This document shows positions 1 to 64,000 of a stretch of 64,000 nucleotides of DNA, one piece after another. Source of the DNA: Adhaeribacter arboris. GTDB lineage: Bacteria; Bacteroidota; Bacteroidia; Cytophagales; Hymenobacteraceae. The notes beneath the pieces are model-generated. The model was not told the DNA's origin. It saw nothing but the letters and a program-made list of their open reading frames with translations, and made no database searches. The DNA lies in the NCBI RefSeq assembly GCF_003023845.1, contig NZ_PYFT01000001.1, forward strand, positions 2,666,001 through 2,730,000, written 5' to 3'. Position numbers and translations under genes: made by a program. Numbering within the stretch: the first letter of the stretch is position 1; each line of letters begins with the position of its first letter.

Positions 1-2
1 AT

Positions 3-512
3 GTGGCTAATTTTTCTCTTTTCGCTCCGCAAGCAACTAACCATAGCTGGTACCCCTATAGTTTTATGGCTCCGATAGAGCAAAATCAACCGGCTCTGGA
101 CTCGGCTTTGGCGCTACTTAATGGCCTAATAGATAGTATTAAAGAAAAAGGAATTACTAGTAAGGCTATTTATTTATTGGGCTTCTCGCAAGGAGCTTGC
201 TTAACGGCGGAATTTGCCAACCGGCAGGCGCAACTTTACGGTGGACTCATCCTGTTTACGGGAGGTTTAATTGGACAACAGCTTAATATCCAAAATTACA
301 CCGGTACTTTTGAAGGCACCCCGGTTTTGATTACTACCGGCGATCCGGACCCGCACGTACCGGTAAGCCGGGTAAACGAAACAGAAAAAATTTTAGAAGA
401 AAAAGGGGCAACCGTAACTAAAAAAATTTACAAAGGTCGCCCCCATACTATTTTACAGGAAGAGATTGATCTGGCAAGAACTATTTTAAGTCCTACTGCT
501 GCAAATCATTAG
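3..512 (+). CDS. Phospholipase/carboxylesterase-family alpha/beta hydrolase (5' truncated)
   Basis: This is the C-terminal part of a serine hydrolase of the phospholipase/carboxylesterase (YpfH/LysoPLA-like) family, probably a cytosolic esterase. Seen in the sequence: the nucleophile elbow GFSQG with Ser62, a GDPDPHVP segment whose second Asp (about 116) fits the acid, and GRPH with His148 as the base. The frame is open to the window edge, and the only start-like codon (GTG at base 3) gives 169 residues, somewhat shorter than the usual 200-220. The true start therefore probably lies upstream of the window. No signal peptide is visible in the part present. The natural substrate cannot be told from sequence. 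Confidence 0.82.
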   Translation: MANFSLFAPQATNHSWYPYSFMAPIEQNQPALDSALALLNGLIDSIKEKGITSKAIYLLGFSQGACLTAEFANRQAQLYGGLILFTGGLIGQQLNIQNYTGTFEGTPVLITTGDPDPHVPVSRVNETEKILEEKGATVTKKIYKGRPHTILQEEIDLARTILSPTAANH

Positions 513-606
513 TTATTAGTTGCTCGTTGTTCGGCTAATAAGCCATTTATAATTAGCAGATTATCTTAACGAAGTACTTACCAGCAATTAAAGCAAGCTT
601 TATGAA

Positions 607-3036
607 TTAATAGTCACCTTCGCCGGGTTCTTTCACGGCTTTTTTGGCTTGGTGTAAACGGTAATTCAGGGTAAGGTTAACCTGCCGTAAACGGCCCTGC
701 GAATTGGTTTCGGTATAAAAATTATCGCCTTCTATAATGGAACGGAACCGACGAGAGTTGAAAACATCGATTACATTAAGGGTAAGGGTACCATTGTTTT
801 TCAGGATGTCGCGACTTAAAGCCAGGTCAAGAGTTGCAATAGCTTTGCGTTTGCCTTGAGGCATTTGTTGGGGCGCTTCGTAATTACCGCGTAATTGCAA
901 ATCGGTATTTTTCCAGAGGGTAAACCGCGATGTTTTCCGGACAAACCAACTGTACGCATCGCTATGGAAATCTTCATTCAAATTTCCGCCGTCGGTAATG
1001 GCCCGGAAAAAGTTAAAGCTGCCATCTATTTTCCACCAGTCAAACGGCGTGTACGACACGGCCAACTCGGCTCCAAAAGCATCTTCGGTAGCTAAGTTTT
1101 CGGGTAATGTAGTGGAATTACCTAATTCGTTTACCCGGCGAATGCGTAAAATTTTATCAGTAGTGTAGCGGTAATACAACGATGAACTCAGCGACCCTTT
1201 TTCAAAATATTTAATGTGTCCTAATTCATAAGCGTCGGTAAATTCGGGGTTCAAATCCGGGTTACCGCTGAAATAATTGCGGCTATCACTAAAAGTCATG
1301 AACGGGCTTAAATCATTATACTGTGGCCGACGTACCCGGCGGCTGTAGCTGAGCTGTAAGGCATGTTGCTTGGGTAAATCATAGGTAACATGCACGCTCG
1401 GGAACAAATTGGCATACTCCCGCGGATTTACTTCGTTCGTCTTTTTTAGAGTAGTGGTAACTCCCGTCCACTCGGCCCGCAAACCTACCTGATACGTAAA
1501 CTTCCCTATTTTATTACCCATAATTCCATACAGGGCATGGATGTTTTCTTCGTACAAAAAGTTATTCGTGAGGCTGTCTAAAGGCATCCAAGCGCCATCG
1601 GCTATTTGTTGAGTTACCGAAAAATTATTGGTCATATCACGGGAACTGCTGCGTAAGCCCGCTTCTAATTTGCCATCTTTCCCAAATGGATGCACATAAT
1701 CTACTTGCACCAAAAATTGCTTTTCGGTTTCGTCGTTCAACGAACGTTGCAAAATATCCTCAATAGCAGAAGGATTCCCATCCGGCAAAGCAGTTTTTTG
1801 GGTGTAGTACTGATCTGATTTTTCCCAGTTATCCAGGTAGCGGACATCGGCCGTTAGTTCTTGTCCTTCGCGGGTAAAGGTTCTCTTATAACTCAAGGCA
1901 TACTCCGAATTTGGTTCGGTTTCAGTTTCGTCCTGGGTCCGGTTAGTAATACTTTGCAGATTATTAATATTAGTTAAGTAATCCAGGTACTGAATTTCTG
2001 AAAACCGTTTACCTTTATTAAGGCGGTAGGTGTAGGAACCCGTGAGTACATTTTTAGGATTAAAGAAATAGTCTATTCCGGCCCGAGCATTATTATACAT
2101 TCCTTTCAATTGATTTTCGGAACTTTGTCGGGAAATAAAAGTAGTATCGTTGCGCCACTGCTCTTGATAAAGAGTACTACGGCCGGGTGCCTTGCGGTAA
2201 GAAGCCGTATAATTCACAAAGAAATTTAAATTTTTCTTCCGGTAATTCACGTTAGCGCCCAAACCAAAATTAGCCGGGTTACCCGTAATTAAATCGAAGG
2301 AGCCGTTAATACCTTCTTGCCGTTCTTTTTTGAGAACAATGTTGATAATTCCACCCATACCTTCTGCTTCGTAGCGGGCCGATGGATTGGTAATTACCTC
2401 TACCCTTTCGATGCTGCTGCCCTGCAATTGCTGCAAGCCACTACCCCCTTTAATACTTACCAAACCCGATGGCTTCCCGTCAATTAAAATCCGCACGTTA
2501 CCGCTTCCGCGCAAACTCACATTGCCTTCTGCATCTACAGCCACCGAGGGCACATTACTTAGAATATCCGAAGCCGTACCGCCCGCATTTGCCAGATCTT
2601 TGCCCACGTTAAATATTTTTTTATCCAACGCTAACTCCATCGTGCTGCGCTCGCCTTGTACCACTACTTCTTTCAATACTTCGGCGCTTAATTTCAGTTC
2701 CAAAACTCCCAACTGTACATCCTGGTTTTGAACGGTAACGCGTGGAATAACTCTCTCCCGGAAAGATACCATACTGATTTTTAAGAAATAATTGCCTGGT
2801 TTAGTTGAAAGCTCAAATTTACCTGCTTCATCGGCGGCCGTACCTGTTACTAAACTAGAATCTGCTGCCCGGTATAAGCCCACGCTACTAAAAGGAATAG
2901 GTGTTTTTTGGGCATCAATGATAGTACCCCGGATAAAAAAAGAGGAGGATGACGGGCTTTGCGCGAAAGCCCAACCAGGTAATAAGAGTAATAGGAACCA
3001 GTAAAACTTTTTGTTTTTAGTAAATAGTAGACTCAT
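607..3036 (-). CDS. TonB-dependent receptor, outer-membrane beta-barrel family
   Basis: Outer-membrane protein of 809 residues. In order: a signal peptide (1-26, ending AFAQ), a carboxypeptidase-regulatory-like Ig domain (about 33-110), a TonB plug domain (about 125-240, with SDILSNVPSVAVD and NVSLRG), then a beta-barrel with many aromatic/polar alternating strands to the end. The architecture matches the Bacteroidota 'outer membrane beta-barrel family' receptors, which are distinct from SusC; no SusD partner is adjacent. Cargo is unknown. The ATG start is followed directly by a Lys-rich n-region, which supports it. The last residues after the final strand are charged rather than ending in an aromatic, which is common in this family. 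It is monocistronic as far as can be seen. Confidence 0.9.
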   Translation of the reverse strand: MSLLFTKNKKFYWFLLLLLPGWAFAQSPSSSSFFIRGTIIDAQKTPIPFSSVGLYRAADSSLVTGTAADEAGKFELSTKPGNYFLKISMVSFRERVIPRVTVQNQDVQLGVLELKLSAEVLKEVVVQGERSTMELALDKKIFNVGKDLANAGGTASDILSNVPSVAVDAEGNVSLRGSGNVRILIDGKPSGLVSIKGGSGLQQLQGSSIERVEVITNPSARYEAEGMGGIINIVLKKERQEGINGSFDLITGNPANFGLGANVNYRKKNLNFFVNYTASYRKAPGRSTLYQEQWRNDTTFISRQSSENQLKGMYNNARAGIDYFFNPKNVLTGSYTYRLNKGKRFSEIQYLDYLTNINNLQSITNRTQDETETEPNSEYALSYKRTFTREGQELTADVRYLDNWEKSDQYYTQKTALPDGNPSAIEDILQRSLNDETEKQFLVQVDYVHPFGKDGKLEAGLRSSSRDMTNNFSVTQQIADGAWMPLDSLTNNFLYEENIHALYGIMGNKIGKFTYQVGLRAEWTGVTTTLKKTNEVNPREYANLFPSVHVTYDLPKQHALQLSYSRRVRRPQYNDLSPFMTFSDSRNYFSGNPDLNPEFTDAYELGHIKYFEKGSLSSSLYYRYTTDKILRIRRVNELGNSTTLPENLATEDAFGAELAVSYTPFDWWKIDGSFNFFRAITDGGNLNEDFHSDAYSWFVRKTSRFTLWKNTDLQLRGNYEAPQQMPQGKRKAIATLDLALSRDILKNNGTLTLNVIDVFNSRRFRSIIEGDNFYTETNSQGRLRQVNLTLNYRLHQAKKAVKEPGEGDY

Positions 3037-3377
3037 ATGTAGGTTTAAATTTAATCCTCTGATTGCCTTATAAAAGTGGTACCGGACTTTGTAGCAATTC
3101 TGAAGTTTTTAACAAAAGCTGAAAGTTCTAGTAAAGATGTTCTAAATTAAATTTCAGAATTCCGAAAAATAACGTTTGTGTCGGATTAAACCTACTTCTA
3201 AATCTTTTCCTTAAACAGGAAAGTCTACTTTTTGCTGCTGACTAACTTTAGTGTTTAATCTTTGATTATTTTGCCGCGAGCAGAAATGAAAATGGATGTA
3301 TAAAGCTGCCCAAAGTCGATTTGTCTAAGAATATTAACAGCTCTCAAGTTGGCGCTAGTTTTTACCTTAATAGTTGA
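3037..3377. other. Intergenic gap, nothing recognised
   Basis: 341 bases between two minus-strand genes. It must hold the promoter of the TonB receptor (reading left), but I see no convincing sigma-factor motif, hairpin or small coding frame. Confidence 0.5.
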
Positions 3378-3959
3378 TTAATCAGCCAATTGAGCTTGTA
3401 CCCGGCCATAGCGGGCATCGGGAAACTCTTCTAAATACTGTTTTTTTAAATTTAGTTTATTTTGTTTGGCGTAATCAAACAGCTTGGAGTAAAGTTTATT
3501 TGGCGCTAAGAAAAAATGAGCGTTCACGGTGGCTTGTACTACTGGTTTGCTTCCAGGCCACTTACGAAGTTCAAAACCTGCGGGTAGAGGCGCCAATGAA
3601 TCAGGTACCACTACTCCAATTAGCGCCCGGATACTATCATGGGCTTCTTCGGGATTATTATAATATATGTTACCTAAATAGCCGGTTATTTTTTTCTCTT
3701 CCAGCAATTTGGCGGTTTCCTGAAAATACGTACCTAAAGTTTTATCTTTCATACTACCTTCAAAGTACCTACCGGCAATAAACACCGGTCTGGAAGTAGT
3801 TCGAATTACCTGTACCTTATTAAAGCCACCCAAATAAGCATAAATGGCAAACCCGGCCAGCAATATAAAAACTATAATAAAACTAAATCTTCTGTTCACG
3901 GAGGTAAATAAATGGATTAATCGGGTAAAGATATTGGGAATAATCAGAAGTAAGCCCAA
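3378..3959 (-). CDS. Membrane-anchored GyrI-like domain protein
   Basis: A 193-residue protein with one N-terminal transmembrane helix (about 26-46, FIIVFILLAGFAIYAYLGGF) followed by a soluble domain of about 145 residues. Features such as GYLGNIYYNNPEEA, an acidic/proline linker and the late ATVNAHFFLAPNKLYSKLFDYA segment resemble the GyrI-like (AraC effector-binding/SOUL-like) small-molecule-binding fold, as in membrane-tethered TEX264-type proteins. This is a fold-level inference. The start is uncertain: the longest frame begins at TTG (3959), while a GTG at 3899 would put the helix right after the initiator, the usual layout for the family. Its role is unknown. Confidence 0.65.
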   Translation of the reverse strand: MGLLLIIPNIFTRLIHLFTSVNRRFSFIIVFILLAGFAIYAYLGGFNKVQVIRTTSRPVFIAGRYFEGSMKDKTLGTYFQETAKLLEEKKITGYLGNIYYNNPEEAHDSIRALIGVVVPDSLAPLPAGFELRKWPGSKPVVQATVNAHFFLAPNKLYSKLFDYAKQNKLNLKKQYLEEFPDARYGRVQAQLAD

Positions 3960-4036
3960 GTATTTTCATAAAAAATCTACCCATTAGCGTTAATCAAAAC
4001 AACCAGCAGGTAGATTTATCCTTGAAAAGTTATGGC

Positions 4037-5803
4037 TTAAATAACTTCTTTATACTGCATTTTGTAGAGTTGCGTGTAGTAGCCTTCGTTCTGCATTAAC
4101 TCGTCGTGGGTACCGGCTTCTTTTATTTCACCTCTATCCATCACAATAATTTTATCTGCTTTCTGGATAGTAGACAGGCGGTGGGCAATAACAATAGAAG
4201 TACGTCCTTGCATTAACTGCTGAATGGCATATTGAATTAATTCTTCGGTCTCGGAATCCACCGATGATGTGGCTTCGTCGAGAATAATGATTTTGGGATC
4301 GTAGACCATAGCTCGGACAAACGAAATTAATTGGCGCTGCCCCACCGATAATGTTGCCCCGCGCTCCATAACTTTATAGTCGAGTCCGCCAGGTAAACGC
4401 TGAATGAATTTATCCGCTCCTACCAATTCGGCGGCTTGCCAGATTTGCTCGGTAGTAATATTTTTATTTCCTAAAGTAATGTTGTCGGCAATAGAACCTG
4501 AAAATAAAAATACATCTTGTAATACTACGCCAATGTGTTGGCGCAAAACACTTAAATCGTATTCTTTTAAATCATAGCCATCTACGCGAATAATACCTTT
4601 ATTTATTTCGTAAAAGCGGCTTAACAAATTAATGATCGATGTTTTTCCCGCTCCGGTTGCTCCCACAAAAGCTACCGTTTGGCCGGCTGTTACATTAAAG
4701 GAAATATCACGCAGCACCCACTCTTCGTTATTATACGCAAACCATACGTGCTCAAACTGAACATCGCCCTTAATTGTAGCTGGGGCATAATGGCCAGTGT
4801 CAGAGATAAGTTCGTTACTATCCAGTAACTTTAGGATCCGGTCGGTACTTACTACCCCGAGTTGCAAAGTATTAAAACGGTCAGCAATTTGGCGGATAGG
4901 TCGGAAAAACATAGCAATGTACATGATAAAGGCAATGAGTACACCCAAGGTGATTTCTTCGTTTAACACGCCTTTTGCCCCATACCAAACGAGTAGACCC
5001 GTGCCCGCCGCACCAATTACCTCTGCCACCGGAAAATAAATAGAGTAATACAACACCGACCGGATTTGCGCGCGCGTATGTTCCTGATTTATTTTCTCAA
5101 ATTTCTGCATTTCGCGGGCTTCGTTGTTAAAAATTTGCACGATGCTCATGCCGGTAATATGCTCCTGCACAAATGCATTTAAATTAGCCACTGCCGTACG
5201 CACTTCCTGAAACGAGGATTTGATTTTTTCCTTAAAAATATACGTACTCACAAACAGCAACGGAAACATAGATAAACTAACCAGTGTCAACTTCCAGTCG
5301 ATGTAGAGCATATAGCCTAAAATAAAAGCCAGTTGCAATACATCACCAATCATGGCGGCTAAACCTTCGCTAAACACATCTGAAAGCTGCTCCACATCCG
5401 AAACGTTGCGGGTAACCAACGTACCAATAGGGGTACGGTCGTAAAATTTGAGGCGAAGCTTCAATAAATGACGGTACAATACTACTCGAATATCGCGTAC
5501 AATATATTGACCTAACCAACCGGCAAAATAAGTGTGCAGGTATTGTACCAAGGCATGACCTACCAGCAATACCGCCAACCAAACAAACATGCGGTTCAAG
5601 CCGGAATTATTCCCCAGCATAATGTATTCGTCAACGGTATACTGAATCATAAACGGCCGCACAGCTGCCAATATCGCCGACGCGACCGTTAATAAAATGA
5701 GAAAGTAAAATATTTTTTGGTAAGGCTTCACAAACGTGTATAACCGCCGGAGAGTACTATAATCGAAGGCCTTGCCAATTTTTGTATTAGATGTTGGTTC
5801 CAA
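4037..5803 (-). CDS. ABC transporter, fused permease and ATPase (exporter type)
   Basis: Half-transporter of 588 residues that should act as a dimer in the inner membrane as a multidrug or lipid-type exporter. A six-helix type I exporter domain covers about 25-315, and the nucleotide-binding domain about 345-580. The ATPase motifs are all present: Walker A GATGAGKTS (381-389), LSVGQ signature, Walker B IIILDEATSSVD and H-loop AHRLST. The start is a TTG; the preceding in-frame codons run into a stop three codons upstream, and the N-terminus GKAFDYSTLRRL is typical of Bacteroidota homologues. The substrate is unknown. Confidence 0.93.
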   Translation of the reverse strand: MEPTSNTKIGKAFDYSTLRRLYTFVKPYQKIFYFLILLTVASAILAAVRPFMIQYTVDEYIMLGNNSGLNRMFVWLAVLLVGHALVQYLHTYFAGWLGQYIVRDIRVVLYRHLLKLRLKFYDRTPIGTLVTRNVSDVEQLSDVFSEGLAAMIGDVLQLAFILGYMLYIDWKLTLVSLSMFPLLFVSTYIFKEKIKSSFQEVRTAVANLNAFVQEHITGMSIVQIFNNEAREMQKFEKINQEHTRAQIRSVLYYSIYFPVAEVIGAAGTGLLVWYGAKGVLNEEITLGVLIAFIMYIAMFFRPIRQIADRFNTLQLGVVSTDRILKLLDSNELISDTGHYAPATIKGDVQFEHVWFAYNNEEWVLRDISFNVTAGQTVAFVGATGAGKTSIINLLSRFYEINKGIIRVDGYDLKEYDLSVLRQHIGVVLQDVFLFSGSIADNITLGNKNITTEQIWQAAELVGADKFIQRLPGGLDYKVMERGATLSVGQRQLISFVRAMVYDPKIIILDEATSSVDSETEELIQYAIQQLMQGRTSIVIAHRLSTIQKADKIIVMDRGEIKEAGTHDELMQNEGYYTQLYKMQYKEVI

Positions 5804-5962
5804 AATTCAGGATAAAATTTGAAGCAGAATAATCCGAAACAGATGTTATCTGTTGTTACTATCCTACTATAAATTATTTTATATTTTAAAAAACGCGATA
5901 AGGTTATGAATGTTTGCTTTATTGCGGGTAATATTTGCTTTAACAGTGAAGTAAAGAAATAA

Positions 5963-6715
5963 CTAATTCATTAAGAAAAAGTTCGCCGGGTATTCTACTT
6001 TGGTTAGAAAGAGCCCCGCCGCTGGCGCCGCTGCACTCGCTCGCCGCCGGTCCTGACTGGCAATTATGTCTGTAAACTCGGATATCGATAATTTACCACT
6101 GCCTACATCCAGCAAAGTACCCACTATTAACCGTACCATACCGCGCAAAAAACGATTAGCTCGTATAGTAAATATAAGCATATCCGAGCCCTGCATTTGC
6201 CATTGAGCCTGATACATCTGACAGTGGTAATGTTTGGTTTCTCCTTTTACTTTCGAGAAAGTAGTAAAATCTTCAAAATTCAATAACATTGCTGCCGCTT
6301 CGTTCATTAACTCTAAATTAGGCTTACGGTTTAAAAAATGACTAAATGCCCGTAAAAACGGATTATTAATTAAGCAAATACGATATTCGTACGTACGGGC
6401 AATTGCATCAAAACGGGCATGTGCTTCCGGTATTACTTCGTAAATATTTTTTACCGCGATATCAGGAGGTAAAATGCGGTTAAATCGGTAGCAGGCTTCT
6501 TCTTTATTTAAAATTCCGGTTACATCCAGATGTATAAACTGCTGCTCAGCGTGTACACCTGTATCCGTCCGGCCACTGCCAATCGTTTCAATCGTTTCCC
6601 GCAGAACTGTGCTTAAGCAATCGTTTAATATTTGCTGTACCGTTAATGCGTTCGGCTGAATTTGCCAACCGTGGTAATTGGTGCCATCGTAAGCGATTTC
6701 GAGGAAATAGCGCAT
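5963..6715 (-). CDS. truA: tRNA pseudouridine(38-40) synthase TruA
   Basis: Cytosolic enzyme that isomerises uridines 38-40 in the anticodon stem-loop of many tRNAs. The 250-residue length is typical. The catalytic motif GSGRTDTGVHA is intact with Asp51, the N-terminal YDGTNYHGWQ is diagnostic of the family, and the C-terminal half has RFLRGMVRLIVG, which contacts tRNA. The ATG start is 10 residues before YDGT, as expected. It lies 159 bases from the ABC exporter on the same strand; no functional link is known. Confidence 0.97.
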   Translation of the reverse strand: MRYFLEIAYDGTNYHGWQIQPNALTVQQILNDCLSTVLRETIETIGSGRTDTGVHAEQQFIHLDVTGILNKEEACYRFNRILPPDIAVKNIYEVIPEAHARFDAIARTYEYRICLINNPFLRAFSHFLNRKPNLELMNEAAAMLLNFEDFTTFSKVKGETKHYHCQMYQAQWQMQGSDMLIFTIRANRFLRGMVRLIVGTLLDVGSGKLSISEFTDIIASQDRRRASAAAPAAGLFLTKVEYPANFFLMN

Positions 6716-6789
6716 AGAAACAAATATATCACAGATTTGCTCATTTCCTTGTATTCAGAAAACTATTTTAAAGATCAGTTATGTTAAAA

Positions 6790-7992
6790 CTAGCACTTTT
6801 CGTAAATAACAGCGGCTCCCTGCCCTACCCCAACGCACATGGTAGCTAAACCATAACGAATATTTTTGCGGCGCTGCATTTCGTGGAGTAAAGTGGCCGA
6901 AATTCGGGTACCGCTCGCACCTAAAGGATGCCCAATTGCAATAGAACCCCCATTAACATTAATTTTAGCAGGGTCGAGTTTTAATTCCTGGATACAAGCC
7001 AGTACCTGGGCAGCAAAAGCTTCGTTCAGTTCGATTAAGTCCATATCGTTGAGTGTAAGACCTGCCCGCTGTAAGGCTTTTTGCGTGGCAGGTACCGGTC
7101 CTATGCCCATGTAGGCCGGTGGCACACCCGCCACCGCAGATGATACTACCCGGGCCATTGGCTTTAAATTAAATTGTTCTACTACTTCTTCGTTTACTAA
7201 GAGTGCTATTGCGGCTCCATCGTTAATACCCGAAGAATTTCCGGCCGTTACCGTTCCATTTTCCGGAGTAAAAGCTGGTTTTAAGGCAGCTAATTTTTCT
7301 GGAGAAGTTAAGCGGGGATGCTCATCAACAGAAAAATGTAAAAATTCTCCATTTTTCTGCGGAATAGTAACCGGTATAATTTCGTTTTGAAAATAATTAT
7401 TTTTCAATGCCTGTTGATATTTCGCCTGTGATTCATGCGCAAAAGTATCTTGTTGTTCGCGGGAAATTTGCCATTTCTTAGCTACATTTTCGGCAGTTTC
7501 CCCCATAGAATAAGGATAGTGTCGTTCGGCTAATTTTTTATTAATAAAGCGCCAGCCCAGGGTAGTATCGAACAATTGCGTTTCGCGGGAAAAGGCATTT
7601 TCTGCTTTTGCCAGCACAAAAGGAGCTCGGGTCATGCTTTCTACTCCTCCAGCCAGGTAAACGGCCCCCTCGCTACATTTAATGGCCCGGGCTGCATCTA
7701 TTATGGATTGTAACCCGGAAGCACATAACCGGTTTACGGTTACTCCTGCCGTTTCCAGAGGTAAACCGGCCAGCAAAGCAGCCATACGCGCCACATTCCG
7801 GTTATCTTCGCCGGCCTGATTAGCTGCCCCTAAAATTACATCTTCAATTAAACTTACATCTAAATCCGAATTTCGATTGAGCAATGCTTTCATAACAAGG
7901 GCCGCTAAATCATCAGGGCGAACGGAGCTTAATGCTCCCCCAAACTTACCGACTGGGGTACGGACAATATCTACAATATAGGCAGCACTCAT
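6790..7992 (-). CDS. Thiolase (acetyl-CoA C-acyltransferase, 3-oxoadipyl-CoA thiolase-like)
   Basis: Cytosolic type-I thiolase of 400 residues that cleaves 3-oxoacyl-CoA with CoA, or condenses acetyl-CoA in reverse. The catalytic residues are present: Cys90 in NRLCASGLQ, His355 in AIGHPLGASG and Cys386 in MCVGVGQG. The N-terminus RTPVGKFGGALSSVRPDDLAAL most resembles PcaF/PaaJ 3-oxoadipyl-CoA thiolases, but no aromatic-degradation genes are nearby, so a general beta-oxidation or ketothiolase role is equally possible. It is divergent from the DUF4293 gene; the two starts lie 58 bases apart and share a control region. Confidence 0.93.
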   Translation of the reverse strand: MSAAYIVDIVRTPVGKFGGALSSVRPDDLAALVMKALLNRNSDLDVSLIEDVILGAANQAGEDNRNVARMAALLAGLPLETAGVTVNRLCASGLQSIIDAARAIKCSEGAVYLAGGVESMTRAPFVLAKAENAFSRETQLFDTTLGWRFINKKLAERHYPYSMGETAENVAKKWQISREQQDTFAHESQAKYQQALKNNYFQNEIIPVTIPQKNGEFLHFSVDEHPRLTSPEKLAALKPAFTPENGTVTAGNSSGINDGAAIALLVNEEVVEQFNLKPMARVVSSAVAGVPPAYMGIGPVPATQKALQRAGLTLNDMDLIELNEAFAAQVLACIQELKLDPAKINVNGGSIAIGHPLGASGTRISATLLHEMQRRKNIRYGLATMCVGVGQGAAVIYEKC

Positions 7993-8013
7993 GGTTTTTG
8001 CGAAAGAAGTATC

Positions 8014-8021
8014 TATTTTTG
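8014..8021 (+). promoter_or_regulatory. Possible -7 promoter element (TAnnTTTG) for the DUF4293 gene
   Basis: TATTTTTG matches the Bacteroidota -7 consensus TAnnTTTG and lies 30 bases before the ATG. The -33 element is not clear: a TTTG at 7997 is too close. Tentative. Confidence 0.35.
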
Positions 8022-8050
8022 TAAAAATTTGTAAGATAATTAACTCTGAT

Positions 8051-8542
8051 ATGATACAAAGAATTCAATCTGTTTTTCTGTTTCTAATTGCCGTTGCTTT
8101 AATTTGCTTGTTATTTTTACCCATTTGGTCGAAGACAGATGCGAATGGTCAGGAATACGTGTTGAATGCCTTTTCGTTAGCCGCCGCCAACACGGTAAAT
8201 GTTACTGGTACAACAACAGCAACCGTTTCTAAATCAACGATAGTAATTGCCATTTTAGCTATTTTGGCCGCGTTAGTAGCTTTATACGAAATATTTCAAT
8301 ATAAAAATCGGCTTACGCAAATGAAACTGGGTTTCCTAAATACCCTCCTGTTAGCCGGATTAATGGGAAGCTGCTTCTATTATGTCTCTTACGTGGGAGA
8401 GGAAATAGTAAAAACACCTGGTCGCGGTGAGTACCAGGCCGGGTTTTATTTACCCTTACTGGCCTTAGCTTTAAATGCGCTGGCTAATCGATTTATCCGC
8501 CGCGATGAGCAATTGGTTCGTTCCGTAGATCGGCTACGTTAA
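8051..8542 (+). CDS. DUF4293 family four-helix membrane protein
   Basis: Integral inner-membrane protein of 163 residues and unknown function, restricted to Bacteroidota. The N-terminus MIQRIQSVFLFL is the family hallmark, and about four hydrophobic segments follow (about 5-27, 63-83, 92-115, 130-148) with a basic C-terminal tail. An upstream in-frame ATG at 7991 would add 20 residues, but it overlaps the thiolase start and the added peptide is not hydrophobic-signal-like. MIQRIQ at 8051 is the better start and sits just after a TAnnTTTG element. It ends at a bidirectional terminator shared with the NUDIX gene. Confidence 0.9.
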   Translation: MIQRIQSVFLFLIAVALICLLFLPIWSKTDANGQEYVLNAFSLAAANTVNVTGTTTATVSKSTIVIAILAILAALVALYEIFQYKNRLTQMKLGFLNTLLLAGLMGSCFYYVSYVGEEIVKTPGRGEYQAGFYLPLLALALNALANRFIRRDEQLVRSVDRLR

Positions 8543-8567
8543 TTTAGCTCTATCTAATAAGATTTAG

Positions 8568-8605
8568 AACAAAACGGCTACCTTATTTTGAGGAGCCGTT
8601 TTGTT
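8568..8605. terminator. Bidirectional hairpin terminator
   Basis: A perfect 12-bp stem (AACAAAACGGCT with its complement) around a 14-base loop, with A-rich and T-rich flanks. It lies between the convergent DUF4293 and NUDIX genes and would stop transcripts from both sides. Confidence 0.85.
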
Positions 8606-8639
8606 TTGAAATTTTTAAATTCTAGGTGAAATGTACTAA

Positions 8640-9161
8640 TTACTGCTGTTTGTGGAGTAAGGCCCATTGTATAGCTATCAGAGTTTTACCGTCTTCTATG
8701 GTTAGATTTTCTAGATCGGCCGGAGCTACTTCCACTATCTTAATATCTTCGTGTTCATCGGCTAATCCCCCACCTTCCGAAGCTTTCTTACTTACTTCTG
8801 CATAAAATATCGTTAATTTTTCGGCAAAGGCGCCCGGTGAGGAATAGTAAGAGGCAATAGAAGTAATTTTATCTACAGTATAACCCGTTTCTTCTTCTAT
8901 TTCACGACGGGTAGCATCCTCTAAACTCTCTGATGGTTTATCATGCATACCAGCTACTATTTCGAGCACATCGGTGTTAGTAGCTAATCGGTACTGTTCA
9001 ACAAAAATATAGCGTTGTCGGACAGTGTCAAAAACCAGAGCAGCTACGGCTTGGCCTGTATCAAAAATCTCTCTTTCGAGTATAGTTCCATCTGTTTCTA
9101 ACTTTACTTTATACAACTTATAAAAGCCATCGTAAACCACTCGTTTATCTACAATCTTCAT
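8640..9161 (-). CDS. NUDIX hydrolase, ADP-ribose/GDP-mannose pyrophosphatase-like
   Basis: Cytosolic pyrophosphohydrolase of 173 residues that probably cleaves a nucleoside-diphosphate sugar such as ADP-ribose or GDP-mannose. The NUDIX box lies at about 71-94 and has the REIEEETGY metal-binding core. The loop between the first Gly and the first Glu is one residue longer than the textbook Gx5E spacing (G-MHDKPS-E). The N-terminal part (residues 1-60) contains the VEQYRLA strand typical of the NudF/NudK group. It is convergent with the DUF4293 gene. Confidence 0.88.
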   Translation of the reverse strand: MKIVDKRVVYDGFYKLYKVKLETDGTILEREIFDTGQAVAALVFDTVRQRYIFVEQYRLATNTDVLEIVAGMHDKPSESLEDATRREIEEETGYTVDKITSIASYYSSPGAFAEKLTIFYAEVSKKASEGGGLADEHEDIKIVEVAPADLENLTIEDGKTLIAIQWALLHKQQ

Positions 9162-9337
9162 ATAATTCCGTAACTAATTCTATTAACAACTTAACCAAGT
9201 TTTTGACTGACTATACGAAGAGAAATCTTATTCAGCTACATAAGATTTAATTTTAAGATAATTGCAAGTAGCCTTCTTATAAACTTTTTGGCATTCTCTT
9301 ACCGAACATCTTTTTTATTGATTATAACATAAAAAAA

Positions 9338-9358
9338 GCTCTGATAAATTACCAGAGC
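9338..9358 (-). terminator. Hairpin with T-tract on the minus strand
   Basis: A 6-bp GCTCTG/CAGAGC stem with a 9-base loop. Read on the minus strand it is followed by seven T. No annotated minus-strand gene ends just before it, since the lipoprotein gene already has its own hairpin at 9588, so it may end an unannotated short transcript. Confidence 0.6.
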
Positions 9359-9426
9359 CTTTCAGTTAAACTACTAAACTTTAATCTTATCTTATGTTAC
9401 TAAGCTTACATAGCTAGTAAATCAAT

Positions 9427-9460
9427 TCTATTTGGTAAACGAATCTATTTGGTAAACGAA
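9427..9460. repeat. Perfect 17-bp tandem duplication
   Basis: TCTATTTGGTAAACGAA occurs twice head to tail without a mismatch. It is one of several short tandem duplications in this window. Confidence 0.95.
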
Positions 9461-9587
9461 GCATTAAGCAACCCTATTTTATCTTTTAACGAGTTTGTTT
9501 ATCCTGATTACGTATCTATATATTTTACAAGTATTGTGCCAGTTTACAGTGATAATTTTTTAATTCTCCTTGTGTCCTTATAAAATA

Positions 9588-9623
9588 GCAGCCCATTTGG
9601 CATAATATCCAAATGGGCTCTGC
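9588..9623 (-). terminator. Terminator of the lipoprotein gene
   Basis: A strong stem (GCCCATTTGG paired with CCAAATGGGC, loop CATAATAT, plus an outer AGCA/TGCT extension with a 2-base bulge) 47 bases past the stop of the minus-strand lipoprotein gene. An ATTTTAT run follows on the minus strand. Confidence 0.7.
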
Positions 9624-9669
9624 TATTTAACTCGATTAAATAACTCTCTTATAAATTACTTATAGAAAA

Positions 9670-10053
9670 CTACGGTTGAACCTCATAACCAACAATACAC
9701 GTAATCTCAACTAATTGGCCTCCTGCTAAACAAGCTTTTTCTATTTGCCCTTTATCGATAAAGCCAATTATTACTTGCTGCTTTTCTTTAACGGTGAATC
9801 CATTTATTTTGTATTGTTGCTTTTCTGAGCTAATTTTGGGTAAAGCGGCCGCATTAACAGGCACCAATATTTGGTTATTTTTAAGGACTAATACTAACCC
9901 ACATCCTGCTAAATTTTGAACAGTAGCTTGAGTATCACAGGTTTGCTGGGGTACTACCTCTTGTTCTTCTCCGGTGCAGTTTGTTAAAAAAAGGACCACT
10001 AGCAGAAGTAGCCCACATATATAAGACTTTAACACACCTTTGATTACTCTCAT
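9670..10053 (-). CDS. Small predicted lipoprotein of unknown function
   Basis: A 127-residue protein with an N-terminal signal ending in a lipobox (LFLTNC), so it is probably lipidated and anchored in the periplasm or outer membrane. The mature part is short and acidic at its start, with VPQQTCDTQATVQNLAGCGLVLVLKNNQILVP split into short strands; four Cys in the mature part could pair. I do not recognise the family, though many Bacteroidota encode similar small lipoproteins. The frame extends 8 codons upstream to another ATG (10077), but MRVIKG at 10053 gives a normal lipoprotein signal and is preferred. A META-domain lipoprotein lies upstream on the same strand. Confidence 0.7.
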   Translation of the reverse strand: MRVIKGVLKSYICGLLLLVVLFLTNCTGEEQEVVPQQTCDTQATVQNLAGCGLVLVLKNNQILVPVNAAALPKISSEKQQYKINGFTVKEKQQVIIGFIDKGQIEKACLAGGQLVEITCIVGYEVQP

Positions 10054-10237
10054 ATTAGTTAGACAAGTACAAACCAAGTAAGTTTAAAACGATAACTACC
10101 AATAAGATTCTATAGTCGCCTATTTGGTTGCTTTATGGAAAAAATTTATTTCCATTACTATCGATTAAGTTTTACTCAGATAATAATTCTTAGATTTGGT
10201 TCTAACTAATTTAACAAAATAAGACGGGATACTTGAT

Positions 10238-10672
10238 TTAATCTGTTAAAAGACGTAATGTCATGAGTAGATTAGAATGGTTATACAACTGAAGCTTTTC
10301 CCCATCTATCTGATAACGAGTGATTTGCTGCAAACTGGAAACAAAATCATCTTCAAGTTTTGCATCCGGACAAATCAGTTTAGTAGAGCCTACTCTCGAA
10401 AAAGTAATAGCACTGCCTTTGGAGCTAAATGCACCAAACAACCGATTACATCCAGCAAATCCAGTTAACTTTTGATCCGTAACATTAAATTCCAAATAAA
10501 TTGGCCGGTCCGTATTTTGCTTAATAACCTCTTGTTCATAAAGATTTATTAATATCCATTTACCACTTTCTAAAGTAACATTAGAAATGTATCCCTTCTT
10601 ATTATTAACCGAACAGTTTAGAAGTAACAGCAAGATAGCCGGCAACCCTACTAGATAAAGTATGAATCTCAT
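10238..10672 (-). CDS. META-domain (HslJ-like) lipoprotein
   Basis: A 144-residue lipoprotein: signal peptide with lipobox LLLNC (Cys20), then a META domain (about 35-140). The domain is recognised by the SGKWILINL start, the central GFAGCNRLFGAF motif and the later KLICPDAKLEDDF and LQLYN segments. META/HslJ domains occur in periplasmic or outer-membrane proteins, sometimes linked to stress or antibiotic tolerance, but the biochemical role is unknown. The ATG is followed directly by the signal. It shares strand and type with the small lipoprotein downstream, 184 bases away. Confidence 0.85.
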   Translation of the reverse strand: MRFILYLVGLPAILLLLLNCSVNNKKGYISNVTLESGKWILINLYEQEVIKQNTDRPIYLEFNVTDQKLTGFAGCNRLFGAFSSKGSAITFSRVGSTKLICPDAKLEDDFVSSLQQITRYQIDGEKLQLYNHSNLLMTLRLLTD

Positions 10673-10953
10673 ACTTAAAATTTAAAAATGGAAACTTGTG
10701 TATGCTCTATTTATTATACAACTAAAACAAACTATCTATGTTGCATTTATAACTTTACAGACCTTAAATTCTGGTAGAAATAAATCATAAAGAATGCCTG
10801 GTACAATTATTTTAATTCATCCTATTAAGTTTAAACAGGAGTAAGAAGAAAATATACGTAGACTAGTAAAAAAAGGCCTTTTTGTTAACTTAATCTCCTA
10901 TTATACGTACTAAATCTTCAATTAGCGTATAAATACTTACGTGGGAAGAAAGA

Positions 10954-11217
10954 ATGGGAATGGACAAGAAGAAAATTCAGGAGTCGAGGCTACAGTTAAA
11001 AGAATTTGGGTATCTTTACTACAGTTTGTACACCTACCGACGTAAGATTGAGGCAAATATTAGGAATATTATTAAAACAGATGTTCAGGCAGGTTTAACC
11101 TCTAAGACTCCGCCTGAAAGTTACTCGCAAACTCTAGACGAGCTTACTCAAAAACTTCGTAAAATAAATATTATTACTTCAAAGGTAATATCTTTAAATA
11201 AAGGTTACAGGCTATAA
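10954..11217 (+). CDS. Hypothetical 87-residue basic helical protein
   Basis: I do not recognise this family. It is Lys/Arg-rich, probably almost entirely helical, with no signal peptide or membrane helix. Tyr residues cluster in the first third (FGYLYYSLYTYRRK) and a heptad-like Leu/Ile pattern runs through the C-terminal half (LDELTQKLRKINIITSKVISL). A purine-rich GGGAAGAAAG lies just before the ATG; an in-frame second ATG two codons later is an alternative start. It is convergent with the XRE-type gene, with 52 bases between the stops. Confidence 0.6.
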   Translation: MGMDKKKIQESRLQLKEFGYLYYSLYTYRRKIEANIRNIIKTDVQAGLTSKTPPESYSQTLDELTQKLRKINIITSKVISLNKGYRL

Positions 11218-11269
11218 AAGTAATTCAGCCTTATAAAGGTGTAGGATTAGCTTTTAAGATAAAGAAAAC

Positions 11270-11674
11270 TTAAAGTTCCTTGGTTAATTCGGTAATACGA
11301 GCTTTAAGTTCATCAATCTTAGAAGTATTCTTTTTAGTTCGCTCAATTTCATCCAGTACTTCTAGAAGTTTTTGCATTTCTGTTAAATGCTTCATCCGGT
11401 TTTTATGCATTAATTCTGCATCGATACTGGAGAGCGGAATATTTTGTTCTTTAAAAATATTTCCTTCCCCGTATATCACCCAGTGAGAATTTAAATTAGG
11501 TAACTTATTTAAAACAGCTAGTAAATCATCCATACAGTAATTTTTACCAGAGATTATGTTAGATATAAGCATGGCAGAGGTACCGGTTCGTTCTCCCATA
11601 ACAAAAACATCTAATCCTTTAATTCTCATATAGAAACTTAACCGTGTTCCAATCTGATCTAAATTAACTGCCAT
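11270..11674 (-). CDS. XRE-type helix-turn-helix regulator with coiled-coil tail
   Basis: Probable DNA-binding protein of 134 residues. Residues 5-60 fit a Cro/C1-type HTH (IGTRLSFYMRIKGL, GTSAMLISNIISGKNYC), followed by the LNSHWVIYGEGNIF segment that closely follows the family pattern 'NxxWLLTGEGEMF' in Bacteroidota XRE proteins. Residues 85-134 form a predicted coiled coil (EMQKLLEVLDEIERTKK, IDELKARITELTKEL), likely for dimerisation. The gene has no obvious partner or toxin next to it. Target unknown. Confidence 0.78.
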   Translation of the reverse strand: MAVNLDQIGTRLSFYMRIKGLDVFVMGERTGTSAMLISNIISGKNYCMDDLLAVLNKLPNLNSHWVIYGEGNIFKEQNIPLSSIDAELMHKNRMKHLTEMQKLLEVLDEIERTKKNTSKIDELKARITELTKEL

Positions 11675-11868
11675 ACCTGTATTTTGAATAATAATGTAAA
11701 CTTTTATTAATATATGTTCTACAAATTTTAGAATTAACTAGTTCCGGCCCTTAGAAAGGTAGAAGATATTACCTCTCTTCACAAATTTATTTTTTAAAAC
11801 CAAAAAATGGCTTACCCGGGCAACTTATCCTTCCTGCAATATTAACTTATTAGTTTATCACATAAAAA

Positions 11869-11892
11869 AAACCAGCTTAGTAGAGCTGGTTT
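11869..11892 (-). terminator. Intrinsic terminator of the 56-residue small ORF
   Basis: A 9-bp stem AAACCAGCT/AGCTGGTTT with a 6-base loop. On the minus strand it is followed by a run of T. It lies 17 bases beyond the stop of the small ORF at 11909-12079 and supports that ORF being a separate transcript. Confidence 0.85.
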
Positions 11893-11908
11893 AATTTAAA
11901 TGCTGATT

Positions 11909-12079
11909 TTAGTTCAAGGAGTAAGTATAATTTCCAAAATCAGGTATAATCATGAATGGATAACTACGTGGTTCAGGTGTACGAATAAGCTTGTTATGTA
12001 CCACCATTCCCCGAAACCGTTTAGTATACCGGTAGTTATAGGTTAACTCAACAGGTAATATTATAATAGTGTTTTTCAT
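11909..12079 (-). CDS. Small hypothetical protein, 56 residues
   Basis: An unrecognised short gene: ATG, 56 codons and TAA. It starts MKNTIIILPVELTYNYRYTK and ends with NYTYSLN. It is basic in the middle (KRFRG, HNKLIRTPEPR) and rich in Tyr, Pro and Ile. The support is threefold: a purine-rich AAGGAAGAAAAA just upstream of the ATG, a textbook terminator immediately downstream, and isolation in an otherwise gene-free stretch. There is no signal peptide or membrane helix. It could be a small regulatory peptide or an antitoxin-sized protein, but nothing in the sequence assigns a function. Confidence 0.6.
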   Translation of the reverse strand: MKNTIIILPVELTYNYRYTKRFRGMVVHNKLIRTPEPRSYPFMIIPDFGNYTYSLN

Positions 12080-13426
12080 AAGCTTTTTCTTCCTTGTATA
12101 ATTAATAACTTAAGTCCGGCTATTTGTATAAATAGATCATAGTCGAAAACAGACTTAATAAAAAGTACATACCGGCTAAGATTTTACTTTACTCTTCTCC
12201 TAGCTTTTTTAGTTGTTAGACTTAGTATAATGTTGTACGGCTATTTTAGATTTTATTTATTCATAAAAATGATTAAATTTTGAACATTTCTAATAATATA
12301 GAAGCGAACTGTAGTCTAAATAACTCTCTTAGTATAATAAATCTAGTAAGAGATATCTTTAAAAATAGTTATTAAGTTTATTCTCTAAAACAATAGGGTG
12401 CAATTTAATGGAAGTAGTAACCACTACTAAGAATGTTTTCAACCATTACCTTCTAACAGGCAGCACATTGATAACTTATAGTACTTTCATCATAAATTAT
12501 TAAATTTGGAAAGTTTTTCAACAATCCCATTATTCCATGTAGTTTTAATGTAAACTAGTTGCTCGTAGGATCATTATTGCATATAAATAATTTATAAAAC
12601 TAGAGAATACCAATCTCTTAAGTTACTTAGCAAGACCTTTATGGAGAAAATAAAATCTATTGATTAAAGAAATTTTTCTTCTAAATAAAAAGCCTAGTTC
12701 TTACATTATTGCTAGTCCTTATACTATTGATTTAAATTAAAAGAAGGCAATCTTTACTTGATGGTTTTGAATAATTATCTTATCACTTGAGATTTTATTT
12801 AACTAGCTATTCGCTTACCAGTTAATTGACTCTATATGAATGCTTAATAATAGAATCTCTTACATTAAGCCACTTGATACTACTTAGCATAATTTACATC
12901 TAACTAAGTCAGGCATACGTATCTGTTATAAGAAGTAATCTTGTATTAAGGATTGAAAATAATTTAAATTTCTAATACTGGCTTAAAATTTGTGCCTTGC
13001 GATGACTTGAAAAAGTAAGTTTCTAAAGGAGTTACTTAAAGTTAAAACTGAATAAATTATATTAAATAAACCTTATATACCATTATTTATATTATTGGCC
13101 TACTATTTGTATAATGCTTAATAAACTGGTCAGAATATAGAAGGTTTGCTAAATGAAGTAAACTACAATTTACAATTGCTATAGCTAACTGCTGAAATCT
13201 ATTGTTAGGATCTTAAAACAACTAGTTAGCAGATTGTAAAACAAACATGATTTATTTAAAATAAAAGAATATTTATAGCAAACAAATGAGAAGAAGAATA
13301 GCTGAAATAAATTTAATTGTTTATAATTTTTTAATCTATAATTAGATTTTTTTACACTTTTTATATAAAAAAACTGTTTACTTTGTAATTATATATCTTA
13401 TAGTACTGAATATTTATAAAAGTCTG
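12080..13426. other. 1.35-kb AT-rich region upstream of the polysaccharide locus
   Basis: Very AT-rich and without a convincing gene on either strand. The best short frame is 12408-12503 on the + strand (31 codons), with no supporting signal. It probably contains the promoter and a leader for the exopolysaccharide locus, and may include decayed sequence at the border of a transferred island. No riboswitch, JUMPstart-like or hairpin element was recognised. Confidence 0.5.
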
Positions 13427-14218
13427 ATGACTAAAATGTACAAATCATTTTATTTAATAATTTTTGTTTTCTTATTTTCTTGTGGCTCTAGCCGAAACCT
13501 GGTTTATTTCAGTGATCTACAAGAAAATAATGATCAAAGCACTAAGATTCTTAACGCTGTAGATCCTAAGATTCAGCCAGATGATCTTTTAGGTATTAGT
13601 GTCAGCACTTTAAACCCTGAATCTAATGCCTTGTTTAACAGCGGTATATTGCTACCTCCAACCGTTACGAACACTAATAACACAAATACCAATTTAGTTA
13701 AAGATGGATACCTTGTTGATAAAAACGGTTTTATTAGTTATCCGGTTCTAGGACAAGTTAAGTTGGGAGGATTATCTAAAGAAGAAGCTACCAAGAAAAT
13801 GATTGCCGAACTTAAAAGATACATTAAAGGGGAACCAATTGTTAATATTCGTTATTTAAACTTTAAAGTTACGGTTATAGGAGAAGTAAACAGACCCTCT
13901 ACCATTACAGTACCAACTGAAAAAATCAATGTTTTGGAAGCCTTGGGAATGGCTGGTGACATGACGGTTTATGGTAAAAGAGAAAACGTTTTAATTATTC
14001 GGGAAAAAGAAGGCAAACGAAATATTACCCGCATTAATTTAAACACTAAAGAAACACTGAATTCACCTTATTTCTACCTACAACAAAACGATGTAGTGTA
14101 TGTAGAACCTGTTGTGGGTAAATATCGAGCTACTCAAGCAAATACTAATAGAAACCTTTCAACCATATTAGTTGGAGCTACCTCCTTACTCACACTTATT
14201 ATTACTAGATTTTTTTAA
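13427..14218 (+). CDS. Wza-like polysaccharide export lipoprotein
   Basis: Outer-membrane export channel component of the capsule/exopolysaccharide machine, 263 residues. It has a lipoprotein signal with lipobox LFSC (Cys19), a polysaccharide export domain (about 50-140, with IQPDDLLGISV and GYLVDKNGFISYPVLGQVKLGG) and a SLBB domain (about 145-215, VTVIGEVNRPSTITVP). A C-terminal hydrophobic helix (about 238-262) may cross the outer membrane as in Wza. A second ATG three codons in is an equally good start. It is 10 bases upstream of the Wzc-like kinase, the usual operon pairing. Confidence 0.92.
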   Translation: MTKMYKSFYLIIFVFLFSCGSSRNLVYFSDLQENNDQSTKILNAVDPKIQPDDLLGISVSTLNPESNALFNSGILLPPTVTNTNNTNTNLVKDGYLVDKNGFISYPVLGQVKLGGLSKEEATKKMIAELKRYIKGEPIVNIRYLNFKVTVIGEVNRPSTITVPTEKINVLEALGMAGDMTVYGKRENVLIIREKEGKRNITRINLNTKETLNSPYFYLQQNDVVYVEPVVGKYRATQANTNRNLSTILVGATSLLTLIITRFF

Positions 14219-14228
14219 TGAATGATAT

Positions 14229-16571
14229 ATGGCTAGTAGAGAAATCCTTCCATTTGAAACCGAGCAAGTAAGCTTAAAGAGCATATTAAATAAATACGTA
14301 AAGTATTGGCCTTTATTTGTAGCGTCCGTTATACTCTGCTTAGGTCTTGCCTATTTATACCTACTTTATGCTACACCCGAGTACACTATAGTAAGTACTA
14401 TCCAAATCAAAGACGATAAAAAAGATCCGAACGGCTCTAAAAATGAAGCTTTTAATGATTTAGATATTTTTCAATCTACCAGAAGTGTTCACAATGAGAT
14501 TCAAGTATTTAAAGCTAAAAGTTTAATGCTAAGAGTACTTAAGGAGCTTTCCATGAATACTACCTATTATATAGATGGTCCATTGAAAGAAAGCGAAGTA
14601 TATGCTAATTACTTGCCAATTAAAGTGGTTGTAAGCCAATTTAATCCGTTAGTTTATGATAATAATTTAGTTGCCATTAATCTGGAAGATAAAAACACCT
14701 TTACTTTAAAGGATGCACAAGGAATAAAGGCGTATAAAATCGGGCAGCAGATTTCCAAGCCTTATGCCACCTTTACTGTTCTGGCCAATCCTCTTAATGC
14801 TGCCAGCGAAATCAGAAACATTAAAATTAGATTTAACAATTTAGATAAGCTGGCTACGGCTTATAATAGCAAATTAGAGGTAGCTCCTATTACCAAAGAA
14901 ACCAATGTTCTTTCTATAACCTTAACTGAGGCTGTACCGGAAAAAGGGAAAGATATTGTAAATAAACTAATTGAAGTTTATAATAAAGAGGCTATTGAGG
15001 ATAAAAATATTATTGCTACTAATACGGTTCAATTTATTGACGCCCGTTTAAAAGATTTAACTGCTGAGCTGTCTAATGTCGAAAAACAGGTTGAAAGCTT
15101 AAAAAGAAAAAATGTATTTACTGATGTAGAAGCAGAGGCACAATTATCAATTACGAATGCTAGCGATTATAACCGGGAGTTAACCGACTGGGGTATTCAA
15201 ATTGAGGTACTTAACTCACTTGAGAACTACCTGAAAAGACAAAAAGGCAGATACGAATTAGCACCTAGTAATTTAAATATTAAAGATCCTACACTATTAG
15301 ATTTAATTACAAGATTTAATGCTTTGCAGTTAGAACGGCAACGTATGTTACGGACAACTCAGCCTGATAATCCTTTGGTTTTAAACTTAAATGAGCAATT
15401 GAGCACTTTACAAGCCAATATGTTAGAAAACCTGAAGAATATCAAGAGCGGATTGGTTATAACCCGTAATAAGTTACGCTCAAATGTAGCTCAAAACGCT
15501 TCCAGAATCAAACAAGTGCCTTCTATGGAACGCGATTTATTGGAAATCAATAGACAGCAAGGCATTAAACAAGCGCTTTATCAATATTTGTTGCAAAAAC
15601 GTGAAGAAGCTGCTCTTTCCTTAGCTGCCACTGTTTCTATTTCCCGGATAATAGATCCTCCTTTTGCCGGTGACTCTCCAACTAAACCTAAGAAACCTCT
15701 GGTATTATTATTAGCTTTAATAATTGGAATGGGCCTTCCTTTTGCCTTTGTAGTTATAAAAGACAGCTTCAATGATAGAGTTCAAGAGTTTAAAGATGTT
15801 GAACTTGTTACTGCCGCTCCTTTACTTGGTGAAATATCGCATAATGATACAAGAGAAACTTTAGTAGTAACTGACAAAAGCAGAAGCTTGGTAGCAGAAC
15901 TATTTCGTCATAATCGAGCCAATTTACAACTAGCTACATTAGGCCAAGATAACAAGATTATATTAGTTACTTCAAGTATGGCCGGCGAGGGCAAGACCTT
16001 CTTTAGCTTAAACTTAGCCTCAAGTTTAGCCTTAGCGGGCAAGAAGGTTGCCGTAGTAGATTTCGATTTGAGAAAATCTGGATTAACGCAGAGCTTGGGT
16101 ATACCAAATGAAAAAGGAATAAGCAATTACCTGAATTCCGAAATATCTGCCGTAGATGATATTATAGTAGCCTTGCAAACAGTTGCTGGTCTTTATGCCG
16201 TTGGTTCTGGTCCGATTCCATATAATCCAGCCGAGTTAATGTTATTACCCAAAGTGGGAGAGTTAATTGAGGAATTAAAAGATAGATTTGACCATATTGT
16301 ATTAGATACCTCTCCTGTTGGACAAGTAGCAGATGCCCTTTCACTTTCGCCTTACATCGATTCTACTATCTATTTAATGCGATATAACTATACCCTTAAA
16401 GACCAGGTTAACATAATTGAAGACATTTATAAGAACAATAAGCTGAAAAATCTTATGATGGTCTTGAATGATGCCAAGAAAACAAAAGGCTACGGAAGTT
16501 ACGGGTACGGATACACCGAGGAGAAGAATGTATCCTGGAAAGCAAAAGCTAGAAACCGAGCTAATGTTTAA
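14229..16571 (+). CDS. Wzc-like chain-length regulator fused to BY-type tyrosine autokinase
   Basis: Inner-membrane co-polymerase of 780 residues that controls polysaccharide chain length and export. It has a Wzz domain with a first transmembrane helix (about 30-50), a long periplasmic coiled-coil part (about 260-430), a second helix with the Pro-rich segment PTKPKKP (about 485-515), and then a cytosolic BY-kinase. The kinase has Walker A SSMAGEGKT (about 582-590), Walker A' VVDFDLR and Walker B HIVLDTS. The C-terminus carries four clustered tyrosines (GYGSYGYGY), the typical autophosphorylation tail. It should work with the Wza-like protein just upstream. Confidence 0.94.
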   Translation: MASREILPFETEQVSLKSILNKYVKYWPLFVASVILCLGLAYLYLLYATPEYTIVSTIQIKDDKKDPNGSKNEAFNDLDIFQSTRSVHNEIQVFKAKSLMLRVLKELSMNTTYYIDGPLKESEVYANYLPIKVVVSQFNPLVYDNNLVAINLEDKNTFTLKDAQGIKAYKIGQQISKPYATFTVLANPLNAASEIRNIKIRFNNLDKLATAYNSKLEVAPITKETNVLSITLTEAVPEKGKDIVNKLIEVYNKEAIEDKNIIATNTVQFIDARLKDLTAELSNVEKQVESLKRKNVFTDVEAEAQLSITNASDYNRELTDWGIQIEVLNSLENYLKRQKGRYELAPSNLNIKDPTLLDLITRFNALQLERQRMLRTTQPDNPLVLNLNEQLSTLQANMLENLKNIKSGLVITRNKLRSNVAQNASRIKQVPSMERDLLEINRQQGIKQALYQYLLQKREEAALSLAATVSISRIIDPPFAGDSPTKPKKPLVLLLALIIGMGLPFAFVVIKDSFNDRVQEFKDVELVTAAPLLGEISHNDTRETLVVTDKSRSLVAELFRHNRANLQLATLGQDNKIILVTSSMAGEGKTFFSLNLASSLALAGKKVAVVDFDLRKSGLTQSLGIPNEKGISNYLNSEISAVDDIIVALQTVAGLYAVGSGPIPYNPAELMLLPKVGELIEELKDRFDHIVLDTSPVGQVADALSLSPYIDSTIYLMRYNYTLKDQVNIIEDIYKNNKLKNLMMVLNDAKKTKGYGSYGYGYTEEKNVSWKAKARNRANV

Positions 16572-16619
16572 TCCTGTAATAAGAAGTAAATAAAAAATCT
16601 AGTATAAGTATTTTTTAGT

Positions 16620-16653
16620 CCTTTATAAATTAAACGCCTTTATAAATTAACTG
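16620..16653. repeat. Near-perfect 17-bp tandem duplication
   Basis: CCTTTATAAATTAA begins both units; the last three bases differ (ACG versus CTG). It lies between the Wzc-like and Wzx genes. Confidence 0.85.
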
Positions 16654-16717
16654 ATAGTAACTTAACCTTTAAGGTCTAATTAATTCAGTTAAGTTAATTG
16701 TTAATCATCTCGTAAAT

Positions 16718-18178
16718 ATGGATTCTCATAACCTGAAAGGGAAAGTAGTAACGGGTGTATTTTGGAACGTTGTTCAACTTCTTATAAATAGATCTTTTGA
16801 TTTTGCCATTAAACTTATTTTAGCAAGGCTTCTATTTCCAAATCAATTTGGAATTGTTGGGATGGCTACTGTTTTCACCAGCTTTGTGCAAGTATTTAAT
16901 GATTTAGGAATTGGCGCCGCTCTCGTACAAAGAAAAGAAGAACAATTAAAAGAAGTACATTATCATACCTCTTTTTGGACTGGAGTTATATGGTCGGTGG
17001 CTATTTATTTAATAATATTTTTTGCAGTGGCTCCATTGGCTGCCGTCTTTTACAAAGAACCTGTTTTACGCAGCATTATTCCCGTATTAAGTATAGGAGT
17101 ATTATCAAGCCCAATAAATTTAGTTCATAATGCTCAATTAACTAAACAAATGAACTTCAAGAAGCTTGCTTTTATTAGCAACGTTTCTACTATTTTCTCC
17201 GGGACTCTGGCCTTAGTTTTAGCTTACTTAGGTTATGGCATTTGGGCTTTAGTATTTAATTCTGTCGCCACATTTATAGTTGCCATGCCTTTATACTTTA
17301 AAGCAACAGGCTGGTTTCCTAAATTTATGTGGGACAAACAGGCATTCCAGGATATATTTGGTTTTGGAGTTTATACTACCGGGACGAATCTATTTAACAA
17401 CTTGATACAAAAAATTGATTATTTATTAATTGGCAAATTACTAAGCGCCTCCGCTTTAGGTACCTACACTTTAGCTTTTGTACTTACCGATACTTTTAGA
17501 AGCCAGTTAATGAATATTATGAATAAGGTAATGTATCCTGTTTACGGTAAAAAACAAGATGATAGTCTCTCTCTTAAGCGCTATTATCTAAATGTTGTAA
17601 AGTACAATAGTATCGTTATTTATCCCATAATGGTGTTTTTAGTAGTTCTAGGTGAGCCTTTTATCAATAATTTTTTTGGCACCAAATGGCATGATACCAT
17701 TCTGCCTTTACAAATACTTGCCTTATCGGTTATGGTACATATGATGGTTAATAGTCATGGCTCATTGATTCGGGGATTGGGACGTCCCAAGTTAGAAATG
17801 AACATGCAGCTATTCAAAGCTTTGTTTCTCTATGTACCCTTAATTTCATTAGGTATATATAAATTTGGTATAATAGGAGCCGCTTATGCTTATTTGGTAA
17901 ATAAAGCATTAGAAGTAATAATAGCCCAATACTTCCTAAAAAAACTATTAAATATATCTTTTGGAGAGTTATTGTCCAGTTTAAAGGCCCCTTTAGTAGC
18001 GAGTATTGTTGCATATTTAATTTCTTATGCGCTTTATAATGCTCATATACACTTTGTGCTATGCGGTTTTGGTTTAATGATTAGTTATGCAGGAGTAATC
18101 TGGCTTTTTATGAAATCGGAATTGAACTTGCAAATTCAACAATTCAAAAATCGTAATAAGAAACAAGTTGCTATTTAG
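16718..18178 (+). CDS. Wzx-type oligosaccharide flippase
   Basis: Inner-membrane protein of 486 residues with about 12-14 transmembrane helices, of the polysaccharide transporter (MOP/MATE-like) family. It should flip undecaprenyl-linked repeat units to the periplasm. The N-terminus KVVTGVFWNVVQLLINRSFDF and the early LARLLFPNQFGIVGMATVF segment are typical of the WzxC-like branch in Bacteroidota. Together with Wzy, Wza-like and Wzc-like proteins it defines a Wzx/Wzy-dependent pathway. The sugar specificity cannot be read from sequence. Confidence 0.92.
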   Translation: MDSHNLKGKVVTGVFWNVVQLLINRSFDFAIKLILARLLFPNQFGIVGMATVFTSFVQVFNDLGIGAALVQRKEEQLKEVHYHTSFWTGVIWSVAIYLIIFFAVAPLAAVFYKEPVLRSIIPVLSIGVLSSPINLVHNAQLTKQMNFKKLAFISNVSTIFSGTLALVLAYLGYGIWALVFNSVATFIVAMPLYFKATGWFPKFMWDKQAFQDIFGFGVYTTGTNLFNNLIQKIDYLLIGKLLSASALGTYTLAFVLTDTFRSQLMNIMNKVMYPVYGKKQDDSLSLKRYYLNVVKYNSIVIYPIMVFLVVLGEPFINNFFGTKWHDTILPLQILALSVMVHMMVNSHGSLIRGLGRPKLEMNMQLFKALFLYVPLISLGIYKFGIIGAAYAYLVNKALEVIIAQYFLKKLLNISFGELLSSLKAPLVASIVAYLISYALYNAHIHFVLCGFGLMISYAGVIWLFMKSELNLQIQQFKNRNKKQVAI

Positions 18179-18415
18179 GTAGCTTTTAAACCTTTACATA
18201 CTTGGTACTTTAACGCTTCTATGAGTTTTATAAATCTTTCTTTATCTAATTAGCTGTATTAACTAAAAAGTTAAAGAAAGATTTTAGCAGAAACCTTAAA
18301 AACGCATAAGCAAGTATTATAATTAAGGTTAATTACACTGACGATTAATTTAATATTACTTTTCTGTTTGGAACTAAAAATGATAAGCTCTCAGTAATAA
18401 ACAAAATTTAAGCTA

Positions 18416-19309
18416 ATGTCATCAATACCTTTTGTTTCTGTCATTATACCTACCTATCGTGACTGGAAAAGATTATCCTATTGTATAGACGCTTTAGACA
18501 AGCAAACTTACCCTAAAGAATCCTTTGAAGTAATTATTGTTAACAATGATCCAAAAGATCAAATTCCAGAAAATTATTATTTACCAGATAACATTATAAT
18601 TATAAACGAGAGTGCGTCTGGCTCCTATGCTGCCCGCAATAAAGGTATTAGTTTGGCTAAAGGTGAAATTTTCGGGTTTACAGATTCGGATTGTATTCCT
18701 CATACTGACTGGTTAAAAAACGCCGTCCAGTTTTTTAAGGAAAATTCTGATTATGATAGAATCGGTGGCAAAGTAGAACTATTTTTTTCTGGTACTCAGT
18801 ATACTGTTGCAGAAGCTTACGAAATTGTTTATGCTTTTCGACAAGATGAGAATGTAAAAAATGGAAGATCGGTTACGGCCAATATGTTTACTAAGAAAAA
18901 AGTTTTAGATAAAATAGGGCTTTTTAACCAAAACATGTATTCTGGTGGCGACTTTGAATGGGGTAAAAGAGCAACAGCTAATAACTTTAAGATTGGCTAT
19001 GCTCCAAATGTAATTATTAACCATCCTGCTAGAAAAGAATTAAAACAAATAACTAGAAAAGCCCGCCGTGTAGTTTCAGGTAAGAAAGAAATTACAAAAT
19101 CAGAAACTGGTATTTTACAAAAATATGTAGACTTCGTTTACGAGATTCGTCCCCCATTTAATGAGTTTAAGCATATTTTTTCTCGGGGCAAGCAACTTAA
19201 CTTACGATTGAAACTTCTAGTATTTCTTACTAGATATAATATTAGAGTTACCCGCGCTTTTGAAGAATTACGTTTGGTACATGGTGCAAAACCAGTTTAT
19301 GACGCTTAA
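18416..19309 (+). CDS. Family 2 glycosyltransferase
   Basis: Cytosolic, membrane-associated inverting glycosyltransferase of 297 residues. GT-A fold signs: N-terminal VSVIIPTYRDWKRLSYCIDAL, an Asn-based NNDP segment, and the metal-binding TDSDC (about 88-92) in FGFTDSDCIPHTDWL. The segment SGGDFEWGKRA (around 180) matches the acceptor/ED-like region. Donor and acceptor are unknown, but its place in the locus indicates that it extends the repeat unit. A 237-base gap precedes it. Confidence 0.92.
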   Translation: MSSIPFVSVIIPTYRDWKRLSYCIDALDKQTYPKESFEVIIVNNDPKDQIPENYYLPDNIIIINESASGSYAARNKGISLAKGEIFGFTDSDCIPHTDWLKNAVQFFKENSDYDRIGGKVELFFSGTQYTVAEAYEIVYAFRQDENVKNGRSVTANMFTKKKVLDKIGLFNQNMYSGGDFEWGKRATANNFKIGYAPNVIINHPARKELKQITRKARRVVSGKKEITKSETGILQKYVDFVYEIRPPFNEFKHIFSRGKQLNLRLKLLVFLTRYNIRVTRAFEELRLVHGAKPVYDA

Positions 19310-19461
19310 TGAAATTTTATACCACTTAATTTAATAATACATACTTTAACTAATATATTCAGAATATTAGTTATGAATGAATCTAAAAAGATGTAAGAAG
19401 TAAAATACTTATCATTAGTCTTACTTAGTACTCTTCGTAAACATCTTTTAATATTAATTAT

Positions 19462-20379
19462 ATGATTGCCCATCCCTTCTTTTCCGTTATTATTCCCGTA
19501 CATAATAAGTTACCCCACTTAGATAGATCTATCAATTCTGTACTTCATCAAACCTACTCTAACTTCGAAGTTATATTAGTGGATGATGCTTCATCGGATG
19601 GTTCATCTGAAAAGCTTACGGAATTTACTGATGTTAGAGTTAGGAGATTTCGCCGGCAAACTCCAGGTCCTGGTGGTTATGCAGCTCGGAATGTTGGAAT
19701 TGAGAATGCAAGATATGATTGGATTTGTTTCTTGGATGCTGATGATGAGTGGAAGTTGAATTTATTAGAAACTATTGCTGAAGTAATACAAAACAACAGT
19801 AAATTAGACATTATAAGTTGGGGCTGGTTCTGGACAAAAGGTAAAGAAAAAAAGCTTGATGCTTATTCTACATTTAATAAAAATTATTCTACTAAAGAGT
19901 TTACTTTAATTGATTTCCTGAAAGGGCCTCAGCCCATTTGGACTGGGGCCGTAGCTATTAAAACCGATGTATTAAAAAAGGCAGGTAAATTTCCCGAAAA
20001 TGAATTTAAAAGAGGCGGGGATATGGATACCTGGACAAGATGTTTATGGAATAGTAAGGAATCCGTTTGGATAAATAAAGCAATGTCTTACTATCATATT
20101 GATTCTGTTAACATGGTTACTAAAAATATAGAACGGGAAACCAGATTTATTTTTTCGCCCTTTTTACAAAACTTACTTAAAACTGTTTCTGATAAAAAGC
20201 TGAAAGAAGCTATAAAATATTATCAGAACAGATACATTTATATCATTTTAAATGGAAATGTATACCAAGGTAAAGGAATAAACTATGCTTTATTACACAA
20301 AATGAATTGGAATAAACAAGGTATTTGGCTTTATCTTAAACTTCATTTAAACAATTTAAAAATTTCATTCAGCAAGTAA
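19462..20379 (+). CDS. Family 2 glycosyltransferase
   Basis: GT-A fold glycosyltransferase of 305 residues. The N-terminus FFSVIIPVHNKLPHLDRSINS and VILVDDASSDGS are classic for GT2, and the DXD-type motif FLDADDEW lies at about residue 88-95. A later RGGDMDTWTRC probably forms the catalytic-base region. It has only limited similarity to the neighbouring GT2 gene, so it probably adds a different sugar. No membrane helix is seen. Confidence 0.92.
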   Translation: MIAHPFFSVIIPVHNKLPHLDRSINSVLHQTYSNFEVILVDDASSDGSSEKLTEFTDVRVRRFRRQTPGPGGYAARNVGIENARYDWICFLDADDEWKLNLLETIAEVIQNNSKLDIISWGWFWTKGKEKKLDAYSTFNKNYSTKEFTLIDFLKGPQPIWTGAVAIKTDVLKKAGKFPENEFKRGGDMDTWTRCLWNSKESVWINKAMSYYHIDSVNMVTKNIERETRFIFSPFLQNLLKTVSDKKLKEAIKYYQNRYIYIILNGNVYQGKGINYALLHKMNWNKQGIWLYLKLHLNNLKISFSK

Positions 20380-20451
20380 TTTATTACGGCTTAACTTTTT
20401 GAATTAAGTTTTTGAAGTAGCTAATACTTAAACTATAAATTTTAAAATTAA

Positions 20452-21786
20452 ATGTACCAAATAAGACAGGAAAGCTTAAAGTCAAAACTTGATTGGGGGT
20501 ACATCATTACCTTATTTGCCATTGCTAGTGTATTTTTAGGAAGTACTCTAATTAAACTGGATGTTTCCTTTTTCCAATTATATCCTTTACGCTTTTTTGG
20601 ATTTGTTGGCTTTTTTATTATTGTTTTTACTAGTAAAAAATGGGCTGATCCATTTCTTCAAGGATTTTACAGATTCAGTTTATTCTTCTTAATCTTAGGG
20701 TTAGTTAGTATTATATGGGCTCCAAATGTTGACATAGCCATTAGAGAGTTTGGCATATTGCAAACGGGCATTGCTTTAAGTTGGTTAGTGGTTAAATATA
20801 TAGATACAGAAGATAAAGTTGAAGTATTAATTAAAATATGGATAATAGGGGCCATATTTATTAATTTAATCGGTTTATACGAGGTAACGCATCAACAATA
20901 TCTCATCACAACCGAAGTTGGAGATAAAATTGAACGATTAGCCATGCGGGTAGGGTTTTTAGCTCCTCGTTCAATTTTTGTTAATCAAAATAACTACGCC
21001 TTTTTCAATTCTTTAACAGCTTTGGTTCTGTTTGGAAAATTAATGAAGCGGTATCGTCCTTTTATATGGTATGCTATTAACGCATTCAGCTTATTATTAA
21101 GCTTATATGTACTAATTAGTTCTTATTCCCGTGCTGCTATTTCAAGTTTTTCTTTAGGTGTAATATTCTTCGTAATTTTTTCTGTTACTACTCCTAATAG
21201 TTACAAGAGTAATCTTTTGAAATTAGGCATCCTTCTTATCATTACCTTTATTGGGATTATTGTTATAAATGACACTTTGTTGGATGCTTTAATTAATAAA
21301 CTCTATCTGGTTGTAGAGAAAAATGAAGTTACTACTGACGACGCCCGGGTTAATATTTATACTAAATCATTAAATTACGCATTAGATAACATGGGATTTG
21401 GTATGGGCCCTGGTTCTTCTCTTTATCCTCTAGAAGGCATTCCTCCACATAACTTCTTTTTACAAATTCTTGTAGAATACGGATTAGCCATTCTAATAGG
21501 AATACTTTTTATACTGTATAAAGCTTTTAATAGAATTGGCAGATACCAAAAAGTAATCTCAAATGCATTGCCATCCATACTACGGTCTTCTATACTTGTT
21601 TTTCCACTTATGGCAGTAGGACCAAGTTCTATTATAGGAGAAGGAGTTTTTTGGTTATGGCTTAGCTTTATAATAGCTTACAGCTCAATTTCGTACCGCA
21701 AAAGTCAAGACTTAATTCAAGAAGCGACTCAGAAATACGTTAATTTACCTGGTAGTCTGAAACCATCGGTGCTTCAACCAAAATAA
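20452..21786 (+). CDS. Wzy-type O-antigen polymerase/ligase family protein
   Basis: Polytopic inner-membrane protein of 444 residues with about 10-12 hydrophobic helices and a periplasmic loop before the PHNFFLQILVEYG motif (about residue 330-342), the hallmark of the Wzy/WaaL family. Another loop carries IDTEDKVEVL and the Arg in SSYSRAAISS. It should polymerise repeat units on undecaprenyl carrier. A ligase role cannot be excluded from sequence, but the company of Wzx and Wzc-like proteins favours a polymerase. Confidence 0.88.
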   Translation: MYQIRQESLKSKLDWGYIITLFAIASVFLGSTLIKLDVSFFQLYPLRFFGFVGFFIIVFTSKKWADPFLQGFYRFSLFFLILGLVSIIWAPNVDIAIREFGILQTGIALSWLVVKYIDTEDKVEVLIKIWIIGAIFINLIGLYEVTHQQYLITTEVGDKIERLAMRVGFLAPRSIFVNQNNYAFFNSLTALVLFGKLMKRYRPFIWYAINAFSLLLSLYVLISSYSRAAISSFSLGVIFFVIFSVTTPNSYKSNLLKLGILLIITFIGIIVINDTLLDALINKLYLVVEKNEVTTDDARVNIYTKSLNYALDNMGFGMGPGSSLYPLEGIPPHNFFLQILVEYGLAILIGILFILYKAFNRIGRYQKVISNALPSILRSSILVFPLMAVGPSSIIGEGVFWLWLSFIIAYSSISYRKSQDLIQEATQKYVNLPGSLKPSVLQPK

Positions 21787-21825
21787 ATTTCGAAGATCTT
21801 AAATCATTCCTTATACTAATATAAA

Positions 21826-22935
21826 GTGAAAGAACTAAAAAAAATTTGTTTCTTTCCAGGAACGCTGGCTTTAGGCGGAATCGGAAAGATATTTGTGAAC
21901 TTAATTCAAGAATATGCTAGTCGTGGGGTCGAGGTACACGTGTTTCTCACCAAGAAAGAAGGTGAGTTTCTTAGCCAGTTACCGTCTAACGTTCATGTGT
22001 TTGAAGGTAGTGGCCGGGCTTTAACCAGTATTGGTCGCTTCATCCAATACTTACGGCGAGAGAAACCGCAAGCCGTACTATCAGCTCGGGAATTTCTCAA
22101 CGTTATCAATATATTTTGCTGCTTGTTTACCTTTAACAAAACTAAACCAGTCGTTTCTTTACACACAAACCAAACAGCCGAAAATAACGCAGATCCCAGT
22201 AGTGGAAGTTTATACAAAAATCCTTTGTTTCTAACTTTAGCCAAGGTTTTTTACAAGATTCCAGATAAGATTGTAGCTGTATCTGCTGGGGTAGCTGATG
22301 ATTTTTCTTACCGAATGGGAGTTGACCGGAAGAAAATGAAAGTTATTTATAATCCTGTTTATAACCCGACGGAAGAAAAAGTAATTCCCAATAAGCTACT
22401 TTATGATTTCTTATCCAGCAGTCGAAAATTTATTATTGGAGTTGGCCGATTAACCCCACAAAAAGATTGGCCTAATTTGCTAAGAGCCTTTAGTCTGGTT
22501 AGAGAAAAGATGGATGTATCCTTAGTAATATTAGGAGAGGGTCCTTTACGTCAAGAATTAGAAGATTTAATTGAAGAATTATCATTAAAGGATCATGTAT
22601 TATTACCTGGGTTTGTAAGCAATCCTGCTTATTACGTGAAAAAAGCGTCGACTTTTGTTATTTCCTCGAAGTACGAAGGATTCGGTAATGTAATAGTAGA
22701 AGCATTAGGGGTTGGTACCCCAGTAGTATCAACAAATTGCCCTAGTGGACCAAGTGAAATATTAGAAGATGGCAAGTATGGCAAATTAGTTCCAACAGAG
22801 GATCCGGTTGCCCTTGCTAAAGGAATTATGGAGTCTTTAAATAGCACGCATAATTCGGAAGTTTTGATTAACCGGGCGAAAGATTTCTCAGTACCCAGAA
22901 TTGCAGATGAGTATTCTTATTACATTATGAGTTAA
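21826..22935 (+). CDS. Family 4 glycosyltransferase
   Basis: Retaining GT-B fold glycosyltransferase of 369 residues. The N-terminal domain begins KICFFPGTLALGGIGKIF with the Gly-rich loop. The C-terminal domain has VGRLTPQKDWPNLLRAF and the donor-binding EX7E motif (YEGFGNVIVEALGVGTPVV). The start is a GTG (21826); no ATG lies nearby in frame, and 39 bases separate it from the polymerase stop, consistent with one transcript. Sugar specificity is unknown. Confidence 0.92.
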   Translation: MKELKKICFFPGTLALGGIGKIFVNLIQEYASRGVEVHVFLTKKEGEFLSQLPSNVHVFEGSGRALTSIGRFIQYLRREKPQAVLSAREFLNVINIFCCLFTFNKTKPVVSLHTNQTAENNADPSSGSLYKNPLFLTLAKVFYKIPDKIVAVSAGVADDFSYRMGVDRKKMKVIYNPVYNPTEEKVIPNKLLYDFLSSSRKFIIGVGRLTPQKDWPNLLRAFSLVREKMDVSLVILGEGPLRQELEDLIEELSLKDHVLLPGFVSNPAYYVKKASTFVISSKYEGFGNVIVEALGVGTPVVSTNCPSGPSEILEDGKYGKLVPTEDPVALAKGIMESLNSTHNSEVLINRAKDFSVPRIADEYSYYIMS

Positions 22936-23018
22936 AAGTACATTTTTATAGGGCTTTATGCACCGAATTTAATTGAAAAGTACAAAAAAGAAATTTACCA
23001 GGTTTTATAGTGAACCTA

Positions 23019-23026
23019 TAACTTTG
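23019..23026 (+). promoter_or_regulatory. Possible -7 promoter element for the lyase-family gene
   Basis: TAACTTTG matches the Bacteroidota consensus TAnnTTTG and lies 38 bases before the ATG at 23065. No clear -33 TTTG at the right distance is seen, so this is tentative. If real, the lyase-family gene is transcribed on its own. Confidence 0.4.
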
Positions 23027-23064
23027 TACATTTGCATTAGTAATGTAAATAAAATTTGTTAAGC

Positions 23065-24285
23065 ATGAAGACATCTACTCAATCCACCTTATTTCTATTT
23101 TTATTTCTCCTAATATTTGCTGTTAAAGGATTTACTCAGGTAAGACCTAATACGTTCCTGATGAATCCTGATCTTTTAATGCAAAATAAATTTAGGATAA
23201 ATGCCGGCAATGAACAGTGTTTATCTGCATTGAAATTATTAATTTCTAATACTAGTGTGGCTCTTACTAGAGCACCTTACACAATAGTGAATAAATCGAT
23301 AACTCCTCCCAGCGGAGATAAGCATGATTATTTGAGCTTAGCTACTTACTGGTGGCCAAATCCAAACACATCATCAGGCTTACCCTACATTAAAAAGGAT
23401 GGGCATATGAATCCGGAGGTAAATGAAGTAAAAGACATGATTTATGTTCGGGAATTAAGTAAAGATATTCGCTTACTTGGGCTTTCCTATTATTTTACTA
23501 ATGATGAAAAGTACGCAAAGAAAGCTACTGAACTACTTAAAGCATTTTTTCTTAATAGTGCTACCAAAATGAATCCTAATCTTAATTATACGCAAATAGT
23601 TCGGGGTGTAGATAATGAAAATGGTGTAGGCACTATAGATACCGAACGATTTGTTGATCTTATAGATGGGGTACAGTTATTAGTTGGTTCCAGTTCTTGG
23701 ACCGCAGAGAACCACGAAGCTTTAAAGGGTTGGTTTAATCAATATCTTAATTGGATGTTAAATAGCCCAGTAGGATTAGAAGGTGCATCTCAACCTAACA
23801 ATATTGGCACATTTCATAATTTACAAGTTGTATCGTATGCACTTTTTGTAGGTAATAAAACTTTAGCTAAATCATTAATAGAAAAGCAAGCATACAGTAG
23901 AATAGAAACCCAATTTACAGTAGAGGGTAAGCAGGAGTTAGAATTAGCTAGAACTAACTCATGGACCTACAGCACCAAAAATTTAGAAGCATGGTTTAAA
24001 TTAGCTAGTTGTGCAGAAAGTGCTGGTATTAATTTATGGGATTATACTACGCCAAGCGGTAAGAGTTTAAAGAAAGCATTTCAGTGGATGCTGCCTTATG
24101 CATCGGGTAGCAAATCCTGGCCTTACGAGCAAATTTCAACTTTGAGTCGAGACCAATTTGTTCCAGTTGGAAGAATCGGATCAGCAGTATACAAAGATGT
24201 TAATTTACAACCAGTTCTTTCTCCCACGCATGCGAAATTTGTTTCTGGTTCCATAATGGACTTATTAATATCACGTTATTACTAA
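23065..24285 (+). CDS. Secreted alginate-lyase-family protein
   Basis: Predicted periplasmic or secreted polysaccharide lyase of 406 residues, with a signal peptide (about 1-24) and an alpha/alpha toroid-type alginate lyase domain. Family marks are SLATYWWPNPN (about 85-100), the central NNIGTFHN (245-252, with the Asn pair and His that fit the catalytic Asn/His) and ELARTNSWTYSTKNLEAW, whose Arg and Tyr fit the remaining catalytic positions. In other exopolysaccharide loci such lyases trim the polymer or clear failed export from the periplasm. The frame opens at a TTG (23056), but the ATG at 23065 starts the signal peptide. It is followed by a long perfect hairpin. Confidence 0.85.
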   Translation: MKTSTQSTLFLFLFLLIFAVKGFTQVRPNTFLMNPDLLMQNKFRINAGNEQCLSALKLLISNTSVALTRAPYTIVNKSITPPSGDKHDYLSLATYWWPNPNTSSGLPYIKKDGHMNPEVNEVKDMIYVRELSKDIRLLGLSYYFTNDEKYAKKATELLKAFFLNSATKMNPNLNYTQIVRGVDNENGVGTIDTERFVDLIDGVQLLVGSSSWTAENHEALKGWFNQYLNWMLNSPVGLEGASQPNNIGTFHNLQVVSYALFVGNKTLAKSLIEKQAYSRIETQFTVEGKQELELARTNSWTYSTKNLEAWFKLASCAESAGINLWDYTTPSGKSLKKAFQWMLPYASGSKSWPYEQISTLSRDQFVPVGRIGSAVYKDVNLQPVLSPTHAKFVSGSIMDLLISRYY

Positions 24286-24845
24286 CTAATTTTTTAAATA
24301 TATTTTTAGCTACTTTATCATTTAGTTTGTAAGCACAAAAGCTCTAATCGTAATCGATTAGAGCTTTTGTGCTTACAGAGAATCAAATTATTTCCGTAAT
24401 ACTTCCCTCATATCAATGTTGTTCCTGCATTTTCAAGCATTGCAGCAAGCATTTAATTAGTAGATTTTCAAATATCTCCTCATCAAACATAGAAGTCTTT
24501 ACTACTTAAAATATTCTTAAATGAATAATTCTTGCCTTCTTACATAATGTAAGAAGGTATTCATATTAGAAGCTTAAAAGTAAATTAACATCATAATTAA
24601 CTTATATTTACAAATTTCATTATTTTTGTGCAAAATTTTTAAATAAAATATTATAAATATACTATAATTTATAATATAATAGTATTAGGTATGGTAGTTG
24701 CTAGTACCTAAATTAAAAGAAACATTGCAACATATATTTATTTACATATAAGTTGATGAAAGATAGAGGTTATATGAGGAAGCTAAATAAAATTAATTTA
24801 GTTAAATATATAATTTTTAATATGTTATAGAATTTTACTACCTTT
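24286..24845. other. 560-base AT-rich gap with a perfect hairpin
   Basis: Apart from the palindrome at 24329-24376 nothing is recognised. The second half is extremely AT-rich and leads into the most AT-rich gene of the locus. It separates the lyase-family gene from a second set of locus genes. Confidence 0.5.
24329..24376. terminator. Perfect 22-bp stem, 4-base loop (bidirectional terminator-like)
   Basis: Left arm 24329-24350 and right arm 24355-24376 are exact complements around the loop TAAT. The inner part AAAAGCTCTAATCG with its complement resembles a bidirectional terminator. The stem is unusually long and 44 bases past the lyase-family stop. Confidence 0.8.
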
Positions 24846-25949
24846 ATGACACAAAAGAAAGCTCTACATATTAATAGTTATTTTCTTTCTAACAAAATTC
24901 ATTACAATTTATATACTACTATCACTAAGTATAGAGACGATAAATTATTTATTCCGGTATATGAAAGTTACCGCGATAACAATATATCTAATCTAGATAT
25001 TGATTATATTTTTAATGATATAGACAAGAAGTTATTTTTTACTAAATATTTCAAAATATTTAAAGTAATTAATAAAAAAAATTTAACTAAAGGCTATGAT
25101 TATATACACGCACACACACTTATAAGCGACGGAATTGCTGCTTATCTACTATCTAAATTTACCAAAAAGAAATTTGTAGTGACGGTTAGAAGTACTGATG
25201 TAAATTTTTTTATAAAGAAAAGCGCTATTTTCAGATATATTGCCAGAAAAATATTATCGAAAGTAAGTATGGTTTTTTTTGTTTCGCCCTCACACAAAGC
25301 GATTATTAAAAATCTTTATCCGAAAGTAGATACTAATTTATTCTTTTCTTTACCAAATGGATTAGACAATTTCTGGTTAAACAATGCTTATGAAAAAAGC
25401 TCGCTAGATCAAGATTTAAGTACTGTAAAAATTCTTTTTGTTGGACAAATAATAAAAAGAAAGAAGCTTGATTTGTTAATTGATTTTTTAAAAAAGTACG
25501 ACGATCGAAAGTATGAGCTTACTGTTGTAGGTAAAAATTTGTTAGAATTAAATTTTGATGAAATTGCTAAGTCTATCCCTAATGGCAATACTATTAATTA
25601 CCTGGGAGAGGTAAAGAATAAAGAAGAACTACTTAAAATTTACCGTGATAATCACCTTTTTGTACTGCTTTCTTACGCTGAAACATTTGGAGTAGTTTAT
25701 GTGGAAGCCTTATCACAAGGGCTACCTATTATATACACCCGGAGAGATGGCATTGATGGTTATTTTCGAGAAGGTGAAGTTGGTTACTCTTCTAGCCACG
25801 AGTCGTTACCTGAATTAAAAGAGAAGGTAGATCTAATTGTTTCTCAATATTCAACTATTTGTAAGAACACTAAGAAAAATATTCAAAATTTTGATTGGGA
25901 ATTAATTGCAAAAGATTACATACAAAGGACAAATACCTTAAAACCGTAA
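24846..25949 (+). CDS. Family 4 glycosyltransferase (very AT-rich gene)
   Basis: GT-B fold glycosyltransferase of 367 residues. The C-terminal domain shows ILFVGQIIKRKKLDLLI and the donor-binding YAETFGVVYVEALSQGLPII (EX7E). The N-terminal domain is recognisable by YDYIHAHTLISDGIAAYL and VVTVRSTDVNFF, the typical acceptor-side pattern. The gene is visibly richer in A/T and in AAA/AAT/TTT codons than its neighbours, which suggests separate acquisition within the locus. Sugar specificity is unknown. Confidence 0.9.
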   Translation: MTQKKALHINSYFLSNKIHYNLYTTITKYRDDKLFIPVYESYRDNNISNLDIDYIFNDIDKKLFFTKYFKIFKVINKKNLTKGYDYIHAHTLISDGIAAYLLSKFTKKKFVVTVRSTDVNFFIKKSAIFRYIARKILSKVSMVFFVSPSHKAIIKNLYPKVDTNLFFSLPNGLDNFWLNNAYEKSSLDQDLSTVKILFVGQIIKRKKLDLLIDFLKKYDDRKYELTVVGKNLLELNFDEIAKSIPNGNTINYLGEVKNKEELLKIYRDNHLFVLLSYAETFGVVYVEALSQGLPIIYTRRDGIDGYFREGEVGYSSSHESLPELKEKVDLIVSQYSTICKNTKKNIQNFDWELIAKDYIQRTNTLKP

Positions 25950-26014
25950 TTCAGTAAAGTTGGCTAATAAAGAGCCATTTATTTATGTCAGTATAATGAT
26001 TAAATATATATACA

Positions 26015-27238
26015 ATGAGAGTTCTTTATATTCATCAGTATTTTATCACTCCTAACGAACCCGGAGGAACTCGTTCCTATTGGTTTGCTAAAGAATTAAT
26101 TGCAAACGGTCATCAAGTAATAATGCTTACCAGTAGAAATAAGCAGCAAAAATTAATTGAAAAGAAATTGATTGATGGCATTGAAGTAATTTACATTAAA
26201 AATTCCTACAGCAACAATATGGGAATTATAAGTAGATTATGGTCTTTTTTCCGGTTTATGCTACTCTCTACTTGGGTTGGGCTTAGGCAAAAAAACATAG
26301 ATTTAGTTTATGCTACTTCAACACCTTTGTCCATCGGCATTCCGGCCTTAGCTATAAAGCAATTTAACGGTATTCCGTACATTTTTGAAGTACGTGATCT
26401 TTGGCCAGAAGTGCCTATCCAAATGGGCGCTATAAAAAATAAATTTGTTATAAACCTTCTGAACTGGTTTGAAAAAAAGATTTACTTCTCCGCTAAGCAT
26501 GTAGTAGCCTTATCACCAGGAATGCGCGATGGTGTGATTAAAACCGGCACATCTCCTAATAAAGTTACCATGATTCCTAACATGGCTAAAAAAGACGAGT
26601 TTTTCGTAAGAGCTAAAAACTGGGAAGTAGCCCGTACTTTTAACCTGGATACAAACCATTTCAATGTCGTTCATTTTGGCGCAATGGGTATTGCTAATGG
26701 TTTAGAATATATAGTAAAAGCAGCCGCTGTTTTAAAAAGAAAAAATATTCAAAATATAGATTTTGTTTTTTTAGGTGAAGGAAAAACTGAGCTCGAACTT
26801 AAGAGAATTTGCGAATTAGAAGAGTTAACTAATGTTAAGTTTTTAGGTAAACATCCCATGAAAACTGTATCTGAGATAGTTAATATATGCGATTGTTCTA
26901 TGGTTTCCTTCTCGGACGTTCCCATTCTATACACGAACTCACCTAATAAATTATTCGATTCACTCTCAGCGGGCAAACCACTAATAGTAAATTCTGCTGG
27001 ATGGACAAAAGAAATGGTAGAAGAAAATAATTGTGGTGTTTATGTTAACCCTCAAAACCCGGATGACTTGGCTAACATGCTGGTAAAAATGGCGTCTAAT
27101 CCAATATGGTTACGAGAAATGTCGGTAAATAGTCGCCGTTTGGCTGAAGAAGTTTATGATAAAACAATACTTTGTAAAAAATTTGTTAAAGTAATTGAAG
27201 CATACAATGTACAGAAACCTGCTGAAACGTTTTCTTGA
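26015..27238 (+). CDS. Family 4 glycosyltransferase, WbuB-like
   Basis: GT-B fold enzyme of 407 residues resembling WbuB/L-FucNAc-transferase-type glycosyltransferases. N-terminal [24 protein letters not shown] is characteristic of that group, followed by [11 protein letters not shown]. The C-terminal part has [20 protein letters not shown] and [18 protein letters not shown] in the donor-binding place. WbuB-like enzymes often act second, next to the initiating phosphoglycosyltransferase, and here the stop overlaps the PglC-like gene by 32 bases. That makes it a good candidate for adding the second sugar. Confidence 0.9.
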
Positions 27239-27818
27239 TTTCCTGATTGCCATTAGTGCATTTATAATTGCTTTACCTATTTTCATCTTGGTAACCATTA
27301 GTTTAGCCGTAGCTAACCAAGGTAAAGTGTTTTTCTTTCAGGCTCGGCCGGGTAAAAACACTAAAACCTTCCGCATCATTAAGTTTAAAACTATGAATGA
27401 TATAAAAGATGCAAGTGGCAAGCTATTACCTGATGAAGTTCGGTTAACAGCAGTTGGTAAGTTTGTCAGAAAAACATCTTTAGATGAAATTCCCCAGCTA
27501 CTAAATGTTATAAAAGGAGACATGAGTCTGATTGGCCCTCGGCCATTATTAGTGGAATACTTACCGCTCTATAATGAAGTACAAAAACGCCGTCATGAAG
27601 TTCGTCCTGGAATTACTGGTTGGGCTCAGGTAAATGGCCGTAATGCCATTAGTTGGGAGCAGAAATTTGAGTATGATGTTTGGTATGTAGACCACATTAG
27701 TTTTTTGCTGGATGTAAAAATCATTCTACTTACAATTAAAAAAGTATTTAAATCAGAAGGCATTAGCCAGCAAGGACACGCCACTATGCCATTTTTTGAA
27801 GGAGTTAAACAAGTATGA
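27207..27818 (+). CDS. PglC-like monotopic phosphoglycosyltransferase (initiating enzyme)
   Basis: Small initiating transferase of 203 residues that moves a phospho-sugar from UDP-sugar to undecaprenyl phosphate at the inner membrane. It has an N-terminal re-entrant hydrophobic segment (about 8-32) and the bacterial sugar transferase domain. That domain shows KFKTM, the catalytic Asp-Glu pair (D93-E94 in [12 protein letters not shown]), [11 protein letters not shown] and [14 protein letters not shown]. It lacks the large N-terminal domain of WbaP-type enzymes, so it is of the PglC/WecP small class. The frame opens at TTG (27195); ATG 27207 is preferred. It overlaps the GT4 upstream and shares ATGA with the ATP-grasp gene downstream. 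Confidence 0.95.
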
Positions 27819-28780
27819 ATATTTTAATTACATCAGCGGGACGAAGAGTTTCTTTAGTAAGAGCTTTTAAGAATGAGTTAAAAGTCTTTTTCCCGGATAG
27901 CCAAGTATTTACATCTGACATGAACCCTAAGCTGTCAGCGGCTTGTAACGTATCGGATGGCTACTTTAAAATGAAAAGTGTGGCTGAAGCATCATACATC
28001 AACGATTTATTGGAACTATGCTTAGATCAGAACATAAAACTTGTAGTTCCAACCATAGATACTGAATTACAGGTATTAGCAAATCACAAAGATAACTTTG
28101 CCAAGCAAGGAATTCATGTAATAGTCTCTTCATCCGACTTTATAAGTAAATGCCGCGATAAGCGTAAAATTAACCAATTCTTCGAACAATCCGGAATACC
28201 AATACCAGCTGCAATAGATAAACAAAACCCTACTTTCCCGCTTTTTATAAAACCTTATGATGGAAGTTTAAGCGCAGATATATTTCTTGTGCGTGGGCCT
28301 GAAGAACTGACGCATTATCATATGACCAATGAAAAGCTTTTGTTTATGGAATATATTGATAAAACGGAACACGACGAGTACACTGTAGATATGTACTACG
28401 GAAAAGATAATGAGGTGAAATGCATTGTACCCCGACGCCGAATAGAAATACGTGGCGGGGAAATAAGCAAAGGAATTACCTGTAAAAATATAATTGTTCC
28501 TTATTTAAAAGAAAAAATTGGCTATATAGCGGGAGCAGTAGGTTGCCTTACAGTACAAGTGTTCCTTAATAAGAATAACAATCAAATCTATGGCATTGAA
28601 ATAAACCCCAGATTTGGTGGCGGTTTTCCTTTAAGCTATCAATCAGGAGCAAATTATCCAGGTTGGTTGATTAAGGAATATTTACTTAATGAAAGTATAT
28701 CTTATACAGATAATTGGAGCAACAACTTATTAATGCTCCGTTATGACGATGAAGTTCTAGTTCAAAACTATGAGATTTAG
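27815..28780 (+). CDS. ATP-grasp family ligase (PylC/CarB-like)
   Basis: ATP-dependent carboxylate-amine ligase of 321 residues. Residues 1-100 form a Rossmann-like pre-ATP-grasp domain ([31 protein letters not shown]). The ATP-grasp core has [31 protein letters not shown] and the metal-binding [19 protein letters not shown]-grasp enzymes join an acid to an amine through an acyl-phosphate. It overlaps PglC by 4 bases and HAD by 11 bases, so the three are translationally coupled. In this position a PglD acetyltransferase is expected, which makes acylation of the 4-amino sugar, perhaps with an amino acid, the natural hypothesis. The substrate is inferred only. Confidence 0.88.
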
Positions 28781-29447
28781 CGATAATACGTTTGTAGTAT
28801 TTGATCTTGACGATACCATTTATCAAGAAATTGATTTCTTAAAATCGGCGTATCGCCATATTGCAGGTTTGCTGCAACCTGCTTTAAAGAAGGATTTGTT
28901 TGATGAGATGTGGGTGCGCTTTCATAATAAAGAAAACGTTTTCGAATGGCTTATAACCGAACATGCTTCTGAATTACCTGATATTACTACTTCATTCCTA
29001 TTAAATGAGTATCGTTCTCATTTGCCAAAGATCACCTTATCTGAAGATGTAATTGAGTTCCTGAGTTATTTAAAAGAAGCCAAAATTTTGTGTGGTCTTA
29101 TTACTGACGGTCGTAGTATCACTCAACGCAACAAGTTAAAAGCATTAGGCATAGAAGCTTTTTTTGCAAATATTATAATTTCGGAAGAGTTTGGGTCGGA
29201 GAAGCCTAATGAACGTAATTTCTTATTCTTTGAACAAAAGTACCCAGGTAAAGAATTTTATTACATAGGCGATAATACCGCAAAGGATTTTATTGTACCA
29301 GCAAAATTAGGATGGTATACGGTTTGTTTAAAAAGTAAAGGCCAAAATATTCATCCTCAGGATTTAAGTAGGAAACCTATACCAACAAAAATAATTAATT
29401 CTTTTAAAGAATTAATGCCAATAGTTGTCAAGGAATCATCTATTTAG
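28770..29447 (+). CDS. HAD-family phosphatase
   Basis: Cytosolic HAD-superfamily hydrolase of 225 residues, probably a phosphatase of a small metabolite. The motifs are complete: motif I VFDLDDTIY (nucleophile D12, acid/base D14), motif II LITDGRS, motif III Lys in SEKPNERNF and motif IV YIGDNTAKDF. The cap is the helical C1 type. It overlaps the ATP-grasp gene by 11 bases, so the two are almost certainly expressed as a pair. It could remove a phosphate from a precursor or product of the ligase reaction. Confidence 0.88.
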   Translation: MRFSDNTFVVFDLDDTIYQEIDFLKSAYRHIAGLLQPALKKDLFDEMWVRFHNKENVFEWLITEHASELPDITTSFLLNEYRSHLPKITLSEDVIEFLSYLKEAKILCGLITDGRSITQRNKLKALGIEAFFANIIISEEFGSEKPNERNFLFFEQKYPGKEFYYIGDNTAKDFIVPAKLGWYTVCLKSKGQNIHPQDLSRKPIPTKIINSFKELMPIVVKESSI

Positions 29448-29596
29448 ATTTTATGCTTATAAATTTATTTCAGTAAAATAACTTAACTATTAAAAGTAGA
29501 AACATTTCACAAAAATCAGTCTTTTGAATTTTAGTAAAGATCTCTACTATTTTCTAATAACTGTAATCCAGATATTTATATATTATTAAATATAAT

Positions 29597-29624
29597 CTCA
29601 AAAATATGAACTCAAAAATATGGC
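29597..29624. repeat. 14-bp tandem duplication over a start codon
   Basis: CTCAAAAATATG occurs twice head to tail (29597-29610 and 29611-29624, differing only in the last two bases), giving two ATG triplets. Only the first is in frame with the aminotransferase. Confidence 0.85.
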
Positions 29625-30754
29625 TTTCCTCACCTCACATGGGTGCAAGCGAGTTTAACTACGTTAAAGAAGCTTTTGACACCAATTGGATTGCACCATT
29701 AGGACCACATGTAGATGGTTTTGAGAAAAACCTAGAAGACTTTTTAGGCCACAACACATATGTTGCCGCCTTAAGCTCAGGAACAGCTGCTTTACATTTA
29801 GCCTTAATTATATTAGGTGTAAAAGCCGGTGATGAAGTAATATGTCAATCTATGACATTTTCAGCTTCTGCAAACCCTATCGCTTACCAAGGAGCCACAC
29901 CGGTATTTGTTGATAGTGAAGAACAAAGCTGGAACATGTCGCCCGAATTTTTAGAAATAGCTATTCAGGATCGACTAAAAAATGGCAAAAAACCAAAAGC
30001 CATAATTGTAGTGCATTTATATGGAATGCCTGCCAATATGACTCGTATAATGGAAATTGCTAATAAATACAATATTCCCGTAGTAGAAGACGCCGCAGAA
30101 GCCCTTGGTTCCTCTTATAAAAACCAACCCTTGGGTACATTTGGGGCTATGAGCATATTATCATTTAATGGCAATAAAATTATTACTACTTCAGGTGGAG
30201 GTGCTTTAGTCTCAGCTAATCAAGATTGGATTAAGAAAGCCCGCTTTCTTGCTACCCAAGCACGCGATGTTGCCCCTCATTACCAACACTCTCATATAGG
30301 TTATAATTACCGAATGAGCAATATATGCGCTGGAATTGGACGAGGCCAGATGGAAGTTTTATTGGATCGGGTAAAGCAACGCCGTTACAATTTTGAGTAC
30401 TATAAAAATGCATTAGCATCTATCCCGGAGATAAAGTTTATGGAAGAGCCATCAACAGGTTATTATTCTAATAGATGGTTAAGCACGATTTTAATTGATA
30501 ATACAAGTAACAAAAGTATAGATCGGGAACAATTGCGCTTATCTCTAGAGAAAGATAACATTGAATCGCGCCCACTTTGGAAACCTATGCATTTACAACC
30601 TGTATTTGCTAATACTCCTTTTTATGGAGATGGCACAAGCGAACATTTATTTCATCAAGGACTTTGCCTTCCATCGGGTTCAAATTTAACGATAGGAGAT
30701 TTAAATAGAGTTATAGAACAAGTTGTAAATACTTTTGCGGCTGTACAAGTGTAA
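29606..30754 (+). CDS. DegT/DnrJ/EryC1-family sugar aminotransferase (PglE-like)
   Basis: PLP-dependent aminotransferase of 382 residues that converts a 4-keto nucleotide sugar to the 4-amino sugar. It has the PLP lysine K191 in SFNGNKIITTSGGGAL, the Asp of VVEDAAEALGSSY, and the N-terminal LSSPHMGASEFNYVKEAF with NWIAPLGPHVDGFE seen in PglE/LegC-type enzymes. With the PglF-like dehydratase encoded further down it should make UDP-4-amino-4,6-dideoxy-GlcNAc. The 158-base gap after the HAD gene and a hairpin after its stop mark a possible transcript end. Confidence 0.92.
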   Translation: MNSKIWLSSPHMGASEFNYVKEAFDTNWIAPLGPHVDGFEKNLEDFLGHNTYVAALSSGTAALHLALIILGVKAGDEVICQSMTFSASANPIAYQGATPVFVDSEEQSWNMSPEFLEIAIQDRLKNGKKPKAIIVVHLYGMPANMTRIMEIANKYNIPVVEDAAEALGSSYKNQPLGTFGAMSILSFNGNKIITTSGGGALVSANQDWIKKARFLATQARDVAPHYQHSHIGYNYRMSNICAGIGRGQMEVLLDRVKQRRYNFEYYKNALASIPEIKFMEEPSTGYYSNRWLSTILIDNTSNKSIDREQLRLSLEKDNIESRPLWKPMHLQPVFANTPFYGDGTSEHLFHQGLCLPSGSNLTIGDLNRVIEQVVNTFAAVQV

Positions 30755-31706
30755 GTGATTTTATAATATAAATTGAGTAGCATGAATTTATCTTGACAAC
30801 ATTCATGCTACTCAATTTACAACTTGTTTAAAGTTCGATTTACTTACCTCCTTCTCTTTTTATTCTTCAAGTTATTCAACATTAGTAGTGTTTTGTTAGC
30901 TACTAATCCTTTTAAGAAATAACTATTCTTGAAAACACCACTCATTAAAACAAAATACTTGCTAGCTCCTCTATATTCTACAAGTATTTACTATATTAAA
31001 ATAAATTATTAATATATAGATAAAATAATATTTTATTGTCATTTTTTTCTACATTGGCGTAATTATTGTAACTCTAACTATAATATATAAGAATACCTTT
31101 ATTTTGTAGGAATCATGGTTAAAGGCGTAAAATTGAAATTTTAATTATAAATAACAGAAAATGTTAATAAATTAACATTTTTTTAACTTATTTTGCGCTA
31201 GTAAATACTTAACTGTATCCACTGTTAGTGCTAGAATGAATTATATAATTTATAAATTTTGTACACGAATAAAATAAAATATTAATCTATTTAAATATTT
31301 GAAAATATTTAGTACTTTCGGTTAATGGTTAGTTTTTTTGAATTAAATAATAAAAAAAAATATTGTCAACAAATTTCATTTTTTATTGTATATACATATT
31401 ATAATTAGACATTGTGCAGCTTATTAATAATTTGATTACAAATATTATTTGCATTGCAGCATTTACTTTGTTTATTTTATAAAAATTTCTTGTTAATTAC
31501 TTATTTAATATATAGTAAATAATTCTATAAACCTTTATTTAAATAATTAGTAAAAGACTTTACCAAAATACCAGAAGCACAAAAAATCACAACCTCTTTA
31601 GATTACCTGAGTCTGTGATAAGCTTTAAAACTATTTAGCATTATTTTATCTAATAAACATTATTCGTTAACAACATTAGAACTACGAATTAAAATTACTT
31701 TGCGTC
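30755..31706. other. 952-base AT-rich gap
   Basis: It begins with a perfect hairpin (30771-30817) and is otherwise very AT-rich, with no credible coding frame or known RNA motif. It presumably carries the promoter of the PglF-like gene. Confidence 0.5.
30771..30817 (+). terminator. Hairpin after the aminotransferase gene
   Basis: A perfect 17-bp stem (30771-30787 with 30801-30817) and a 13-base loop, 17 bases past the stop codon. The stem is strong but the T-tract after it is weak. Confidence 0.7.
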
Positions 31707-33692
31707 ATGAAAAAATTTATACTTGCTAATTCAATACCACGATGGGTCATTTTATTGATCGATCAGGTTATTACAAGCTGGTCATTTGTATTAGCATTCT
31801 TTGTAATAACTCAATTTGAATTTTCAAATATATTAAGAGGACATTTCTTTATATATACAGGTTTGTATTGTATTATCTCTTTAAGCGTGTTTTTTCTGAT
31901 GCGTATTCACACGGGGGTAATTCGATATTCAAATACCCAAGATATTGTCAGGATTTTTTCAGCAGTGCTGGCAACTAGCTTTATCTACATTTTAGTGTTA
32001 AGCACAGTAGTTATTCCGGTTTATCACATTAACACGGTAAACATCTTTATAGTACTACTCATTAACTTTTTTATTTCCTCTTCTTTATTAATTATGCTAA
32101 GAATAGGAGCTAAAAGTTTCTTTCAATTCATTAAGAGAAGCACTTCAACCGAAAAGGAGACTGTTTTAATTTTTGGTTCAGATACTCACTCTATGCTGAT
32201 AAAGAAGGCTTTAGAAAATAGTAGCTCAAGCAGATTTGTAATAGCTGGCTTTATTGACGACAACTATCAAAATGTTAATAAATATATTCAACAGAAAAAG
32301 GTTTACTCTGCTAAGAATATAGAACAACTTCGTTTAAAGCTTAAGGTTGATAAGATAGTAGTAATGAGCGAAGACTTAAAGACCGAGGGCAGAAAGAAAA
32401 TTGTTGAGAAGTGTTTAGAAATTGGTTTAAAAGTACTTACAGTTCCGCCAACTGAACAATGGATTTCTGGCAAGTTACGCATTAATCAGATTCAAGACCT
32501 TAAAATTGAAGATTTACTACAGCGTGATCCTATTATTATTCAAAGCGATAACATCTCAAGAGAAATAACGGGCAAACGGGTCTTAGTTACAGGTGGTGCA
32601 GGCTCTATTGGTTCAGAAATTGTCAGACAAGTTTTAACTTTCGATCCAGCCATGGTAATTATTTGCGACCAAGCTGAATCGCCACTACATGAATTGCAAC
32701 TTGAAGTAGAGGAAGCCTATCCGAATGCTAATATAAAGATATATATAGCAAATATTCAGAATTACAATCGGATGTACTCTCTTTTCGAAGAGTTTAGCCC
32801 TGAGATAGTTTTCCATGCTGCTGCCTACAAACATGTGCCAATGATGGAGAATAATCCTTCAGAAGCTATTATAACCAATATATTAGGTACTAAGACTCTG
32901 GCTGACCTATCTATTGCTTTTGATGTAGAAAAGTTTGTAATGATTTCAACGGATAAAGCAGTTAATCCGACGAATATTATGGGAGCTTCAAAACGTATTG
33001 CAGAAATTTATATTCAATCATTGAATAACATAAATGTTCAATCACTTAATAATATTAATTACATAAGCTCCCGCTTAAATGATTTAACACATTCTAAAAC
33101 AAAGTTTGTAACTACCCGGTTTGGCAATGTATTAGGTTCCAATGGATCTGTAATACCCCGTTTTAGAGCACAAATTGAGAAAGGAGTACCTCTTACGGTT
33201 ACACATCCAGAAATTACCCGTTATTTCATGACTATTCCTGAAGCAGTGCAGCTGGTATTAGAGGCCGGTAGCATGGGTAAAGGTGGCGAAATATTCCTTT
33301 TCGACATGGGGGAACCAGTTAAAATTGCAGACCTAGCCAGAAAAATGATCAAGCTAGCAGGTCTAATTCCAGATGTAGATATTAAGATCGTGTATACCGG
33401 TTTACGGCCCGGCGAAAAACTTTATGAAGAATTACTTAATAAAGAAGAGGAGTCAATCCCAACGCACCACGATAAAATAAAAATCTCTAAGGTTAGAACT
33501 TATTTATACGATAAGGTAGCTAGTGATATTAAAGATTTGCTTACTTTGGTTCAAAAAGAAAATGATGATTACGAAATCGTTAAGAAAATGAAAGATATTG
33601 TACCTGAGTTTTTAAGTAAAAATTCTAAATACGAAGAGTTGGACTACGGAACTTCTAATAGCAATTCTGTTTTAATTCAACAAGCTAGTTAA
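31707..33692 (+). CDS. PglF/CapD-type nucleotide-sugar 4,6-dehydratase
   Basis: Inner-membrane enzyme of 661 residues, probably UDP-GlcNAc 4,6-dehydratase. The N-terminus has four transmembrane helices (about 12-130), then a CoA-binding-like Rossmann domain (about 145-270), then the catalytic SDR domain with GGAGSIG (296-302), AAYKHVPMMENNP and ISTDKAVNPTNIMGASK. The catalytic Tyr is replaced by Met (M425, with K429), as in PglF/FlaA1/WbpM. Compared with the usual family there is an extra segment of about 20 residues between AEIYIQSL and TKFVTTRFGNVLGSNGS, made by an 8-codon duplication. It feeds the PglE-like aminotransferase. Confidence 0.93.
   Translation: MKKFILANSIPRWVILLIDQVITSWSFVLAFFVITQFEFSNILRGHFFIYTGLYCIISLSVFFLMRIHTGVIRYSNTQDIVRIFSAVLATSFIYILVLSTVVIPVYHINTVNIFIVLLINFFISSSLLIMLRIGAKSFFQFIKRSTSTEKETVLIFGSDTHSMLIKKALENSSSSRFVIAGFIDDNYQNVNKYIQQKKVYSAKNIEQLRLKLKVDKIVVMSEDLKTEGRKKIVEKCLEIGLKVLTVPPTEQWISGKLRINQIQDLKIEDLLQRDPIIIQSDNISREITGKRVLVTGGAGSIGSEIVRQVLTFDPAMVIICDQAESPLHELQLEVEEAYPNANIKIYIANIQNYNRMYSLFEEFSPEIVFHAAAYKHVPMMENNPSEAIITNILGTKTLADLSIAFDVEKFVMISTDKAVNPTNIMGASKRIAEIYIQSLNNINVQSLNNINYISSRLNDLTHSKTKFVTTRFGNVLGSNGSVIPRFRAQIEKGVPLTVTHPEITRYFMTIPEAVQLVLEAGSMGKGGEIFLFDMGEPVKIADLARKMIKLAGLIPDVDIKIVYTGLRPGEKLYEELLNKEEESIPTHHDKIKISKVRTYLYDKVASDIKDLLTLVQKENDDYEIVKKMKDIVPEFLSKNSKYEELDYGTSNSNSVLIQQAS
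33013..33060 (+). repeat. In-frame 24-bp tandem duplication inside the PglF-like gene
   Basis: Two head-to-tail 24-base units encode IQSLNNIN and VQSLNNIN. The reading frame is kept and the family does not normally have this insert. Confidence 0.85.
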
Positions 33693-33781
33693 AAAATGTT
33701 TAGTTTATATAAAACAAAGGAATAACACTAGTTGAAGGGGAGATAAAACAAAGGCCACCCTGAAGATATACTGCTACTATA

Positions 33782-33833
33782 TTATAAAACAAAAAAGGAA
33801 CGGCTAGTGAGTCGTTCCTTTTTTGTTTTATAA
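33782..33833. terminator. Strong bidirectional terminator closing the polysaccharide locus
   Basis: A perfect 21-bp stem with a GGAACG core and long A/T outer arms (33782-33802 with 33813-33833) around a 10-base loop, with T-rich sequence after it on both strands. Confidence 0.9.
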
Positions 33834-33884
33834 GGTACTGCAATCCGGAGCTTAGATACACACGTAACTACATATTAGTATATT

Positions 33885-33916
33885 ATTTTTACAGATAAAG
33901 ATTTTTACAGATAAAG
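33885..33916. repeat. Perfect 16-bp tandem duplication
   Basis: ATTTTTACAGATAAAG occurs twice head to tail without mismatch. Confidence 0.95.
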
Positions 33917-34113
33917 CTTTATAAAATTGATAGTAAGTTCGCTTGCTAGTTTGAATCCAGATTAGTGCTTTGAACCATCCGAAAAGATTTAAAAATAATC
34001 CTCCACAAATTAAGAGTTCTTGAATAAAGATATAAGTAGTATGAGTAAACCTAATGCAAACCGCTTTACTACTGATTCATTTATCAGAAGCCTAGAGAAG
34101 TAACAAATTACTT

Positions 34114-36339
34114 ATGCTAATACGAACTACTACTTTTCATTCCGGATATGTTTTATTAAAAGCTAAGTATTACCTATGTTTTGCTTTAAGTTTAGGAATT
34201 TTCTTTCCAGGATTTGCTAATAAGCGGTACAATAGAGAAAATTCTCGAGATATATCTAGTTTCTATCCACCCTTATTTATTGGTATTTCAGAAAATCTGC
34301 TTATTTGTAAGCAGCAATGGCATTTTGAGAATTTTAATTTTGCTACCGCACCGAGTTTTGTTCAAAGTTATTCTTTAAGCATTTCAGAAAATACCGCTAT
34401 TGGTACAAACGCAGATACTCTAACTGCCTCTGATCCTGATGGTGATAGGTTAATTTATTCTATTGAAAAAGGTAATACAATTAGTGCATTTTCTCTGGAC
34501 AGTGTAACCGGAGTATTAAAAATTGCTAAATACCTTCATTACCATACGCAAAATCAATATTCTTTAACCATAAAAGTAACCGATGTTACTGGACTTTCCG
34601 CTGAAACTACCGTGACTGTTATGGTCGAACCTTCCAATCCAGTTCCTATTTTATCATCGTTTATCTGGGAAACGGTGGCTAGCCAGCCGTACGTAGTAAA
34701 CGAAGCCCAAGGCGAAGTCGTAAATAATAAGTTATATACTTTTGGCGGTTTCGATAGTCAGAAAACTGGTTTTACTCCTACCAACCGCGCCTATGTTTAT
34801 GACCCTGGTTTAAATAAATGGACATCTCTGACTCCCTTACCGCCTATGAATGGTACCAGTCATGGTGGTGTAACCCACGCAGGTATAACCACTGACGGTA
34901 CTGATATTTATTTCGCGGGAGGCTATACCTCTAACATGGCCGGAACCGGACAAATATTTGGGACTAATGAGGTTTGGAAATATACAGTAGCAGAAAACCG
35001 TTACGAACGTTTGCCGGATTTACCCATTATAGTTGCCGCCGGTCAATTAGAATACGTTAACGGGCATCTCCACCATATTGGAGGCACCAACCAGAAACGC
35101 ACAGAAGATTTAGGTAACCATTATGTCTTAAACCTGGATGATGTAACTGCCGGCTGGAAAACACTTGCTCCATTACCGAAACCCAGGCAGCATGCCGGTT
35201 CAGCCGTATACGAGGGTGAAATTTACTATATAGGTGGGCAAACCGGGCACGACAAAAATTTAATTACCAAAAAAGATGTACACGTCTACGATCCAGCGAC
35301 AAATGTATGGACAAGTAAAGCCGACTTGCCCGTACCAGCCGGAAGTTCGGGCCGGGGACATATTAGTTCAACGGTGATAGTTGCAGGAAATCAAATTTTA
35401 GTTTTAGCCGGAGAAACAGTTCATAGTAGTGGTCAAACCAACTTAGTATCTGCTTATAATCCAGACACCAATACTTGGGGTAACCTAGCTCCTTTGCCGC
35501 AAGCTCGCTTCTCGGGAATAGCTGCTTTGTTAAATAATGCTATTTTCTACACGGGTGGTTCCCAGACCAATACTACCTTCAAAAGTTCTCCCGTTTTACC
35601 ACCCTCCCAAAATCTCATTACTAATCTTAAGAGTGATTTAAAAGGAGTATACAGCTTAGGTGTATTAGTGGTGGGTGCTACTTTTTACACCGATCGGACT
35701 TATCAAGTAAAAACTTTACCTACAAATTTAAATAATTCTCTTTTTATTAAAACGCCCAATAGCGATAAAAATCTAACCGGAATGGAGGTCTTTTCATTTG
35801 AGCTAAGTAAAGGCGCAACATTATATATTGCCTACGATGCACGAGCTACCGTGCTACCAGCTTGGTTGAACGAATGGCAAAATTTAACAGCTACACTTAC
35901 TAGCACTGACCCTATATATGGCACCTACCAGTTATACAGCAAAACTTTTCCGGCCGGGAAAGTAACTTTATCTGGTAATAAGGCATTACCTGCGGCTGGA
36001 GTTCTTTCTAATTATTTCGTTATAATAGTTCCTAATAATACCACCGGCATTGAACCTGAATTAGAAAAGGCAGAAATAAAACTGAAAATTTTTCCAAACC
36101 CTGGGTTACCTGGAAGTAATATTAAGATAATCGTATCTGGTTTAACTTTAAAAGTACCCGTTACTGCAACTCTACACGATATAGTTGGGCGCAAAGTATA
36201 CAGTAAACAGGTAAAACCAAACCAAAAGGGCATCGTGCTGGTTGACTTAACTCCTTTTCCTCAATTAGCGAAGGGTACATATGTAGTTACTGTTAATGGA
36301 CCATCAGGAAAAGCGCAAGCCAGACTCCTTATTCAATAA
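34114..36339 (+). CDS. T9SS cargo: cadherin-like plus kelch-repeat surface protein
   Basis: Secreted or surface protein of 741 residues. It has an N-terminal hydrophobic signal region (about 18-36), a cadherin-like domain (about 85-175, SISENTAIGTNADTL, ASDPDGDRLIYSI, FSLDSVTGVLKI), then kelch repeats (about 180-490) with recurring YTFGGF, WTSLTPLPP, YYIGGQTG and NTWGNLAPLPQARF. A type-A T9SS sorting domain closes it (about 655-741, LKIFPNPGLPGS to GTYVVTVNGPSGKAQARLLI). T9SS exports such proteins across the outer membrane and usually anchors them to the cell surface. The beta-propeller suggests carbohydrate or protein binding; an enzymatic role (galactose-oxidase-like) is not supported by visible catalytic residues. 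Confidence 0.88.
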   Translation: MLIRTTTFHSGYVLLKAKYYLCFALSLGIFFPGFANKRYNRENSRDISSFYPPLFIGISENLLICKQQWHFENFNFATAPSFVQSYSLSISENTAIGTNADTLTASDPDGDRLIYSIEKGNTISAFSLDSVTGVLKIAKYLHYHTQNQYSLTIKVTDVTGLSAETTVTVMVEPSNPVPILSSFIWETVASQPYVVNEAQGEVVNNKLYTFGGFDSQKTGFTPTNRAYVYDPGLNKWTSLTPLPPMNGTSHGGVTHAGITTDGTDIYFAGGYTSNMAGTGQIFGTNEVWKYTVAENRYERLPDLPIIVAAGQLEYVNGHLHHIGGTNQKRTEDLGNHYVLNLDDVTAGWKTLAPLPKPRQHAGSAVYEGEIYYIGGQTGHDKNLITKKDVHVYDPATNVWTSKADLPVPAGSSGRGHISSTVIVAGNQILVLAGETVHSSGQTNLVSAYNPDTNTWGNLAPLPQARFSGIAALLNNAIFYTGGSQTNTTFKSSPVLPPSQNLITNLKSDLKGVYSLGVLVVGATFYTDRTYQVKTLPTNLNNSLFIKTPNSDKNLTGMEVFSFELSKGATLYIAYDARATVLPAWLNEWQNLTATLTSTDPIYGTYQLYSKTFPAGKVTLSGNKALPAAGVLSNYFVIIVPNNTTGIEPELEKAEIKLKIFPNPGLPGSNIKIIVSGLTLKVPVTATLHDIVGRKVYSKQVKPNQKGIVLVDLTPFPQLAKGTYVVTVNGPSGKAQARLLIQ

Positions 36340-36752
36340 ACTATTTAATTTTACTTCGTTCTTTACAATAATTATAAAAAATATTTATAATTATTACCTA
36401 ATTACTATGTTTATGTAGAAATGGTATAATAATTGAAAGAATTCTTTATTAACTTCTCAAAAGATAATCTAATTATAGTGATTTTAGATATCCATTAACT
36501 AGTAATAGTTAGATTTTTATTATATTATCTTGAACAAAAGCAGAATTTTAGCAAGTACATATAAGGTTTTCACGAGTTTATTTGTAACTTTAACTAATAT
36601 TTAGCCGTTAATCTAGATGGTCTATTGTAACTCTTGCTCTTCCATTATAGTTTTATCTTTTAAATAATACTTTATTTAAAAAAACAACCTTAATTTATTC
36701 TATTTCTACTCTTATATTCAATTCAGCATACCGATTACAAATTTTTGCCTTT
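36340..36752. other. 413-base AT-rich gap, nothing recognised
   Basis: Lies between two T9SS cargo genes on the same strand; no clear terminator, promoter motif or short gene is seen. Confidence 0.45.
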
Positions 36753-39700
36753 ATGAAAAAGAAGTATACTAGTATTCCATTGGCTTACAGAAAAAAATGG
36801 TTGGTTCTTGGCCTAATCATCTCTTTATTAACTATAAACAATAGTTTATTTGCCAAAAAATTAACCTTAGCCGACGCTCCTTGTAGCCCTATTAGTACAT
36901 TACCCTGTAACCAATTAAGCATAGCTTTGCCTTTTTCTTTAACCTTTAATAGTAGTGTTGCAAATTCTATCACGGATAAAGTTGGTGCAGGTACTGGTTT
37001 TACCATGGTAGATACTTACTCGGGTACTCGCAACCCGGCCGATGGCAGTCCTAGTAATGCAAGTATTCCAGGTTATGAACCCTCCAAACTTACGGTTAGC
37101 TCTGGTACTTTAAAAATTTTAAGTTCTAAAGGAATAGCTTCTACAACTAGTAATAATCAGCTTAATTCTTTAGCAGTAAGAGTAGATAGTAAAAATAAAT
37201 TACAAGTAGATGTAACTATACTTAATCCTTACAAAGGTACCAATTTTGAACAAGGCGGTTTATGGTTTGGACTTAGCGATAAAACATTTGTTAAGCTAGT
37301 TGCAACTGGCAACCAAATTGAGATGCGCAGAGAGTTTAACGATGTTAGCAGCACTACGGATCAACGTACTACCACTGTAATTAGTAACCTTAACACCCAA
37401 ACCGTCCGACTTCGGTTGGTAGTTAGTCCAGCGTCTAATACCATAGAAGGCTTCTACTCCACCGATGGTACTAATTACCTAAATGTAGGCGCTACTTATA
37501 CAGCTAAATCTTTAAATATAGCTGGCATGGGACTTACCAGTAGCACGGCTTATGCCGGAATATTTACCTCTCACCGCAACGGAACTACTCCAATAACCTA
37601 TACTTTTGATAATTTCGGGGTTAAATCTTTAACAACGCCAAACCCATTAAGCAGTAATGCTTACTTGTTATTAGAAAACCCGGATAAGCTTCCAGCTTAT
37701 GATCAGTTAACTTTTTCTAATATTCAAATTCCTTGGCGGAGAACCACTCCCGAGGTTACTCCTTATAATGCAAACCATAATCGGGTAAAGTTAAAAATAA
37801 GCAATAAGGGTACGGAAGATTTAGTTATTACTAACTTTTCCCTTTCTAACCCAAGTGGTTGGAAGTTAGACACCCTGAATGGTGTGGCTTATGATCCAGC
37901 AAAATTACCACTTACTCTTTCTAGCGGGGCTTCTGCCGAATTAGGAATTCAGTTTATTGCTAAAAACTTAGGTAATCAAGTTGTAGTCCTAACTGACAGG
38001 CTAACTATTTCTTCTAATGATAATTTTGCGCCCGAAAAAGAAGTAACGCTTCGGGGTTTATATCAATACAAAGGAGAGGGCGTAAATGAACCTTCGGCTC
38101 AGCAAATTATTGATGCTTTTGGTTTTACAACGAGAACGGGCTATGGACACAATGATGGGGATATTGATGGTAGAACTCTTGTTCCTAACTCTAGCGAAGT
38201 AGCCGCTGATTACTTCGCCCAGGTTGATCCCAGCATACCAGTATCGGTTTCGCTAATGGGCTCTTACCATGGTTGCTGTGCTCAAGGGGAAAAGATTCAA
38301 TGGTACGATAAACAAACGCCCGGCACAATTAAAACTCTGTTTTTTCAGGAACCAATAGATGCGCAATCCTTATTGCCCCGCAAAGCAAAATCAAATGCTT
38401 TGGCAAGCGCCACCTTTAATATCTCTGGTAACTTTGGACTTATTGTAGGAACTTCTAACTCCGACAGAACCAAAAATTTTGAACAAAGACTTGGCATGCG
38501 TTTTTGGAAGGCCCTTGATAGTAATGGCAACGTAATTCCTAACACTTATATTTTTGGCACCGATTATCTTGGTACTACTTCTACTAATTATGATTACCAG
38601 GATAATGTTTACATTGTAAGTAATGTTCGTTTGGCAAACGGCATAGCTGATCTTCCGGCATTTGTTCCCACTCCTTCTTCTCTATCCTTAGGCTCTCTAC
38701 TGGTTGGCGCGAATAAATCCCTAACGGTGCAATTAACCAATCAATCTGCTAATAGTGTTCAGATTAGTGGAGTAGAAGTTGTTGGCCCTAATTTGAGCGA
38801 GTTTACTGCCGATCCTCCCGCTAGTGCAACAGTAGTATCTAAAGGATCAACTACAGTAAACGTAAACTTTAAACCTACTAGTAGAGGACTTAAAAATGCT
38901 GCCTTAATGGTGTATTTTAATGGAACGGGAACCCCGCTGCGCATTCCGCTTTATGGCTTGGCCAACGATGCCAGCTTTAATTTAGCCCTCGTAAAACGTA
39001 TAAAAGGAGGGTCTGATGCCAACGTAACTATTAATGGTACTACTTGGGAAGCAGATAAAGCGTACCGTCAAGGTTCCGTTAGATTAGACAAGCAGGTAGT
39101 GGTTGGTCCTATTGCTGGAACTGACCAGGATGTGCTTTATCAAACTTATCTTTCTGCTACTGCAAACTTAGCTGAAACACGCTATCAAATACCATTAGCT
39201 AATGGAACCTATTGGATTCGGATGCATTTCGTAGAAAATTTCTTTAATGGACCAGTGGGTGCCCGGGTATTTAGTACTACCATTGAAAATGAGCTGCGGC
39301 AAAGTGGCTTTGATATTTACCGTGAAGTTGGTTACCGGGCAGCTTTGGTAAAAGACTTTGAAGTAGTAATAAAAGATGGTGGATTGTCGATGAAGTTTAA
39401 CCCAACTGCTAACCGCTTGGCAATTGCGGCGCTGGAGATTTATAAGGCAAATGCGGCAACAGTTACTGCTATTTCTAACGAAATTATAAACGAAAACACC
39501 ACCAATACGGCAGCATTAACTGTTTATCCTAATCCAGGTTCCGCAGGTAGCCAGGTGGATGTAGTTTTAACAGGTTTCACACCCAAGCAGGAAGTTAACT
39601 TAACGGTGCAGGATGCCATGGGTCGGCAGTTCCATACTCGCCAGGTAATCACAAATTCAATTGGCGCTGCTCAAGTAGAGTTATCAGGTTCAGTAAGCTT

Positions 39701-39773
39701 ACCGGCTGGTTTGTACATACTTAATGCGCAAAGCACCAACGTTAAAACACAGGCGAAACTGTTAATAAAATAA
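36753..39773 (+). CDS. T9SS cargo: choice-of-anchor plus malectin-domain surface protein
   Basis: Secreted protein of 1006 residues. After a signal peptide (about 1-35) comes a jelly-roll-like region (about 55-290) and a first choice-of-anchor/ASPM-like Ig segment (about 320-420, RVKLKISNKGTEDLVI). A middle domain (about 430-630) contains GYGHNDGDIDGR and SVSLMGSYHGCCAQGE. A second choice-of-anchor segment follows (about 640-735), then a malectin domain (about 745-900, IKGGSDANVTINGTTWEAD, YWIRMHFVENFF, NRLAIAALEIYKA), and a T9SS type-A sorting domain (about 925-1006, LTVYPNPGSAGSQ). Malectin domains bind carbohydrate, so it is probably a surface glycan-binding or adhesion protein. It ends at a good terminator. 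Confidence 0.87.
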   Translation: MKKKYTSIPLAYRKKWLVLGLIISLLTINNSLFAKKLTLADAPCSPISTLPCNQLSIALPFSLTFNSSVANSITDKVGAGTGFTMVDTYSGTRNPADGSPSNASIPGYEPSKLTVSSGTLKILSSKGIASTTSNNQLNSLAVRVDSKNKLQVDVTILNPYKGTNFEQGGLWFGLSDKTFVKLVATGNQIEMRREFNDVSSTTDQRTTTVISNLNTQTVRLRLVVSPASNTIEGFYSTDGTNYLNVGATYTAKSLNIAGMGLTSSTAYAGIFTSHRNGTTPITYTFDNFGVKSLTTPNPLSSNAYLLLENPDKLPAYDQLTFSNIQIPWRRTTPEVTPYNANHNRVKLKISNKGTEDLVITNFSLSNPSGWKLDTLNGVAYDPAKLPLTLSSGASAELGIQFIAKNLGNQVVVLTDRLTISSNDNFAPEKEVTLRGLYQYKGEGVNEPSAQQIIDAFGFTTRTGYGHNDGDIDGRTLVPNSSEVAADYFAQVDPSIPVSVSLMGSYHGCCAQGEKIQWYDKQTPGTIKTLFFQEPIDAQSLLPRKAKSNALASATFNISGNFGLIVGTSNSDRTKNFEQRLGMRFWKALDSNGNVIPNTYIFGTDYLGTTSTNYDYQDNVYIVSNVRLANGIADLPAFVPTPSSLSLGSLLVGANKSLTVQLTNQSANSVQISGVEVVGPNLSEFTADPPASATVVSKGSTTVNVNFKPTSRGLKNAALMVYFNGTGTPLRIPLYGLANDASFNLALVKRIKGGSDANVTINGTTWEADKAYRQGSVRLDKQVVVGPIAGTDQDVLYQTYLSATANLAETRYQIPLANGTYWIRMHFVENFFNGPVGARVFSTTIENELRQSGFDIYREVGYRAALVKDFEVVIKDGGLSMKFNPTANRLAIAALEIYKANAATVTAISNEIINENTTNTAALTVYPNPGSAGSQVDVVLTGFTPKQEVNLTVQDAMGRQFHTRQVITNSIGAAQVELSGSVSLPAGLYILNAQSTNVKTQAKLLIK

Positions 39774-39793
39774 AAGAGTTTCATTTACATGTT

Positions 39794-39832
39794 AATAAGA
39801 AGGGAGCTATTTACTGTAGCTCCCTTCTTATT
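39794..39832 (+). terminator. Terminator of the malectin-domain gene
   Basis: A perfect 16-bp stem (AATAAGAAGGGAGCTA with its complement), 7-base loop, then TTTATAAG; 21 bases past the stop. Confidence 0.88.
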
Positions 39833-40189
39833 TTATAAGCATAGCTAATACTCTCATTATGTAAACACTTTTTAATTTAGTCTATAAACTTTATACTTGA
39901 CTTAGCCAGCAAAACGCCTAATCTTATCAGGTAATATTTATTCAACCTTGGTTTAAATTTCGATTCTGCTAAACCTTGTAAATTTATTTTGAAAAGCTTA
40001 ATACATTGCTCGTTCGGCAATATGAAATATCTTTCTATTCATCAATCTTATATTCTAAAGTTTTTTTAGGAATATGCCATGTGTACTACTTTAAATCTTT
40101 AATCAGCCAAACAGTATTAAGATAATAAACTAGATTATTAAACTAGTTTGTTCTTTTTAGTAAGCACTTTTAATAATTGGCATAAACAA

Positions 40190-40221
40190 TAAAGCCGTCA
40201 TTAAATCGAATGGCGGCTTTA
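40190..40221 (-). terminator. Terminator of the propeller/CBM6 gene
   Basis: A 13-bp stem TAAAGCCGTCATT/AATGGCGGCTTTA with one G-T wobble and a 6-base loop, 43 bases past the stop of the minus-strand gene. Confidence 0.75.
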
Positions 40222-40263
40222 CTCTATTACTTAATTGATAATAGTATGTACGGGTACTCGTAT

Positions 40264-42633
40264 TTAATTTTTAACTATTCTTAGTGTTTGAACTCCGTTC
40301 TTAGTTTTAAGTTTGGCTAGATAAATACCACTTTTAACAGCAATTGCTTCCCAAATTAAGTGAATCAAATTATTTGCTTCAACCGTTCCGGGCGGAAAAG
40401 ATTTAATTACATTACCATTCAATTCGTAAATAGTTAATTCATATTCTTCCCTTTGAGCAAACTGTAAATTAAAAGTGAGGTTAGTACTAAATGGATTTGG
40501 ATAAGCTTTCCATTCTGTGGTTAAAGCAAGTGCGGTAATTGGCTCTCCTTTTTGCTCTATCACTTTATCTTGCGCAAAAGCTAAACCATTAGAAATGGCC
40601 GCCATAGTTCCGGGAGCGTTGGTTGAAGTAGTTAATCGTAGAAGATCCATGTTTGGACCGCCTCTTCCAACAGACTTAATTCGAATAATATTGATACCAG
40701 CTTTCAAAGTTGTTTTTACCGTAGCATAAGACCATGTTGACCAGCTCTTAGTACTATTAAAGATCATAGCTTGCTCTATTATTTTCCCGTTTAAAAAAAT
40801 CTTTAACGGAATCTCTTTGCCTTGACCATTAGAATAGCGAAATGCTAGTTCATAATTAGCCGCTTCTAAACCGGGTATAATCCATTGTACAAAATCATCA
40901 TCTTGATTTATAAAATCTACGTAACCTTTACCACTAAATCCTTCGTGTTCGCTTTTTCTTATTCCTCCGTGTACGCCCGCCTGTTCTGCTTCGTATATAC
41001 CTCGCTCAATAGGAGCGAAAGTAGCTGTAATTCGTTTATTGCGGCTCATAGTTAAAGTTAAGGGATTTTGGACACCATCCGCATCCCCACCCCAACCAAC
41101 AAAACGATAACCAGCCTTCGGGTTAGCGGTTAACGAAACAACCGAACCACCTATAAAAAAGTTATTATTCGAGCTCTTGCCAATAGTACCTTCGCCGGTA
41201 GCAACAGACGTTAAAGTATAAGTTCCGGAAACATTATCGGCGGCCTCATTCACTATAATGCTTACCAACCAAAAATCATAATTCCCTTTTGAAGGAGCAG
41301 TTCGATCTTCCGTAACTAAAGATTGTGAATATCCTCCTAAAATGTACTGGCCATTATTGATTTGCTGCACCGATTGCAATCCGTCTTCTTTGCTGCCTCC
41401 AATGGTTTTATCCCAGGTAATAGTACCAGAATTGCTTAATTTTACTACCCAAAAATCAATATCTTTATTCGAAGACTCTGTTTTGTTACCACTCACGCCC
41501 GATTTGGAATAACCCCCCAGAATAAAGCCGCCGTCGCTGGTTTGTTTTACTGATCTTAAATTATCTTTATTGTTGCCGCCAATGGTTTTATCCCAGACAA
41601 TATCTCCCAGATTATTCATTTTCACTAACCAATAATCTGTTTCGCCTTTACAGGCCTGCGTTTTATCACCACTTACCGGCGAACTGGAAGTACCTCCTAA
41701 AATAAATCCGCCATCCTTGGTTAACTCCAGCGATTGCAGTACATCTTCGCTACTACCCCCAATGGTTTTATTCCATACTATTAACCCGCGCGAATTTATT
41801 TTTACAATCCAGTAATCGGCGAAACCTTTGTTAGAGCCCGTTTTATTAACGCTACTGGACGAATAAGAATAACCCCCTAAAAGATAACCATCATCGTGGG
41901 TTTGCTTAATTGTCCGTAAAAAATCAAAGCTGCTTCCTCCAATGGTTTTATCCCACTCCTTTTTGCCGGTAGCATCCAGCTTTATAATCCAGTAATCTTT
42001 TTCCCCTTTCGAACCTATCAATTTATTCATGCCAAACCGGCCGGAAGCCGGTGAACCGGAAGTACCACCCAGTATATAACCTTTATCACTCGTTTGCTGC
42101 ACAGAAACTAAGAAATCGTCGTAAATGCCACCAAAAGATTTGTCCCATTGCTTTTTGCCCGAACCATCAATTTTGATAATCCAATAGTCAAATCCAGCGG
42201 AAGCAACAACCGATTTGTCACCGCCTACCGGCGAATTAGAGTAACCGCCCAAAATATATCCGCCATCATTGGTTGGTTGCAAATACTGGAAAAAATCTTG
42301 ACTACTACCACCAAAGGTTCTATCCCATTGCTGATTACCTGCGGCATCTACTTTTACAATCCAGTAATCTTCCTGCCCTTTTGAATCCGTTGATTTATTT
42401 CCATTAGCTGGGGAGCTAGAAGTACCTCCTAAAATGTAGCCTCCGTCGCTGGTTTGCTGTTGAAACTGCAATACATCATTATTACTACCGCCATAGGCCT
42501 TATCCCATTTTATAGAAATTTGAGCTTTTACGTGGTTAACCCGGGTAAAAAACAGGATAAGAAAGAATAAACTTATAAGCTTAAAAGTAAAGCCTTTTCT
42601 GGTTGTAACAGGTGAATTAGCAAAAGTCCTCAC
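40264..42633 (-). CDS. T9SS cargo: seven-repeat propeller, InlB-like repeat and CBM6
   Basis: Secreted protein of 789 residues. After a signal peptide (about 15-37) come seven tandem repeats of 58-62 residues (about 43-465) with the pattern WDKTIGGS-D-LQS-QQTSDGGYILGG-S-S-KG-DYWIVK. They should form a seven-bladed beta-propeller. Then an InlB B-repeat-like segment (about 475-540, LTANPKAGYRFVGWGG), a CBM6-like domain (about 545-665, YEAEQAGVHGG, DDDFVQWIIPG, MDLLRLT) and a T9SS sorting domain (about 705-789, WKAYPNPFSTNLTF). The start is GTG (42633). It is probably displayed on the surface and binds glycan through CBM6. It is convergent with the malectin gene. Confidence 0.87.
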   Translation of the reverse strand: MRTFANSPVTTRKGFTFKLISLFFLILFFTRVNHVKAQISIKWDKAYGGSNNDVLQFQQQTSDGGYILGGTSSSPANGNKSTDSKGQEDYWIVKVDAAGNQQWDRTFGGSSQDFFQYLQPTNDGGYILGGYSNSPVGGDKSVVASAGFDYWIIKIDGSGKKQWDKSFGGIYDDFLVSVQQTSDKGYILGGTSGSPASGRFGMNKLIGSKGEKDYWIIKLDATGKKEWDKTIGGSSFDFLRTIKQTHDDGYLLGGYSYSSSSVNKTGSNKGFADYWIVKINSRGLIVWNKTIGGSSEDVLQSLELTKDGGFILGGTSSSPVSGDKTQACKGETDYWLVKMNNLGDIVWDKTIGGNNKDNLRSVKQTSDGGFILGGYSKSGVSGNKTESSNKDIDFWVVKLSNSGTITWDKTIGGSKEDGLQSVQQINNGQYILGGYSQSLVTEDRTAPSKGNYDFWLVSIIVNEAADNVSGTYTLTSVATGEGTIGKSSNNNFFIGGSVVSLTANPKAGYRFVGWGGDADGVQNPLTLTMSRNKRITATFAPIERGIYEAEQAGVHGGIRKSEHEGFSGKGYVDFINQDDDFVQWIIPGLEAANYELAFRYSNGQGKEIPLKIFLNGKIIEQAMIFNSTKSWSTWSYATVKTTLKAGINIIRIKSVGRGGPNMDLLRLTTSTNAPGTMAAISNGLAFAQDKVIEQKGEPITALALTTEWKAYPNPFSTNLTFNLQFAQREEYELTIYELNGNVIKSFPPGTVEANNLIHLIWEAIAVKSGIYLAKLKTKNGVQTLRIVKN

Positions 42634-43664
42634 TTGAATATTAAGTATTAAGTAGTAAAAAGCTATCCCGAAATCTTGATTGAGCTACTAGCATGACATA
42701 TAATAATCTTAATGGATAAGATTAAAAATACTCTTCAGGATGTTATATAGCAGCTATGTATAAAAATTAAATTATTATTTATTTTATATTTCTTTCAAAT
42801 AAATATTTTGCCGTATGCTTTATAATTTTATTAAAATATTTATACAAATTAACAGCAAAATTAAACCCATAAACACATAATTGTTCTGCTAAATTAGCTT
42901 TTGTTATATCCTTTTAACAAAACTGAATTATTGTACTTATTTAAAAAATATAATTCTTATCTTTTTCTAACTCTGAATGTATATAATCTAATATTAGAAA
43001 TGGGTGCTCTTAGATTATATAGAAGTAAATATGTTTATTTATTAATGTTTGTAGTAACACCCACTCAGTATATCCTTTACTTAGTTTTACTATTTATCCT
43101 ATAAAAATATATAATATCTTATAGAAAAGTCATTGTATTCTATCTATAGAAAACCCTAGTCTTTATAGTAAATACTATTATAACCTAATTAAGTACCCAT
43201 TATTAAGCATCTACTACAAGAATTTATTCAATTTTTTAATCAATATAGTCTATTATATTTAAACTTAATTAAAGTGAACAACATTACTAAATTAAGCACT
43301 ACTTTAGAAAGTACCAAATTTAAAAGGTTGCATTTTTATTTGGTTATACCCGGATAATTCAGAAGTTATATTTTTTAACCACTAAAGTGCTTAGCTTGAA
43401 TACTTGAAGAGGTTCAATATCAAAGAAGTACAATAATATATTTCAAGAAATTAAATATAGAAGAAAGTAGCAATCAGTGCTACCCGTAAGTTAGAACCGT
43501 TTCATCATCAGTAACTTGAGTTATTTAGCCAATCATAGACTTCCATTGTTAACTATAACGAGGAACTATTATCTACTTAAAGTGACTGGTTGTGAAATCG
43601 GATGGTTGTTTGAGTTTTAACCAGGAATTGAAATTAGAAAAATTAATTTCCTGTCTGATTTTAA
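42634..43664. other. 1.03-kb AT-rich gap without a convincing gene
   Basis: The only frame of note (42901-43104, + strand, TTG start) is a low-complexity Leu/Tyr-rich translation of AT-rich DNA and lacks supporting signals. No hairpin with a T-tract or RNA motif is recognised. Confidence 0.5.
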
Positions 43665-44075
43665 TTAATCTTGACACAGCCAAGCAAGCGCCGTTTCCTG
43701 ATTATTGAATTCTTTGGTTTGAAAAGCTAATGTTTCTTTATGCTTTATTTCAGCAGCGTAGCTTTTTAGCAAATTTTCGCGTAGTTCATTTTCTGAAATA
43801 ATACGGGCCATTTTCCGCAATCGGGTATGATTAAAGGCAAGTACCAGCCTAAATAACATAGGCTTGTAAATTTTATCGTCCAAGGTAACAACCGATTTAC
43901 TGGAATCAATCAATAACCTTTTAATATCATAGTGGCTAACAGTATCCAGCAACTTCTGAAAAGAGAACTCTAACTCCGAAACAGAAACATCTTTTATATC
44001 CGGCCACTGCACACTTAAAATGTCTGTCTTAACATCGTATATTAACTCCAATAAAAGATCTTGGTGTAAAATCAT
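43665..44075 (-). CDS. SpoIIAA/STAS-like protein
   Basis: Cytosolic protein of 136 residues with the layout of Bacteroidota STAS-like (SpoIIAA-like) proteins: an N-terminal beta strand pair (IYDVKTDILSVQWPD), a helix, KRLLIDSS at about 66-72, then two long helices and the closing FNNQETALAWLCQD. It has a clear though distant relative in this window at 58986-59402, which shares the W strand, the K-[KR]-[IL]-[IL]-x-D segment and the ETAxAWL end. Such proteins are numerous in Hymenobacteraceae, but their role is unknown. No sigma or kinase gene lies nearby. Confidence 0.7.
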   Translation of the reverse strand: MILHQDLLLELIYDVKTDILSVQWPDIKDVSVSELEFSFQKLLDTVSHYDIKRLLIDSSKSVVTLDDKIYKPMLFRLVLAFNHTRLRKMARIISENELRENLLKSYAAEIKHKETLAFQTKEFNNQETALAWLCQD

Positions 44076-44396
44076 CTTGTATAAAAAGTATTAACTTTCT
44101 TTTAATCTACTTATATCACCGAAGTAATGCCACATATAGGAGGTTCGATAGATGAAATTCTAGGAGTATAATTTAACTAAATAATTGCTACTTCTAGCCT
44201 GGTTCCTGATAAGACTTTTAAGCAGAACCTGCCAGGTTACCAAATAACCAATAATTATAAGGAATAAAAAATTTAAATTATCCGCACCTACGTTTTTCCG
44301 GATAAAACGCACCTGACCGTAAGTTGACAAAGAATTTAGAAGCCGAAAAGTATTTAGATTCTATTCCCTTAACTAAATAAGTATATCGGCACTAAA
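44076..44396. other. 321-base gap, nothing recognised
   Basis: Lies between two minus-strand genes; no hairpin, repeat or promoter match stood out. Confidence 0.45.
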
Positions 44397-44645
44397 TTAT
44401 TTGGGTTGACTAGGTACCAACTGTCCCCGCTCATCATAATAAAAAGCTCCCTCGAAGTAAGACATTGGAACTCTTAAAGCAGCCGCTACGGCCTTAACTG
44501 TTGCTGCTCCGTGTTCTTCGCTTTCCAGATTATGATACAATAAAATGGGAGTGAGCCCTAAATTGTTGGCTAGCTCATCAATAGTAATCGCAGAATGCTC
44601 TAAGGCTGTTTTAAGAAGTTGCGTACGGTCGTATCCGTTATCCAT
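44397..44645 (-). CDS. Small HTH (Cro/C1-like) protein
   Basis: An 82-residue protein that is essentially one helix-turn-helix domain (about 8-65): LLKTALEHSAITIDELANNLGL, then VKAVAAALRVPMSYF, as in XRE-family repressors. The C-terminal GAFYYDERGQLVPSQPK is a short tail. It could be a free-standing repressor or an antitoxin, but no toxin gene is adjacent. The ATG is in a normal position. Target unknown. Confidence 0.7.
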   Translation of the reverse strand: MDNGYDRTQLLKTALEHSAITIDELANNLGLTPILLYHNLESEEHGAATVKAVAAALRVPMSYFEGAFYYDERGQLVPSQPK

Positions 44646-45000
44646 GAGTTCATGTTGTTTCTAGGTATTAATAACGATAAAATAGCAGAAAGTATTAACC
44701 CAAACTAAAATTTTGAAACTTCCCCAGGCAACTAATTCAAAGCCAACAAATTTTATTCAAATGCTGCTTGAAAGCTTTGATACAGCAACTCTCTTTCATG
44801 TGTGTACCCATTCTTCTAATCAAGATAAATCGGCATTAAAAGCAAAAGTAAGTAGTTTTACAATAGTTCCGGCTTGTTGCTCTCTGCTCCCCACTAGTTA
44901 GCAAAAACTATTTTAAAGCTGGCTACCCGAACTTATTAATTTTTTTTGATGGCAACAGAAAAATGGATACTTTAAAGTTTAATCTAAAGCAAAATCTGCT
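44646..45000. other. 355-base gap, no convincing gene
   Basis: Lies between the small HTH gene and the alpha/beta hydrolase, which are divergently transcribed, so both promoters must be here. The frame 44713-44901 starts at TTG, resembles no known protein and is rejected. Confidence 0.5.
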
Positions 45001-45837
45001 ATGGCTCGCCTATTTAAAAGTCTTCTCTGTATTTTATGTTATTTTATTTTTACTCAGGGTGCCTTATCGCAAGAGAACCATTCGAATGTGGGCCTGAATA
45101 TTGGCAAATATTATACTTCTTTTGACGGCATAAAAATTTATTATGAAGTACAAGGTGAAGGGCAACCGATACTATTGCTGCATGGCTTCACGAATACGCT
45201 GGATAACTGGAAAAAGAAAATTGTATATCAGGATTTACTAAATAAGGGCTTTCAAGTAGTAGTTTTAGATTTACGCGGCAATGGTAAATCGGATAAACCC
45301 CCAACTGTAGCTGGTTACCAGAAAGATGCCGAAGCCCGGGATGTAATGGGTTTAGCTTCTGCTTTGAAATTTAAAAATTACCAAGTGGCGGGCTACTCGC
45401 GCGGTGCTATCATTACCGCCCGATTACTGGTACTGGATAAAAGAATTACTGCCGCAGTATTAGGCGGTATGGGCGAAGCTTTTACCAATCCTAACTGGCC
45501 CCGCCGCCTTGCCTTTGTAAATGCTCTAAGCGGTAAAGAAGAAAACAAAGATTTTGAAGCTTTTTTAAAATCGGTTCAGGAACGCGGCCTCGATCGCCAG
45601 ACCCTTACCTTTCAGCAACAAGCCCAGCCTAGCACCTCTCCTACTGAATTAGCCAAAGTACAAATACCCGTTTTGGTTATTTCCGGCGTTGCCGATAATG
45701 ACAACGGCTCCGCCGAAGAATTAGCTAAATTATTACCCAAGGCCGTTGTTAAGAGAGTGCCGGGCGTGCATAATACCGCTTGGCAAACACCGGAATTTGC
45801 CCAGGAAGTAATAAGCTTTTTACAACTGAATAAATAA
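45001..45837 (+). CDS. Secreted alpha/beta hydrolase
   Basis: Predicted periplasmic or exported hydrolase of 278 residues, with a signal peptide (about 1-24, ending ALSQ) and an alpha/beta-hydrolase fold. It shows the oxyanion-hole motif LLHGFTN (60-66), the nucleophile elbow GYSRGA (Ser133), an Asp around 235 in VISGVADNDN and catalytic His257 in PGVHNTAW. The fold is of the esterase/epoxide-hydrolase-like type; the substrate is unknown. The cap region is short. Confidence 0.88.
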   Translation: MARLFKSLLCILCYFIFTQGALSQENHSNVGLNIGKYYTSFDGIKIYYEVQGEGQPILLLHGFTNTLDNWKKKIVYQDLLNKGFQVVVLDLRGNGKSDKPPTVAGYQKDAEARDVMGLASALKFKNYQVAGYSRGAIITARLLVLDKRITAAVLGGMGEAFTNPNWPRRLAFVNALSGKEENKDFEAFLKSVQERGLDRQTLTFQQQAQPSTSPTELAKVQIPVLVISGVADNDNGSAEELAKLLPKAVVKRVPGVHNTAWQTPEFAQEVISFLQLNK

Positions 45838-46169
45838 TGGAAAAAGGAAGGTGAATTTAAAAAACGAAGTACCTGCTTCTTTGAAATAAGCTTTCAGGAA
45901 TTTACCAGCACTTAAGTCAAAAAGCTTATTCCTAATAGTATGATTTTCATGTACTTATTTTTAATTGAATTATAGGCAAAAGTACAGAACAAACTTACCT
46001 CAATTAGGGAAGATATTTTATTGAGAGATATAGAATTAAAAACTACGCTTATTTTTCACCCGGTTAGGGAATTACCATTTTTTACTGCTTCCGATTTACT
46101 TAAAAAAATAAAGGAGTTATTACCGGCAATACTTAACTCTTGCATCAACAGTTATAAAAAAGCTACAAA
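45838..46169. other. 332-base gap with an open frame running into the arginase gene
   Basis: A frame without an ATG (open from 45976, TTG at 46021) runs to a TGA that overlaps the GTG start of the arginase-family gene. It is helical-looking at its end (LLKKIKELLPAILN) but has no ATG or recognised family, so it is not called a gene. No hairpin terminator is evident for the hydrolase upstream. Confidence 0.45.
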
Positions 46170-47090
46170 GTGACTGATATAATCATTGTCGAGTTTCCTT
46201 CAAATCTCGGTTTAAAAGCTCCGGCACCGGGTAAAGAACCGGGCGTTAAAAAATTACCGGAATGGTTGCGCCAACATCGCTTCCACGAGTTACTAGCGGC
46301 TGATGAAGTTCTAACATTAGAGGCACCTTTGTACTCTCCGGACCGGGATCCGGAAACGGCCGTTCTAAATGCAGAAGCTCTGGTCGGGTATGCTCAGGAA
46401 CAATCCGGATTATTGCAGAAAGTGCTAACAAAGCAAAAATTTCCGGTGGTATTAGGCGGCGATTGCAGCATTTTGCTGGGCACTGCGCTGGCTTTAAAAC
46501 AAACCGGCAATTACGCTATATTTTACCTCGATGGGCATACCGATTTTATGGAACCTCATTTATCCGCTACGGGTGGGGTGGGTGGTATGGCTGCTGCCAT
46601 GGTAGCGGGCTACGGCCCCCCAAAGTTAACCAATATCAATGATTTAGGCCCTTACTTTAAAGAAGAATACGTTTGGTGCGTTGGGAACCGGGAGTACGAC
46701 GAAGAATATGAAAAAGCAATTCAGGATTCACAAGCGCATTACCTTTCCTTAAATGCCTTACGAGCAAGAGGAATAAATACTAGTATTAACTCCTTCCTCA
46801 AAATGATTGAAACACAAGAATTGGATGGTTTTTGGCTCCACCTGGACGTAGATGTTTTAGAAGACGAAGTAATGCCGGCTGTGGACAGCCGCACCCCCGG
46901 AGGATTAACCTATGAAGAACTGAACAGTATTCTAGCTGCTTTAATGGCTAGCCCAAAAGCAACCGGATTAGAAATAACCATTTTAGATCCGGACCTGGAC
47001 CCCACCGGCCACTATACCGCCAGATTTGTTTCTGAATTCACTCAATCTTTTACCCAAGCTCGAAAAGTATACTCTCCTAATACGCTTTAA
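46170..47090 (+). CDS. Arginase/agmatinase/formiminoglutamase-family hydrolase
   Basis: Ureohydrolase-family enzyme of 306 residues, predicted binuclear manganese and cytosolic. Metal-binding motifs are intact: GGDCS (96-100), DGHTD (121-125, usual DAHxD with Gly for Ala) and HLDVDVLEDE (about 224-233). The substrate (arginine, agmatine, formimino-glutamate or guanidino compound) cannot be assigned. The start is a GTG (46170); the codon overlaps a TGA of an upstream open frame. An AAC(6')-like acetyltransferase follows in the same direction, 56 bases away. Confidence 0.9.
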   Translation: MTDIIIVEFPSNLGLKAPAPGKEPGVKKLPEWLRQHRFHELLAADEVLTLEAPLYSPDRDPETAVLNAEALVGYAQEQSGLLQKVLTKQKFPVVLGGDCSILLGTALALKQTGNYAIFYLDGHTDFMEPHLSATGGVGGMAAAMVAGYGPPKLTNINDLGPYFKEEYVWCVGNREYDEEYEKAIQDSQAHYLSLNALRARGINTSINSFLKMIETQELDGFWLHLDVDVLEDEVMPAVDSRTPGGLTYEELNSILAALMASPKATGLEITILDPDLDPTGHYTARFVSEFTQSFTQARKVYSPNTL

Positions 47091-47146
47091 CTAAAACCAG
47101 CCTATTACTAAATTTTTTGACCAGGAAACCGAACTACCAAGTTTAC

Positions 47147-47605
47147 ATGAGTACAGAACCCGAGGAACCAATTATTACGGCCCAAACAGAACACTTGGAA
47201 GAACTACTGACCATGGCTTTAGATTTATGGCCCGACCAGAATTACGAAGACCTGAAAACTGTTCTTCTAAAAATTCTCTCCTCCGATAGATTCAAAGTAT
47301 TTCTGTTTCGGTGGGCAGAAGAGTTTGTAGGCTTTATTTATTTAGGTATCAGAACGGATTACGTAGAAGGTTCCGAATCGAGCCCAACGGGGTATGTAGA
47401 AGGCATATACGTGAAACCAGCCTTCCGGCGCAAAGGTATTTCCCGAAAGCTGCTGCAGGTGGGAGAAGATTGGGTAAAAGAAAATAACTGTACGCAAATA
47501 GGCTCCGATACAAGCTTAGATAATACCGTAAGTTACCATTTTCATTCGAGTGTTGGCTTTAAGGAATCCAGCCGTGTCATAGCTTTCATTAAAGATTTAA
47601 AATAA
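47147..47605 (+). CDS. GNAT acetyltransferase, AAC(6')-like
   Basis: A 152-residue GNAT enzyme that resembles chromosomal aminoglycoside 6'-N-acetyltransferases of the AAC(6')-I type. Matching segments are ALDLWPDQNYEDL, YVEGSESSPTGYVEGIYVKP, RRKGISRKLLQ (the acetyl-CoA P-loop), ASDTSLDN-like GSDTSLDNTVSYHFHSSVGF and RVIAFIKDL. This is a family-level match only; actual activity on aminoglycosides is not shown and many such homologues act on other amines. The frame opens at TTG (47117), but the ATG at 47147 starts closer to the conserved region. It could be co-transcribed with the arginase-family gene. Confidence 0.82.
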   Translation: MSTEPEEPIITAQTEHLEELLTMALDLWPDQNYEDLKTVLLKILSSDRFKVFLFRWAEEFVGFIYLGIRTDYVEGSESSPTGYVEGIYVKPAFRRKGISRKLLQVGEDWVKENNCTQIGSDTSLDNTVSYHFHSSVGFKESSRVIAFIKDLK

Positions 47606-48053
47606 TTTATGCTGTAATACTAGTTCAGGTTCCTCTATTTTTATTTTCTGCTTTTTGGTTTTTCTCAAATCTTTTAATCCTACTTTCAAGCGTTAGCTAC
47701 TTTCCAATTTCCTTACCATCAATTTCAGTAAAACAACATTAAATTTTAAGCCGATTCTGAATACCAGCAAACGTGCTATTTGCAATTTTAGGATAGAAGG
47801 CGTTTGTTATTATGTGAAACTTCCGCCCTTAATTTTCAATAATCTTTGTCTGAGCAAATTAAACCCTTTGGCCTACTTACAATCTAATGGCCCTCCTACC
47901 TAGTTTAGATGTCTTTTTAAAAATAAAAAAGTCTTACGTAAAAGAATAAGTTATAAAAGTTTGTTTATAAACAGTATAACCTAAAAAGATACAGATTTAC
48001 TTCAGATTTACCAACTACTTTTACCCGAATCATACTATTTTTTGCCCAGTACT
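47606..48053. other. 448-base gap, nothing recognised
   Basis: Between two + strand genes. No hairpin with T-tract is clear. The stretch TATTTTTTGCCC just before the TonB receptor ATG loosely resembles a TAnnTTTG -7 element, but the spacing leaves almost no leader. Confidence 0.4.
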
Positions 48054-51047
48054 ATGAAAAAACCTGTATCTCTTCTGCTTTTACTAATTTTAGCGCTTTG
48101 CAATCAATTAGCCATTGGTCAAGGAACCGGAAATAGCGGCGCCCTGACGGGTTCACTGGCACCTAAAGGCAATAGCCGGATTACGGGTACGGTGCTGGAT
48201 GCCACCAATCAACATCCGGTTAGCTTTGCCACCATTACCCTTAATAATCCTGCTTCCGGCAAAGCCTTGGATGGCGCTCTTGCCGACGATAAAGGTAAAT
48301 TTACGATTAGCAATATTGGGGGCGGTACGTATCAGTTGGTGATCACTTTTATTGGTTACCAAACCCGGACCATTAACGATGTAAAAGTGAGTGGCCGGGA
48401 CGAAGCCGTAAATCTGGGCGAAATTAAAATTAATACCAGCACCCAAACCCTGAAAGAAGTTACAATTGAAGCCCAGCGGGCCATGATTGAGGAAAAGGTC
48501 GACCGGACCGTATACAACGCCGAAAACGACCAAACCAACCGCGGCGGCGATGCTACCGATGTGCTCCGGAAAGTGCCGATGTTATCCGTGGATTTGGAAG
48601 GTAATGTTTCCATGCGGGGCAGCCAGAACATAAAAGTATTAATCAACAATAAACCCTCTACCATTGCCGCCAGCAGTGTGGCCGATGCGTTAAAACAAAT
48701 TCCGGCCGACATGATAAAATCGGTAGAAGTAATTACGTCGCCTTCGGCCCGGTACGATGCGGAAGGTTCGGCGGGAATTATTAATATCGTTACCAAAAAG
48801 AATAATTTATCCGGATTTTCCTTGAATGTGGATGGCAGCGCCGGTTTACGGGGTTCTAATTTAGGTTTAAGAGGCTCGTACCGCAAAGGTAAAATGGGCT
48901 TTTCCTTGGGTGGCTTTGGCCGGTCTATGTATAACGTAAAAGGGGCTTTTAACAACGAGCAAACTAGTATTTTTACCGATGACTTAGGTATCGAAATCCA
49001 AAATTTAAGAAAACAAAGCGCGGATACCCGAAGCCGCAATTTGTTTGGCCGTTATACTCTAGGCTGGGATTATGATATAGATAAAAACAACTTTATTACC
49101 GCTTCGGTAATGTTCGGTGTCCGGAATGGCCGGCAAAATCAAGACTTTCTCCGCACTTTAACTTACCGCAATGAAACTTTTATTCGAAGCATTTTAGAGG
49201 ATAGCGAATCCAAAGATTTATCGGGCAACGTGGATGTTAGTTTAAACTATACGCATACTTTTGCCAAGCCGCAGCAGGAGTTAAATATACTAACGCTTTT
49301 TAGCCGTAATAACCGCACCAACGATTTTATTCGCGATTCTTTAAACGAGGACAACAATGCAATCTTGCACCGCTTAAAAAACGACAACCAAAGTTTTAAT
49401 CAGGAATCTACCATCCAGGTAGATTATCAAAATCCCATTGGGAAAACGCAACTGGTGGAGTTTGGGGGAAAAATCATTAGCCGCCAGGTTACCAGCGATT
49501 ATCAATCTTCCGAAGCGGATGGACCTAATCTTCCTTTCGTGCCGCTCTTAAACCAGCAGTTTGCCAACGTATTTGATTATAACCAAAATATTTCCGGGGC
49601 TTATACTTCTTATACCTTAACGACTCCTAAAAATTATAGCTTAAAAGCTGGTGCCCGTTACGAGTATACGACCATTGATGCCCGTTTCAAAAATGGCACT
49701 AACGGCGAGCGGGATATTCCTTCGTACGGCAGCCTGGTACCCAGCGTAAACTTATCGAAAAAGCTAAAAAGTGGAAATACGGTAAAATTAGCGTATAACC
49801 GCCGGATCCAGCGGCCCTCATTGCAATATTTAAATCCAAACGTACAAAGTGCCAACCCCATAAATATCACCGTAGGTAACCCGGATTTAAGGCCCGAATT
49901 CACGAATAACTTTGAGTTAGGTTATAACACTTACCTTAAAAGTACTTTCTTAACCTTTTCCACTTTCTTCCGCAATACCAATAATTCTATCCAAAGCGTG
50001 CGGGAACCTATTCGGCCTGGCTCCGACACCATCCGTACTACTTATGCCAACATTGGTCAGGAAGATGCTTATGGATTTGGGGTATTTGGGAATGTTAACC
50101 TATCCAATAAATTATCGATTAACGGTGGTACAGATGTGTACTACGCCGTGCTCGACAATAACCTTGCGGACCCTCTGTTGAAAGCAAGTAACACGGGTTG
50201 GGTAGCTAGTGTTCGGGCCATGGGTTCTTATAATTTTGCCAAGGATTGGGGATTACAGTTATTTGGTTTTTACCGGGGGCGCCAAGTGCAGTTACAAGGT
50301 TTTCAAAGCGGCTTCGGAATTTATTCTTTGAGCCTACGCCGCGACTTTAAAGGTAAAAGAGGCAGCATTGGCATTGGAGCCGAGAACTTTATTACCTCTA
50401 ATATTAAAATGCGCAGCGAATCACAATCCGCTAACTTTTACCAAAGAAGTACCAATACCATGTACAATACCAGCGTAAAAGTTAATTTCAGCTATCGCAT
50501 TGGTAAAATGAGCATGGATGATCAGCCCCGGCGCCGGAAAAAATCTGTTACCAACGACGACCTAAAAGAAGGTGGTGGTGATGGCGGCCAGGATAATGGC
50601 GGAGGCGGTGCAGCCGGCAATAATGGTGGCCAAGGCGCAGCGGGTGGCGGACAAGGTCAACGCTCCGGAGGACAAACTCAAGGTACCGGAGGACGGCCTG
50701 GTGGGCAGATGCCACAAAGACCTGGCGCTGGCAACGGGCAGGCTCCAGCTGGTCGCTCTGGTCAAGTAACTCCTGGTCAAATAGTACCTGGTCAAGCCCC
50801 AACAACTGCACCTGGACAATCTTTACTCGGCAACACTCCCGCTGATTCAATAAAAAGAGCGCCGCTGACTCAACCAAATCAACCAACTGATTCTGTAAAG
50901 CCAGCAGCACCTACGGATTCTTTAAATCAAGCACCCGTTACTCAGCCTTCAGCTACCCCAACGGATTCGCTGCAACAAGCACCGGCTAACAGACCCACAA
51001 CTCCGACTATGCCGGAAGTTAATAAGCAACCAGCCAGACAAGAGTAG
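48054..51047 (+). CDS. TonB-dependent receptor with long disordered C-terminal tail
   Basis: Outer-membrane receptor of 997 residues: signal peptide (1-23, ending AIGQ), regulatory-like Ig domain (about 45-120), plug (about 135-250, ATDVLRKVPMLSVDLEGNVSMRG), then a beta-barrel of the same family as the receptor at 607-3036. The last barrel strand is near residue 820-830 (YRIGKM). After it come about 165 residues of low complexity: a Gly/Gln stretch, then Pro/Gln/Ala with repeated TDS and QAP motifs. Such a tail past the final strand is unusual. The frame opens at TTG (48042); ATG 48054 is preferred. It ends at a strong terminator. Confidence 0.9.
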   Translation: MKKPVSLLLLLILALCNQLAIGQGTGNSGALTGSLAPKGNSRITGTVLDATNQHPVSFATITLNNPASGKALDGALADDKGKFTISNIGGGTYQLVITFIGYQTRTINDVKVSGRDEAVNLGEIKINTSTQTLKEVTIEAQRAMIEEKVDRTVYNAENDQTNRGGDATDVLRKVPMLSVDLEGNVSMRGSQNIKVLINNKPSTIAASSVADALKQIPADMIKSVEVITSPSARYDAEGSAGIINIVTKKNNLSGFSLNVDGSAGLRGSNLGLRGSYRKGKMGFSLGGFGRSMYNVKGAFNNEQTSIFTDDLGIEIQNLRKQSADTRSRNLFGRYTLGWDYDIDKNNFITASVMFGVRNGRQNQDFLRTLTYRNETFIRSILEDSESKDLSGNVDVSLNYTHTFAKPQQELNILTLFSRNNRTNDFIRDSLNEDNNAILHRLKNDNQSFNQESTIQVDYQNPIGKTQLVEFGGKIISRQVTSDYQSSEADGPNLPFVPLLNQQFANVFDYNQNISGAYTSYTLTTPKNYSLKAGARYEYTTIDARFKNGTNGERDIPSYGSLVPSVNLSKKLKSGNTVKLAYNRRIQRPSLQYLNPNVQSANPINITVGNPDLRPEFTNNFELGYNTYLKSTFLTFSTFFRNTNNSIQSVREPIRPGSDTIRTTYANIGQEDAYGFGVFGNVNLSNKLSINGGTDVYYAVLDNNLADPLLKASNTGWVASVRAMGSYNFAKDWGLQLFGFYRGRQVQLQGFQSGFGIYSLSLRRDFKGKRGSIGIGAENFITSNIKMRSESQSANFYQRSTNTMYNTSVKVNFSYRIGKMSMDDQPRRRKKSVTNDDLKEGGGDGGQDNGGGGAAGNNGGQGAAGGGQGQRSGGQTQGTGGRPGGQMPQRPGAGNGQAPAGRSGQVTPGQIVPGQAPTTAPGQSLLGNTPADSIKRAPLTQPNQPTDSVKPAAPTDSLNQAPVTQPSATPTDSLQQAPANRPTTPTMPEVNKQPARQE

Positions 51048-51067
51048 GAAGCTTAAAAATAGATGCA

Positions 51068-51108
51068 AAAACAAAAAGCTGTTCTTAGTCAGAACAGCTT
51101 TTTGTTTT
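51068..51108. terminator. Strong terminator of the TonB receptor gene
   Basis: A perfect 18-bp stem (AAAACAAAAAGCTGTTCT with its complement) and a 5-base loop, 20 bases past the stop. It is A-rich on one side and T-rich on the other, so it can work on both strands. Confidence 0.9.
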
Positions 51109-51215
51109 ATTAGTTATTGCAACAACTATCGTCTAAATCAGAAATTTAAATTTCAAGCATTTAAAGTAAACCTGCTTAAAAGATTAGTGACAGCTTATAA
51201 AAATTTTAAAGTTTA

Positions 51216-51470
51216 TTACCAAAGTTCCCGGCTTAGGCTATAACCTGGATGGCCTTGACTCAGAGCATCGGTAATTAAACCGGCAATAGTAATGGCTACT
51301 TCGCCGGAAAATTTATCCGCTTCGGCGCCGTTGGAGTAATGAACATGCAAAGATTTTACGTCGCCGTTTTGCTCAAATAAACAACGCGAAATCGCATTTA
51401 AGTTAATCAGGTACGATTGTTTTCTATCTAGTTCGGAATAAGTAAAAAGAATAACGTTTGGTTTTTCCAT
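51216..51470 (-). CDS. Hypothetical 84-residue protein
   Basis: I do not recognise this gene. It encodes a small soluble protein with mixed alpha/beta character: strands around 5-11 (VILFTYS) and 40-46 (SLHVHYS), a helix in the second half (GEVAITIAGLITDAL), and a C-terminal GYSLSRELW. It has no signal peptide or transmembrane segment. It has a proper ATG and is on the opposite strand from the receptor upstream. Nothing in the neighbourhood suggests its role. Confidence 0.6.
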   Translation of the reverse strand: MEKPNVILFTYSELDRKQSYLINLNAISRCLFEQNGDVKSLHVHYSNGAEADKFSGEVAITIAGLITDALSQGHPGYSLSRELW

Positions 51471-51672
51471 AGTAATAGTTGAGTTCCGTTAATAGTACCG
51501 CTTCGGTTACAAGTTACTCTGTACGGCTATCCTCTATTTTCCGTTATTTAATTTTCGAAGAGGTTTGTTTTTAGATAATGATTAACTAACAGTAATTTAA
51601 AAAATCAAATATTATCTTCATCGCCACTTTATAAAAATCCAGTTTAAATTAATTATAAGTTTTAATTAGTTT

Positions 51673-53847
51673 TTACATATTCCACCAATAAGTAAATTTA
51701 AAAACCAGCGCCCTACTCTTCACCGCAAAGTTGGTGGGTAAATAATTATCGGTGTACACGATAAATAAATCCGAAGCGGGTTTATAACGCCATTGCAAAC
51801 GGGCATTTAAATTTACGTTATCTATCTGCTCGTTATATTGCACAAAAGTTGTCAGATACAAAGTGTTCGTTAGGGTAACATCCAAACGCGGCCCAATCAA
51901 CCAGAATTTATTTCTTCCCCAAGGCTCGGGTAAGGTTATGTCGTTGAAATTGGCGGCCACCGCAATGCTCACGAAAGGCTGAAATCGATAACCTAAACTG
52001 CCCGCCAAATTTAACCGGGTACCATTGGCATAGTAGCCACCGTAACGCGTGCTAAAAGAATAAGTAAAAATGCTTTGCGGCTTCGAAATAAACTCCGTTC
52101 CCCACGATTTCCAGTTATGTTCCGTCCCGCGGGCCAGGGTGTCGCGGCGAAAGTTAGTCGGATCAAAAGGCTGCAATAATTTCACGTAATCATAAGCTGT
52201 CCAAGCGGTAAAGGTGCTCCGGCTCCGGAAAGTAAACGCATAAGAAAAGAGGCTGGTATTATCGGTAGTTTTAAAAGCTTCGTTCGTAATATAATTGGTA
52301 CTAATACTGGGGCCATGGTTCAAAACAGGTCCTTTCTTCGGGAAAAAAGAATACCCTACTTTCGGATTTATCTGAATAAAACTTTGGCGCGGTACGTAAC
52401 CCACTTCGGCCGTATAATTACGCCCTACGTACTGGTGCTGCCAGTTAATTAACCAGGCCCGACTAGAATATTGCAAATTGGCCGCATGTACCCAATCCCG
52501 CCCAGTTTTCCCCGGACTAAACGACTTTAAAACCATGGCTTTACCGGTCCACATATTATTGGCTGAAGCTAGGTTATATTCAAAACCAAAATTCCGATTA
52601 TACCGGGAGTAAACCGGCTTGCCCGGTTCTTTGCCGGGAGTATAGTTTAAGGATTCTTTATTAATAAAAATAACGCCGATGTTAGACCGGGCAAAAACCC
52701 GCCTTTGCAACGAAGCTACCGCAAAGTTCTGAGCCGGAAGACCCATTTCGTCTACTTCGCCGGTTTGCATATCCATAATACCGAGCCGCCAGTCTTTATT
52801 TAACCGGCCGCTTAAGCGGGCACCGAAACGAATGGGTACGCCCAAACCAATGCGCCGGGAGAAAAAAGGCCGGATATTGGCGTAACCATAATTGGTAAAT
52901 AAATCGCCGTTTTCGAGGAAAAACTGCCGCCTTTCCGGAAAAAACAATTCGAACCGATCCAGATTAGTTACCTGCTGATCCACATCCACTTGCGAAAAAT
53001 CCGGATTGACCGTTAAATCCAGGTTTATAGCAGAAGTAATGGCTACCTTCGCGTCAATGCCTACTTCTTTGCGGTACTCCGTTTTTTGCTTACCCGAAAA
53101 ATCACGAAAAAGACCGCCCAAAGCATAAGGAATTAAGGAAATATTGGTACCCGCTTCCGGTGGCGGTTGGTCCCAAACCAAGGTACCCGTATACGCCAAG
53201 GCGGCGCTCGGGAATTGCCGGGGAACCGGCGCCCAGGCCGATTTTTCGGTGCTTTTTAAATCCTGGCGGCTAAAGTTAATGCCCCAATTAGTGATGCCTT
53301 TTTTGTACCGGATGGTTTTAAATGGAATAGCAGCTTCAAAAACCCATTTATCGTCGTAATTTTTAACCGTAGAAACCCATTTATTATCCCAGCTTAAATC
53401 TACTTTACTGCCTTCGTACATAATACCGTCCCATTGCGCCCCGGCGGCATTGGCGCCAAAAGAGAAACCATTAGTTTGGTCATCGAAGGGGTCGATGAAA
53501 AAAATAAAATTATCGTTTTTCCCGAAGGCCCAATCCCGGCGAAGAGATTCTACCATGTACGGTCCGGGCAGGGTAACGTAGTTTACCGCTATTATGTAAA
53601 TGTTATTTTTATCGTACGTCATGCGTACGTCTGTAGGAACCTGGGCAAGGCTGGTATCCATGGGCAACATCATGAAAAAATCTTTGGCTACGGCGGCTTC
53701 CTGCCAGGCCTGTTCGTCCAGTACGCCATCAATTTTTATTTCGGAAGAAGCTTCTTTAATGGGTAACTGATAAGCCGCATTCTTTTTCTGGGCCAGCAAC
53801 GATAAGGAAAGAATAGTTAAGCAAAGCGTAAGTAAAGTTATTCTCAT
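51673..53847 (-). CDS. DUF5916 family outer-membrane protein with CBM9-like domain
   Basis: Predicted outer-membrane protein of 724 residues: signal peptide (about 1-20), then a CBM9-type carbohydrate-binding-like domain (about 28-225; IDGVLDEQAWQEAA, DNFIFFIDPFDDQTNG, WVFEAAIPFKTIRY), then a DUF5916 beta-barrel (about 235-724). The barrel carries PDFSQVDVDQQVTN and LFFPERRQFFLENG, both diagnostic of DUF5916. Function is unknown, though similar proteins occur in many Bacteroidota and are thought to be surface or outer-membrane. It is isolated, with no SusC/D genes next to it. Confidence 0.9.
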   Translation of the reverse strand: MRITLLTLCLTILSLSLLAQKKNAAYQLPIKEASSEIKIDGVLDEQAWQEAAVAKDFFMMLPMDTSLAQVPTDVRMTYDKNNIYIIAVNYVTLPGPYMVESLRRDWAFGKNDNFIFFIDPFDDQTNGFSFGANAAGAQWDGIMYEGSKVDLSWDNKWVSTVKNYDDKWVFEAAIPFKTIRYKKGITNWGINFSRQDLKSTEKSAWAPVPRQFPSAALAYTGTLVWDQPPPEAGTNISLIPYALGGLFRDFSGKQKTEYRKEVGIDAKVAITSAINLDLTVNPDFSQVDVDQQVTNLDRFELFFPERRQFFLENGDLFTNYGYANIRPFFSRRIGLGVPIRFGARLSGRLNKDWRLGIMDMQTGEVDEMGLPAQNFAVASLQRRVFARSNIGVIFINKESLNYTPGKEPGKPVYSRYNRNFGFEYNLASANNMWTGKAMVLKSFSPGKTGRDWVHAANLQYSSRAWLINWQHQYVGRNYTAEVGYVPRQSFIQINPKVGYSFFPKKGPVLNHGPSISTNYITNEAFKTTDNTSLFSYAFTFRSRSTFTAWTAYDYVKLLQPFDPTNFRRDTLARGTEHNWKSWGTEFISKPQSIFTYSFSTRYGGYYANGTRLNLAGSLGYRFQPFVSIAVAANFNDITLPEPWGRNKFWLIGPRLDVTLTNTLYLTTFVQYNEQIDNVNLNARLQWRYKPASDLFIVYTDNYLPTNFAVKSRALVFKFTYWWNM

Positions 53848-54351
53848 AAGCGATAATGAGGTATTCGGGTTTATTAGAATAAATAAAAGAGCTGAAGTAA
53901 AAGAAATTTAAAGCAAAGACGAATGTAGTGTTTTACGCGCAGGTGTACTTCATGAAAATAAAAAATAAATAATGCTCTTTAGCCAACATCATACAAGCGG
54001 GCAGATATTTCTGGTTTTAAATTAAAAAGGTCCGGGCTCAAACTCTAATAATAATTAATTTTTTCGTTGAGAAAGGACAATTGCGAAAGCAAAGCTAACC
54101 TCTAATTTTTTTATTATTAGTATATAAATAAGCTTTCTCGGGCTTATATTGCCTTATACTTTCATTAAGAGCATGCAGCAATTTCTTATTTTATTGTTGC
54201 TGGTTTCTGGCGAAGCCTTGGGGCAAAGCAAAGAACCAAATTATAATAAAGTGGCTGTACAATCATCTTAATATTGACTAGTGAATTAAGTTTAGATTTT
54301 AAATTTTGAAGAAGGACTCGCTCCTGATTCAACCAAGAAAAGCCAGATTAC
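53848..54351. other. 504-base gap containing a short signal-peptide frame
   Basis: Divergent promoter region for the DUF5916 and deacetylase genes. The one notable item is the 32-codon frame 54173-54271, described separately. Confidence 0.5.
54173..54271 (+). pseudogene. 32-codon signal-peptide remnant
   Basis: ATG followed by a credible signal peptide (MQQFLILLLLVSGEALGQS) and then a stop after 13 more codons. A signal sequence this short is typical of the 5' end of a lost secreted-protein gene. It is followed after 80 bases by the polysaccharide deacetylase gene. It might instead be a small secreted peptide, but there is no other support for that. Confidence 0.35.
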
Positions 54352-55152
54352 ATGAGAAAACAAATTTTTTTACTACTTCTATTATTTACCATCTTCACAT
54401 TTGTAACCCAAGCCCAAAACAAAACTCTTTGGAAAGGGAAAAAAAGTGCGGTTGTTTTAACTTACGATGATGGTCTGAACACGCACGTGAACCAAGTTAT
54501 TCCGGCTTTGGATTCAGTGGGTTTAAAAGGTACATTCTATATTTCCGATTATTTTGGTGGGCTGCAAACGCAAATTCCTAAGTGGCGGGTTGCTGCCGCC
54601 CAGGGGCACGAATTAGCCAATCATACGATTCATCATCCTTGCACCGGCAGTTTGCCCGGTAGAGAATTTGTAAAACCCGATAATGATTTAAATAATTATT
54701 CGGTGCGCCGGATGACCGATGAGATCCGGACGATGAACACGATATTGTTTGCTATCGACGGAAAAGTTAAAAGAACCTTTGCTTATCCTTGCGGCGACAC
54801 TAAAATTGGAAATACTCCCTACCTGGAAGGTTTAAAAAATGACTTTGTCGGTGCCAGAGGAGTTAGTCCGGCCATGCCCACTCCGGACAAGGTAGATTTG
54901 TACAACATTAGTTGCCACCTAGTAAACGGACAATCGGGGGAAGAACTGATAAAATTAGTAAAGCAAGCCGAAGCTAATCAAGGTTTACTGGTGTTTCTTT
55001 TTCACGGGGTTGGCGGCGAACACAGTTTAAATGTTTCGCTAAAAGCGCATCGCCAACTGCTTCAGTATTTAAAAAAGCGCGAGCAAGAGCTCTGGGTGGC
55101 CCCTATGCTGGACGTAGCGGAATTTATTAAAGAGCAGCAAAAAAAATCGTAA
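54352..55152 (+). CDS. Secreted polysaccharide deacetylase (NodB-like)
   Basis: Predicted exported carbohydrate de-N- or O-acetylase of 266 residues (CE4/NodB fold). It has a signal peptide (1-22, ending QAQ) and the metal-binding set TYDDG (37-41) and HTIHH (H91 and H95, the HxxxH pair), plus RTFAYPCGD (around 147) and a late FLFHGVGGEH. The substrate (chitin-like, peptidoglycan or other polymer) cannot be told; the extracellular location fits surface glycan modification. It is not in an evident operon. Confidence 0.9.
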   Translation: MRKQIFLLLLLFTIFTFVTQAQNKTLWKGKKSAVVLTYDDGLNTHVNQVIPALDSVGLKGTFYISDYFGGLQTQIPKWRVAAAQGHELANHTIHHPCTGSLPGREFVKPDNDLNNYSVRRMTDEIRTMNTILFAIDGKVKRTFAYPCGDTKIGNTPYLEGLKNDFVGARGVSPAMPTPDKVDLYNISCHLVNGQSGEELIKLVKQAEANQGLLVFLFHGVGGEHSLNVSLKAHRQLLQYLKKREQELWVAPMLDVAEFIKEQQKKS

Positions 55153-55206
55153 TTCAAATCGTAAAATCTGGCTATTTTAATCTTCTATATAATTTCTAAA
55201 AGCAAA

Positions 55207-55605
55207 ATGCCGATCATTTATAAATACGACGTGGTACCATCCGCTGAACAAATAATTGAATTATACAACAACGCCGGTTTACCCAGACCTACCCAAGATG
55301 CGGAACGAATCCGGAAAATGTATCAGAATGCCAATTTAATTATTACGGCCTGGAGCGGAGAGTTGCTGGTAGGTGTTTCCCGATGTATAACCGATTGGGT
55401 ATGGAGTTGTTATTTAGCTGATTTGGCAGTACGCGATGCTTTTAAGAAATCGGGCATCGGGAGAAAACTAGTAGCATTAAGTAAAGAAAAAGTAGGCCCG
55501 GAATGTATGGTCTTGTTGTTAAGTGTGCCAACGGCAATGGAGTATTATCCTAAAATTGGCATGGAGAAAGTAGAAAACGGTTTTATCCTGCCTAGAAATA
55601 AATAA
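55207..55605 (+). CDS. GNAT family N-acetyltransferase
   Basis: A 132-residue GNAT enzyme, cytosolic. The fold is seen in IITAWSGELLVGVSRC, LADLAVRDAFKKSGIGRKLV (acetyl-CoA loop, about 80-92, with the R/Q-x-x-G-x-G/A pattern altered to KKSGIG) and the closing AMEYYPKIGMEKVENGF. It belongs to the short 'arylamine-like' or uncharacterised group; substrate unknown. It is 54 bases from the deacetylase stop in the same direction and could be co-transcribed with it. Confidence 0.85.
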   Translation: MPIIYKYDVVPSAEQIIELYNNAGLPRPTQDAERIRKMYQNANLIITAWSGELLVGVSRCITDWVWSCYLADLAVRDAFKKSGIGRKLVALSKEKVGPECMVLLLSVPTAMEYYPKIGMEKVENGFILPRNK

Positions 55606-55643
55606 TCTTAGAATAGAAGTTCCTGTAATGGATTCTCTTCTTT

Positions 55644-55683
55644 AGTATTTAATGACAGACCAAAGTATTTAATGACAGACCAA
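55644..55683. repeat. Perfect 20-bp tandem duplication
   Basis: AGTATTTAATGACAGACCAA occurs twice head to tail without mismatch, just past the end of the TonB receptor gene (which reads leftwards). Confidence 0.95.
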
Positions 55684-55687
55684 AAAA

Positions 55688-58147
55688 TTAAAACGGAATA
55701 ATAACCTTTACGCTGAAGTTTCGACCCATATTATAAATTCCCCGGTGATTATTCGGCGAAGCCTGGTAATATTCAAAATATTTAAGCCGGTTTAAGTGCG
55801 ATTGGTACGCTTTATCCCATAAATTATTCACCTGAAAGAATAGCTGGCAAAATACCCGTCCGGATTTTTGTTTTACGGATGTTCCTAAACCGGTATTAAA
55901 AAGCACGTAGCCGGGAGTAGGCGTTTCAGTTTTATCTACCGCGTATATTTTGTTTTGCCGGGCGTAAGCATCCAGTTCCAAGCGGGCGTAAATGCCGGTG
56001 TAAGCTCCCACGGATTTCCGTAAAGTACCCCGGATTTCCGAACGAAAATGCAAAGGCAATATAAAAGGCAGGTATTTGGCGGCATCGCCGTAGGTTTCGC
56101 GGAGCTTGCTGTTTTTGTTTATACCTTTCACGTAAGCCAGGCTGTTGTTAAAGTTCAGCCACGATACCGATTCAGGATGCAGGTTTAAAGTAAATTCTCC
56201 GCCGTACAATTGGGCTTTGGATTGTTGGTATTTATAAGTAAGATTTCCTTGGTCATCCACAATGGGTTGTCCTTGGCTATCGCTTAAACGAGCCTGAAAA
56301 ATATAGTTAGAAATGCGGTTATCAAAAACTTCTACGCTGACATCTACATTTTTCAGGTAAGCCAGGAAGCTTATATCTTTTTGAAAATTAAATTCGGGCT
56401 TAAATTCCCGGTTGCCTTGGTAGCGGATGTGCGCTCCTGGGTCCAGGCCGTTGGAACCCACTTCGTTTATGTTGGGAGAACGATAACCGCGGGCTAAATT
56501 AGCTTTAAATAAAATTCTCTCCGATAGATTGTACGTTGCCCCTAAACTACCCGAAACGCCGTGATAGGGGTGAGTAAACTCCGGAAATTGTAAATAAGCC
56601 CCCGGTTCCTGGGCATTTGCTTTCCGTCCGAAGCCGGCCGCATCCGTGCTGGTGTAAAAATTGTTCCAAATTAAAGAACGGGTATCGTACCGGATACCAC
56701 CCGAAATATCGAACTTACCCAATGCCCGTTTGGTAAACACAAAAGTACCCACATCAAATAAGGCATAATCCGGAATCGGGAAATTAGTGGCATCTTTATT
56801 TTTATTCGTCTGGAACATGCCATTTACGCCCACGGTAGTTTCTAAACCATTCCAGGCGGGCAAGTTATAATGCACGTCGTAATTAAGTGTATTTAGCACC
56901 AGGAACAAAGCTGCTTTATCCGGCAGAGTAGGAAACAAAAATTCGCGCCGTCGGCTTTGCTGGAAGCCGAAAGTGGCATTGATATTTCCCTGACCAATGA
57001 TGAACTGATTATGCGTATATACCCGGTAATGTTGGATGGCTTGGTGCAAATCGCCGATAGAATACGTTTTTAATTCGTTTTCCGGTACAATGGGCCGGTT
57101 TTTAACGTCATCGGCGTTCCCTTCCCGGATAGGTTTGGTAAATTGGCGGCTTAAAGAATCGCGGCTGCCATCCGGAATTTCCTGCAGATTATCGTAAAGA
57201 GTAGCCGATATTTGCGAAAAACCCCAAGATTTATCTACCCGGGCCGTACCGCTCACATTGTACTCGCGGTAGGCGCTGCCGTAAACCCGGCCATCCACAG
57301 GATTGCGGTAATTATGCGCTCTTTTTTGGGTACCGCGCAGATAAAATTTCCAATCGTTTTTGTTGTAAGATACGCCTAAAGAAGTGCCAATTAAGCCGTT
57401 GTTGCTGTGAAAATCCGTTAATAAATCGCCTTTTAACTTTCCGTCTACGCCTTGGGGTATTGCCGGAATCATGTTAATTACGCCCGCTAAGGCATCCGAT
57501 CCGTAGGTAAGACTGGCCGGACCTTTTACTACTTCGGCCCGGTCAATACCGTACTGGTCTACCTCGGTGCCGTGCTCATCGCCCCATTGCTGCCCTTCCT
57601 GCCGGATACCATCGTACATATTAAGTACCCGGTTATACCCCAAACCCCGAATAAATGGCTTCGAAATGTTAGGTCCCGTAGTGGTAGCACTTACGCCGGG
57701 CACGCCTTTTACAATGGCATCAATAATATTAGAGTTTACGTTAATGTTAATTTCTTTCTTAGAAATGGTAGCAATCGGAATGGGGCTTCTTTTCACTTCG
57801 GTGGCCCGGGTAACTCCTGTTACCACAATTTCATCGAGCTTAGAGGTAATTTCTTTTAAAGTAAAATTGATGGTAGTGGTAGAACTGGGAGTTAAGGTGG
57901 TCGAAGCTTTTTCGGGCTGGTAACCAATACTGGAAGCTCCTACTTCCATGGTACCCGGCGGTACATTTTTAATTTCGTAATACCCTTTATCGTTGGAAGT
58001 AGCCCCAAGCCGGGTTCCGACAATCCCAACGGAAGCATAAGCCAAGGGTTCGCCATTCGCCATTACTCTCCCTTTAATTACACTATTCTGCGCAAAAAGG
58101 GAAAAAGAGGAAAGTAAAATAAAAATTAAAGTAAAAATATTTTTCAT
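55688..58147 (-). CDS. TonB-dependent receptor (siderophore/FecA-like type)
   Basis: Outer-membrane transporter of 819 residues. It has a signal peptide (1-19, ending LFAQ), a carboxypeptidase-regulatory-like domain (about 22-100, GRVMANGEPLAYASVGI), a TonB plug (about 110-230; KSPIPIATISKKEI-like segment, ISKPFIRGLGYNRVLNMYDG, ASLTYGSDALAGVINM), then a 22-strand-type barrel ending in FSVKVIIPF, the aromatic terminus recognised by the BAM complex. This is a different branch from the two other receptors in the window. Iron-siderophore, haem or corrinoid uptake is possible, but no sensor, sigma factor or metal-uptake gene lies nearby. Confidence 0.92.
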   Translation of the reverse strand: MKNIFTLIFILLSSFSLFAQNSVIKGRVMANGEPLAYASVGIVGTRLGATSNDKGYYEIKNVPPGTMEVGASSIGYQPEKASTTLTPSSTTTINFTLKEITSKLDEIVVTGVTRATEVKRSPIPIATISKKEININVNSNIIDAIVKGVPGVSATTTGPNISKPFIRGLGYNRVLNMYDGIRQEGQQWGDEHGTEVDQYGIDRAEVVKGPASLTYGSDALAGVINMIPAIPQGVDGKLKGDLLTDFHSNNGLIGTSLGVSYNKNDWKFYLRGTQKRAHNYRNPVDGRVYGSAYREYNVSGTARVDKSWGFSQISATLYDNLQEIPDGSRDSLSRQFTKPIREGNADDVKNRPIVPENELKTYSIGDLHQAIQHYRVYTHNQFIIGQGNINATFGFQQSRRREFLFPTLPDKAALFLVLNTLNYDVHYNLPAWNGLETTVGVNGMFQTNKNKDATNFPIPDYALFDVGTFVFTKRALGKFDISGGIRYDTRSLIWNNFYTSTDAAGFGRKANAQEPGAYLQFPEFTHPYHGVSGSLGATYNLSERILFKANLARGYRSPNINEVGSNGLDPGAHIRYQGNREFKPEFNFQKDISFLAYLKNVDVSVEVFDNRISNYIFQARLSDSQGQPIVDDQGNLTYKYQQSKAQLYGGEFTLNLHPESVSWLNFNNSLAYVKGINKNSKLRETYGDAAKYLPFILPLHFRSEIRGTLRKSVGAYTGIYARLELDAYARQNKIYAVDKTETPTPGYVLFNTGLGTSVKQKSGRVFCQLFFQVNNLWDKAYQSHLNRLKYFEYYQASPNNHRGIYNMGRNFSVKVIIPF

Positions 58148-58985
58148 GTATCTGTTTCAATCAGCAGTTAACCACCTTCTTAATCGTTTAAACCCAGAAT
58201 GGTATAAACTTAAAATCCAAGATGAAAAATTCTGAATTACTTTATCGATTTCAAAATTTGATAAAACCAAAAATGTAACACCTCCTTCTTTTAACTCCCA
58301 AAGCAGAAAATTTTCAGGATTAATATATTAAGCATTCATTCGCAATAATATAAAACAGATTAGATTTAGTATATTCATTTTTCAATAAATTGTTGTAAAA
58401 TACACCACGGTAGCCGTTAAAACTGGAATAATTAACGGCCAGCGCTTCTTTGTTAAGAAAAATACCTACCAATAGCTTGTTTTTATTTAATGAATGTGGT
58501 GGAAGTTATTCATCAGAAAGATAAGCAAAACTAGCTTGAGGTATAAAAGACGCACTAAAGTCGGTTTACTTGTGGAGCCGGTTTCCGTCTTCAGGCGGCG
58601 ACGCTCTCTTATTTCAACCGTAACTTGTTTGCCTCGTGGCTGGCGGGCACCGCCCGGAAGAACCAAACGGACTTTGAATGCTAGTAGTTGCTGCCTATCG
58701 GTAACCTCCTACCATCTTGGTAACCAGTAAATACGTTCTGTTTACTTCCATTTGAAATAATTTGCTATTATACAGAAATAATGGCTTAGCTTATATCTAT
58801 CTCTTGCTTCTGAAAACTACTACAATTGCTTTCTTATAGTATCCCGGAAACTGAAATAAAACTAAAGGGGATAGGCAAATTGACTAAAACTTAGCACCTG
58901 AATCGGAATAACAGGAAGCATCGGGAATAAAAACGGATGCTTTTCTCTAGTTGTTTCCTTTCTTTGGATTGATACAATGGAAATA
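58148..58985. other. 838-base gap with a GC-rich patch
   Basis: It is AT-rich at both ends, but about 58561-58700 is markedly GC-rich (67 of 120 bases by hand count at 58561-58680). A 78-codon frame on the + strand (58494-58730) is Arg/Ser/Cys-rich and unlike a real protein. The patch may be a dispersed repeat or the remnant of a lost gene. Confidence 0.5.
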
Positions 58986-59402
58986 TTACACTTCTTTCAG
59001 CCAGGCCGAGGCAGTTTCAATATCGTCGAAAACCAGGATGGTAATGTTGGGAATTTCGTATTTTAAGGCTTGTTCCAAAGAAGTTTGGCTTTCGGGACAA
59101 GGAGATTGCACCCAGGCCATAAAAAAACAACCCGCTCCTAGAAAACGGGGAAACCAGGAGTGTATCAACCAATTGTTAATACCCTCCGCCCAACGACCAT
59201 GGACGTGCTGGTTATCGTTAATAATTTTCTTAACCGGATACTTATGTAAGGCTAGCAGAATATCTTCACACCCGACCATACCCATTTCATCGGTAATATT
59301 ACCTTTCCAATTAATGTAAAGCCATTCCGCTTCCGCGTTGTAATCAATCTCTATGTAAGTTCTTTTTATCAGACTAACAGTAGTAGATAAGGAGGTTATC
59401 AT
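58986..59402 (-). CDS. SpoIIAA/STAS-like protein
   Basis: Protein of 138 residues of the same STAS-like group as the gene at 43665-44075. It has strands YIEIDYNAEAEWLYINWKG (about 17-35), a helix, KKIINDNQHVHG (about 57-68, the K-x-x-x-D region), then a Trp/Phe-rich helix (WLIHSWFPRFLGAGCFFMAW) and the closing FDDIETASAWLKEV. The two proteins share only this pattern, not close identity. Function is unknown. It is not adjacent to the symporter gene. Confidence 0.72.
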   Translation of the reverse strand: MITSLSTTVSLIKRTYIEIDYNAEAEWLYINWKGNITDEMGMVGCEDILLALHKYPVKKIINDNQHVHGRWAEGINNWLIHSWFPRFLGAGCFFMAWVQSPCPESQTSLEQALKYEIPNITILVFDDIETASAWLKEV

Positions 59403-59823
59403 TAGGTTAATTTAAAATATATAATGGAGTTCTGTAAACAAGCTTACACTTAGCTAGGATTGAGGAAATACAGGTCGGAATTTATACGAAGCTAATAAAA
59501 TAATGCAAATAAATTGAAGATAAATATTATTTCATAAAAAATATTTCCCGGAGAAACATAAAAGCATTTCGGAGAACAATAATTTATTTATTAATATATA
59601 CACATAAAAACCTAAAACATTTATATTTTCTTTTAATCTAATAACGTGACGAAAGGAGTTAATTATATAATTAATCAGAATAATTCTAAATTCACTAAAC
59701 AACTTGCATATGTTTAAAATAAAAATTCATACTATTGATTTACCGCCTCTTACGTTTCATTTACTTGCACTATCAAAATACGTACATGATCAACTTTATC
59801 ACAGGAAATTGAGTACTAGCAAT
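59403..59823. other. 421-base AT-rich gap, nothing recognised
   Basis: No clear terminator for the symporter and no credible small gene seen. Confidence 0.45.
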
Positions 59824-61512
59824 TTACCAGAATTTAATGTATAAAGCAGATAAAATTAATAAGGTAAAAACCATCATTACAACGGTGGAGGATTGTAAAC
59901 GAAACAGGTGCGAGTCTAATACAAATGCTTTGGTATTTACTTTTTCCCCGGCCAAACTAATGACCACCATTAACAATACCGTAAAAAAGAACGACCAACC
60001 CATGCAGATAAAGAAAGGAATTTCGTAAACATTATTGCTGTTCCGGAAGGCGGTGTACAACCAGGTTTCCGGGCCTAGCACATTAGGAGCAAACTGACCA
60101 AAGAAAATAGATAAAATAAAACCCGATAGGATACCGGCAATGGCCGCCGCGCCACTGGTTCTTTGCCAGAACATGCCCAGTAAAAAGGTCGCAAACACGC
60201 CCGGGCTAATATAACCCGTATATTTATTAATAAAGGTATAACCGCCTTCGCTGCTAATGCCCATCCAATCGTCCCAGGTGAAAATAATGCCTACCACCAT
60301 GGCAAAAACAATAAAGAAACGGCCTACCCAAACCAATTGCTTCTCGCTGGCATTCCGGTGCAGGTATTCTTTGTAAATATCCAGGGTAAAAATAGTAGAG
60401 ATGCTATTCGCCTTACCGGCCAAGGAGGCCACTATAGCCGCCGTTAAGGCGGCCAGCGATAAACCTTTAAGTCCGTTGGGCAGAAAACCCAGAATTGCCG
60501 AATAAGCCCCATCTTTACTGCCCCCGGCTAACTCCGGTAAGTGTCCGTTTTTATATAATACGTAAGCCACAATGCCGGGCAACATAACAATTACGGGCAT
60601 TAAGAGTTTTAAAAATCCGGCGAATAAAATACCGGTGCGGGCGGTTTGTAAATCGGCGCCCAATGCCCGTTGAATAATATATTGGTTACAGCCCCAGTAA
60701 TTTAAATTATTAATCCACACTCCCGCATAATACATAGTAATACCCGGCAAAATCAGGTATTTGTTAATACTTTCCTGCGAAGCGCCCGCGCTGGGTTTGT
60801 CAAATATCATATGAAAATGATCGGGAGCGAATTTCATTAAAGTGGTAAAACCGGCTATGGCGCTGCTGCCCAGCCCAAATTTTTCGCTCACCATAGTTAA
60901 GGCCATATAAGTAGTAGCCAGCCCGCCAATAAGTAATACGGTCACCTGAATAACATCGGTATACCCAATTACCTTCATGCCGCCCAAAGTAATAAAAATA
61001 GCAAATACGGCCAGGCCAATCATTACCAGATGAAAGGATTGGCCGCCTACTAAGCCATTTATAGCCAGGGCGCCCAAGTATAAGATAGAAGTAAGATTGA
61101 TGAAAATGTACAGAAATAGCCAAAACACCGCCATTATTAAAGCTACCGTGTGGTTGTAACGGGTTTTAAGAAACTGCGGCATGGTGTAAATGTGATTTTT
61201 CAGGTAAACCGGAATAAACCAGATAGCCACAATAATCAGCGCCACCGCCGCAATCCATTCGTAAACGGCAACGGCAATTCCCACAAAAAAGCCTTCGCCG
61301 GACATGCCAATAAATTGTTCCGCCGAAATGTTAGAAGCAATCAGGGAAGCGCCAATGGCCCACCAGGTTAAAGAACCTTCGGCCAGGAAATAATCTTTGG
61401 TATCGGCAACTACTCGCCTTTTTTTCGAATAAATCCAATATCCATAAGATGCCACAAGAATAAAATAGATGATAAATACCAGATAATCAGCTAAAGTAAG
61501 CTTGTTGCTCAT
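59824..61512 (-). CDS. Sodium/solute symporter (SSS family), probably inositol
   Basis: Inner-membrane transporter of 562 residues with about 13-14 transmembrane helices, of the SSS/SGLT family (LeuT fold). Family marks are GASLIASNISAEQFIGMSGEGF in the TM2 region, AALTAAIVASLAGKANSISTIFTLDIYKEY in the TM8 region, and WWAIGASLIASN near the N-terminus. Its place directly downstream of myo-inositol oxygenase, on the same strand with 220 bases between, suggests inositol as the substrate. That is an inference from context. Confidence 0.93.
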   Translation of the reverse strand: MSNKLTLADYLVFIIYFILVASYGYWIYSKKRRVVADTKDYFLAEGSLTWWAIGASLIASNISAEQFIGMSGEGFFVGIAVAVYEWIAAVALIIVAIWFIPVYLKNHIYTMPQFLKTRYNHTVALIMAVFWLFLYIFINLTSILYLGALAINGLVGGQSFHLVMIGLAVFAIFITLGGMKVIGYTDVIQVTVLLIGGLATTYMALTMVSEKFGLGSSAIAGFTTLMKFAPDHFHMIFDKPSAGASQESINKYLILPGITMYYAGVWINNLNYWGCNQYIIQRALGADLQTARTGILFAGFLKLLMPVIVMLPGIVAYVLYKNGHLPELAGGSKDGAYSAILGFLPNGLKGLSLAALTAAIVASLAGKANSISTIFTLDIYKEYLHRNASEKQLVWVGRFFIVFAMVVGIIFTWDDWMGISSEGGYTFINKYTGYISPGVFATFLLGMFWQRTSGAAAIAGILSGFILSIFFGQFAPNVLGPETWLYTAFRNSNNVYEIPFFICMGWSFFFTVLLMVVISLAGEKVNTKAFVLDSHLFRLQSSTVVMMVFTLLILSALYIKFW

Positions 61513-61689
61513 AGAAGGCCGTAGGTTAGAGGTTACAACGCATTAAAGTAAAGTAATAGTAACGGAAATGTCTGAAAAAGCAATAAAAGAGCTCGCGGTA
61601 GTTTAAAACCCCTTAAGCCGCAGGCAACTCATTCAAGCGAGTAGTTACCTGAGTGAATACATCTTGTTACTTAAATATGGGAAGAAAAA

Positions 61690-61713
61690 CCCCTTCTAAG
61701 TTAAGAGAAGGGG
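61690..61713 (-). terminator. Terminator of the inositol oxygenase gene
   Basis: An 8-bp stem CCCCTTCT/AGAAGGGG with an 8-base loop. On the minus strand it is followed by TTTTTCTT. It lies 20 bases past the stop, so the oxygenase and symporter may be separate transcripts or partly read-through. Confidence 0.8.
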
Positions 61714-61732
61714 CTGAAAACAAGATCAAAAA

Positions 61733-62611
61733 TTAAAATTTAAGCGTTGCCGGTAAGTATTTGGCTATCAGATTTTCGTAATAAGGACGAAGTTCCGTCC
61801 AATTAGGTGGGGTTGGATTCTTTGAGTATAAATCGTAAGGGTTAAATAATTTTACCCATTTAAACATTTCGTGATCGTGCGCGTCCATTAAGTGGTCATA
61901 GGCGTTTTCGCGGTGTTGTGGGTAAAAGGAGTGATAGCGGAGCATGTATAAAGCTGGTTCCGGTAAATAATCTTTCATCATGTGGTACACATATTCATCG
62001 TGCCCCCAGGATAAATGCACATTCCGCAAACCGCAATTAGGTTCATAAACGCCGTATTTGGTATTAAATCTTGGGTCATTACTATCCGGATTGTCTTTGA
62101 AAAATTCCGGGTAAACAATTTTATCGGAAAATGCGCAGCCTACCGGAAAGGTATCCCCCACTACCGCCCACTGAGGTTCGCCGAATAAGCAAAGCACCTT
62201 ACCCATATCGTGCATTAAGCCCACCATTACCATCCAATCCGGGTGCCCATCGGCGCGAATAGCTTCGGAAGTTTGCAGTAAATGCTGCATTTGGTCCAGA
62301 TCGGTATCAGGGTCGGAATCATCTACCAGTTGGTTTAAAAACTGGAAAGCGTCCCAAACCGGCATTTCTTTCTTATCGAAGCGTAAGAAATCTTTCTCCT
62401 TCTCCAGCACAAAATCATAGCTCTGGTATCGGTGATTGAGCCGGTAAAATTCTTTTACGGTATCGCGCACGGGAGCTTCGTAATTCCGGTAGGCTTCGGT
62501 GGCTTTACCTTGGGCAATTTCTTCCGGGTCCGGATAACGGTCCAGTAAATTTTCTTCCCACTCTTCCAGGCTCTCCAATGGATTCAAGGCGTCTTTTTCG
62601 GCTAAGTTCAT
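61733..62611 (-). CDS. myo-Inositol oxygenase
   Basis: Cytosolic non-haem diiron enzyme of 292 residues that oxidises myo-inositol with O2 to D-glucuronate (EC 1.13.99.1). Aligning by eye with mammalian MIOX, the six iron ligands are all present: H110, H134 and D135 (GLMHDMGK), H204 (WGHDEY), H227 (RYHSFYP) and D260 (NPYDLY). Substrate residues also fit, such as SDPD in DDSDPDTDL. The frame opens at a TTG (62623), but the ATG at 62611 is the natural start. It is divergent from the LacI-family regulator, and the symporter lies downstream. Confidence 0.95.
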   Translation of the reverse strand: MNLAEKDALNPLESLEEWEENLLDRYPDPEEIAQGKATEAYRNYEAPVRDTVKEFYRLNHRYQSYDFVLEKEKDFLRFDKKEMPVWDAFQFLNQLVDDSDPDTDLDQMQHLLQTSEAIRADGHPDWMVMVGLMHDMGKVLCLFGEPQWAVVGDTFPVGCAFSDKIVYPEFFKDNPDSNDPRFNTKYGVYEPNCGLRNVHLSWGHDEYVYHMMKDYLPEPALYMLRYHSFYPQHRENAYDHLMDAHDHEMFKWVKLFNPYDLYSKNPTPPNWTELRPYYENLIAKYLPATLKF

Positions 62612-62716
62612 AACAATTTGCAATTTTATTAAAGTAGAGATTTCTTATCCTGCTAATTTTACTAATTTACTAAAATTTAAAGGCTTATTGTACCTTTTAT
62701 TGGCTGTTTTATTTAC

Positions 62717-62728
62717 GCAATCGTTTGC
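62717..62728. promoter_or_regulatory. LacI-type operator between inositol oxygenase and regulator
   Basis: GCAATCGTTTGC is a near-perfect inverted repeat around CG and matches the LacI/GalR/CcpA core AAnCGnTT with GC/GC ends. It lies in the 178-base divergent gap, 62 bases upstream of the regulator and 106 bases upstream of the oxygenase start. It is the likely binding site of the divergent regulator. Confidence 0.7.
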
Positions 62729-62789
62729 CTAAACTTATGCAGCGCTTCTATTGCATTGGCTATTTTGATTTTCGGTACCAGATTACATT

Positions 62790-63806
62790 ATGGAGAAAGT
62801 AACCATTAAAAAATTAGCGGAAGAGTTAAACCTTTCGGCATCTACTATTTCCCGGGCCTTGCAGGATAGCTACCAGATTGGCAGCCAGACCAAACAAAGG
62901 GTGCTGGAACGGGCGGCTCAACTTAACTACGTCCCGAATTACCACGCCAGCGGTTTACGAAAAAAAGTAAGTAAAACCATTGCTGTAGTTATTCCGGAAG
63001 TAGCCGATAGTTTTTTTGCGCAAGCCATAAACGGCATTGAAGCCGTGGCGCAGGATTCAGGATTTCACGTTTTAATCTACTTAACCCACGAAAGTAGCGC
63101 CAAAGAACAGGCTATTTTAAAAGAATTTCAAAACGGCCGGGTCGATGGCGTTTTACTTTCTATTACCGCGGAAACTACCCACTACAACTACATTCAAGAA
63201 CTAATCACCCGCGGTATTCCTTTGGTTTTATTCGATCGGGTTTGTGAAGACATGCTCACCACTAAAATTACTACCAACGATTTTGAAAGCAGCTATTTGG
63301 CAACTAAACATTTAATGGACTGCGGCTGCCATTCTATTGCTTTATTATCGGCCTCGAACAGTTTAGCCATTAGTAAAAACCGATTAGCTGGTTACAAGCA
63401 AGCTTTAACTGATAGGGGAAGACATTTTAAGGAAAATATTGTTGTAGAGTGCTCTAAAATAGAGGGAAAAAATTATCTATTAATTAAAGAGTTGTTGAGC
63501 CGCCCGGACCGGCCCGATGGTATAATGGCGACCGTGGAGAAACAAGCTACCAGTATTTACCAGGTTTGCCGCGAGTTAAATTTACCGATTCCGGAAAAGG
63601 TAAAAGTGGTGGGTTTTTCTAATTTACAATCGGCGGCTTATTTAAATCCGGCCCTTACTACCATTACTCAACCCGCTTTTGCTATGGGAAAAGCCGCGGC
63701 TACCAGCTTATTTAAAGCCCTTAAAAGAACGAATGGAAGTATAGTTGCCGAAAGCCAGGTATTGTCTTCGGTTTTGCACGTCCGGGATTCCACGTGCCGT
63801 CTTTAA
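62790..63806 (+). CDS. LacI-family transcriptional regulator
   Basis: DNA-binding repressor-type regulator of 338 residues. The N-terminal HTH (about 3-25, VTIKKLAEELNLSASTISRAL) with hinge VPNYHASGL is typical, and residues 60-330 form the periplasmic-binding-like effector domain (TIAVVIPEVADSFFAQAINGIE, GRVDGVLLSI, FDRV). By position it should control the divergent myo-inositol oxygenase and perhaps the symporter, with inositol or a derivative as inducer; this is inferred. An operator-like palindrome lies in the gap. Confidence 0.93.
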   Translation: MEKVTIKKLAEELNLSASTISRALQDSYQIGSQTKQRVLERAAQLNYVPNYHASGLRKKVSKTIAVVIPEVADSFFAQAINGIEAVAQDSGFHVLIYLTHESSAKEQAILKEFQNGRVDGVLLSITAETTHYNYIQELITRGIPLVLFDRVCEDMLTTKITTNDFESSYLATKHLMDCGCHSIALLSASNSLAISKNRLAGYKQALTDRGRHFKENIVVECSKIEGKNYLLIKELLSRPDRPDGIMATVEKQATSIYQVCRELNLPIPEKVKVVGFSNLQSAAYLNPALTTITQPAFAMGKAAATSLFKALKRTNGSIVAESQVLSSVLHVRDSTCRL

Positions 63807-64000
63807 ATATTTAAGAGTCAACCTCCCAAACAGTTTGCTTTTAGAGTCTAAATACGTAAGCTCTATTAACTAAGAGTATTTTACTATAGAGTTACTACTT
63901 TCTATTTACTTAGCTAAATACCTTCCTTATAGAATTTAACTTCATAAGAAAAGAACAGATTACTGATTACGGAATATATTTTTATCCGCTGAAAGTTCCT

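Follow-up and report, generated by a model that had tools for sequence, protein, structure and literature searches.

The closest described counterpart of the locus analyzed here is found in Neisseria, where PglB2, which joins a phosphoglycosyl transferase to an ATP-grasp domain, is reported to make GATDH, a glyceramido-acetamido-trideoxyhexose (PMC11130364, PMC6959607). The neisserial pglB and pglB2 genes are described as mutually exclusive (PMC11130364), the pglB2-ORF8 insertion is reported to belong to the PglB2/GATDH system, and a HAD hydrolase (UNIPROT D7N385) is marked in the pgl locus of N. oralis (PMC6959607 S2 Fig legend), a species reported to make GATDH (PMC6959607). In F. psychrophilum, the N4 substituent of the same sugar is reported to vary between strains with otherwise similar loci, and the N4 group of the first sugar is described as an antigenic feature (PMC6519341). 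None of the titles and abstract openings listed in our literature search names a module of ATP-grasp and HAD proteins outside Neisseria. To our knowledge, Neisseria PglB2 is the only characterised precedent for an ATP-grasp enzyme at this step; such an enzyme is hence already known in kind, and the precedent, which the initial annotation did not name, lessens the novelty of the arrangement described below.

The DNA examined is a 64,000 nt window of the Adhaeribacter arboris genome (GCF_003023845.1, NZ_PYFT01000001.1, positions 2,666,001-2,730,000), whose own numbering is used for the features below, all of them on the plus strand. A family scan covering seven proteins at the locus finds PglF-, PglE- and PglC-type enzymes of the bacillosamine-type (Pgl) pathway all present, with activities predicted from family. 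A family-4 glycosyltransferase gene (26015..27238; Glycos_transf_1, 3.8e-18; Glyco_trans_4_4, 5.7e-17), the product of which probably adds a later sugar, lies immediately 5' of the gene for a PglC-like phosphoglycosyl transferase (27195..27818; Bac_transf, 1.6e-62) and overlaps it. The PglC-like reading frame opens with a TTG at 27195 and contains an in-frame ATG at 27207, the start given in the initial annotation and the probable one; the nearest PDB sequence of the transferase is 8g1n (6.6e-78, sequence search), with the entry name N,N'-diacetylbacillosaminyl-1-phosphate transferase. The genes of an ATP-grasp ligase of 321 aa (27815..28780; PylC-like_N and ATPgrasp_Ter) and of a HAD phosphatase of 225 aa (28770..29447; HAD_2, 9.7e-19) follow, the former overlapping the PglC gene by 4 bases and the latter overlapping the ATP-grasp gene by 11, and the ORF map agrees with the initial annotation on these overlaps and on the gene positions. 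Further downstream, a PglE/LegC-type 4-aminotransferase (29606..30754; DegT/DnrJ/EryC1, 2.7e-97) has 1o61 as its nearest PDB sequence (2.8e-98) and scores 390 bits against the LegC-family model TIGR04181, below the cut-off of 420. Directly 3' of its gene is a perfect 19-nt inverted repeat (30769..30819), which from its sequence is probably a transcription terminator, and the gene of a PglF-like membrane 4,6-dehydratase (31707..33692; Polysacc_synt_2, 4.4e-116) begins 952 bases beyond the aminotransferase gene.

Both proteins encoded between the transferase and the aminotransferase retain the residues presumed to be catalytic. The ATP-grasp protein scores 391.8 bits against NF009405, 'carbamoyl phosphate synthase-like' (PRK12767.1-4), just over the curated cut-off of 390, and its predicted structure (pLDDT 92.6) best matches the folds of 2pn1 and PylC (4ffl). 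We take 2pn1 to be an uncharacterised structural-genomics entry named carbamoyl phosphate synthase; PylC, a carboxylate-amine ligase that ligates amino acids, is the best match with a known reaction among the solved folds. Identity as a carbamoyl phosphate synthase was considered and rejected, since it comes from the family label alone and the best folds are these two. In the alignment of 92 family members, 11 of the 12 checked positions are identical in every sequence and E179 is a glutamate in 83; the six positions K116, K146, E188, E262, N264 and R266, presumably binding ATP and Mg, are kept in 92/92. The HAD protein (predicted structure with pLDDT 90.7, best fold N-acylneuraminate-9-phosphatase) carries the motifs of superfamily subfamily IA, namely a DxD nucleophile, a T/S, a K and an acidic motif IV, which presumably correspond to D12/D14, T112, K145 and D168/D173. 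D12, D14, D113, K145 and D173 are kept in all 87 family members, and T112 and D168 in 86 of 87. The HAD protein would act as the partner of the ATP-grasp enzyme.

The pairing of these two genes extends well beyond A. arboris. The ATP-grasp family was sampled at 92 loci, of which the 80 named are the best 80 among 529 matches confirmed in an alignment-based scan of genome contigs and, being the most similar ones, are not an unbiased sample of genomic context; a single-sequence scan of genome contigs detected no relative. HAD is the gene right after ATP-grasp in 82 of the 92 listed loci, and in 78 of 88 after removal of duplicates (at least four genomes occur twice: L062/L100, L064/L099, L066/L116 and L068/L133), a recurrence that places the pairing beyond chance. 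Among the remaining listed loci, HAD is fused to ATP-grasp in three, one gene further in two and beyond a contig end in two, and in L104 and L146 it was not found within 9.5 kb of ATP-grasp. PglC is present in 61 of the 64 listed loci with full flanks and PglE within 9.5 kb in only 36; without duplicates, the 60 full-flank loci hold HAD in 58 cases, PglC in 57, PglE in 34, PglF in 24 and PglD in 6. The single function that the initial annotation had proposed for ATP-grasp and HAD holds in the sense that the two form one module, tied to PglC. The family is tight: 12 of 395 Bacteroidota genomes score at least 329 bits, with the next match at 139. A close PglE occurs in 10 of the 12 ATP-grasp genomes vs. 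84 of the 383 others (p=1.7e-5), and in the five survey genomes without PglE beside ATP-grasp the coordinates place it 20-155 kb away.

Relatives of the module are also seen in more distant settings. An Acinetobacter-class genome (L305) has the order PglC-ATP-grasp-HAD-aminotransferase-PglF, its aminotransferase being of a subtype further removed. The same gene types, in a different order and with an ATP-grasp 35% identical, occur on a Priestia plasmid. Among 369 Acinetobacter-class genomes, six have an ATP-grasp match at 1e-30, with scores above 430 bits for the seed G671 and for G725 and of 108-159 bits for the remaining four, and the family holding the Actinobacillus genome of L144 (G673) has ATP-grasp in 4 of 111 genomes. 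For more distant ATP-grasps, PglC was seen in only 3 of 47 short loci of about 4 kb. The A. arboris genome itself encodes a second pair, of an ATP-grasp fusion and a HAD protein, inside a PseB-PseC-PseI cluster, another UDP-4-amino-sugar route. No relative was found in phages, and none of 36 pattern matches in viral contigs was confirmed.

The relationship of this module to PglD was assessed with an iterated PglD model seeded with the A. arboris NeuD protein and applied at a threshold of 165 bits, which lies in a gap between 170 and 142 bits; the seed protein itself scores 152 bits with the iterated model. Among the 55 window ORFs of at least 50 aa left after overlap removal, no match to this model was found at E 1 or better, and PglD is, as initially annotated, missing from the window. 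In a survey anchored on the A. arboris PglE (E 1e-110, reaching close PglE only), 94 loci were obtained, two of which (L276, L281) received no PglE label and were left out of the counts. The 57 loci that also have PglC carry PglD alone in 37 cases, ATP-grasp and HAD alone in five (the A. arboris window included), neither in 15 and both in none (p=0.0037); with the PglC requirement dropped, the exclusion reaches p=0.07 only. Other solutions exist too, since both modules are missing from 15 of the 57. On trees of 77 rows, at least 13 changes of module type are required for PglC and at least 13 for PglE, against means of 26.1 and 26.0 after shuffling, indicating that PglD and the ATP-grasp/HAD pair fill one slot and have been interchanged repeatedly. 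These are quick trees, with 40 of 91 inner PglC branches below 80% support, and if only the well-supported PglC branches are kept, the ATP-grasp label still has to change at least seven times. A clean natural swap is seen between L217, with PglD, and L089, with ATP-grasp and HAD, in which PglC, PglE and PglF are 78%, 82% and 87% identical. Specialisation of PglC for the module type was considered and gained no support: the expected sorting of PglC, but not PglE, by module type was not found, with 13 changes on each tree.

The exclusion is not absolute. PglD co-occurs with ATP-grasp in 9 of the 92 listed loci (9 of 88 without duplicates; 6 of the 64 with full flanks), its conserved His is kept in 51 of 51 PglD-like sequences, and it is fused to ATP-grasp twice (L103, L159), as PglD-ATP-grasp in Parabacteroides goldsteinii and as ATP-grasp-HAD-PglD in a Prevotellaceae MAG; the two activities may therefore both operate in some species. 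The initial annotation had placed ATP-grasp and HAD in the position of PglD and had named a nearby PglD gene as evidence against this. The shared slot is borne out by the survey, the trees, the swap and the kept catalytic positions, and the window lacks PglD, but a minority of relatives do possess one close by. The initial interpretation is thus borne out in large part: a role of ATP-grasp and HAD at the N4 step is well supported, and strict replacement of PglD is weakened by the co-occurrence.

These observations on gene content, unity of the module, linkage to PglC, interchange with PglD and catalytic positions lead us to favor, with a probability of roughly 0.47, a reading in which the five genes serve to synthesise and load the sugar with which a surface glycan begins, the N4 position of this sugar receiving (phospho)glycerate through ATP-grasp and HAD as an unfused module of the PglB2 type. 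Judging from their families, PglF would convert UDP-GlcNAc to a 4-keto-6-deoxy sugar and PglE would place an amine onto C4. Where the diacetylbacillosamine route uses PglD with acetyl-CoA, the ATP-grasp enzyme, proposed here as the N4-acyl ligase of the UDP-4-amino sugar, would use ATP to turn a small carboxylic acid into an acyl phosphate and transfer the activated acid to the 4-amine of UDP-2-acetamido-4-amino-2,4,6-trideoxyglucose. The likeliest acid would be 3-phosphoglycerate, with HAD stripping the phosphate to leave a 4-glyceramide; in the alternative order, HAD would yield free glycerate before ligation. Undecaprenyl phosphate would next receive the glyceramido-sugar phosphate through PglC, for extension by the glycosyltransferases encoded upstream. 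We infer the attack at N4, the acyl group and the role and order of HAD, and the link to GATDH is an analogy with Neisseria PglB2 drawn from domain make-up only.

Several other readings were weighed against this one. Absence of PglD from the whole genome would be too strong a claim: PglD_N (PF17836) has no match there at E 0.001, but one A. arboris protein of the NeuD/PglD family (C1:5643429-5644040) scores 171.8 bits with TIGR03570, over its cut-off of 160.8, and this protein could acetylate the amine, giving ordinary diacetylbacillosamine as the first sugar and leaving ATP-grasp and HAD an accessory role. We regard this as very improbable: the gene lies 2.95 Mb from the cassette, its 152 bits fall under our PglD threshold, no ORF of the surrounding 19.9 kb is matched by the PglC, PglE, PglF, ATP-grasp or HAD models, and a linked PglD is the commonest arrangement in the PglE survey, at 37 of the 57 loci with PglC. 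Carboxylation of the amine by the ATP-grasp enzyme would suit the PurK- and biotin-carboxylase-like folds found lower in its fold list, but we know of no precedent for it at the N4 step.

The acid might instead be an amino acid joined to the same N4, as the initial annotation suggested, for instance serine derived from phosphoserine, with HAD as a phosphoserine phosphatase and, in some cases, PglD or a FemAB-like protein then acting on the new amine. The predicted PylC-like fold, which ligates amino acids, would suit this, as would the two PglD-ATP-grasp fusions, which would fit an acetylated aminoacyl group. Genes of the FemAB/Acetyltransf_6 type, detected with a model made from five of them, occur at most 5 kb from ATP-grasp in 20 of the 92 listed loci vs. 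1 of 41 PglD-type loci, the latter counted on 20 kb stretches; this count shifted 0.03 of the odds away from glycerate and towards an amino acid. N-acetyl-alanyl amino sugars are also reported in Pseudoalteromonas (PMC3210612). Yet the region of the window that was searched has no FemAB-like gene, and 72 of the 92 listed loci lack one within 5 kb. Moreover, the sole published ATP-grasp at this step known to us, PglB2, yields a glyceramide, and we consider an amino acid unlikely, if well worth keeping in mind. Less probable still is that ATP-grasp and HAD act elsewhere in the same glycan, for example in amidating a uronic acid or a sugar added later, and were joined to PglC by modular locus assembly. 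The patchy presence of PglE in full-flank loci, the coexistence of PglD in nine listed loci and the scarcity of PglC beside distant ATP-grasps would all be expected under such assembly, but the tight PglC link, the lack of any PglD overlap at loci with both PglC and PglE, the L217/L089 swap with conserved flanks, and the PglE carried elsewhere by genomes lacking it nearby (10 of 12 genomes have a PglE of close sequence) speak against this reading.

If the glyceramide reading is correct, a gene pair readable from DNA would mark many Bacteroidota, as well as some Pasteurellaceae and Acinetobacter and bacteria outside these groups, as makers of a first sugar that carries a group other than acetyl, probably glyceramido. 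The adjoining HAD would gain a role, and the N4 group so installed may decide acceptance by downstream enzymes. Tentatively, and with more doubt than for the A. arboris locus itself, ATP-grasp and HAD could form a 'phospho-acyl' relay, mobile and of general use, that takes the part of acetyl-CoA acetyltransferases on UDP-4-amino-4,6-dideoxy sugars. In it, the ligase would put a hydroxy acid in phosphorylated form, such as 3-phosphoglycerate or perhaps phosphoglycolate, onto N4 for the phosphatase to unmask, and the relay would act in the synthesis of bacillosamine-type priming sugars as well as of pseudaminic-type acids. In T. forsythia, the gene behind the N-glyceroyl group of pseudaminic acid has been called elusive (PMC6120980, PMC6388019), and the pair offers a testable candidate type for it, its relatives being possible candidates; in the genus of L090, used for the Tannerella test, ATP-grasp was matched at 1e-10 in 1 of 31 genomes, that one being the seed itself.

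Among known systems, the flagellin modification of C. difficile type B also has an ATP-grasp gene (CDR20291_0245), reported to adjoin a FemAB-like gene (0244), but its locus and product are different, and no PglC or PglE context is reported in the passages on these genes. The O-polysaccharide R-group genes of F. psychrophilum (wfpB, pglE, pglF) are closer, with a PglC homologue, pglE and pglF reported in the locus as in A. arboris; there, a 3,5-dihydroxyhexanoyl group is predicted to be assembled on an acyl carrier protein and transferred by a homologue of PglD (PMC6519341), whereas the A. arboris window has no PglD. The PglF-PglE-PglD-PglC diacetylbacillosamine pathway of Campylobacter likewise shares with A. 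arboris a dehydratase, an aminotransferase and a transferase of the same families, and differs in having PglD where the window has ATP-grasp and HAD. As in the Neisseria PglB2 system, an ATP-grasp stands in the place of the acetyltransferase beside the same kinds of transferase, aminotransferase and dehydratase. Unlike the PglB2 fusion, however, the A. arboris transferase, ATP-grasp and HAD are encoded separately, in genes that overlap, and while the Neisseria system serves pilin glycosylation, the A. arboris locus resembles a Wzx/Wzy-type polysaccharide cluster of the Bacteroidota.

By reading of its ORFs, the window holds a polysaccharide locus with Wzc-, Wzx- and Wzy-like proteins and glycosyltransferases, in which a family-4 glycosyltransferase is followed by a PglC-like phosphoglycosyl transferase, an ATP-grasp, a HAD, a PglE-like aminotransferase, a perfect 19-nt inverted repeat, a gap and a PglF-like dehydratase. 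The gap between aminotransferase and dehydratase (window positions 30755-31706) spans 952 AT-rich bases without a gene-sized ORF, and the repeat lies near its start. This cassette had been reported in the initial annotation; it is real and was found as stated, with coordinates and gene overlaps matching the ORFs of the window. The family assignments, made by sequence comparison, are firm: the nearest sequence of the transferase is named N,N'-diacetylbacillosaminyl-1-phosphate transferase, and the aminotransferase is most similar to 1o61, which we take to be the C. jejuni PglE. The PglD acetyltransferase had been described as missing, and none was found among the window ORFs. PF17836 has no match anywhere in the A. 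arboris genome at E 0.001, and the one protein there above the TIGR03570 cut-off lies 2.95 Mb from the cassette; the surrounding 19.9 kb contain no ORF that matches the models for PglC, PglE, PglF, ATP-grasp or HAD.

The ATP-grasp of the window is assigned by sequence score to a discrete family, because 12 of 395 Bacteroidota genomes carry a copy of at least 329 bits and the next best match reaches 139 bits. Genes were labelled, with models built in this analysis, in 92 loci, including 80 named from a pattern scan (the best 80 of 529 confirmed matches) and 11 other survey loci. HAD is the gene directly after ATP-grasp in 82 of the 92, with an overlap of 8-38 bases in 73 of these adjacent pairs, and the two are fused in a single ORF in three loci (L102, L112, L159). 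One glycosyltransferase-like ORF separates them in L083 and L158, a contig end cuts the HAD in L070 and L094 and stops L086 after the ATP-grasp, and no HAD lies within 9.5 kb in L104 and L146. The pairing is a module and not an accident, in agreement with the single function initially read from the tight coupling of the two genes. PglC is immediately upstream of ATP-grasp in 30 of the 92 loci, and among the 64 loci with full flanks 62 contain HAD, 61 PglC, 36 PglE, 25 PglF and 6 PglD (once repeated genomes are removed, 58, 57, 34, 24 and 6 of 60).

When PglE instead of ATP-grasp served as the survey anchor, it was found in 94 of 395 genomes, and 92 loci could be scored. Where PglC lay within 6 kb (57 loci), 37 had PglD only, five, the window among them, had ATP-grasp and HAD only, 15 had neither and none had both (Fisher p=0.0037 for the exclusion); without the PglC condition, the respective counts are 38, 5, 49 and 0 (p=0.07). 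A close PglE is present in 10 of the 12 ATP-grasp genomes versus 84 of the 383 others (p=1.7e-5), a link that holds even where PglE sits outside the ATP-grasp locus. Quick trees were built from 77 loci that carry one module type or the other. PglC and PglE each require 13 or more changes of type, where shuffling gives means of 26.1 and 26.0, respectively, and the well-supported PglC branches alone require at least seven changes of the ATP-grasp label; module type is hence clustered on the trees, yet has been exchanged several times. Two locus pairs, each formed by a Chryseobacterium locus and a close relative, display the exchange directly. L217 reads PglC-PglD-PglE-PglF and L089 reads PglC-ATP-grasp-HAD-PglE-PglF, with identities of 78% for PglC, 82% for PglE, 87% for PglF and 76% for the next gene. 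L226 and L087 have flanks up to 97% identical and a PglC of only 42% identity, and the ATP-grasp side of this pair additionally carries a formyltransferase and a PIG-L deacetylase.

Occupation of the PglD slot by ATP-grasp and HAD is a rule in the PglE survey, not a law. The initial proposal, that ATP-dependent acylation of the 4-amino group replaces PglD, is the best reading, and a PglD gene that would speak against it is absent from the window; as a general replacement it is limited by nine of the 92 ATP-grasp loci, in relatives, that keep PglD (L102, L103, L112, L132, L138, L139, L142, L148, L159). The fusion protein at L103:9302-10957, from Parabacteroides goldsteinii, has a full-length PglD ahead of the ATP-grasp, and a single ORF joins ATP-grasp, HAD and PglD at L159:9935-12289, where the PglD part scores 155.7 bits to TIGR03570, just below cut-off. 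On a Segatella copri plasmid the PglD that lies between PglC and ATP-grasp is a remnant of 115 residues (L304:5655-6002), and the 12.9 kb covered contain no full PglD. The conserved His, presumably catalytic, is kept in 51 of 51 PglD-like sequences, both fusions included. The fusions suggest that the two acyl enzymes are able to act in a single pathway. Taken together with the PglD-bearing loci, the kept His and the cut-down PglD, they indicate that some Bacteroidales may have both activities, or that PglD, or its N-terminal part alone, may help the ATP-grasp.

Among the best 80 of 529 confirmed matches, the cassette occurs mostly in Bacteroidota, and outside them in Acinetobacter terrae (L101), Aggregatibacter and Actinobacillus (L131, L144), Opitutales MAGs (L102, L112) and a Rhizobium MAG (L153). 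Of 111 genomes from the Actinobacillus family, 4 have it, and a genome of the Acinetobacter class (L305) has the order PglC-ATP-grasp-HAD-aminotransferase-PglF; the aminotransferases of L305 and L101 score just 173-185 bits with our PglE model and are therefore regarded as another subtype. A Priestia filamentosa plasmid carries PglF pieces-PglE-PglC-ATP-grasp-HAD, with the ATP-grasp at 35% identity. More distant ATP-grasps lie beside aminotransferases in 10 and beside HADs in 9 of 47 short loci, a set in which at least two genomes are counted twice. In loci L005, L006 and L047 one of the more distant ATP-grasps comes after an aminotransferase and before a small protein of ~105 aa, after which a NeuB-like protein of ~340 aa (by reading) comes next in L005 and L006. 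These loci constitute another UDP-4-amino-sugar context, and no PglC is seen in the ~4 kb covered. FemAB/Acetyltransf_6-type proteins adjoin the HAD in L061, L065, L066 and L067, and one lies a gene away in L062.

The A. arboris genome holds a second ATP-grasp-HAD pair, of this more distant kind (G000:C1:570279-580362; positions 7780-17863 of locus L076). It adjoins PseI, and the cluster also includes PseC and PseB; each of these three Pse proteins scores above its curated cut-off. Its ATP-grasp is, by reading, fused to an SDR-like N-terminal part, and the pair may be an N-acylation module of a pseudaminic-type acid. Relatives from the same family have similar pairs (L004, L010, L011, L012; L055 is from the genome of L004).

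The AlphaFold model of the window ATP-grasp (pLDDT 92.6) best matches the solved structures 2pn1 and PylC with lysine (4ffl), and 11 of 12 checked positions hold the same residue in all 92 members, E179 being E in 83. The HAD model (pLDDT 90.7) is nearest in fold to N-acylneuraminate-9-phosphatase, with catalytic residues kept in 86-87 of 87 family members. Since a carboxylate-amine ligase adjoins a phosphatase at a step with a 4-amine substrate, the simplest reading is that the ATP-grasp would form an amide between a phosphorylated acid and the 4-amine, which the HAD would then dephosphorylate. We assign a probability of about 0.75 to action of the ATP-grasp at N4. The preferred candidate for the acid is 3-phosphoglycerate, chosen because glyceramide is, to our knowledge, the only known product of an ATP-grasp at this step; that the product is glyceramide, with the HAD dephosphorylating this acyl group, is a tentative proposal falling slightly short of an even chance. 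The main rival, in which the acid is an amino acid, draws on FemAB-like genes: 20 of the 92 loci have one no more than 5 kb from the ATP-grasp, versus 1 of 41 PglD-type loci. The arrangement is reminiscent of the FemAB-like gene beside an ATP-grasp in the type B flagellin modification of Clostridioides difficile. The window has no FemAB-like gene near its ATP-grasp, and by this pattern some members of the family may make an aminoacyl product.

The proposed glyceramide formation by (phospho)glycerate ligation would have its counterpart in Neisseria. There, PglB joins an acetyltransferase to a phosphoglycosyl transferase, and PglB2 joins an ATP-grasp to a phosphoglycosyl transferase and yields GATDH (glyceramido-acetamido-trideoxyhexose), the two being mutually exclusive and PglB2 accompanied by ORF8 (PMC11130364). 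A further study states that the PglB2 C-terminal domain is "proposed" to transfer the glycerol moiety and that N. oralis and N. mucosa have GATDH glycans; it also marks a HAD hydrolase within pgl loci, which for N. oralis is D7N385 (PMC6959607). Other papers cite a pglB2 gene in Vibrio parahaemolyticus (PMC10644004), term the glyceroyl gene of T. forsythia elusive (PMC6120980), and predict for F. psychrophilum that strains differ in the N4 substituent on the same sugar through different acyl genes, in a locus holding a PglC homologue, pglE and pglF (PMC6519341). Among the titles and abstract starts of the matches listed, no paper addressed an ATP-grasp and HAD module outside Neisseria. The kind of system is thus already known from Neisseria PglB2, whereas the unfused, HAD-paired and exchanged module of Bacteroidota polysaccharide loci, of which the papers searched yielded no description, is a variant of that Neisseria type.
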